A stretch of 24,773 nucleotides of DNA, from the IMG/VR virus record IMGVR_UViG_3300024433_000049, positions 1 to 24,773 of that record; one strand, 5' to 3'. This document shows positions 1 to 24,773 of this stretch, piece after piece; within the stretch, counting starts at the first letter, position 1; every line of letters starts with the position of its first letter. Source of the DNA: a virus. The translations under genes were made by a program, and so were the position numbers. The notes below the pieces were generated by a model. The model was not told the origin of the DNA. It saw only the letters and a list, made by a program, of their open reading frames with translations, and made no database searches.

Positions 1-2
1 CA

Positions 3-740
3 TTCTGTCCTGGAGAGCAAATAAAACAGGCGACCGGGTATTATAAGATCAAAGATTTTTTAACAAAACTTGAAACACTATCAGCGCACACCGTGCAGGT
101 GCAATGGTTTTGTAATAAGATTGGCTCCCCGGATTTAGTTTATAGGGATGAATTCAATGCTGACATTCACTTGCTAACAGTCGATTTCAATCCATCAAAA
201 CAAGTTCATCTCTCAATAGATTGGGGCGGGACTCATCCATTTGCATTGGGAGTGTATCAAGATTACACAGATACCAAGCTTGATGCATGGGTGAAGGTTG
301 ATGAAATTTATGAAAGCAATACAAGCAATCCCCATATAATTGAAATTGCAAAGGGTCGCCCGTGGTGGAATTACATTGACCGTTCCGGCATGGTTTGCGA
401 TCCGTCAAGAAGCGACTTGCGGAGAGAGTGGCAGGCTGCCGGAGTAAGCACAAAAGGCGCCAATAATTCGGTAGAAATCGGGATATCAAGAGTTAGGGGT
501 GCATTGAAACCGGTTTTAGGCAGGCCCAAAATATATATTTCAAACAAATGCCACAATCACATCAGGGAATCTTCGGCATACAAATTAAATAAAAAAGGAA
601 TCCCGATTCAGGAAAATGACCACGCAATGGATGAATTTAGATATTTTGTTATCGAGAAAGTCAACCCAATTGAAAAGAAAAGTAACAAGAAGCCAACCAT
701 GACAAAAAGCAAAATGTATTCCGCAATGAAAGACTTTTAA
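3..740 (+). CDS. Terminase large subunit, C-terminal nuclease part (5' end outside window)
   Basis: This is the end of the DNA-packaging motor protein, which cuts concatemeric phage DNA and drives it into the prohead. The frame is open from the window edge, so only the last 245 residues are visible and the ATPase domain lies upstream. The RNase H-like nuclease fold shows as the first acidic strand HLSIDWGG (Asp about fragment residue 73), a middle segment with MVCDPSR, and the late acidic motif NDHAMDEFRY near the C-terminus. That spacing is typical of TerL nucleases. A GTG at 93 could be taken for a start, but the upstream residues continue the same protein. The portal gene follows after 55 bases that hold a promoter. 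The family call is firm. The subfamily (Mu gp28-like or other) is inferred from the neighbours. Confidence 0.88.
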   Translation, partial: FCPGEQIKQATGYYKIKDFLTKLETLSAHTVQVQWFCNKIGSPDLVYRDEFNADIHLLTVDFNPSKQVHLSIDWGGTHPFALGVYQDYTDTKLDAWVKVDEIYESNTSNPHIIEIAKGRPWWNYIDRSGMVCDPSRSDLRREWQAAGVSTKGANNSVEIGISRVRGALKPVLGRPKIYISNKCHNHIRESSAYKLNKKGIPIQENDHAMDEFRYFVIEKVNPIEKKSNKKPTMTKSKMYSAMKDF

Positions 741-741
741 T

Positions 742-754
742 GTTAAAATTTAAC
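742..754. promoter_or_regulatory. Perfect palindrome GTTAAA-A-TTTAAC upstream of portal promoter
   Basis: A 13-base perfect inverted repeat is centred at 748, 13 bases before the -35 box and 48 bases before the portal ATG. The same palindrome, differing only in the central base, stands at the identical distance from the promoter at 10108. It is probably a binding site for a dimeric regulator. The position just upstream of -35 suits an activator, but a repressor is possible. Confidence 0.6.
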
Positions 755-760
755 AATATG

Positions 761-789
761 TTGAAAAAAAACGAAAACTATCATATAAT
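761..789 (+). promoter_or_regulatory. Sigma70-type promoter for portal gene, leaderless
   Basis: TTGAAA (761-766), a 17-base spacer and a perfect TATAAT (784-789) form a near-consensus promoter. The portal ATG begins at 796, only six bases after the -10 box, where transcription would be expected to start. No Shine-Dalgarno sequence precedes that ATG. Both facts point to a leaderless mRNA. Confidence 0.75.
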
Positions 790-795
790 TACGGT

Positions 796-2160
796 ATGGC
801 AGAATTACAAAAAGCTAATAGCAAGAAAATAGAAGAGGGGATTAATAAAGCTTTTATCTCAGAGGCGTCAAAAATTACAGGGTGGTATGATGAGATGCCA
901 TTCGACCCTAATGAGGTTTTGGGAGTCAGGTCAAGCTTCAAAACTAAAGAAGAGGCTGTGCGGAAAATGGATGAAGGCGATCCGACACTTGCCGGGCTAA
1001 AAGAAACCATGCTTGCTGCAATTTTGGGACAGGCGGATGAAATAAAATCTGATTCAGACGATAAGGGAGAAAAAGAATTTATTGATGAGATGTTTGGAAG
1101 AATTTCAAAATTCAGAGATAAGAAAAAAAATATGCTATCTTCCCTATTTATAGGGAATTCGTTTACCGAATTGATATACGCACAGGAAACCATAAATGGC
1201 CGTACCGTATGGGGGTTAGATGAAAGCTTAGGCGGGCTAATCGTTCGCCCACCATCAAGCTTTTGTTTTAAGCAGAAAGAGGACGGAACATGGGATTTGT
1301 TATACACGCCTTGCGATGGGAATATATTTATTGAATCTTGTTTTGTGGGAAATGAAATAGTTTTAGATTCCAGGAAGTTCAAGGCGATGACATATAATGC
1401 GCAGTTCGGAAATCCTATAGGGCGCGGGATTTACAATGATATTTATAATTATTGGTGGCTTAAGAAAGAAGAGGTCAAGCTGTGGGGATTGCTGGGTGAA
1501 GTTTTTGTATCGCCAAGCAAAATAATAACTAAAAAAGAAAAAGAAGGAAATTTTACCACGGAAGAAAACGAGACACTTGAGGAGTACGGTAATAATCCGC
1601 GAGCAAACACCACCATAATTTTGCCAGATTCACAAGTTGAAGTCGTGTTTCTTAATCAGAATCCAAAAGACCCCGGCGATGCTTACAATAATTTCATCAT
1701 GTTCTGCAGTCTTTCCATGGCATATAGAATCCAGGGGCAGGGATTAGCCCTAAATGAATCATCCGGCAGCCAGGCTAAGGAAAAAGTCAGGATGAAACTA
1801 TTTAATTACCTAACTCAATCCTATATCAAAAGTTTTGAAGATTTTATAAATGATGAAATTATAAAACAGCTCTGCGATCTTAATTTTGAAAACCCTGCCT
1901 ATCCAAAATTTTCAATAGTATTACCGGAAGCCCCGGATCCGAAAGAATGGGTTGAAGCCATGGAGAAAGCGACAGCATTGGGTGCGGAAATACCACGGGG
2001 ATGGTTTGAAGATAAATTGGGCATACCGGATCAGAAGGACGGAGAAGATATATTGAAGGTTCCTGAAAAGCAGACCAGCCAGACGTTTGCTAAGTATTTA
2101 GAAGACATAGAAGAGAGGATGCAGGTATATTTTCGAGATGAAAAATATCTTACTGAGTAA
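796..2160 (+). CDS. Phage portal protein (Mu gp29/DUF935-like)
   Basis: The product is a 454-residue portal, the dodecameric ring at the capsid vertex through which DNA enters and to which the tail joins. Family features are an acidic helical N-terminus, the segment FIGNSFTELIYA followed by a wing region with GLDESLGGLIVRPPSSF, the NPIGRGIYNDIYNYWWLKK stretch (portal proteins typically have NPxGxG plus an aromatic helix here), and a C-terminal helical domain with IKQLCDLNF and a DKLGIP-type end. It sits directly after the terminase, as expected. The ATG at 796 has no ribosome binding site and lies at the predicted transcription start. The residues after about 420 (KYLEDIEERMQVYF) form a short charged tail. 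The portal call is strong; the DUF935 assignment is from memory of the family pattern. Confidence 0.85.
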   Translation: MAELQKANSKKIEEGINKAFISEASKITGWYDEMPFDPNEVLGVRSSFKTKEEAVRKMDEGDPTLAGLKETMLAAILGQADEIKSDSDDKGEKEFIDEMFGRISKFRDKKKNMLSSLFIGNSFTELIYAQETINGRTVWGLDESLGGLIVRPPSSFCFKQKEDGTWDLLYTPCDGNIFIESCFVGNEIVLDSRKFKAMTYNAQFGNPIGRGIYNDIYNYWWLKKEEVKLWGLLGEVFVSPSKIITKKEKEGNFTTEENETLEEYGNNPRANTTIILPDSQVEVVFLNQNPKDPGDAYNNFIMFCSLSMAYRIQGQGLALNESSGSQAKEKVRMKLFNYLTQSYIKSFEDFINDEIIKQLCDLNFENPAYPKFSIVLPEAPDPKEWVEAMEKATALGAEIPRGWFEDKLGIPDQKDGEDILKVPEKQTSQTFAKYLEDIEERMQVYFRDEKYLTE

Positions 2161-2164
2161 ATAA

Positions 2165-2189
2165 ATTTACTTCCAGGCCATAAGTAAAT
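2165..2189 (+). terminator. AT-rich hairpin after portal gene (possible weak terminator)
   Basis: ATTTACTT (2165-2172) pairs perfectly with AAGTAAAT (2182-2189) around a 9-base loop. It starts five bases after the portal stop and ends 11 bases before the next promoter, so it may separate the two transcription units. The stem is AT-rich and no clear U-run follows, so termination would be weak. Confidence 0.3.
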
Positions 2190-2200
2190 AATCTTTAGTG

Positions 2201-2229
2201 TTGAAATATTAACATAATTATGTTATAAT
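2201..2229 (+). promoter_or_regulatory. Promoter of the HTH/accessory operon, with 16-bp operator palindrome in its spacer
   Basis: TTGAAA (2201-2206), 17 bases and TATAAT (2224-2229) form a near-consensus promoter. The spacer contains the perfect palindrome TAACATAATTATGTTA (2210-2225), which runs into the first two bases of the -10 box. A protein bound there would block RNA polymerase, so repression is the natural reading. An ATG at 2236 lies six bases after the -10 box, again giving a leaderless arrangement. Confidence 0.72.
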
Positions 2230-2235
2230 GGATAT

Positions 2236-2271
2236 ATGAAAAATAATTTAGGGAGCAAATATGACACTTGA
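2236..2271 (+). CDS. 11-residue leader peptide, leaderless
   Basis: The short ORF MKNNLGSKYDT begins at the predicted transcription start of the promoter at 2201. It reads through the GGGAG (2251-2255) that serves the next small ORF and stops inside that ORF (TGA 2269-2271). Ribosomes on this peptide would therefore pass over the next ribosome binding site, a layout that fits translational coupling. Whether the peptide has any function of its own is unknown. Confidence 0.4.
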   Translation: MKNNLGSKYDT

Positions 2272-2317
2272 TGAAATAGGAGAAAACATTTCACGGAAAT
2301 TAAGGAGCAAGAAATGA
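2261..2317 (+). CDS. 18-residue peptide overlapping the HTH gene
   Basis: MTLDEIGENISRKLRSKK has a proper ribosome binding site (GGGAG, five bases before the ATG). Its stop codon overlaps the start of the HTH gene in an ATGA arrangement (2314-2317). It also carries the AAGGAG (2302-2307) that serves the HTH gene. The peptide is basic at its C-terminus. It may be a translated leader or a real micro-protein. Confidence 0.4.
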   Translation: MTLDEIGENISRKLRSKK

Positions 2318-2541
2318 GCCAAGCATTCACTAACTGGATTCAACAAAAAGAGAAAGAACGCTATTTCGTATATGAGATAGCAGAAATGGCCGGGCTTTCC
2401 TGGTCAACATTCAGGCTACATCGGGAGCCAGGAAAAGTCAAGATGAGTAAAAAGACAGCATTGAAAATCCATGAAGCAACCGGTATTAGCATGGAAGATT
2501 TGGGGTTTGCTGAATTATTGAGAGATCAAGGGAGATCGTGA
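2314..2541 (+). CDS. Small helix-turn-helix DNA-binding protein
   Basis: This 75-residue protein resembles small Cro/CI-type regulators. Residues about 17-45 (FVYEIAEMAGLSWSTFRLHRE) fit a helix-turn-helix with the turn at AGLS, and residues 47-64 (MSKKTALKIHEATGISMEDL) resemble the following helices of an XRE-like fold. The start at 2314 is supported by AAGGAG six bases upstream and by the ATGA overlap. It is the first substantial gene after a promoter with a palindrome in its spacer, so it may repress its own operon. It is also the only candidate DNA-binding regulator visible for the shared palindromes at 742 and 10089. Both roles are inference. Confidence 0.6.
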   Translation: MSQAFTNWIQQKEKERYFVYEIAEMAGLSWSTFRLHREPGKVKMSKKTALKIHEATGISMEDLGFAELLRDQGRS

Positions 2542-2873
2542 TGTGCAATGCGATAATTACAGATAGTGAATATGAATATCGAGAAGCGAAAGAAAGATAC
2601 TGGCACCTTACAAAAGACATACATAGGGATTTGATTGATCTGTTTTCACGTGCATCAAAAATTACACACATATATGATAAGAATGGAGACTTCTGTAAGT
2701 TTGGATATAACAAAGAAACTCAAAACAAAATTGATGAATTGCGTAAATTTGATAAAATTGCATTTGGTATATGCTTTAGGAAACTTTTAGACAGAGATAG
2801 GAGCGGGGAGCCGATAGGCAAATCACCCAATGAGTTGCTGGGGTGGGTGGATGAAAAGGAGGTAGGGAAATGA
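2541..2873 (+). CDS. Hypothetical protein, 110 residues
   Basis: No family is recognised. The N-terminal half is rich in charged and aromatic residues with predicted helices (EYEYREAKERYWHL, HRDLIDLFSRASK). A segment IYDKNGDFCKFGYNKETQNKIDELRKFDK follows. AAGGGAG (2528-2534) is better spaced for the ATG at 2541 than for the GTG at 2538, which overlaps the HTH gene stop. The gene ends with an ATGA overlap with the methyltransferase gene, so the two are probably co-translated. Confidence 0.65.
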   Translation: MCNAIITDSEYEYREAKERYWHLTKDIHRDLIDLFSRASKITHIYDKNGDFCKFGYNKETQNKIDELRKFDKIAFGICFRKLLDRDRSGEPIGKSPNELLGWVDEKEVGK

Positions 2874-3322
2874 CCAAAATCAGAGGTTACGCAGCCATAG
2901 GGCTTTATTCCCCACAAAACGATCTAAATGTAGGCGCAGCCATGAGAGCCGTTGGTTGCTACAGGGCTGCGTTTTTGGCTATATCCGGCGGCAATGCCGA
3001 TAAGTGCGGGGCGACCGATACTGCGAGTATGTGGCGGGATATTCCGTTTATCAGGGTGGACGATCTGCACAATATAATTCCCTATGATTGCATACCGGTT
3101 GCCGTTGACCTGGTGGACGGAGCCGAATCGTTAATTGATTATAAGCATCCTGAACGGGCATTTTATATTTTCGGCCCGGAAAACGGAACGCTTAGCAAGG
3201 GTGTAATCTCATGGTGTCGGGACAAGGTCATGATTCCGACTTGCGATTGCATGAACTTAGCCGCAACGGTCAATGTAGTACTATATGACCGAATGGCGAA
3301 AAGGCAAAGGGAGGTAGCATGA
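2870..3322 (+). CDS. SPOUT (TrmH/SpoU-like) RNA 2'-O-methyltransferase
   Basis: At 150 residues this is close to the minimal TrmL-type SPOUT enzyme, which forms a dimer with a trefoil knot and transfers a methyl group from S-adenosylmethionine to a ribose 2'-OH, usually in tRNA or rRNA. The three family motifs are present: motif 1 at residues 20-27 (NVGAAMRA, with the Asn and the Arg expected to be catalytic), motif 2 at 101-106 (FGPENG) and motif 3 at 122-140 (IPTCDCMNLAATVNVVLYD). The usual Ser-Leu-Asn of motif 3 reads Cys-Met-Asn here, keeping the Asn. The start has a clear AGG-rich ribosome binding site and overlaps the upstream stop. The RNA target cannot be read from sequence. A host-modification or anti-defence role is speculation. 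Confidence 0.82.
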   Translation: MTKIRGYAAIGLYSPQNDLNVGAAMRAVGCYRAAFLAISGGNADKCGATDTASMWRDIPFIRVDDLHNIIPYDCIPVAVDLVDGAESLIDYKHPERAFYIFGPENGTLSKGVISWCRDKVMIPTCDCMNLAATVNVVLYDRMAKRQREVA

Positions 3323-3609
3323 AAAAAATAACGAGCTACATAATGGGTTGGATTGCGCACTTTGGATTAAGGTTAACCTGCCGCTACCTATGGCACAAGA
3401 TAAGGCTATTTTTTAAATACGGCACATTCAGGCTGCACAAACAGGGTCTTATTGAAACCAAAAGAGAATACCAGCGGCTTCAAAAGGCTCTTTGTGAACT
3501 GATAATCGGAGGTAATGAAGCTTGTGGGGCACTAAAAGGAGTTGGAATTCAACTCGATAAACTTGCGAAATATACAAACCAAATACGCTGGCCTGGATTC
3601 AGATGCTAA
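3319..3609 (+). CDS. Hypothetical basic protein, 96 residues
   Basis: No family is recognised. The N-terminus (residues 1-35) is basic and amphipathic with many aromatic residues (YIMGWIAHFGLRLTCRYLWH), which could associate with a membrane but is not a clean transmembrane helix. The middle (residues 45-66) is a helical charged stretch with EYQRLQKALCELI. The start overlaps the methyltransferase stop by four bases (ATGA) and is preceded by GGGAGG, so translation is probably coupled to it. Confidence 0.6.
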   Translation: MKKITSYIMGWIAHFGLRLTCRYLWHKIRLFFKYGTFRLHKQGLIETKREYQRLQKALCELIIGGNEACGALKGVGIQLDKLAKYTNQIRWPGFRC

Positions 3610-3794
3610 GATTAACGGGTGAAAATTACGAAATTGAAGGTGTGTTATGTTTTTCTGCATTTAGCCCAGAGTGTGAGTTCGATGCGGAACCTACCTGCAG
3701 GCCGGGGTGGCTTGAAAAACTAAAGGGTATCAATACTAATGATAATTACGAATCATTGTTGGCAGGTTTAATAACAGGGGCAATTGATGAATAA
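3603..3794 (+). CDS. Hypothetical acidic protein, 63 residues
   Basis: No family is recognised. It overlaps the previous gene by seven bases and has no clear ribosome binding site, so translation is likely to depend on coupling. The sequence is acidic and holds two cysteines near its centre (CFSAFSPECEFDAEPTCRPGW has a CX7CX7C-like spacing). It ends with LLAGLITGAIDE. The stop region contains the ribosome binding site of the next gene. Confidence 0.5.
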   Translation: MLRLTGENYEIEGVLCFSAFSPECEFDAEPTCRPGWLEKLKGINTNDNYESLLAGLITGAIDE

Positions 3795-3804
3795 GGAGGT
3801 AATC

Positions 3805-4068
3805 ATGCCATATAATTGTAGATGCGGTTTGATTGCGGTCAATGATTTTGTTGCAAGGCCTGAAAAAAATCATAAAATAATAATTAGGAATACTGAAAAT
3901 GATAATGAGATTGTGGATGAGATCAGTGCGACTGCAAGTAAAGTTGATAAATTTTTTAATCAGTCAGAGAAAATATCTTTTAATTTTGGCGGTGAATTGA
4001 GAATTGTTGAAAAGCAAGAATTGATTGACGATAAACTTACTTGGTACATAAGCACCGTGAGGCCATAA
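3805..4068 (+). CDS. Hypothetical protein, 87 residues
   Basis: No family is recognised. The frame is open from an ATG at 3784, but the strong AAGGAGG at 3793-3799 and the ATG five bases later at 3805 fix the likely start. The first residues, PYNCRCGL, have two closely spaced cysteines. The rest is a mixed beta/alpha pattern ending in LTWYISTVRP. Its stop overlaps the start of the next gene (TAATG). Confidence 0.6.
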   Translation: MPYNCRCGLIAVNDFVARPEKNHKIIIRNTENDNEIVDEISATASKVDKFFNQSEKISFNFGGELRIVEKQELIDDKLTWYISTVRP

Positions 4069-4232
4069 TGGAAACTATGGAATATTATCCCTACCAATGG
4101 GTTAAGTGTGATCATTGTAAAAAAACCATTATCGTCGGCAGTATGGACTGGTTTCCCATGTCGGAAACTACAGGCGCGCCACTTTGTTATAAATGTTGCC
4201 ATAAAAAGATTAATCGGAAGTTAAGAAAATAA
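4068..4232 (+). CDS. Small zinc-ribbon protein, 54 residues
   Basis: Two CxxC pairs, CDHC early and CYKC late, are about 30 residues apart, as in a treble-clef or zinc-ribbon fold binding one zinc ion. The C-terminus is strongly basic (CHKKINRKLRK), which suits nucleic-acid contact. The frame is open from 4041, but the ATG at 4068 (GAGG upstream, overlap with the previous stop) is the better start. Role unknown. Confidence 0.6.
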   Translation: METMEYYPYQWVKCDHCKKTIIVGSMDWFPMSETTGAPLCYKCCHKKINRKLRK

Positions 4233-4266
4233 ATGGAGTGGCAAGCAATGAGGATAAAGTAAGAAA

Positions 4267-4458
4267 ATGAAAAAACGGAAAAAGCATAACAAGAAAATAA
4301 TTAAAGACCTTTATTCATGGTTGCATGAACGTGGCGAAATAGGGAACGCAGACCTGGAAGACAAGCCCAAAATTGATAATAGTTGCGAGATTCCGGTACA
4401 TAATTTTCGACCCGAACTATTCGCCCCAGGCAATGTAAAGGATCATTTTGAGTATTAG
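4267..4458 (+). CDS. Hypothetical protein, 63 residues
   Basis: No family is recognised. The first 15 residues are almost entirely basic (MKKRKKHNKKIIKDL), and the rest is acidic to neutral with several prolines. A ribosome binding site is poorly defined (AAGTAAG just upstream), so the start is less sure than for its neighbours. Nine bases separate it from the exonuclease gene. Confidence 0.5.
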   Translation: MKKRKKHNKKIIKDLYSWLHERGEIGNADLEDKPKIDNSCEIPVHNFRPELFAPGNVKDHFEY

Positions 4459-4467
4459 GAGAAAAAA

Positions 4468-5013
4468 ATGAACTTATTTTTCATAGACACGGAAACGACC
4501 GGATTCGATCCAAAGAAACATGAGATTTTTGAACTTGCTTTTACAATCGAAATTGATGGAGTAACGCATTGCAAAATGGAGTTATTTATGCGCCCGGAAA
4601 AGTGGGATAATATAAGCGAAAAGGCTCTTGCGGTTAATGGATGGACGGTGGAGAAGTTGAGGGCATTGCCGGAAAGATCGCAATTCCATAAACTATTCCG
4701 ATCTATACCGTTATTTTCTCCGCCGCTAACTATAGTCGAATACAGCAATAAGTTTGATTATAAATTCTTAAAAGCATTTCACAAAGAGACTGTTGGTGAG
4801 CGTGATTTTAATTTAAATTTCAAAAAGCAATCAATCAATGTTCTTTCCCTTGCAAAAAAGAAGCTGCCCGGCTTGAAATCTCATTCTCTTAAATCGGTGG
4901 CAAGGCATTTAGGTATCCCGGCAGATGATAGTAAGCTGCACGGTGCAGGGTATGATCGGGATTTATTGATGCACGTTTACCATAAATTGAAATACAGGAG
5001 GGATAAAAAGTGA
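4468..5013 (+). CDS. DnaQ-like DEDDh 3'-5' exonuclease
   Basis: This 181-residue protein has the full DEDDh exonuclease signature: ExoI at residues 7-12 (DTETTG, acidic D7 and E9), ExoII around 94-97 (NKFD) and ExoIII with H158, A160 and D163 (HGAGYD). The family uses two metal ions to remove nucleotides from 3' ends of DNA or RNA. The polymerase III epsilon subunit, RNase T and many stand-alone phage enzymes belong to it. The length fits a bare nuclease domain. AGGAG lies well placed before the ATG. Being among head genes rather than replication genes is unusual. It could trim host or phage nucleic acid, or act in repair. Its substrate is not readable. Confidence 0.85.
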   Translation: MNLFFIDTETTGFDPKKHEIFELAFTIEIDGVTHCKMELFMRPEKWDNISEKALAVNGWTVEKLRALPERSQFHKLFRSIPLFSPPLTIVEYSNKFDYKFLKAFHKETVGERDFNLNFKKQSINVLSLAKKKLPGLKSHSLKSVARHLGIPADDSKLHGAGYDRDLLMHVYHKLKYRRDKK

Positions 5014-5210
5014 AAATTGAGATAACGCTTTATTTCAGCGGCTATAAAAAGCGGGATGAAATTGAGGAATCATGGTATAGGTATTTTAAAATTCTCGGCT
5101 TAAGTTTCAAGAGAACCCAAACGTCACGTGGCGATTTTTTCGATATTTTTGTGGAGCTACTTGGGTTTGATTTTATATTGACTATTAAGTGGAATCAAAA
5201 ACATAAGTAA
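5010..5210 (+). CDS. Hypothetical protein, 66 residues
   Basis: No family is recognised. It begins with GTG, overlapping the exonuclease stop (GTGA), with AGGAGGG about seven bases upstream. The pattern of aromatic and charged residues (FSGYKKRDEIEESWYRYFKILGL) and the strands near the end (FVELLGFDFILTIKW) suggest a small alpha/beta protein. Coupling to the exonuclease gene suggests, but does not prove, a related role. Confidence 0.55.
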   Translation: MKIEITLYFSGYKKRDEIEESWYRYFKILGLSFKRTQTSRGDFFDIFVELLGFDFILTIKWNQKHK

Positions 5211-5235
5211 TGAGTATTCAAAAAAGGAGAAATAA

Positions 5236-5523
5236 ATGAGCAATCCAACAAAGAAACCAAAACCACCGGTTGAAGAAAAACCAAATATTTCTATAAGTAA
5301 AATAATTAATGAAAAATTTGAAAAGAAATTAGTCGAATTGGTAAGTGAATATTACAGGATACCGACTGGTATAATTTATCACCTTTCTCCCTATATGTCC
5401 GATACTGAAAATTACATCAAAATCAATTTCCCGGCGAAAGCCAAAGCCGAAAGAGAGCATGGAGATAGCCATGTTTTTTATACCGATAAATACGGAAAAG
5501 TTGAAAAAAATCCCGGTTCATGA
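5236..5523 (+). CDS. Hypothetical protein, 95 residues
   Basis: No family is recognised. It starts after AAGGAG with standard spacing. The N-terminus is Pro/Lys-rich and probably unstructured (NPTKKPKPPVEEKP). A helix (IINEKFEKKLVELVSEYY) and a region ending in HVFYTDKYGKVEKNPGS follow. Confidence 0.6.
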   Translation: MSNPTKKPKPPVEEKPNISISKIINEKFEKKLVELVSEYYRIPTGIIYHLSPYMSDTENYIKINFPAKAKAEREHGDSHVFYTDKYGKVEKNPGS

Positions 5524-5568
5524 CATAATGAAGACATGAATAACGAAAACAAATCAAAGGAGTAAAGG

Positions 5569-5817
5569 ATGATAATTCTAAAAATTATTTTAGTTTTGTG
5601 TGTTGCGGAAATTTATCAAATCGTAATTTTGACAATTGCGAACCGGGTTGATAGGTTAAATCATGGCTTATATGATTATTTTTATGATAAGCATGGCTCT
5701 GGTAATAAAGAAAAATCAATGAGAGAAAGAATCAAAACTGATTATGTCCGCCGACTGGTAGCTACTTGTATATTCTCAATTTTCTTGGCATATAAAACGG
5801 TTTGGTTTTTGTGGTGA
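5569..5817 (+). CDS. Small membrane protein with two hydrophobic segments
   Basis: The 82-residue product has hydrophobic stretches at residues 2-24 (IILKIILVLCVAEIYQIVIL) and about 63-81 (LVATCIFSIFLAYKTVWFLW), joined by a highly charged loop with KEKSMRERIKTDYVRR. This is a two-pass inner-membrane topology, with the basic loop likely cytoplasmic. AAAGGAG lies before the ATG inside a nine-codon ORF (5536-5565, MNNENKSKE). A holin is one possibility, since two-pass holins are of this size, but no endolysin gene is beside it and the segments are not typical, so function is left open. Confidence 0.5.
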   Translation: MIILKIILVLCVAEIYQIVILTIANRVDRLNHGLYDYFYDKHGSGNKEKSMRERIKTDYVRRLVATCIFSIFLAYKTVWFLW

Positions 5818-5820
5818 GGC

Positions 5821-6081
5821 GTGAAAGCTAAAGCAACATATGGTAGTAATTTTAAATCAGAATTGGTTGAAATTGGTGATATAAAGATTGGTGATATTTA
5901 TAGGGATAAGAATTTATGTCCAAATTGCAGGCAGCAAATGAATGAAATTTCAATACCACAGACAGGCACCACATCCACAACGAATGATGGTTTAGAAAGA
6001 TTTCAATGCCCCAATTGCCTAAGTGTAGTATGTATGAGTAGGCCAGTTAAAACTAAACGGAGGAGTTTAGTCAGTGCCTAA
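5821..6081 (+). CDS. Zinc-ribbon protein, 86 residues
   Basis: Two CPNC motifs about 30 residues apart (residues 33-36 and 64-67) form a classic zinc ribbon. The GTG start lies three bases after the membrane-protein stop, with only a weak GTGAGG upstream, so the start is uncertain. The C-terminus is basic (PVKTKRRSLVSA) and overlaps the next gene by eight bases. A nucleic-acid-binding role is possible but not shown. Confidence 0.6.
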   Translation: MKAKATYGSNFKSELVEIGDIKIGDIYRDKNLCPNCRQQMNEISIPQTGTTSTTNDGLERFQCPNCLSVVCMSRPVKTKRRSLVSA

Positions 6082-7117
6082 AATATCAAAAGGAATCCGT
6101 GCCCTCGAAACCATAGGAACCAGGGCTATCAATGTGGCTATTCCACTATATGGAAAGCAGACCAACCAATGGATAAAAGATGTTGAATCACAAATGGAAA
6201 GTTACGATGATTTTGACAAGCTTGAACTAACCCCACTATCAGACAAAATCAGAAATACTATTGAGAGAACCTTGCTACTATCATATTTAATTGGAAATGG
6301 GTTTGCTGAAGAGGATAAGGAGATCGAGGAAAAGAAAGATAGCCAATCCGGGTTCATATTTGATTTTATAGCCAAAAGGCAGATACAAGAGAGACAATAT
6401 GATTTTGCAATAGTTACTAAAATAGATTGGAGAATAACCGGCTTTGACCGTGCCTTAGAATTATTGAAAAACAAAACGGTTATCCCGGCTAAAGTTTTTA
6501 AGGCCGCTTCCGCCTGGATAAAATCAATAGCGTTTTCAGTACAAAGATTAGAAGACCTGAATGCCATCAGGCTAATAAAAGAATCTATCAAGAGTTCAAT
6601 CGATTCGGGTGTAGTATTTCGTGATTGGAAAAATATGGTGTTGCCTGATATATTCAGGAAAGCAGGTTATATCAAATCTAAGGCTTTGAAACTTGAACCC
6701 TGGCACCTGGAGACCGTATTCCGCACCAATCAATCAAGCGTCTATAATTCAGCACGTTTTGAAAACTTTACGAGAGATCAAAACATTGCAGCCATGGAAT
6801 ATCGGGCGGTGTTGGATGACCGGACGCGACCGGAACATGAAGCGCTTGATGGGTTTATTGCCCCTAAAGACGCGCCGATATGGGCAGATATATATCCCCC
6901 TAACGAGTATAGTTGCAGATGTACGGTAGTGCCGGTAACTATTGCCGGACTAAAATCAGGTAGGCAAAAAATATCCACAATAACTCCAAAAATAAATACT
7001 GCTAAATCAGGAGTGCATCCTGACTTCCGGGGTAAGGCAAATCTGAAAGCTATTGATGCAAGGTTGAAGAAGGCTGAAAAGGTTAAAATTAAAGAGATTG
7101 ATAAGATTGAGATTTAA
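6074..7117 (+). CDS. MuF-like minor head (head morphogenesis) protein
   Basis: The 347-residue product belongs to the SPP1 gp7/Mu gpF family of minor capsid proteins, which bind the portal and are carried into the head. The C-terminal MuF domain is clear: FRTNQSSVYNSARF at residues 216-229, then YRAVLDDRTRPEHEALDG at 243-260, and NEYSCRCTVVPV at 277-288. The N-terminal half is helical and variable, as usual in the family. The start is GTG with GGAGG about ten bases upstream. In Mu this gene directly follows the portal. Here about 3.9 kb of small accessory genes lie between them. Confidence 0.85.
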   Translation: MPKISKGIRALETIGTRAINVAIPLYGKQTNQWIKDVESQMESYDDFDKLELTPLSDKIRNTIERTLLLSYLIGNGFAEEDKEIEEKKDSQSGFIFDFIAKRQIQERQYDFAIVTKIDWRITGFDRALELLKNKTVIPAKVFKAASAWIKSIAFSVQRLEDLNAIRLIKESIKSSIDSGVVFRDWKNMVLPDIFRKAGYIKSKALKLEPWHLETVFRTNQSSVYNSARFENFTRDQNIAAMEYRAVLDDRTRPEHEALDGFIAPKDAPIWADIYPPNEYSCRCTVVPVTIAGLKSGRQKISTITPKINTAKSGVHPDFRGKANLKAIDARLKKAEKVKIKEIDKIEI

Positions 7118-7128
7118 GGAGAAAAATA

Positions 7129-7362
7129 ATGAAAGATAAAAAAATCCCAATTGATGTAATAATTCCGAATCAGGGCGAACGAGTCACCAATGCTATAATT
7201 AGTTTCAATTCAAGGGTTAACGAAGGGTACGCTAAGATCCGAGATGTTTTAATTTATAGAAGCGATTTATATAAATTGGCGTATGCTTGTACACAAATTG
7301 AAGGTGAGCATTTAGAATACTTAAATTATAAACGGGATATGGATATTGATATGGAAGCTTAA
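7129..7362 (+). CDS. Hypothetical protein, 77 residues
   Basis: No family is recognised. It starts after AAGGAG 11 bases downstream of the MuF gene. The sequence is mixed alpha/beta, with an aromatic helical second half (LYKLAYACTQIEGEHLEYLNYK) and an acidic end (DMDIDMEA). Confidence 0.6.
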   Translation: MKDKKIPIDVIIPNQGERVTNAIISFNSRVNEGYAKIRDVLIYRSDLYKLAYACTQIEGEHLEYLNYKRDMDIDMEA

Positions 7363-7373
7363 GGTGAATCAAT

Positions 7374-7538
7374 ATGACAACCATAGATAAATCAAGATGC
7401 AAGGGGATAATTAATGAAGGTGATTTGGTATTAAAAAGCAGTGCCGGTTTTTATTATAGCGCAAAGGCAATAGGGAATTTATTAGCCAGGATTGCGCCCT
7501 TGCTATCTATAAGCATTAGCCAAATTCATAGAGCTTGA
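7374..7538 (+). CDS. Short hypothetical protein, 54 residues, possibly a 5' gene fragment
   Basis: This ORF begins with ATG after AAGGTGA, 11 bases beyond the previous stop: MTTIDKSRCKGIINEGDLVL and onward, ending SISQIHRA. The +1 frame opens at 7513 within its last codons and continues without a good start into the 7576 ORF. A single indel near 7500 would join the two. It may be an intact small gene or the 5' part of a frameshifted one. Confidence 0.4.
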   Translation: MTTIDKSRCKGIINEGDLVLKSSAGFYYSAKAIGNLLARIAPLLSISISQIHRA

Positions 7539-7575
7539 AAGGAATGCGATCCGTGAAGGTGAGCTTGTTTTTTAT

Positions 7576-7824
7576 TTGGGCCTAATGAAAGATGAAGCTA
7601 TGGAGCTAACTGAAATGGCAGATGGGCTGCCTATCGAAGCGGATGATTTTGACCGCGACATATTTTTCGGCATCATGGGTGATTTCAATAACTTATTCCT
7701 ATATTATTTCCATGATGAATTTTTGAAGAGATCGGCTAAGGAAAGGCAGGATTTATTTAAAGTTTCACTAAGAAGGATTGACGAACTGCTTGTTCAAATT
7801 CACCTCGAATCCATAAACAGTTGA
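7576..7824 (+). CDS. Acidic hypothetical protein, start uncertain, possible 3' gene fragment
   Basis: An acidic helical protein of about 80 residues (MELTEMADGLPIEADDFDRD and onward). Candidate starts are TTG at 7576 and ATG at 7585, neither with a well-spaced ribosome binding site. The frame is open upstream to 7513 and reads AKFIELERNAIREGELVF, which looks coding. It may therefore continue the 7374 ORF through a +1 shift. Its last 25 bases overlap, tail to tail, the end of the leftward gene at 7800. Confidence 0.45.
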   Translation: MGLMKDEAMELTEMADGLPIEADDFDRDIFFGIMGDFNNLFLYYFHDEFLKRSAKERQDLFKVSLRRIDELLVQIHLESINS

Positions 7825-8075
7825 ATCTCATGGCTAATCACTTTCTTGACGCTTGGCAATAAATCATGAAATGAATAAACTATATCGACGATAGAATTTT
7901 TTAGCAGTACAACAAAATAAGCTTGAAATAATCCGCTTTCATTATCAACATGAAATGATACATATAGATCGTCTGAATATTCTAACCTATAGGCCGTCAC
8001 TGTACCAGATGCCGTCTTGCCGGTAACTCTCGGCTTAGTCACCATTATTTTGTCTATGATTTGTTGTTTAGTCAT
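7800..8075 (-). CDS. Hypothetical protein, 91 residues, last gene of leftward cassette
   Basis: No family is recognised. The N-terminus is helical (MTKQQIIDKIMVTK), and beta-like strands follow (YRLEYSDDLYVSFHVDN, LFQAYFVVLLKNSIVDIVY), suggesting a small alpha/beta fold. GAGAAAAG lies before the ATG. Its 3' end overlaps the rightward gene at 7576-7824 by 25 bases, so the two opposing operons converge with no space for a separate terminator. Confidence 0.6.
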   Translation of the reverse strand: MTKQQIIDKIMVTKPRVTGKTASGTVTAYRLEYSDDLYVSFHVDNESGLFQAYFVVLLKNSIVDIVYSFHDLLPSVKKVISHEIQLFMDSR

Positions 8076-8120
8076 TTTTTATCTTTTCTCATAAATATTT
8101 ATAATCACTCCACCATAAAG

Positions 8121-8807
8121 TCATGACTGCTCGTTTTCTCCTTTAACCCTTATTAATTCATTGCCTGATTGCAATATGCGGACATCGTTCTCTTTAAAAT
8201 CAAATAATTTTGAAATTCCATTGAATTTTGCCTTTTTTGCGAAGTTTTCAATTCGATATTCCCTCACCCATTCTTCCGATTCATCACAAACTATGCAGTC
8301 CGCGTATCCATCAAATTTTACTTGATAAAGACTTGCGAGTTCATTATCGATTTTTATTTGTTTGCTTTCCGTCACCATCCACGTGCCGTTCCCCTTTCCA
8401 ATAATTGTTAGCAAGTTAGTTGCACTTGAATTGAATAATTCGGTAATCAGCTTGGTTTCAAATTCATTTTCAAATATTTCATAAATTTCGCCATCTGATT
8501 TATCTGTCCATAAATATCTTGAAATTTCGGAAAATCTTTTTCCTTTACTTTGCGCAATAACCCTTACAAATCTTTTAACTTTATCAATAGCGGCTTGTGG
8601 CGTAGATTCATAGAGATCATCCCCATCTAACTTTTTGGTAATATTGATAGTGAGTAGGTTAAGCGTTTCGGATATACCACAGACCCATGAATGGCCGATA
8701 GAATCGTCGTCATTCATGATTTTTTTTTCAAAAAGCCATTCACTAACTATTTCTTCAATTTGCCTTTTATTAAAGTCAACTCTTGTTTTTACTCTTATTC
8801 TTTTCAT
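8121..8807 (-). CDS. Hypothetical protein, 228 residues
   Basis: This is the largest gene of the leftward cassette and no family is recognised. It starts after AAGGAG. Visible features are a basic N-terminus (KRIRVKTRVDFNKRQIEEIVSEW), several beta-rich stretches (LLTINITKKL, LLTIIGKGNGTWMVTE), a two-cysteine segment YADCIVCDES, and a C-terminal region ending in VKGENEQS. There are no transmembrane segments and no signal peptide. Nine bases separate it from the upstream gene. Confidence 0.6.
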   Translation of the reverse strand: MKRIRVKTRVDFNKRQIEEIVSEWLFEKKIMNDDDSIGHSWVCGISETLNLLTINITKKLDGDDLYESTPQAAIDKVKRFVRVIAQSKGKRFSEISRYLWTDKSDGEIYEIFENEFETKLITELFNSSATNLLTIIGKGNGTWMVTESKQIKIDNELASLYQVKFDGYADCIVCDESEEWVREYRIENFAKKAKFNGISKLFDFKENDVRILQSGNELIRVKGENEQS

Positions 8808-8816
8808 TTTTTCTCC

Positions 8817-9152
8817 TTATATTTTTAGATGATTCCTGATTTTACTAAAAACAAGGTTCTGTAGAGATTTGCTGAGGTCATAAAAACAACATTGCCTGGC
8901 ATATTTCCTGAGATGTTTATTTTTTTCAGTAATAGCAATTGGATAAAATTCACATGTATCGAACCTGCGGCATGACTTATCAATGCTAAACGTTAAATGT
9001 ATGTTATTGGTTAAAATCATTCTGTACCAAATCAAAAGTTTATCGGTGTATGATCTTTTAATCTTTGCGTTTTTTATCATTTGTTTATCTATCACAATGC
9101 AGTAGCCATCGTTTTTATATTTGATCTTTTCGTTTATTATGATGATAATCAT
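8817..9152 (-). CDS. Hypothetical basic protein, 111 residues
   Basis: No family is recognised. The frame is open five codons further upstream, but GGAGG followed by seven bases and an ATG at 9152 fixes the start. It begins with an isoleucine-rich strand (MIIIIINEKI), is strongly basic, and has five cysteines, including CRRFDTCEFY and QCCFYDLSK. Cysteine spacing does not match a zinc motif I know. It starts two bases after the upstream gene ends, whose last codons hold the ribosome binding site. Confidence 0.55.
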   Translation of the reverse strand: MIIIIINEKIKYKNDGYCIVIDKQMIKNAKIKRSYTDKLLIWYRMILTNNIHLTFSIDKSCRRFDTCEFYPIAITEKNKHLRKYARQCCFYDLSKSLQNLVFSKIRNHLKI

Positions 9153-9154
9153 AG

Positions 9155-9370
9155 TTATTCCCTCCACCCATCATAAATTTCAAGCCAAAATTTATAATCA
9201 GATTCGGGTTCATGTCTAATTATCAAATCATCATTCCTGGACAGTTCGATTAATTCATTAAGTTCGTTTATTTCAATTTCCCATGATTCACCTTTAGCTG
9301 TAGCATTCTCATATGGCTTCGGTGGGTTCCCGAAAAATCCGTCCGACGTTCTGCCTATTCTGAATTTCAT
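9155..9370 (-). CDS. Hypothetical acidic protein, 71 residues
   Basis: No family is recognised. The N-terminus, MKFRIGRTSDGFFGNPPKPY, is followed by an acidic helical part (EIEINELNELIELSRNDD) and a beta-like end (YKFWLEIYDGW). The start overlaps the upstream 36-codon gene (ATGA) and has AAGGG upstream. Confidence 0.6.
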   Translation of the reverse strand: MKFRIGRTSDGFFGNPPKPYENATAKGESWEIEINELNELIELSRNDDLIIRHEPESDYKFWLEIYDGWRE

Positions 9371-9477
9371 GATTTACCCTTACTGCAAACGGTTCTCATT
9401 TCTTCATCAATTTGACTGCAAACATTATCTTTGTGGACTTTTAGTTTTTCGCAAAGTTCTATTTTAATCCATTTCAT
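9367..9477 (-). CDS. Very small hypothetical protein, 36 residues
   Basis: The ORF reads MKWIKIELCEKLKVHKDNVC and ends in CSKGKS. It has an AAGGA ribosome binding site, overlaps the upstream gene by 14 bases and overlaps the next gene in an ATGA arrangement. This tight fit within the operon argues for real translation. It contains three cysteines and is basic. No family is recognised. Confidence 0.5.
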   Translation of the reverse strand: MKWIKIELCEKLKVHKDNVCSQIDEEMRTVCSKGKS

Positions 9478-9895
9478 TTTTGCTGTCCTTTGATTCCTTT
9501 ACCAGACAGGTTGGCCCTAAATATTTATTGTTAATGTAGGCTGCACCATTTTTTACTTCAATAACCGGAGGCATAAGTTTTTCATCCGGTTCGTTTATTC
9601 TTGCCCAATGAGATGCATCGTTTATTTGCCAGTCGTGGCCGTGTGCTGAATGCCATACCCGGCCAGTCTTATGATTTAAGTATTCCGCTTTGTTAAAATC
9701 CCCTATACTCGGTATCCATATCATTACCTTATCAAAAAAATTAGGCATTTTGCACCCCTCTTCGATCTTAATCCAGGGGATTCCGATTTGAATGAGTTTA
9801 AAATCTTTTATAGTGATAACAGCTTGTGGCTTGTTAATTAGATCAATTAGTTTTCTAATTTGGCCTATTTTTGATTTTCCTTTAAATACGCTCAT
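9464..9895 (-). CDS. DUF551-like domain protein, first gene of leftward cassette
   Basis: The 143-residue product contains, in its middle (about residues 58-100), the pattern VMIWIPSIGDFNKAEYLN, then W-H, then INDASHWARINEPD. It resembles the small DUF551 domain found in many phage accessory proteins (W-x-P early, a strand with VWHSAHG, then HW and a Pro end). The frame is open to a GTG at 9985, but the ATG at 9895 has a perfect TTAAGGAG site, so it is preferred. The molecular role of DUF551 proteins is not known to me. Confidence 0.6.
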   Translation of the reverse strand: MSVFKGKSKIGQIRKLIDLINKPQAVITIKDFKLIQIGIPWIKIEEGCKMPNFFDKVMIWIPSIGDFNKAEYLNHKTGRVWHSAHGHDWQINDASHWARINEPDEKLMPPVIEVKNGAAYINNKYLGPTCLVKESKDSKNEMD

Positions 9896-9981
9896 TTTAT
9901 TTCTCCTTAAATTGACGGCAAATAAGCCAGCGGCCATAATGGTCAGGGGTTTAATCCCCAAGCAAACACAGGCGCCCATGT

Positions 9982-10002
9982 TCACACTGACTCATTTACC
10001 AT
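9982..10002 (-). CDS. 6-residue leader peptide of leftward cassette, leaderless
   Basis: MVNESV begins five bases after the -10 box of the leftward promoter, in the same GGGTATGG context as the rightward leader at 10143. Its stop overlaps an in-frame GTG (9985) of the long open frame leading into the DUF551 gene. So short an ORF could occur by chance. Its position is the argument. Confidence 0.3.
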   Translation of the reverse strand: MVNESV

Positions 10003-10007
10003 ACCCA

Positions 10008-10036
10008 ATTATAATATAACTCCCTCGAAATGTCTA
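10008..10036 (-). promoter_or_regulatory. Leftward promoter of the reverse-strand cassette
   Basis: Read on the minus strand, TAGACA (10036-10031), 17 bases and a perfect TATAAT (10013-10008) form a good promoter. A minus-strand ATG begins at 10002. An ATCGTTAAA half-site lies upstream of the -35 box at 10056-10048. About 107 bases separate that leader ATG from the DUF551 gene start and contain a short GGGG-CCCC hairpin (9946-9959). Confidence 0.68.
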
Positions 10037-10047
10037 AAAAAACTATT

Positions 10048-10123
10048 TTTAACGATATTCCAGATAAGGCAGCAATTTAAAATATATCGTTAAAGTTTAA
10101 CAATAAGTTGACAAATCGTTAAA
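10048..10123. promoter_or_regulatory. Cluster of ATCGTTAAA half-sites in the divergent control region
   Basis: The 9-mer ATCGTTAAA occurs three times in 76 bases: on the minus strand at 10048-10056 and on the plus strand at 10086-10094 and 10115-10123. The second copy is also the left arm of the palindrome at 10089-10101, and the third lies in the spacer of the rightward promoter. One protein binding these sites could activate one direction and repress the other. Confidence 0.5.
10089..10101. promoter_or_regulatory. Perfect palindrome GTTAAA-G-TTTAAC upstream of protease-operon promoter
   Basis: A 13-base perfect inverted repeat, centred 13 bases before the -35 box and 48 bases before the leader ATG. 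It is the same as the element at 742-754 except for its centre, and the flanking AATA-N-GTTGA also matches. The shared block covers 25 positions with 22 identical. Confidence 0.62.
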
Positions 10124-10136
10124 ATTAGTTTATTTA
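10108..10136 (+). promoter_or_regulatory. Rightward promoter of protease/capsid operon, leaderless
   Basis: A perfect TTGACA (10108-10113) is followed after 17 bases by TATTTA (10131-10136), a poor -10 box. An alternative TTTATA lies two bases further on. An ATG begins at 10143, six bases after the -10 position. The weak -10 box fits a promoter that needs an activator, for which the adjacent palindrome is well placed. Confidence 0.6.
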
Positions 10137-10142
10137 TAGGGT

Positions 10143-10220
10143 ATGGTGATCGAAGTTAAAGAAAATGCAATACGTGCAAGGGTATATAATTCAGCAGGCC
10201 ACCGACTGGAGGTTGCATGA
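10143..10220 (+). CDS. 25-residue leader peptide ahead of protease/scaffold gene
   Basis: MVIEVKENAIRARVYNSAGH and five further residues are encoded from an ATG at the expected transcription start, with no ribosome binding site. Its stop overlaps the next start in an ATGA arrangement (10217-10220), and its last codons contain the GGAGG (10208-10212) serving the next gene. It probably acts as a translated leader or coupling peptide. A function for the peptide itself cannot be excluded. Confidence 0.45.
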   Translation: MVIEVKENAIRARVYNSAGHRLEVA

Positions 10221-11446
10221 AAAAATTAGTTGATTTTGAGTTTTTTGAAGAAGGGGACTATCGACACAAAAACCCGGCACTTGACAACGGCAAGTGGACG
10301 GAAGCAGATTTCAAAAAAGCCCACGCATACCTACAGGCAATAAACAAAGGAATCCCGGTTATACTAAACCCAAAGGATGCCCATGAAACTGAGGACAAGG
10401 ACAATGTTGCCGTCCTGGGGCGCATTAAAGAAATATGGCGGAAACCCAATGGTGTATGGAGCGGTAATGGCGAATTCTTGGAAGAAGTTGCGGATATTAT
10501 TGAGAAAAAAATGTATGATGGCAAATCTATCGGGATAACAAGAATGAAGAATGGCGATATTGTAATAGATCACATCGCCCTGTGTGGTGCGCAAAGAGCA
10601 TATCTTGAACACCTTAAGCCGAACAGTCAATCTATATTCGATTCAAGTAGATTAAAAAAATTAACGCAAGTTCAATTATTTTCATCTCAAAGCGAAGGTG
10701 ATGAAAATATTGAAATAGATTTTCGCCTAAGCGGTGGCGAAAGTGATAATGATTCAAGCGCGAATCAGGGAAATGAAGAAGGGAATCAAAGTGGTGATTC
10801 TAAAAAAACTAAAACCAAGAAAAAGGAGACAAAAACAATGAGTGATTATACAGAAGCAGATGTTAAGTTAAAAGTAAGAGAGGCGACTGATGCCCAAATA
10901 AAAGAATCACAAAGGGACGCCGACGACATTAAAAGGAAATTTACCTTAACGATTGAGGGGAAAGATACCGAAATCGGAAAGAAAGATAAGGACATAGATG
11001 CGAAGAACAACGAAATCACCTTATTAAAAGATACGATCAAAGACAAGGATGAAGAAATCAAAGGGTTTACAACTACCATTGCAGATAAAGATACCGAAAT
11101 CAAAACCCTAAAAACCAACTTTGCCAAACGCGAAGAGGATAATGTAAAACGCGAAGTAGGCTATTTCGTCCATAATTGCAGCGCAATCCCGCCCGTTGAA
11201 AAACCTGCCAAATTCAAAATGCTTTTCACGATTAGGCAGCAGAGCAAGGAAGCCTATGAAGATATGAAAAAAATAATTGGTGGAAGCGGAAACCCCCTTG
11301 CTTTCGGATTAGACAAAAACTTTACGACCGGTTCCGGCGAATACTCCGAAATCGTGAAAGAGTTTTCCGATAATTCCGGGAACGTTGGTCTTGAAATTGA
11401 CATGACGGCACTAAGCGATGAAGCACTGAAAGTTTTAGAGCAGTAA
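10217..11446 (+). CDS. Prohead protease/scaffold fusion (Mu gpI-like)
   Basis: This 409-residue protein has the layout of Mu-type gpI: an N-terminal prohead protease domain (about residues 1-145) and a C-terminal scaffold. The N-domain ends in GKSIGIT and IDHIALCGAQRAYLEHLKP, which resembles the conserved hVALTxxPAIxGLKP stretch of phage I proteins. The catalytic residues cannot be assigned safely. Residues 165-207 are a charged low-complexity linker. Residues 250-298 form seven consecutive heptads with Ile at the same place in each (253, 260, 267, 274, 281, 288, 295), a coiled coil. Protease and scaffold normally shape the prohead and are then degraded. The gene has GGAGG four bases before the ATG and precedes decoration and capsid genes, as expected. 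Confidence 0.7.
   Translation: MKKLVDFEFFEEGDYRHKNPALDNGKWTEADFKKAHAYLQAINKGIPVILNPKDAHETEDKDNVAVLGRIKEIWRKPNGVWSGNGEFLEEVADIIEKKMYDGKSIGITRMKNGDIVIDHIALCGAQRAYLEHLKPNSQSIFDSSRLKKLTQVQLFSSQSEGDENIEIDFRLSGGESDNDSSANQGNEEGNQSGDSKKTKTKKKETKTMSDYTEADVKLKVREATDAQIKESQRDADDIKRKFTLTIEGKDTEIGKKDKDIDAKNNEITLLKDTIKDKDEEIKGFTTTIADKDTEIKTLKTNFAKREEDNVKREVGYFVHNCSAIPPVEKPAKFKMLFTIRQQSKEAYEDMKKIIGGSGNPLAFGLDKNFTTGSGEYSEIVKEFSDNSGNVGLEIDMTALSDEALKVLEQ
10838..11446 (+). CDS. Internal in-frame scaffold protein, 202 residues
   Basis: Met208 of the protease/scaffold gene has its own AAGGAGA (10823-10829), nine bases before the ATG, placed exactly at the boundary between the linker and the scaffold domain. A second, shorter scaffold-only product from the same frame is therefore likely, as for Mu gpZ within gene I and Nu3 within lambda C. 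It contains the seven-heptad coiled coil and the C-terminal capsid-binding part. Confidence 0.62.
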   Translation: MSDYTEADVKLKVREATDAQIKESQRDADDIKRKFTLTIEGKDTEIGKKDKDIDAKNNEITLLKDTIKDKDEEIKGFTTTIADKDTEIKTLKTNFAKREEDNVKREVGYFVHNCSAIPPVEKPAKFKMLFTIRQQSKEAYEDMKKIIGGSGNPLAFGLDKNFTTGSGEYSEIVKEFSDNSGNVGLEIDMTALSDEALKVLEQ

Positions 11447-11457
11447 GGAGATGAATA

Positions 11458-12387
11458 ATGCCACTTACAGCAGATTTTAATAGACGCGAAGAGCAGTGGT
11501 TAGGTGTTGAAAATCCCTACCGTATGAAGGCCAATGCAGTCATTTATAAAGGTGGATTGGTTGCGGTGGATTCGACTGGATACGCCGTGCCAGCTGCTGA
11601 TACCGCAGGACATAAAGTTGTCGGCGTTGCGGTTACTGGAGTTGACAATACCGGCGGGGCGAATGGTGCAAAAACCGTTGATGTCCATGTGGGCGATTTA
11701 TTCAAATTCACGACCAGCGGAGCTACGCAGGCATGGAAAGAACAGATCGTGTACGTTGTTAATGATGATGCGGTTGCCTTAACCGACCCTGGCAATTCAG
11801 TAAAAGCCGGTATAGTAAAGAGGTACGAAAGTACTACCGTTGTATGGATTTGGGTGCTCGACGATGATTTGCTTGCTGACATTTCGGCAACTACGATTGA
11901 TGGCATTCCGCTTCATGCATGGCGGGCAGCAGATATGGCGGCTATGGGAATTACGGAAACGCCCGGAGATCATTTCTTAAATCTCGGTACCAATACGCTG
12001 ACCCTTGACGGCGAAGCGGCGATAAGCGAACCCGAAGCTTCCGTATCCTGGTATCAATATCGCATCCCTTATAATTACTTAGCGGGCGGCACAATTAGCC
12101 TACAGGCCAACCATGTATTGACCGGTGCCGGCACCAACAACGGGTCAACCATTGACTTTTCGGCATATGAACAGGCAGATGGTGCGGTCGGTGCTGATTT
12201 AGTGACAACCGCACCGCAGGCGATGCAAAAGACAACCTATGTGGAATCGACCTTTGTAGTTACGCCTACCGGACTGGCTCCCGGAGACATATTGAATATC
12301 AAACTAACGACATCAGTTATAGAATCGGCAGGTTCGGCTCTTGCTGCGACCATTGATAGGCTTGAAGTTGTCTATCAAAGAGGATAA
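11458..12387 (+). CDS. Capsid decoration protein with extra C-terminal domain
   Basis: Residues 1 to about 140 match the pattern of DUF2190-like head decoration proteins, small beta proteins that bind and stabilise the capsid surface (YRMKANAVIYKGGLVAVDST, then AVPAADTAGHKVVGVAV). Such proteins are usually only 100-150 residues long. Here a second domain of about 165 residues follows: beta-rich, Thr/Ser/Gly-rich and ending in ATIDRLEVVYQRG, suggestive of a jelly roll. The gene sits between scaffold and major capsid with AAGGAG upstream, as expected for decoration. The role of the second domain is unknown. Surface display is a reasonable guess. Confidence 0.65.
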   Translation: MPLTADFNRREEQWLGVENPYRMKANAVIYKGGLVAVDSTGYAVPAADTAGHKVVGVAVTGVDNTGGANGAKTVDVHVGDLFKFTTSGATQAWKEQIVYVVNDDAVALTDPGNSVKAGIVKRYESTTVVWIWVLDDDLLADISATTIDGIPLHAWRAADMAAMGITETPGDHFLNLGTNTLTLDGEAAISEPEASVSWYQYRIPYNYLAGGTISLQANHVLTGAGTNNGSTIDFSAYEQADGAVGADLVTTAPQAMQKTTYVESTFVVTPTGLAPGDILNIKLTTSVIESAGSALAATIDRLEVVYQRG

Positions 12388-12399
12388 GGGGAGGAAAAA

Positions 12400-13326
12400 A
12401 TGAGTATAGTAAGCACAGAAGTACAAAGAGATTTGAACCGTACATTTTTCAAAACATTATACAATATGGTTAAAGACCAGATGCGTTGGAAAAATTTCAC
12501 CACAAACATTGACACCGGCGGAAAGCTAAAGGTAACTTACAATTGGTCGAATGATGTAGGCCCCGTAACCCAATGGAAGGGAATGAGAGAGTTGCACTCA
12601 TGGGGCGAACAGACGTATACTATTGAATCGAAAAAATGGCAAAATGCAGCTGAATTTAAAAAAGACAATTTCAATGATCCAGACCAGCGGCACGTGCAGC
12701 GTGATAACATCAACAAGTTCGCAGCATCTTTCGCAAGGCATCAAACGGGCTTATTTTTCGATTTGCTGACATCAACGACAGCATTGGGGCCGGATGGCGT
12801 TACTTTTTTTAATGCTGCTCATCCAATAGGAGATGATGCCGTAAATACAAATTCAAATCTCATTACCGGCACAGGTGTCACCGAAGCCAATATATTAGCG
12901 GATTGGCTATCGGTAAAAAATGAAATTCGTAGCTGGGTGGTGCGTGGTGGCGATCCACTGTTTGAAGACATAGAGTTTCTTAAATACACAATAGTTCACC
13001 CCTCTGACCTGGAGATCGTTTTCCGTTCTGTTTTTGAACATGAAAGGAAATCAACCGAAACGGCTGCCGATAGACCGGAAGGCTTCTGGTATAAAGATGC
13101 ACAGCTTTGGGGTACGCAGCGAACAAATACCACCAACGATTGGTATGTGCTGGTTCAAGGCATGGGCGTTATGCCGTTTGCTCTCATGCAGGTCAAAAAG
13201 CTTGTCACCAAGTGGCACACGCAGGGAGATAGTGAGTTTTTCAAAGACGCTATCTATTACGGCGGCGACGGTCATTACGCTTTTCAACCATGGTATTGGG
13301 AAGCCGCGATAAAAGTCAACAACTAA
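12400..13326 (+). CDS. Major capsid protein (Mu gpT-like)
   Basis: At 308 residues this matches the length of Mu-type major head subunits (HK97 fold). Recognisable pieces are the N-terminal helix (STEVQRDLNRTFFKTLYNMV), the WKGMRELHSWGEQTYTIESK segment of the extended loop region, the DGVTFFNAAHPI motif typical of gpT proteins, IVHPSDLE, and a C-terminus rich in aromatic residues (GHYAFQPWYWEAAI). It follows the scaffold and decoration genes. A good GGGGAGG precedes the ATG. No cysteine is present, so covalent disulfide stabilisation is excluded. Confidence 0.85.
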   Translation: MSIVSTEVQRDLNRTFFKTLYNMVKDQMRWKNFTTNIDTGGKLKVTYNWSNDVGPVTQWKGMRELHSWGEQTYTIESKKWQNAAEFKKDNFNDPDQRHVQRDNINKFAASFARHQTGLFFDLLTSTTALGPDGVTFFNAAHPIGDDAVNTNSNLITGTGVTEANILADWLSVKNEIRSWVVRGGDPLFEDIEFLKYTIVHPSDLEIVFRSVFEHERKSTETAADRPEGFWYKDAQLWGTQRTNTTNDWYVLVQGMGVMPFALMQVKKLVTKWHTQGDSEFFKDAIYYGGDGHYAFQPWYWEAAIKVNN

Positions 13327-13336
13327 GGAGTTGAGA

Positions 13337-13777
13337 ATGATAATCGCAAGAGTACAGAATTTACAGAATCAAGAAAGGAGCTACGAATACAAGGGCTACG
13401 AAATTAGATACGTGCAGTCGTGCTGGAAGGAAATTCCGGATGAACTAATGGCTAAAATGAAAGCGGACATTGCGAGTGGGTTTTTGATTACAGCCGAAAT
13501 AAAGATTGATAAAGGAAAGCTCAAGAAAGGCGAAATCCCGGTATGCCTTGATGAAAAATTACAAAAGCATTTCCCGATTAAGTTTTTTGAAATCCCAAAA
13601 ATCGTAAAAACCAAAGAAGTTGTAATTGAACCTATCGTAAAGGATGAACCGAAACCAGAAATACCCAAAAAACCAGGGCGGCCACCTGCTCCAAAGTCAG
13701 ATAAAAAAGTTAAACCGGGAACCACAGAGCAGAAGAAAGAAATCAAACCAGAAGACCTGATGAATCAAAAAAAGTAA
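13337..13777 (+). CDS. Hypothetical protein with Lys/Pro-rich tail, 146 residues
   Basis: The frame begins at a TTG (13331), but AAGGAG six bases before the ATG at 13337 fixes the start. Residues 1-90 form a small alpha/beta domain that occupies the Mu gp35 position between capsid and gp36. Residues from about 95 on are rich in Lys and Pro with KKPGRPPAPKSDKK, which contains a GRP core like an AT-hook, so it may touch DNA or simply be disordered. The next gene follows without a gap. Function unknown. A head-tail connector or capsid accessory role is inferred from position. Confidence 0.6.
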   Translation: MIIARVQNLQNQERSYEYKGYEIRYVQSCWKEIPDELMAKMKADIASGFLITAEIKIDKGKLKKGEIPVCLDEKLQKHFPIKFFEIPKIVKTKEVVIEPIVKDEPKPEIPKKPGRPPAPKSDKKVKPGTTEQKKEIKPEDLMNQKK

Positions 13778-14278
13778 ATGGGTTATACGACCTATCAAAA
13801 GATAGAGGACGACGTAACGCTATACGAACTCCTAAGAGTAATCCCAAAAACCGATAGTCAAGGCATTACGATTGTCCCGGCATCCATAGACACGGATCGG
13901 ATTGACAGGATAATCGAAACCGTGTCAAATACTATCGACGGGAAGATCGGACAGCGTTACGTTGTTCCCCTAACTCAGCAAAACAGCCTAAATGCCGTAG
14001 AGTGGATAGCAAGAGCATTGGCTATATGTCAGATATACCATAAGGAATCAGGCGGCCCGGAATGGCGGCAAGCAGATTGCATTAAGGCAAGTGATGCGCT
14101 TGAAGAAATGGCAAAAGGAAAAATTGACATTCCGGATGCAACCATATTGAATGGAAAATCAGCCCACCTATGCAATCCTTATGATGACAAATACCCAAGT
14201 ATCGAAAGGCCATTTGATTGGGATAAGCAATCATGGGGCGGTGATGATACCGATTCTTCATTTATGAGAGGCGATTGA
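13778..14278 (+). CDS. gp36-like head-completion/connector protein (DUF1320)
   Basis: The 166-residue protein starts with MGYTTYQKIEDDVTLYELLR and continues with a helical segment holding DRIIETVSNTIDGKIGQRYVVPL, the typical core of DUF1320/Mu gp36 proteins, which are taken to be adaptor proteins between portal and tail. The remainder (ALAICQIYHKESG, then ASDALEEMAKGKIDIP) also follows the family pattern. The C-terminus (WGGDDTDSSFMRGD) matches the usual end of these proteins. Its ATG directly follows the previous stop. The position after the capsid genes is the same as in Mu. Confidence 0.75.
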   Translation: MGYTTYQKIEDDVTLYELLRVIPKTDSQGITIVPASIDTDRIDRIIETVSNTIDGKIGQRYVVPLTQQNSLNAVEWIARALAICQIYHKESGGPEWRQADCIKASDALEEMAKGKIDIPDATILNGKSAHLCNPYDDKYPSIERPFDWDKQSWGGDDTDSSFMRGD

Positions 14279-14281
14279 GAA

Positions 14282-14779
14282 ATGATAAAGCTTGTTAAAA
14301 ATACTGCAGAAGATGTGATCAAGGCTTTTCAAGAAGAAATTACCGGAATTGAATTAAACCTCTCTATCGCAAACGTAATGTTTCGCGATGTATCAGATCA
14401 TTTCCGTGATGAGATGGATTCATCCGGGTCAAAATGGCCGCCACTGGCACGGGTTACAATTGAAAAAAGAAGAAAAGGAACAGGTAGCGGATCACCAAAA
14501 CCCCTTCAAGACACGAGACAAATGCTTTTGTCGCTAAATACAGAACAGACTACAACCAAAGAGGCTGCAGTATCAGTCAATAAATACGATGCATATTTCG
14601 GAAAAAACGCAGCGGAATTACAAAATGATGGCGGTAAAGGAAAAATACTCGAAGAGAACGGAACGGTTACGGAGATTGATGTCCCAGCACGTGAATTTAT
14701 GTGGGTTTCGGATGGTGCAATAAAAGAAATTGAAGAGCTTGCATCGGTAATTTCAAAAGAGGCAATGAAAGAAGCATGA
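14282..14779 (+). CDS. Phage virion morphogenesis protein (Mu gpG-like)
   Basis: The 165-residue product shows the gpG/P2 gpS-like pattern: helical N-terminus, then FRDEMDSSGSKWPPLARVTI, RRKGTGSGSPKPLQDTRQML and LNTEQTTTKEAAVSVNKYDAYF, followed by PAREFMWVSDGAIKEIE. These proteins act in head completion or at the tail neck. In Mu, gene G follows F. Here it has moved to between the gp36 and gp37 homologues. GAGAA is the only ribosome binding site, and the gene ends with a four-base overlap with the next. Confidence 0.78.
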   Translation: MIKLVKNTAEDVIKAFQEEITGIELNLSIANVMFRDVSDHFRDEMDSSGSKWPPLARVTIEKRRKGTGSGSPKPLQDTRQMLLSLNTEQTTTKEAAVSVNKYDAYFGKNAAELQNDGGKGKILEENGTVTEIDVPAREFMWVSDGAIKEIEELASVISKEAMKEA

Positions 14780-15258
14780 ATAATTATGGAACATTGAGCG
14801 CTGCGATTGTAACAAGACTGAAAGCTGAATTGCCATATCTTAATAATGAAGTTTATCCCATTTTTGATGCTTCTCAGTTTCATGAATTTGCTGGTAGAAA
14901 AGATCCGTTTATTCTGGTTAGATATGCAGGTGCACCGATTACAGACGGGCATGGATTTGAAGATCAAGATCATAACTTTACAATCCATGTCTTTATGCAT
15001 GGTTGGGATAAGCAAGGCGCCGGGACTTATATTTCAACGACTATAGGAAATAAAACAATACCCGACATAGTGAACGAAGCAAAGAAGAAACTTGACCTAC
15101 ACATGTTTTACACTGAAATTCCAGATTATTGCTACCATGCTGCTGCGCAAAATTTTTCACCGACAAGTAGCACCGGTCAACTCGGAGTCCCGGATAGATT
15201 TTATAATAATTCCGGCGGGTTCGCCATGCTATATCAAGTAGAAGAGAGGACAATATGA
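14776..15258 (+). CDS. gp37-like tail completion/terminator protein
   Basis: The 160-residue protein has an N-terminal helix (YGTLSAAIVTRLKAELPYL), a central strand block with DPFILVRYAGAP, and NFTIHVFMHGWD. This is the layout of Mu gp37 (DUF1834) and other tail-terminator-like proteins that cap the tail tube at the neck. The start overlaps the previous gene (ATGA) and the end overlaps the next one. The family call rests on pattern and position together. Confidence 0.6.
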   Translation: MNNYGTLSAAIVTRLKAELPYLNNEVYPIFDASQFHEFAGRKDPFILVRYAGAPITDGHGFEDQDHNFTIHVFMHGWDKQGAGTYISTTIGNKTIPDIVNEAKKKLDLHMFYTEIPDYCYHAAAQNFSPTSSTGQLGVPDRFYNNSGGFAMLYQVEERTI

Positions 15259-15470
15259 TTGAAGATATTAAAAAAAATAAGACAGAAAAGCAAGATGCAC
15301 CATTTGTGGCTATTAATAAAGGTGCCGTTACAGAAAAGCCTAAAAGGGAAAAATATAGCCCGAAACAAAAAGGAAAGATTAAGAAGATAAAGAATTACCT
15401 TAAGGAAACCGGAAAGAAAAGCACAAATGATGTCGAGCTTGGTGTCGTAACATTAAAAACGGAGGCATAA
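15255..15470 (+). CDS. Small basic protein, 71 residues
   Basis: A lysine-rich protein, with about a quarter of residues lysine (KREKYSPKQKGKIKKIKNYL), and no recognised family. It lies between the gp37-like and tail-tube genes, where Mu has the small gp38 (DUF2635). That match is by position and size only. The GTAGAAGAGAGG stretch upstream supplies a weak ribosome binding site, and the start overlaps the previous stop. Confidence 0.55.
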   Translation: MIEDIKKNKTEKQDAPFVAINKGAVTEKPKREKYSPKQKGKIKKIKNYLKETGKKSTNDVELGVVTLKTEA

Positions 15471-16526
15471 ATGAGTATCATAAAACGGCAAAATGCCGTA
15501 GCATTTAAAAAAACAACCTGGGGGACACCGGTTGAACCAACAACGGGAGATCAATTATTTGTAGAAAATAATTCCCCACCTACTGGCGGGCGTGAATTGA
15601 TAACCAATGCAGAAGAGTTCGGGGCACCACTTGAAACAAATCTTTGTCTCGGCCCCTACGAAGAGCAGTCCGGGAGTTTTGACGGCAAGCTGTATGTTGA
15701 GCAAACAAAACTAATGGAAATATTGGCCTCCATTTATGGCGAATATGAATTTACTGTAGATACGCCGGTAGCAGGGGTCAATCAACATGCCTTCGTGGGG
15801 CAAAGGGTATTGACCACCGACATTTCGCATACGCTTGGATATGATGAAGGCGATGAGGTAAAGGCAGTTGATTATATGAAATTTATGTCATTTGTGCTTG
15901 CCCTTGATTCCGTGTATAAGCATACAACAAGTTACCTGGGCAGCAAGCTTGAAGTTAAATCAGCGTACACCACACCGCTTGCCGTTACCGGAGATGATAG
16001 GATTGCATGCTTCCTGAATGAAAATACAACGGTGAGAATCAATGAGCAGGATGCCGCCGCGCTCTCTGGGAGTGATGACCAGTTAGTGACCGACTTCGGA
16101 ATGTCATTAGAACGTGGATTGCAAAGCGAGGCCCCGGTAGCTGGAACTAATGTCATCTCAAATATCAATGATGGACTGCAATACACATTCACGATAACGC
16201 TAAACTATCCCAGGAAAACAGCACAGAGTAAAATCTGGCTGCCAAAGTACCAGGTTGGAGAAATTTACAAAGCTTCAATCAGCATGACAAGCGGATTGCT
16301 TTACATTACCGGAACCACCCCATACAGCCTTGATTTCTTTTTCCCAGGGCTTTATTGTGTAGAAGCCCCCACTTATGACCAGGAAACCCCGGAACCGGTA
16401 AGCGCAACATTCATGGTGCAGTATGATAGTGCAGGCACCGCAAGCATGGATTACAAAGTGCCTTATGCCTACTGGTACAATGAGCTGTTGACCCTATCCG
16501 GTTATCCTGCAGTTACAGAAACTTAA
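15471..16526 (+). CDS. Major tail tube protein
   Basis: At 351 residues this is a siphovirus-type tail tube subunit. It starts with MSIIKRQNAVAFKKTTWGTP, the usual opening of tube proteins (a strand with AFKKETTFGTP). The segments GPYEEQSGSFDGKLYVEQTKLMEIL (about residues 62-86) and later TFTITLNYPRKTAQSKIW also fit. It precedes the chaperone pair and the tape measure, which is the conserved position. No sheath gene is found upstream, so a non-contractile tail is indicated. GGAGG lies before the ATG. Confidence 0.75.
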   Translation: MSIIKRQNAVAFKKTTWGTPVEPTTGDQLFVENNSPPTGGRELITNAEEFGAPLETNLCLGPYEEQSGSFDGKLYVEQTKLMEILASIYGEYEFTVDTPVAGVNQHAFVGQRVLTTDISHTLGYDEGDEVKAVDYMKFMSFVLALDSVYKHTTSYLGSKLEVKSAYTTPLAVTGDDRIACFLNENTTVRINEQDAAALSGSDDQLVTDFGMSLERGLQSEAPVAGTNVISNINDGLQYTFTITLNYPRKTAQSKIWLPKYQVGEIYKASISMTSGLLYITGTTPYSLDFFFPGLYCVEAPTYDQETPEPVSATFMVQYDSAGTASMDYKVPYAYWYNELLTLSGYPAVTET

Positions 16527-16546
16527 AAAAAGGAGGTAAATAATAT

Positions 16547-17002
16547 ATGAAACTAACAGTCAACAAAAATTACACAAAGGCAAAAAAGGTTTGTGTTCCC
16601 GGCAACGAGCATATATGGTTTGAAGCGGAGCCAATTCTAAAACGGGAAACATTAAAAGTTTCCTCACCAGCCGTTAAGCAAATTCGCAGAGGCAACAAAA
16701 CAGAGCAAGAATTTGATAGTGAAATCTTTTTTGAAAACCAATTTGAACTGGTAATGAAAAAAATCAAAAATTTCGGTGGGGTTGAAGATAGTGAAACCGG
16801 AAAAGCTTTACCATTCTCAAAAGATAATCTCAAAATGCTATTAGAATCTTCGTGGGATTTTGAAGTTTGCGAAAGGGTTAATAAAAAAGGCAAACCTCTT
16901 CTGGATGAGGAAACCAATGAACCCTTAATGATGGGGCTTGGTGAATGGTTATACAAATCATTATCTGAAACGAAAAGCGCAAAACATGAACTAAAAAACT
17001 AA
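16547..17002 (+). CDS. Tail assembly chaperone, short form (lambda G-like)
   Basis: This 151-residue protein ends at TAA 17000-17002 unless ribosomes slip. It sits between tail tube and tape measure, the fixed place of the G/GT chaperone genes that hold the tape measure during tail assembly. It has a beta-rich N-terminus (KLTVNKNYTKAKKVCVPGNE) and a helical acidic C-terminal half with FENQFELVMKKIKNFGG. AAGGAGG precedes the ATG by ten bases. Sequence similarity to any particular chaperone is not recognised. The call rests on position, size and the frameshift signal at its end. Confidence 0.78.
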   Translation: MKLTVNKNYTKAKKVCVPGNEHIWFEAEPILKRETLKVSSPAVKQIRRGNKTEQEFDSEIFFENQFELVMKKIKNFGGVEDSETGKALPFSKDNLKMLLESSWDFEVCERVNKKGKPLLDEETNEPLMMGLGEWLYKSLSETKSAKHELKN

Positions 17003-17322
17003 AGGACTTCCTCGATCTTTGGGTCGATTGGTACAAATCGTGGGATAGCAAGGTCGAGGAAGCATTAGAAGAACTAACAATACCAAACCAGTTTGCATAT
17101 ATTTTTTATCAGGAAAACGTTAATGATTTCACAATCAAAACGGGGTACATAAAAACAATGATAGATGAAATTGAATTTGATGAACTCGAAAGAAACGAAT
17201 TCCTTTACAAGATGAACATGATTGATAATACCGTCAAGATAATCCAGAGCAAGAGAACCATTGATTACCAGAAAAAACAAGCGGCAATAGCTAAAATGAA
17301 AGCAAGATCAAAGGGTCGATAA
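16547..17322 (+). CDS. Tail assembly chaperone, frameshifted long form (lambda GT-like, 258 residues)
   Basis: A -1 slip at A AAA AAC (16993-16999) joins the 151-codon first ORF to a 107-codon second part read from 16999 (LKDFLDLWVDWYKSW and onward) to the stop at 17320-17322. The second part is clearly coding: helical with a basic end (KKQAAIAKMKARSKGR). Its frame has a stop at 16987 just upstream and no ATG until well inside, so it depends on frameshifting. In lambda the GT extension binds the tape measure and tube while the short form coats the tape. The same division is expected here. The tape measure gene begins directly after the stop. Confidence 0.78.
16993..17062 (+). promoter_or_regulatory. 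Programmed -1 ribosomal frameshift signal
   Basis: The heptamer A AAA AAC (16993-16999) is correctly phased for -1 slippage and stands immediately before the stop. Seven bases downstream begins a stem: 17007-17019 pairs with 17050-17062 over 13 positions, including one G-U pair. Its loop holds a smaller hairpin, CGATT with AATCG (17025-17029 and 17036-17040). Heptamer, spacing and structure are all classic. Confidence 0.82.
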
Positions 17323-20300
17323 ATGGCAAAGGCGGGAGAGCTTAAGTTTGTTATTACTGTTGACAGTAGTGGTGCGGTCAAAAGTATTAATACCGTAGGC
17401 GATTCAACTGAAAAATTAGAAGAAAAAACAAAAAAAGCAAACAAATCTCTCGGCAATCAGGTAAAGCAATTTCTTAAAATTGGATCCGTATTGGTTGCCG
17501 CGAAGCTTGCTTATAATCTTGTGTCAGATTCAATAAGCCTTGCATCAGATGCAATGGAGGAACACTCAAAATTAAATGCTATATTTTCAGAGCAAGCCAA
17601 AGCGGTTACAAAAACAGTGGGTGAATTAACAAGCAATTATGGATTATCGACGTTGGCTGCAGAGAAAATGCTTGCTGCAACCGGTGATCTTCTTACTGGA
17701 CTGGGACTTAACCAAAAAGAAGCGTTATCGCTATCGGAACAAACTCAAAAGCTTGCGGTTGACCTGGCGTCATTTACTAATTTTTCAGGAGGTGCCAAGG
17801 GCGCATCGGAAGCCTTAACAAAAGCAATGCTTGGCGAACGCGAATCGATTAAATCTCTCGGAATATCAATACTTGAAGCCGAGGTACAACAGAGATTACT
17901 CGAAAAGGGGCAAGGGGCACTTGCCGGAACAGCATTGAAAGCAGCTAAGGCACAGGCAACTCTTGAATTAGCAATGGAACAATCTAAAAATGCCATGGGC
18001 GATTTTGAAAGAACGCAGGATAGTTTTGCTAATCAGACCAGGCAACTCGAAGCGGACATAGAAGATATAAGGGTAGAATTCGGGAAAGCATTTATAAAAA
18101 TGCTTATGCCATTCTTGAGGGACTTCGCGGCTTGGATCGATGAGAATTCCGAATCAATAATTGCTTTTTTTGATGGGCTTATCAAGGCGCTTGGCGGCGT
18201 GGCGGCTGCGATAAAATTTGCTGGTACTGCGGGCGCAAAATTTATGACTGCCGTATCGGATTTAGGGAAAACGCAAGAAGAGGGAAGGCTGATTTCGCAA
18301 GGGCACGCAGACGAAATTGCGGCATGGGCAGAGGAAATGTTTAATGCCGAAAAGCAAACCGAAGGAACAACTGGTGCAATAATCAACCAAAGCAGAGGCT
18401 TAACCGAAGTCGAAAAAATCATGAAACGATATGGAATAACGATGCTATCCGCAAATGCTATATTAAAAGCACAAAACCCTGAATTAGAGGAAATTGAAAA
18501 ATTACAAAAAGAATTAAAAATATCGCTCGAAGAAGCAACGAAAGTATACGGGATATTGAATCAATTAGAAGAGGACAGAAAAAATACAATAAAAGAAACA
18601 AACGAAGAGCTACCAAAGCTTATAATTACGAATAACGATTTGGATCAAGCATTAAGTGATTTAGTAGCAGAAATGGATGAAGTCGAAAGAAAACAAGGCG
18701 AACTAAACGAAGGGTTCCTTGAAGAAGCAGAAGCAATTGCCGACGTATCAGAGGCAACGGAAGGCTACATAAACGAATTATCTTTTCTTGAAAAAGCATA
18801 TAGATCAATTAAAGAAAGTGGTGAAACGTTTGGTAATGTTTTGCAGGGATTAGGGAGGCTATCATTTATTCCAGACCAAATGGCAAAAAGCTTTATGGGT
18901 TTGGGTGATACGATAGCCCGCGCTGCCTCTGGAGATATGTTGGGCGCACTTTCTTCCGGTGTATCATTTCTGACCGGCCTTTTCGGCAAAGATGGTCTCA
19001 CCGGGCAAATAGAATTTGCTACCGAAGCACTGAGAAAGTTCGGCATTACCGGTAAGGAAGAAATCGAAGCGGTAGCAAAGGCAATGGAAGATTTTGCGGA
19101 CAGCTTTTCCATGAAAGACATTCTTGCCGACCCGGAAGCGTATTTTGACGGCCTAAAAGCAGCAGGCGAAGAAGCTGCCGAAGAAATTGCAAAGTCTACC
19201 AGTCAATGGTTTGAGCCTATAAGAGATACGATTCCAGACCTTGAAAAATTTCTTGCCGTACCCGCCAAAAATGCAGAGGAATTTAATGCGCAGACCACCA
19301 TTACGTTAGGCACTTTTGCGAACATGCTAAAATCAGGACTTTCTATTACCGAAGCCCTAACGCAAATGGATGGTGTTTTTGATAAATTAATTGCGAGCCA
19401 GGAGGCGCTGGGCATTGAAGGTGATAAAACATTCGAGGCATTAAAGGAATTCAGGGGGTTAGTGAAGGGCAATCAGGAATTGGTTGATTCGGTTGAAGGG
19501 CTTAATGCTGTAATGGAGGCCACCGCCGCACTTGGTGAATTATCGCAAGATCAAATAGATGCATTCGGGACTTCGGCAAAAAGTAAATTTGATGACCTGA
19601 TAGATGCCGGCTTCTCTCAAAATCAGGCGCTTACCCTTATTGGCCCCACGCTTTTACAATTAAAAGAAAATGCTGAAAAGTACGGGCTTGAATTAGATGC
19701 AAATACTCAGAAAATGATCGAGCAGGCGGAAGCGTCCGGCGTATTTGACGAAATGGCCGACCCAATGGATAAGCTTGTTGATATATTAGAAAAAATATTT
19801 GTCCAATTGGGTGGAAATATGGATGAGTTAACTGATTTTGGAGAAGCCGGAGAAGCCGCCGCAAGCAAGGCAAGTGATGCGCAAGGCGAATTGCAGTCAT
19901 CTATTGAAGGGACTGGAATGGTTGCCGCCGACGCATCGAAAACAATGGCCGACAGTATGGAACATGCTATCGATTCGGTATCAAGGGACATGATTAATCT
20001 GGAAGATGTTACGGCAGACGTTATGACAACTATGTCCGAAGATGCCAATGCAGCCGCTACCGATATGCAAAACTCGTTTGTAGATGCCAGTAAAAATTCA
20101 CTTGATGCAATAAGAGGGCTTGCGGCAGGTGCTAAAAATTCATTAAGTGGACTCGGTGGGGCCGGGGCAGCATCGCAGCCGCCATTACTGCAGCAGCGCA
20201 GAGGTATTCCAGGTTTTTCAACCGGTGGAAGCGGAATAGTGCCGCCCGGATTCAACAATGATAACTATTTGGTTGGCCTATCAAGCGGTGAACCATTTTC

Positions 20301-20481
20301 GGTAGGTAGCACGTCGAATAGCACCACGAATAACAATACGGACAACATGAACATAACCCTTAAGCAGGAAATAACAAAAGAAGATTCGGTCGATTCCATA
20401 GCACTGAAAACTATTGCAGCACTAAAAGAAAAGAGATTCGGACTTGATAAAGAAATTAAAAATGCAATTGGTGTATCATAA
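17323..20481 (+). CDS. Tail tape measure protein
   Basis: This is the longest gene (1052 residues), directly after the chaperone pair. The protein sets tail length and is ejected ahead of the DNA. The N-terminal region has the conserved tape-measure core: FTNFSGGAKGASEALTKAML, then GERESIKSLGI. Two Gly/Ala-rich hydrophobic regions (about residues 275-305 and 500-560) may enter the host membrane. Long helical acidic stretches fill the rest. Near the C-terminus PGFSTGGSGIVPPGFNNDNY with GLSSGE follows the usual end motif of tape measures. At roughly 0.15 nm per residue the tail would be around 150-160 nm, an estimate only. The ATG directly follows the previous stop. Confidence 0.87.
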   Translation: MAKAGELKFVITVDSSGAVKSINTVGDSTEKLEEKTKKANKSLGNQVKQFLKIGSVLVAAKLAYNLVSDSISLASDAMEEHSKLNAIFSEQAKAVTKTVGELTSNYGLSTLAAEKMLAATGDLLTGLGLNQKEALSLSEQTQKLAVDLASFTNFSGGAKGASEALTKAMLGERESIKSLGISILEAEVQQRLLEKGQGALAGTALKAAKAQATLELAMEQSKNAMGDFERTQDSFANQTRQLEADIEDIRVEFGKAFIKMLMPFLRDFAAWIDENSESIIAFFDGLIKALGGVAAAIKFAGTAGAKFMTAVSDLGKTQEEGRLISQGHADEIAAWAEEMFNAEKQTEGTTGAIINQSRGLTEVEKIMKRYGITMLSANAILKAQNPELEEIEKLQKELKISLEEATKVYGILNQLEEDRKNTIKETNEELPKLIITNNDLDQALSDLVAEMDEVERKQGELNEGFLEEAEAIADVSEATEGYINELSFLEKAYRSIKESGETFGNVLQGLGRLSFIPDQMAKSFMGLGDTIARAASGDMLGALSSGVSFLTGLFGKDGLTGQIEFATEALRKFGITGKEEIEAVAKAMEDFADSFSMKDILADPEAYFDGLKAAGEEAAEEIAKSTSQWFEPIRDTIPDLEKFLAVPAKNAEEFNAQTTITLGTFANMLKSGLSITEALTQMDGVFDKLIASQEALGIEGDKTFEALKEFRGLVKGNQELVDSVEGLNAVMEATAALGELSQDQIDAFGTSAKSKFDDLIDAGFSQNQALTLIGPTLLQLKENAEKYGLELDANTQKMIEQAEASGVFDEMADPMDKLVDILEKIFVQLGGNMDELTDFGEAGEAAASKASDAQGELQSSIEGTGMVAADASKTMADSMEHAIDSVSRDMINLEDVTADVMTTMSEDANAAATDMQNSFVDASKNSLDAIRGLAAGAKNSLSGLGGAGAASQPPLLQQRRGIPGFSTGGSGIVPPGFNNDNYLVGLSSGEPFSVGSTSNSTTNNNTDNMNITLKQEITKEDSVDSIALKTIAALKEKRFGLDKEIKNAIGVS

Positions 20482-21197
20482 TGGATAAGTTAGCTTATGG
20501 AAAAACAGTTGCGGACGCAACGTTGACGGCAAGTTCAACGAAGGCATCATATGAAGTACGGCACATATATGATTTATCACAGGGCAATAAATGGAGTACC
20601 GCTGATGGCGACATTACTGCAGAAACCATATTAATAGATCACGGAGCAGCCAAAAACATACAGCTTGTTTTTATCGACGGGACAAACATAGTCTCCAGGG
20701 ATACGCTTTTCACCATTCAGGCAGGCACTACGGCTGCCGCTACAAACTACGGGCCGGTCGCATTGCCAAAAGACACTAAATCATGGCTTGAAATAAACCA
20801 AACCTATAGGTATTTTTTAGTTACGATTACAAAAGCAAGTGGAACGAACATTGAAATAGGCCGGGTTGAACTTTTCCAAAATATTTATACGTTTGATAAA
20901 AATTATCAAATAGATAGGAGCTCAGGCACTATTGAAGTTTTTGAAGATAAGGCCGGTAGACGCGGACAGATATCAAGAAAATTCCTTTATCAAACAGAAA
21001 GAAGGATATGGAATTTTTTAAATGTAACCAAAACGCAAATTGACTTAATGAAAAAAACTATAGGCGTTGAAACCGAAGTTGCACTATATGACGATGAAGA
21101 GGAAGAGTATTATTATGGGATCATGGACTTAACCCTGCCAACTGTCAATAGATGTGAAAAAAGAGATTTTCAATTAAGTTTTACGGAGTCGCAATAA
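20481..21197 (+). CDS. Distal tail protein with discoidin-like N-domain, 238 residues
   Basis: The gene overlaps the tape measure stop by one base (TAATG) and has the position of a distal tail protein, the ring that connects tube and tip. Residues 5 to about 135 resemble a discoidin (F5/8 type C) jelly roll: TASSTKASYEVRHIYDLSQG, NKWSTADGD, then SWLEINQTYRYFLVTITKAS and IEIGRVELFQ. Such domains bind sugars. The C-terminal part (DRSSGTIEVFEDKAGRRGQI and onward) is a second beta domain that may be the ring-forming part. The call is by position and domain pattern. Confidence 0.65.
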   Translation: MDKLAYGKTVADATLTASSTKASYEVRHIYDLSQGNKWSTADGDITAETILIDHGAAKNIQLVFIDGTNIVSRDTLFTIQAGTTAAATNYGPVALPKDTKSWLEINQTYRYFLVTITKASGTNIEIGRVELFQNIYTFDKNYQIDRSSGTIEVFEDKAGRRGQISRKFLYQTERRIWNFLNVTKTQIDLMKKTIGVETEVALYDDEEEEYYYGIMDLTLPTVNRCEKRDFQLSFTESQ

Positions 21198-23962
21198 TGG
21201 ATGAAAACCTACTAATTCAGCTGCAGCTTTCCGACAGAAGTACGGAAATACTTGATAATGGAGATTTTGAAAATTGGTCAGGTGGTGCGCCCGTTGGGTG
21301 GACGGTAGTCACTTCCGGCGCTTCGACCGTAACGCAAGAAAATACAATACTAAGGCCTGGAACAACAGGCAGTAGCGCGGTAAGGTTAGCGTTTGATGCA
21401 ACCCCTGGGATAGCAGCCATATATCAAGACCGAACGCTCATAAAGGAGACATGGTACTATTTGAAGTTCTGGGTAAAGTATGAAAATTACACAGCAGGGG
21501 AAACTATAAAAATACTAATCCGTGATAGTGGGTCTAATGTTTGGCTAAGGGATAATGGAAACTTTGAAAGCGGTGGTTATGCGATCGTAATCCCAGCATC
21601 AGATCAATGGGTGGCATATGAATTAAAATTTATTACCCATCCTGACTATTCAGATTACCGTTATTTTATCAGTCCATCCGGCAACACGGTTACTTCGGCA
21701 TATGTCATAGTAGATGATGCTGAAATAAAATTAGACACTACTTTTTGCGCTTTTGAACAAACTTCATGGAATGACGCGCAATGGTTGAAAAACATATCAA
21801 GCGCGAATATTAGCCTGCAAAATAATTCTGCATATCGCGGCGACAGAGAGCAGAGCGGCGCAGCGGTCAGGCTAAATGATTTATTAAAACATTTTAGAAG
21901 TATTTTGCAAAACTTTGATACTGGAGCGATAATCGGAGGCGGCGCGATTATCAGAAAATACGATGGTACAAAAATATCAGATTACGTTATGTCCGATATC
22001 GGAAAGCCACCGGAAGAAATTTCGCTAAAACTTGGGGACGGGTATGCTGAATTAGAAAACAATACAACACCACCACAGATTACAGAAGAAGAGTTCCCTT
22101 TTGCGCCGGAAGCAACTTATGAGCATTTCATTAATCACTTTTCAGGTCAATTCCAAATTAATCCCTTAACGCCATCAGTGGCCGGTGAAAAGGATTATCT
22201 CGTAGCACGGAGAATACAGGATAGGGTGGCAAGCACCACGGATGGTAGGTATTTAATCGGCAAATCAATTCAAGATATAATCCCATGGAGTGGCGGTCAG
22301 GACTTTCAATATTGCATTGACTCAGATGGTACTGACAGGACAACAAGTTGCACACTCGTAACCCCAACAGCAAGCGACCCATATCACTATGTTGATTTAG
22401 TAAACACCATTGCGGATGTTGATTACATAAAAGTTCACTTTAAATATCCGATAATTTCCGCCGGGGACATGATTGAAGAAATTGGAGAATTACTATTTAC
22501 AAGTTTTGAATTTGACATAGGTGAAATCTCAGTAATTTTAGGCGCCCGCCATTATAATAAGATTATCGGCGGTGCGCAAGATCACACAGATCCACACTTT
22601 GTTATTGATAAAAATACAAAATATATTGATATTTTAGAACAAATTTGCAAAACATTCAATATGTCATATACTGTAAGCCCGGAAAGGAAAATTTTGTTCA
22701 AGATTTTTGATTATAATGCGCTTTATGATGTTGCCGATACAACAGAATTGCAACCTAATGTAAGCGGTTCTTTTATACCGGTTAACGATAAAGAAGAATA
22801 TTCGGAGTTGACAAATTGCGTCAATATGTCATGGGGATATTTTGATGGTTCAACTTCAAAAAAAATGCCATTTCAAAATTTTGAAAGTCAAAAAAAATGG
22901 AATAATGTCAGAGACGAACCAATTGAATCGCCATTTTTCCCAGCTAATCTATCATTTTCAAAACGATTTGCTTTCCAGACGGCGAAACTGCTAATGATCG
23001 ACAAATTCAACACACAAAAAGAAGTAACATTTGAGTCTATTCCGAGATCAATCGTAGAGGGGCTTTCGCCACTCCACATTCTAAAATTTAGACACGATAA
23101 TTTTAATGACAGCGAATTCCATTATATGCAAATTAGGCGGATTAATTATAGATATCCGGGAGACTTTGCGACGGTTGACTTTATTGATGTTTCTCATATT
23201 GCTGAAATCGATATAAATGGGACATTTCTATTGCAATCAAACGACAAAAGCGGTTCGTTCATATACCTTGACAGATCAGCAAACGGTTTCCAGTTTGTTG
23301 ACAATAACAACAATAGCACAAAGCACGATGATACATTCCCGCTATTCGGCAAATCGTCAATCGTAAACAATGGTTCTACTCCAGATATCAGGACGGGACT
23401 GTTTGGTTTTCTATTTAATCTCAATATATTTGCCGCACTAACCGCGAATGACTTCAGCTCATCACAGCTTTCAATATGGGTTAAATTTGATAATACCGGT
23501 ACAAAAGAGGCAATCGTATCACAATATATTGATGCTAATAATTATTGGGCTTTGTTCAAAACCGCAGCCGATAGCGTGCGCATGTTGGTGGTGAACGGCG
23601 GCATTGTCAGATTGGATATACTTTCTGTAAGCAGTGTAGCGGATGGGAAGTGGCACCATATACAATTTTATAGAACCGATGCACGGGCGGCAATTTATAT
23701 TGATGGGCAACAAGAAGACAATAGTACCGCAGCACTTAATTATACATATAGCACAGAATGGCATGTTATGAATGATGGAAATTCGGCAAATTATATGGAT
23801 GGAAATATTCAAGATTTATATGTTGCGTTAAACAGCTATGTTCTCGAAGATAGAGAAACCGGATGGTTTGATTGCAATCCGGATGCCGGCAATACAGATA
23901 CCTATGTGGTGCCATATGGATTAATGTCTAATTTCTGGCAAAAATATTGGACAGATTTTTAA
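21197..23962 (+). CDS. Large tail hub/tip protein with carbohydrate-binding-like and LamG-like domains
   Basis: The 921-residue product follows the distal tail gene with a one-base overlap, as expected for a tail hub (gp27-like) or tip protein. Residues about 18-180 form an inserted beta domain with the look of a CBM4/9-type module: NGDFENWSGGAPVGWTVV at the start and VIVDDAEIKL at the end. Residues about 185-640 resemble hub proteins, with YIDILEQICKTFNMSYTVSP followed by ILFKIFDYN. Residues about 735-885 form a LamG/concanavalin-like domain, with LSIWVKFDNTG, KWHHIQFYRT and AAIYIDGQQ. Both added domains would contact cell-surface glycans. Domain limits are estimates. No enzymatic motif was seen. 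Confidence 0.7.
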   Translation: MDENLLIQLQLSDRSTEILDNGDFENWSGGAPVGWTVVTSGASTVTQENTILRPGTTGSSAVRLAFDATPGIAAIYQDRTLIKETWYYLKFWVKYENYTAGETIKILIRDSGSNVWLRDNGNFESGGYAIVIPASDQWVAYELKFITHPDYSDYRYFISPSGNTVTSAYVIVDDAEIKLDTTFCAFEQTSWNDAQWLKNISSANISLQNNSAYRGDREQSGAAVRLNDLLKHFRSILQNFDTGAIIGGGAIIRKYDGTKISDYVMSDIGKPPEEISLKLGDGYAELENNTTPPQITEEEFPFAPEATYEHFINHFSGQFQINPLTPSVAGEKDYLVARRIQDRVASTTDGRYLIGKSIQDIIPWSGGQDFQYCIDSDGTDRTTSCTLVTPTASDPYHYVDLVNTIADVDYIKVHFKYPIISAGDMIEEIGELLFTSFEFDIGEISVILGARHYNKIIGGAQDHTDPHFVIDKNTKYIDILEQICKTFNMSYTVSPERKILFKIFDYNALYDVADTTELQPNVSGSFIPVNDKEEYSELTNCVNMSWGYFDGSTSKKMPFQNFESQKKWNNVRDEPIESPFFPANLSFSKRFAFQTAKLLMIDKFNTQKEVTFESIPRSIVEGLSPLHILKFRHDNFNDSEFHYMQIRRINYRYPGDFATVDFIDVSHIAEIDINGTFLLQSNDKSGSFIYLDRSANGFQFVDNNNNSTKHDDTFPLFGKSSIVNNGSTPDIRTGLFGFLFNLNIFAALTANDFSSSQLSIWVKFDNTGTKEAIVSQYIDANNYWALFKTAADSVRMLVVNGGIVRLDILSVSSVADGKWHHIQFYRTDARAAIYIDGQQEDNSTAALNYTYSTEWHVMNDGNSANYMDGNIQDLYVALNSYVLEDRETGWFDCNPDAGNTDTYVVPYGLMSNFWQKYWTDF

Positions 23963-23971
23963 GGAGGAAAT

Positions 23972-24343
23972 ATGAGTACAATTACGAGTAGCGATGGTTC
24001 GCTAACCGATTTGGGCGGCGGGTTGTGGAAAAAAACAACTGCCGGGGTTGAATTTGTAACACTTTCCCTAAAGTATACAAAAGTCAATTCAACAAGTGTA
24101 ACAATAAACGCCTTGAGAGTTCCGCACACAGGCCCAACAAAAAAGGTATATATCGGTATCAGGGAAAATGATGGAAAGGTTCCGGAATGGCAGTGCTACA
24201 GGGATGAAAGCACTTCCGAGGATGGAATAACCATCGTTGTTGGGTGCAGCAAGTCCGACATTGCTGTGATATTTAAGGTCACAGTAAGCGGAACGGATGA
24301 CGCCGTGATCGATTTGGGTGCCACGATAAATTCGGGGGTGTAA
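23972..24343 (+). CDS. Hypothetical tail-tip protein, 123 residues
   Basis: A beta-rich, Thr/Ser-rich small protein with no recognised family (SSDGSLTDLGGGLWKKTTAG, then SVTINALRVPHTG). AAGGAGG stands six bases before the ATG. Its place between the hub gene and the next tail gene suggests a virion component at the tail tip. This is inference from position only. Confidence 0.55.
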   Translation: MSTITSSDGSLTDLGGGLWKKTTAGVEFVTLSLKYTKVNSTSVTINALRVPHTGPTKKVYIGIRENDGKVPEWQCYRDESTSEDGITIVVGCSKSDIAVIFKVTVSGTDDAVIDLGATINSGV

Positions 24344-24344
24344 T

Positions 24345-24773
24345 ATGTCATTACTTGAAACATTTAATAGTGATCCGGGAACATCTGAGATAGAAACAAA
24401 AGTCGATGGCATACAGGCTGACATAACCACAATCGACAACAAGGTTGATATTATTACGGACGAAGTGACGGAGGTGGAAACTCACCTGCATTCATACGGA
24501 AAAAAATTCGAGGTAGCCGCAGTAGCTAATGGCGAGATACATGTTGCGGATAGAATTGGCGATGGCAGTGGTAGCTTTCAGGTAGATGCCGGGAATGATG
24601 ATTGGGGCGCCTGGGTTCAGCTATTTGGTAGTTCGGACACCCCAGCGGTCGCTGGGAAAACATTTTATGACTTGCACGTCATCCAGGTAGAAAGCACCGA
24701 AAGGGCAGCAACATATTTTATCCAGATAGGTTTCGGCGCTACGGGAGCAGCAGCACTGACAGCTAATACCTAC
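24345..24773 (+). CDS. Tail-associated structural protein, 3' end outside window
   Basis: The first 143 residues are visible. Residues 1-50 are helical with a repeat-like pattern (VDGIQADITTIDNKVDIITD) that suggests a trimeric coiled coil, as in tail fibre or receptor-binding stalks. From residue about 55 a beta domain follows (KKFEVAAVANGEIHVADRIG, then DDWGAWVQLFGSSDTP). GGGGG precedes the ATG. A receptor-binding or fibre protein is the best guess, but the end is missing. Confidence 0.6.
   Translation, partial: MSLLETFNSDPGTSEIETKVDGIQADITTIDNKVDIITDEVTEVETHLHSYGKKFEVAAVANGEIHVADRIGDGSGSFQVDAGNDDWGAWVQLFGSSDTPAVAGKTFYDLHVIQVESTERAATYFIQIGFGATGAAALTANTY

Follow-up and report, generated by a model that had tools for sequence, protein, structure and literature searches.

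Most strong promoters of an uncultivated Mu-like phage and of its relatives appear to place a start codon at the predicted 5' end of the mRNA. The window, the whole stretch of 24,773 nucleotides analysed here, contains five such promoters; the association is real and is kept in related phages. The 5'-terminal AUG probably has two uses, opening full-length leaderless genes at some promoters and tiny leaderless ORFs at others.

Promoters with an ATG at the predicted transcription start

Four of these promoters, at 761, 2201 and 10108 on the plus strand and at 10036 on the minus strand, had been listed in the original prediction. All four exist, and their 17-base spacers and gaps of 6, 6, 6 and 5 bases between the -10 box and the ATG were verified on the sequence; the list was incomplete, as a fifth promoter at 5501 had been overlooked.

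761..789, plus strand: site 1, portal promoter; TTGAAA (761-766), 17-base spacer, TATAAT (784-789), gap 6, ATG at 796
2201..2229, plus strand: site 2, post-portal promoter; TTGAAA-17-TATAAT, gap 6, ATG at 2236
5501..5529, plus strand: fifth promoter; TTGAAA-17-CATAAT, gap 6, ATG at 5536
10008..10036, minus strand: site 4 promoter; TAGACA (10036-10031), spacer 17, TATAAT (10013-10008), gap 5, ATG at 10002
10108..10136, plus strand: site 3, protease-operon promoter; TTGACA-17-TATTTA, gap 6, ATG at 10143

The promoters are taken to be sigma-70-type, with the host's sigma factor and its tolerance of leaderless mRNA assumed. The -10 box of site 3 is weak, matching the consensus at 3 of 6 positions, and a promoter-like site at 10097 overlaps it; relatives carry TATATA or TATAAT as the -10 box at this position, and the block is conserved in L002 and L007.

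None of the promoter ATGs in the window and its relatives is preceded by a Shine-Dalgarno (SD) site. Their duplex energies with the anti-SD sequence range from +1.8 to -2.4 kcal/mol, whereas most of the other window genes that were tested lie between -8.1 and -11.2 kcal/mol, with weaker values at the genes starting at 13778 (0.3 kcal/mol), 14282 (-5.8 kcal/mol) and 17323 (-4.5 kcal/mol). These energies confirm the earlier statement that the four ATGs lack a ribosome binding site and that most other genes have an SD.

Spacing relative to chance

The spacing scan covered promoter-like sites with at most two mismatches and a 17-base spacer in the window, in relative G002 and in the upstream part of relative L002. 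Among the 31 sites found, ATG counts at gaps 3 to 9 were 0, 0, 2, 10, 1, 1 and 0, so that gap 6 holds 10 ATGs where about 0.5 would be expected per position (baseline 0.015 per gap; P ~2e-11). Spacers of 15, 16, 18 and 19 bases gave no comparable gap-6 peak in the same genomes. The window alone has 5 promoter-like sites with an ATG at gap 5-7 (shuffle mean 0.23, maximum 3 in 200 shuffles), and the window and its relatives together have 13 (shuffle mean 0.93, maximum 3 in 60 shuffles), two of which, 5648 in the window and G002rc 29622, fall within ORFs and probably arose by chance. In eight control phages an ATG stood at gap 6 in 4 of 45 sites, lambda PR among them, and at gaps 5 and 7 in none; pooled, their excess at gap 6 is weak (P=0.02) and not comparable to that of the phage group.

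AT-rich intergenic DNA could yield promoter-like words and ATGs by accident, with the real transcription starts elsewhere. The weakness of site 3 would fit this, as would the overall number of promoter-like sites in the first half of the window (41, against 39.5 expected from shuffles); the joint excess at gap 6 and spacer 17, the shuffles and the conservation in relatives contradict it, and we regard it as extremely improbable. The earlier judgement that chance does not easily explain the spacing is thus borne out by the shuffles, the other spacers, the control phages and the relatives.

By our grouping of predicted promoters, the phage group has 13 distinct strong promoter loci in intergenic DNA, about 10 of them with an ATG at the predicted +1. 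Strong promoters without the feature include L002 425, where the ATG is at gap 8, and G002rc 25717 (minus) and 35690 (plus), which have no ATG. At the gap-6 sites the -10 box begins 12 bases ahead of the ATG; -10-like TANNNT signals at about this distance from the start codon are known to mark leaderless bacterial genes (PMC3160421).

A pyrimidine stands at -1 in 14 of 15 sites and an A at +1, a pattern shared with ordinary transcription starts. It is conceivable that the ATG matters as promoter DNA or as initiating RNA, being a preferred start region, and not for translation; these ordinary start-site preferences agree with that, as does the retention of the ATG even where the ORF consists of ATG-TAA only. 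A preference for A at +1 leaves the invariant T at +2 and G at +3 unexplained, however, the excess is missing from control phages whose promoters are similar, and the portal, terminase, MuF and 80-aa ORFs truly begin at the promoter ATG, so we consider this explanation very unlikely.

Conservation in related phages

The independent genomes are few, namely the window, the group formed by L002, L004, L007 and G002, and one distant record. In relatives whose portal protein is 64% identical, both the portal and the post-portal promoters retain the ATG at +1 while the preceding bases are altered. The portal promoter (761..789) is kept in L002, L003 and L004; gap 6 is preserved among portal promoters, and the six bases ahead of the ATG differ (tacggt, tgtatt). 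Counterparts of the post-portal promoter were found at L002 5256 and L007 325, with the ATG kept, discriminators that differ (ggatat, tatggt, tatagc) and leader peptides that differ too. It had been stated beforehand that related phages without this spacing would refute the reading; when tested, the spacing was retained. In the distant record G001 (47% identity in terminase) most virion genes are SD-led, and one perfect promoter has an ATG at gap 6. Two further records found through a DNA pattern, L008 and L011, look unrelated and were set aside; a capsid-protein scan found nothing, and tail-protein alignment revealed no relative beyond G002.

Sites 1, 3 and 4 carry the GGTATGG context, in line with the three originally reported. 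The promoters do not form one GGTATGG family, however, because this context varies among relatives while the ATG stays constant. As a shared motif GGTATGG was rejected: its 4 window copies exceed the expected 1.7 only mildly, a count reached in 9 of 100 shuffles, and the relatives do not retain it. A further repeated element is confined to two window promoters:

749..766, plus strand, second copy at 10096-10113: block TTTAACAATNNGTTGAMA, overlapping the -35 box

This block is related to GTTAAANTTTAAC, which was considered as an operator common to all promoters and discarded, being present only at the portal promoter among the loci compared. Site 3 of the window also carries GTTAAAGTTTAAC at 10089.

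Named phages show only distant similarity in virion proteins. A search with portal and terminase patterns against the genomes of 84,980 species (one each) returned no relative that could point to a host, comparison of a methyltransferase and an ATPase with named phages was uninformative, and Rfam gave no match in the window.

Full-length genes that begin at the promoter ATG

The site 1 ATG is the start of the portal gene and not of a leader ORF.

796..2160, plus strand: portal gene (Portal_Mu, 454 aa); transcription is predicted to start at its ATG, which has no SD, hence a predicted leaderless gene

No in-frame start lies upstream of this ATG, and the first one downstream is at codon 34 (codon 24 in L002). 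The N-termini of the portal, MuF and 80-aa proteins are conserved with many synonymous changes, which indicates that the start codon begins the translated protein. Between L002 and L007 the 80-aa ORF differs by 9 synonymous and 3 nonsynonymous codons and is therefore translated. For the terminase start, conservation was seen only between the near-identical L002 and L003. MuF is SD-led in the window and predicted to be leaderless behind its own promoter in L002 and L007, with N-termini that align.

In relatives, a promoter ATG directly opens the genes for terminase, MuF and the 80-aa protein as well as two other small genes. The claim that these promoters mostly start tiny leader ORFs is overstated because, once relatives are included, full genes such as these and the portal gene begin there; a restriction to structural promoters was not borne out either.

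Tiny ORFs at the predicted 5' end

The remaining promoters of the window open short reading frames, listed here with two associated genes.

2236..2271, plus strand: 11-codon ORF MKNNLGSKYDT at the predicted 5' end, overlapping an SD-led start at 2262
5536..5565, plus strand: 9-codon ORF MNNENKSKE at the predicted 5' end, whose final codons hold the SD of the gene at 5569
9982..10002, minus strand: 6-codon ORF MVNESV at the predicted 5' end, gap 5
9464..9895, minus strand: likely gene downstream of the minus promoter, with SD AAGGAG ahead of its ATG at 9895
10143..10220, plus strand: 25-codon ORF whose ATG is the predicted 5' end; it corresponds to the N-terminus of the 80-aa ORF found in relatives and overlaps the next gene by ATGA
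10217..11446, plus strand: SD-led 409-aa gene located where Mu has its head protease/scaffold gene, its function suggested by gene order only

Across the group the tiny ORFs span 1 to 44 codons, and most reach the SD or start of the following gene, either ending there or overlapping it; their peptides show little conservation. Judged by promoter geometry only, a 5'-terminal AUG precedes an SD-led gene at 2236 and 5536 in the window, at L002 5291 and at G002rc 47449. In Escherichia coli, 70S ribosomes bind 5'-terminal AUGs that stand upstream of SD-led genes, and some of these AUGs alter downstream expression (PMC4965119).

The tiny ORFs might be idle. If only the full-length genes were leaderless, the other 5' AUGs would be by-products of chance or of copied promoter cassettes from a formerly leaderless gene, doing nothing for the downstream gene. 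The mostly strong SD sites of the downstream genes and the unconserved peptides speak for this, as do several E. coli 5'-uAUGs whose mutation had no effect (PMC4965119). Against it, the post-portal ATG persists at +1 though discriminator and peptide change, and tiny ORFs account for 4 of 5 window sites, more than the frequency of ATG would account for; on balance we think it unlikely.

Alternatively, some tiny ORFs could encode leader peptides of the attenuator type, through which translation would be sensed and read-through into the downstream operon controlled. A 44-codon leaderless ORF in G002 has four consecutive Asn codons and lies partly over a terminator-like hairpin that has a T-run, and a leaderless leader ORF of Mycobacterium smegmatis is reported to work by attenuation (cited in PMC9031893). 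Yet this is one locus in one relative, with a hairpin fold z-score of just -2.4, and no such hairpin was found in the 6-, 9- and 11-codon ORFs of the window, the terminator scan listing none there; we therefore rate an attenuator role as quite improbable.

Proposed mechanism

We favour the two uses of the 5'-terminal AUG. Transcription starts would follow from a sigma-70-type promoter layout in which a 17-base spacer, the -10 box and 6 (5-7) bases lead to an ATG whose A is the start point. Since the A of the ATG lies at the promoter start point, the mRNAs should begin with AUG, and ribosomes would be recruited at the 5' end without an SD site. In one class the AUG would be the start of a real gene, as for portal in the window and relatives and for terminase, MuF, the 80-aa protein and the two small genes in relatives. 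In the other it would open a tiny ORF, and we infer that the 5'-bound ribosome may serve the downstream gene by coupling or standby. What is observed directly is the promoter geometry, how far it exceeds chance, its retention in relatives and the absence of SD sites.

More tentatively, the 5'-terminal AUG could be a general ribosome-loading signal built into the promoters and selected whether or not the ORF is useful. This might account for an AUG at +1 being kept for ORFs of 454 codons, of 9 codons or of AUG-UAA alone; every transcript would bind ribosomes immediately and hand them to its first gene.

If the proposal is true, an environmental phage lineage starts terminase, portal and MuF leaderless and most other genes through strong SD sites, and tiny 5'-AUG ORFs ahead of SD-led genes can be a repeated, conserved promoter design. 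MuF, SD-led in one phage and leaderless in a relative, offers a natural test of the exchange between the two modes. A gene caller that insists on an SD or sets a lower limit on ORF length will misplace such starts or overlook them.

Comparison with known systems

Phage Mu shares the Portal_Mu, Phage_Mu_F and Mu-like_gpT families in similar order but has no promoter-ATG site in the same scan. The layout of lambda PR/cro (TTGACT-17-GATAAT-6-ATG, then ATG-TAC-TAA leading into the cro SD) is identical to that of the tiny-ORF class, although it concerns one promoter and a regulatory gene. The lambda cI mRNA is leaderless; lambda virion genes are not known to be.

The E. coli 5'-uAUG mRNAs (ptrB, rcnR) likewise carry a short 5'-AUG ORF upstream of an SD-led gene, but they belong to scattered host genes and do not reflect a promoter rule of one phage (PMC4965119). 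In the telomere phage PY54, RACE showed that the cI and cro mRNAs start at the AUG, the feature there concerning repressor genes only (PMC4488713). Cluster O mycobacteriophages (Corndog) have predicted SigA promoters, PL1, PR2 and PL2, whose +1 is the first base of the start codon, and PL2 sits in the structural operon; these are actinobacterial phages, however, the feature concerns 3 of 8-9 promoters, and tiny leader ORFs are not described in the portion of PMC4351075 consulted. The use of such starts had been called unusual; with phiYS40, Cluster O mycobacteriophages, PY54 and lambda, precedents exist, including many promoters of one phage. Leaderless phage mRNAs are already known and the mechanism is not new; this phage group appears to make heavy use of it.

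A tailed phage of Thermus, phiYS40 (Sevostyanova et al. 2007, as described in PMC3594737), has leaderless middle and late mRNAs and many genes without leaders, late genes included. Its host is in Deinococcus-Thermus, where leaderless genes are common, and tiny 5'-AUG ORFs are absent from its description in the part of PMC3594737 consulted. The same spacing scan applied to phiYS40 gave an excess of ATGs at gaps 5-7 (P=0.0015 over 150 kb), scattered over these gaps unlike that of the phage group.

ATG-first promoters in the window

The 24,773-base virus record encodes virion proteins that include a Mu-type portal (PF06074), Phage_Mu_F (MuF) and a Mu-like gpT capsid protein. The four promoters of the original prediction were all recovered on its sequence with a 17-base spacer between −35 and −10 and an ATG at a gap of 5 or 6 bases after the −10 box, and a fifth of the same kind was identified. 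The ATGs and the reading frames that they open are as follows.

Promoter-proximal ATGs in the window
796 (+), promoter 761 (site 1): start codon of the portal gene itself
2236 (+), promoter 2201 (site 2, post-portal): 11 codons, MKNNLGSKYDT, overlapping the start at 2262
10143 (+), promoter 10108 (site 3): 25 codons, ATGA overlap with the next gene start
10002 (−), promoter 10036 (site 4): 6 codons, Shine-Dalgarno (SD)-led gene about 90 bases away
5536 (+), promoter 5501 (beyond the four): 9 codons, ending in the SD of 5569

The proposed tiny leader ORFs are present at 2236, 10143 and 10002 but not at 796. No alternative in-frame start precedes the portal ATG, and the first one after it is no earlier than codon 34. 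Site 3 has a weak −10 box (TATTTA) and is overlapped by a second promoter-like site at 10097. Between portal and MuF, at 2870–3322, lies a gene with a SpoU-family RNA methylase domain (PF00588, E=2e-12).

The noted absence of ribosome binding sites was confirmed: anti-SD duplex energies at the promoter-proximal ATGs range from +1.8 to −2.4 kcal/mol, against −8.1 to −11.2 kcal/mol for most other window genes tested, including the protease-position gene, capsid and MuF (exceptions: 13778, 0.3; 14282, −5.8; 17323, −4.5). Base −1 is a pyrimidine in 14/15 sites and base +1 is A, as would be expected of a transcription start. The simplest reading of the sequence is that these mRNAs would begin with AUG at the predicted start points.

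Excess over chance

A scan for TTGACA-17-TATAAT with up to two mismatches, ignoring downstream sequence, covered the window, the relative G002 (58.5 kb) and the upstream portion of relative L002, after which the ATG position was recorded. Of the 31 sites, 10 have an ATG at gap 6, two at gap 5 and one at gap 7, with 0–2 at other gaps (gap 6, P=2e-11 against a baseline of 0.015 per gap); spacers of 15, 16, 18 and 19 gave no comparable gap-6 peak in the same scan. The 13 matches at gaps 5–7 compare with 0.93 in shuffled sequences, and two lying inside ORFs (window 5648 and 29622 on the G002 reverse complement, G002rc) are probably chance matches. In eight control phages (lambda, Mu, TP-84, a Helicobacter prophage, TP901-1, phi11, A118 and HP1), gap-6 ATGs were found at 4/45 sites, one being lambda PR, and none at gaps 5 and 7; at gaps 5–6 the phage group differs from these controls (Fisher P=0.003). 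The layout is therefore not easily explained by chance, as originally suggested. The same scan of phiYS40 yielded an excess at gaps 5–7 (P=0.0015 over 150 kb).

By our own grouping, drawn from few independent genomes, about 10/13 distinct intergenic predicted promoter loci are ATG-first. Some strong promoters have another layout: L002 425 (ATG at gap 8) and G002rc 25717 and 35690. At L002 425, L004 83 and G002rc 25717(−), perfect or near-perfect hexamers precede a repeat of the GGTAACC type and a gene with an SD (MKQE...); these promoters make up a leadered class, in contrast to the ATG-first one.

Conservation in related phages

Relatives were retrieved via portal, terminase, MuF and a promoter block, and the spacing is kept in them at the portal and post-portal promoters. 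The portals of L002, L003 and L004 share 63–64% identity with that of the window; the portal promoter in all three reads TTGAAA-17-TATAAT-6-ATG, and the six bases preceding the ATG change from tacggt to tgtatt. The post-portal gap-6 ATG is retained in L002 and L007, with leader peptides MRRNKINSVNTQGGKVGIERMA and MIRKYKIAKINNQGGHVGIERVA versus MKNNLGSKYDT. The site 3 counterpart opens an ORF of 80 aa that begins with MPIDIKENTIRARV, an N-terminus shared with the 25-codon window ORF; L002 and L007 differ in the 80-aa ORF by nine synonymous and three nonsynonymous codons, and hence it is translated. Window ORF 10143–10220 resembles a shortened form of this ORF (L002 8866–9108), keeping the N-terminus and next-gene overlap.

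At the site 4 position, relatives carry TATAAT-6-ATG-TAA (minus strand, spacer 18), 12 bases ahead of a different gene without SD; in L002 (~8740–8806, minus) this gene is a 93-aa ORF, and the ATG-TAA ahead of it forms a natural start-stop at the predicted mRNA 5' end. Relatives add ATG-first terminase (gap 5) and MuF (gap 6) genes, and G002 adds two genes, of 82 and 92 aa, and an ORF of 44 codons, all at gap 6. MuF is SD-led in the window and, by promoter geometry, leaderless in L002 and L007; the N-termini align.

Block TTTAACAATNNGTTGAMA (window 749–766 and 10096–10113) shares bases with the −35 box at two promoters, portal and site 3. It also occurs at relatives' portal promoters and might serve a promoter subset as a regulator site or UP-like element. 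GTTGACAAATCGTTAAA runs through the −35 and spacer of site 3 (window 10107–10130, L002 8829–8845, L007 ~3900–3917), its conservation exceeding what hexamers require; the minus promoter at 10036 likewise has TCGTTAAA upstream of it.

Precedents and proposed mechanism

A −10 box 12 bases ahead of the codon marks leaderless starts, common in some bacterial phyla (PMC3160421). Most middle and late phiYS40 mRNAs are reported to be leaderless (PMC3594737), and three promoters of Cluster O mycobacteriophages, one in the structural operon, are predicted to give such mRNAs (PMC4351075); leaderless PY54 cI and cro mRNAs were demonstrated (PMC4488713). Given these precedents, the layout belongs to a known kind; this phage group is distinguished by regular use, mixture with strong SD genes, and conserved 5'-AUGs of tiny ORFs.

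Portal, terminase, MuF and the 80-aa protein would be translated leaderlessly from a 5'-terminal AUG. The tiny ORFs would follow lambda PR/cro, where ATG-TAC-TAA runs into the cro SD, and E. coli mRNAs with a 5'-terminal AUG ahead of an SD-led gene. In the latter, 70S ribosomes bind the 5' AUG, coupling raises SD-led expression for some genes, and the ptrB 5' AUG acts partly without peptide synthesis (PMC4965119). The ORFs at 5536, 10143 and 2236 contact the following gene's SD or start; site 4 is the exception. We infer here where transcription starts, as well as the loading of ribosomes and the coupling.

The G002 44-codon predicted-leaderless ORF (G002rc 47449–47583; minus strand of L013) has four successive Asn codons and spans a terminator-like hairpin with a T-run and a possible alternative stem; it may be an attenuator. 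The gene that follows is SD-led and looks like an HNH endonuclease.

Follow-up and report, generated by a model that had tools for sequence, protein, structure and literature searches.

Shared GTTAAA elements as putative operators at two head-gene promoters of an uncultured virus

Introduction

One of the closest described systems is the late control of bacteriophage Mu, in which the late promoters (lys, I, P and mom) share a dyad for the C protein upstream of the -35 position, gene I being needed for head synthesis and possibly encoding a scaffold (PMC4461284, PMC4287176). A second point of comparison is the leaderless messenger RNA: a TANNNT hexamer some 12 bp ahead of the start codon is a published signal of bacterial leaderless genes (PMC3160421), phage transcripts are often leaderless according to PMC5312081, and cI and cro of phage PY54 are known leaderless phage mRNAs (PMC4488713). 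Within the terms searched, no report was recognised in the literature of the element described below, or of a portal gene with a leaderless mRNA among bacterial phages.

The locus considered here belongs to an uncultured virus with tailed-phage genes, and the window (the whole stretch analysed, 24,773 bases) carries Mu-like head genes; it is one complete virus record, but probably only part of the genome. Its sequence suggests that one candidate regulator times capsid building through sites common to two head promoters.

Gene content and setting

The window opens with a terminase gene, cut off by the left end and terminating at 740, followed by the portal gene (796-2160, plus strand; Portal_Mu, 454 aa; Pfam PF06074, E 7.1e-45), which has no Shine-Dalgarno sequence, and it also encodes an F-like protein and a gpT-like major head protein. 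The genes separating portal from F include, unusually for a head-gene region, a SpoU-type RNA methylase (2870-3322, 2.4e-12) and an RNase_T exonuclease (4468-5013, 5.4e-16). The minus strand from 7800 to 9985, which separates F from the protease region, carries a block of short leftward genes, the first of them starting at 9985; the two of their proteins compared with PHROGs or Pfam gave no match.

On the plus strand, an ORF of 25 aa (10143-10220), probably leaderless, overlaps with its stop the start of the next gene (10217-11446), labelled head maturation protease/scaffold by position: its product has no direct protease family match, and the gene at the same place in contig L033 matches head maturation protease phrog_976 (1.6e-25). 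The 25-aa ORF is a truncated counterpart of an 80-82-aa gene found in two related contigs (L004, 8866-9108; L035, 970-1218), shortened in the window to 25 codons, with resemblance limited to the first ~16.

A block shared by the portal and pre-protease promoters

Immediately after the terminase end and before the portal gene lies a palindrome, GTTAAAATTTAAC (742-754, plus strand), at -54 to -42 of the portal promoter, whose -35 box TTGAAA (761-766, plus strand; 5/6 consensus) and -10 box TATAAT (784-789, plus strand) are separated by a spacer of 17. A second copy, GTTAAAGTTTAAC (10089-10101, plus strand), is intergenic, between the leftward block and the protease region, and occupies -54 to -42 of a promoter with the -35 box TTGACA (10108-10113, plus strand; 6/6 consensus) and the weak -10 box TATTTA (10131-10136, plus strand; 3/6), the portal -10 being perfect and the protease one weak, as the initial annotation had described them. 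The agreement at 22 of 25 bases that it reported between 742-766 and 10089-10113 is borne out, and is the only such pair of 25-mers in the window; the equal spacing also holds, with 13 bases from palindrome centre to -35 and 48 to the ATG at both promoters. The second ATG (10143) is that of the 25-aa ORF, which overlaps the start (10217) of the gene previously taken as the protease gene.

How unusual is this block? The exact palindrome GTTAAANTTTAAC has only two matches in the whole 24,773-base record, at 742-754 and 10089-10101. The initial annotation had named a palindrome common away from promoters as fatal to its reading, and the window holds no such further copy. The exact motif was found twice in 0/300 dinucleotide shuffles. 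Perfect 13-bp odd palindromes in general are ordinary (6 observed, shuffle mean 8.8), and some palindrome arm occurred twice in 24/300 shuffles. Some pair of 25-mers with at least 22 matches arose in 16/237 shuffles, so that the block pair, taken by itself, departs only mildly from chance (about 7%). It is judged real because it sits at two promoters in one register and is conserved in relatives.

Conservation and specificity

The portal proteins of contigs L004 and L005 are 64% and 63% identical to that of the window, and in both contigs GTTAAAATTTAAC is as far from the portal start as in the window; they are counted as one lineage, since they are 97% alike over the shared terminase-portal block. 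Between the window and L004, the portal promoter is identical at 13/13 palindrome, 6/6 -35 and 6/6 -10 positions, with lower conservation in the spacer (9/17) and in the six bases before the ATG (2/6), while third codon positions agree at 65/150 in the terminase block and 107/262 in the portal block (~41-43%). This conservation settles the reality of the element. It also bears on the idea that one promoter was duplicated from the other as a cassette, with no regulator reading the block: 22/25 identity and the same spacing are what a copy would leave, but identity ends at the edge of the block, spacers and -10 boxes being different, and the palindrome is kept at 13/13 in a lineage that has retained so little at third codon positions, which makes copying very unlikely.

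The palindrome, with at most one mismatch, is present once in L004, at the portal promoter, and is absent across the 58,507 bases of G001 (contigs L038-L040). The ends of G001 overlap L004 by 1,502 and 107 bases at 100% identity, so that together they nearly close the genome of this relative, probably ~66 kb and circular or circularly permuted, and the palindrome is found once there, at the portal. The broader pattern TTTAAC-N4-8-GTTGA is confined to the two promoters in the window, L004, L005, L035 and G001, and is absent from the parts read of the more distant relative G003 (L033, L041). Both promoters, portal and pre-protease, likewise contain TTTAACAAT-N2/3-GTTGA in the window and its relatives, with no further copy in these records. 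In G003, whose terminase is 47% identical to that of L004, the element is absent and the portal start has a Shine-Dalgarno sequence.

In the viral contig collection, 38 stretches match TTTAACAATN2-3GTTGAMAAA (the motif in its final form was settled after inspecting the data); of these 38 stretches, five (L003, L004, L005, L035 and L036) come from this lineage, with six sites, and the other 33 have a -10 of at best 4/6 and encode no relative (tblastx, 1e-6). An earlier pattern scan returned 30 stretches, with this promoter only in L003, L004 and L005. L003 is a near copy of the first 7 kb of the window (1-7023; 99.5%, 9 gap bases), probably a strain variant. The element is therefore carried by only two independent lineages, window/L003 and L004/L005/L035/G001. 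Searches for further relatives by portal protein in genome contigs or by major head protein in viral contigs gave none, a search with the F-like protein returned only the near copy of the window, and in the phage collection the DNA search had no match and protein searches gave only 22-34% matches; no host was found either. The specificity of the element also concerns the proposal that the regulator reading it belongs to the host and not to the phage: no phage candidate is convincing, which leaves room for a host protein, but in the records read the palindrome and TTTAAC-N4-8-GTTGA are confined to two head promoters of the lineage, and a host origin is hardly credible. Sites of the Rex type and of the Mollicutes C-protein type (PMC5282649) were compared and set aside, showing only loose likeness.

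GTTAAA units around the pre-protease promoter

The pre-protease region carries more than the palindrome. A 22-nt inverted pair, 20/22 complementary, has its left arm at 10035-10056 (minus strand) and its right arm at 10115-10136 (plus strand), 58 nt apart, with the palindrome 10089-10101 between them. The right arm covers the -35/-10 spacer and contains the site GTTAAAATTAGTT (10118-10130, plus strand), conserved in L004, L035 and G001; the left arm contains the site GTTAAAAATAGTT (10041-10053, minus strand), upstream of a divergent leftward promoter, TAGACA-17-TATAAT (10008-10036, minus strand), located 5 nt before an ATG (10002). This promoter, at 10036, apparently serves the leftward block 7800-9985. 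The initial annotation mentioned neither the spacer site nor the divergent site, nor the leaderless geometry discussed below.

At the pre-protease promoter of L004, L035 and G001 the full palindrome is absent and its right arm TTTAAC is kept, within TTTAACAATATAGTTGACAAATCGTTAAA, which is conserved among the three and has one base fewer in the window. Upstream of the -35, their minus strand reads GTTAAAAAAAGTTTAT, which repeats the spacer element exactly in inverted orientation; in L004, the resulting 19-nt inverted pair (18/19, arms 11 nt apart) brackets the -35. The 22-nt pair of the window and the 19-nt pair of L004 were each obtained in 0/60 shuffles. In these relatives the -10 is TATATA at a spacer of 17, or TATAAT/TATAAA at a spacer of 19. 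The initial reading, that of a dedicated regulator of structural genes, is thus supported in one respect, the element being shared by, and specific to, the two promoters. It is not supported in another: what relatives conserve at the protease promoter is not the palindrome with its fixed spacing, since they have there an inverted GTTAAA element and one extra base before the -35.

Read across these sites, the common unit is GTTAAA, often ATCGTTAAA, with ATC preceding it in most copies, and the palindrome GTTAAANTTTAAC reads as two GTTAAA units face to face. The window has three copies of TCGTTAAA, all within 70 bp of the pre-protease region, where base composition predicts ~1.4 for the window as a whole; the two copies of L004 are both at these promoters, portal and pre-protease, and in G001 one copy lies there and three do not. 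Of the longer form GTTAAANNNAGTT, the window and L004 each have two copies, all of them in the pre-protease region; in G001 there are two inside this region and two outside it.

The A/T-rich composition of these stretches could also correspond to an UP element contacted by the alpha subunit of RNA polymerase, the palindrome being incidental. The upstream 25 bases are A/T at 20-22 positions, and scoring from -59 to -38 against the Estrem consensus gives 11-12/14 upstream of the relative's protease promoter. However, the palindromes themselves score 7-8/14 on the same consensus, a value equalled at 10-22% of all positions, the high score of the relative stems from an arm of its 19-nt inverted repeat, and an UP element explains neither why G and C are conserved at the ends of the palindrome nor the spacer site; this explanation is considered improbable. 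For the relative's protease site, reading it as a degenerated palindrome or an UP element was rejected, its minus strand being the inverted GTTAAA element.

Leaderless geometry

In both window promoters the -35 box stands at -35 and the -10 box at -12 from the ATG, and there is no Shine-Dalgarno sequence; because of this exact register, the portal and pre-protease mRNAs are probably leaderless. A third promoter of this type in the window, TTGAAA-17-TATAAT-6-ATG (2201-2238, plus strand), precedes a small helix-turn-helix (HTH) gene, opens on an 11-codon ORF (ATG 2236), and has no palindrome. The same -35/-12 register is found at the portal and F promoters of L004, the L004 terminase ATG follows its -10 by 5 nt, and the L004 pre-protease ATG by 7 or 5 nt, according to the -10 chosen.

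When strong promoters are defined as 5/6 in both boxes, an ATG lies exactly 6 nt after the -10 in 3/13 of those in the window (mean 0.16 and maximum 2 over 100 shuffles) and in 8/35 in the relative (mean 0.49, maximum 3), with no clear excess in the outgroup G003 (2/27; mean 0.4, maximum 3). Looser boxes give a weaker peak at 6 nt, and the window's pre-protease promoter, although in this register, is outside the 13 since its -10 is only 3/6. A Shine-Dalgarno sequence of at least 4 nt precedes 0/8 leaderless-type starts, versus 27/39 other starts. Eleven leaderless-type promoters, of 15 listed, were checked from -60 to the ATG and contain neither GTTAAA nor TTTAAC. In G001, two TTGACA promoters facing each other, at 22818 (minus strand) and 22836 (plus strand), overlap within an inverted repeat, TTGTCAACA...TGTTGACAA; of the two, the rightward promoter is of the leaderless type, before an 82-aa ORF, and the pair resembles a phage genetic switch.

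Candidate regulators

The protein first proposed to bind the operator, a small HTH protein of 75 aa (2314-2541, plus strand), was modelled with AF2 from a 3-sequence alignment as five helices (pLDDT 78.5; the other four models, 61.7-65.3). Foldseek gave weak matches to SinR and to the 434 and lambda repressors, the best E being 0.07 (SinR), and Pfam a weak one to HTH_26 (E 0.086). The corresponding L004 protein shares 28% identity with it and has SNNTYQQA in place of SWSTFRLH in predicted helix 3. This protein is unlikely to be the operator binder, because the operator is the same at 13/13 positions in L004 while the protein and its recognition helix diverge. L004 encodes a second HTH protein (1817-2026), matching a PHROG transcriptional repressor (2.9e-4); the equivalent part of the window's own genome lies outside the record.

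A phage activator of the Mu C/Mor type, binding a dyad near the -35 and turning on late promoters, would account for the shared dyads as in Mu, and the weak -10 of the window protease promoter is in its favour. In Mu, the late promoters depart from consensus and Pm has no -35; here, good -35 boxes at both promoters (TTGAAA, 5/6; TTGACA, 6/6) and a perfect portal -10 speak against activation, as does the presence of one site within the protease spacer. The dyad centre at -48, leaving 6 bp clear before the -35, also differs from the Mor centre at -43.5 (PMC4287176). Neither the Mor/C family (PF08765) nor Ogr/Delta (PF04606) was matched in any of six records, most of which are fragments; the Mor/C search was positive in a control genome, and two of the records, G001 and L004, nearly cover the relative. 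Activation of this kind is thus held to be unlikely. Membership of the Mu C/Mor promoter class was rejected, with no homologue found and the -35 and dyad position unfitting, and that of the P2 Ogr/Delta class was rejected on the 0/6 result.

A putative regulatory circuit for capsid genes

The preferred reading, to which we give about an even chance, is that the blocks are operators of one sequence-specific regulator, probably phage-encoded and more likely a repressor, acting on two leaderless promoters. The regulator would recognize the GTTAAA unit (often ATCGTTAAA), presented either as the perfect palindrome GTTAAANTTTAAC at -54 to -42, just upstream of the -35, or in the protease region as a longer non-palindromic form, GTTAAANNNAGTTT, with one copy on the -35/-10 spacer and an inverted partner upstream of the -35 (in relatives) or upstream of the divergent promoter (in the window). 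The controlled promoters would be those of the portal operon and of the small gene plus protease operon, in both of which the RNA would start at the A of the ATG. A protein on the protease spacer would block polymerase, and at the portal promoter the palindrome would abut the polymerase footprint, hindering RNA polymerase from its upstream edge; the head genes would stay off until late in infection, when the regulator would be removed.

Repression is favoured because the best-conserved site on the protease side lies inside the promoter. Several points weigh against the preferred reading: the sites of repressors commonly reach into the core promoter, whereas that of the portal stops 6 bp short of the -35, and the portal promoter has the palindrome and no spacer site, so that the two promoters are built differently. 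The restriction of the element to two lineages, its absence from G003, the chance of about 7% for the 25-mer pair and the refinement of the motif on the data also count against it. Sequences, geometry, conservation and specificity are established; binding, the sign of regulation, start sites and timing are inferred.

A broader and more tentative proposal, which we hold as possible but doubtful, is that of a new late-gene regulon in which leaderless head operons would be gated by a putative regulator reading GTTAAA arrays of two kinds: the compact palindrome of 13 bp, and inverted pairs of 19-22 nt that flank the promoter or lie next to it. Portal and protease/scaffold would be timed together, and terminase and F would not; the terminase and F genes of the relative also have leaderless-type promoters.

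If true, capsid assembly in this uncultured phage lineage would be governed by a control circuit that is compact and open to testing, in which structural operons begin with leaderless messages and the choice of start is tied directly to portal translation. It would also mean that a fixed sequence in one genome changes shape in a relative, from palindrome to inverted pair, the recognition unit persisting.

Comparison with known systems

The resemblance to Mu C and Pm-Mor lies in several late or head promoters, including that of gene I, a head gene analogous to the genes apparently controlled in this virus, which share a dyad upstream of the -35 under one phage regulator. The differences are the good -35 boxes, the dyad centre at -48, the spacer site, the probably leaderless mRNAs and the Mor/C homologue not found. 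Lambdoid CI/Cro switches such as that of PY54 have, in common with this locus, short palindromic operators, divergent promoters and, as predicted here, RNA starting from the AUG (PMC4488713); they differ in that portal and protease, not repressor genes, would be controlled here. Finally, bacterial leaderless genes share with this virus a -10 whose first T is at -12 and the lack of a Shine-Dalgarno sequence, whereas the genes concerned here are those of phage head operons and their leaderless starts are predicted from sequence.
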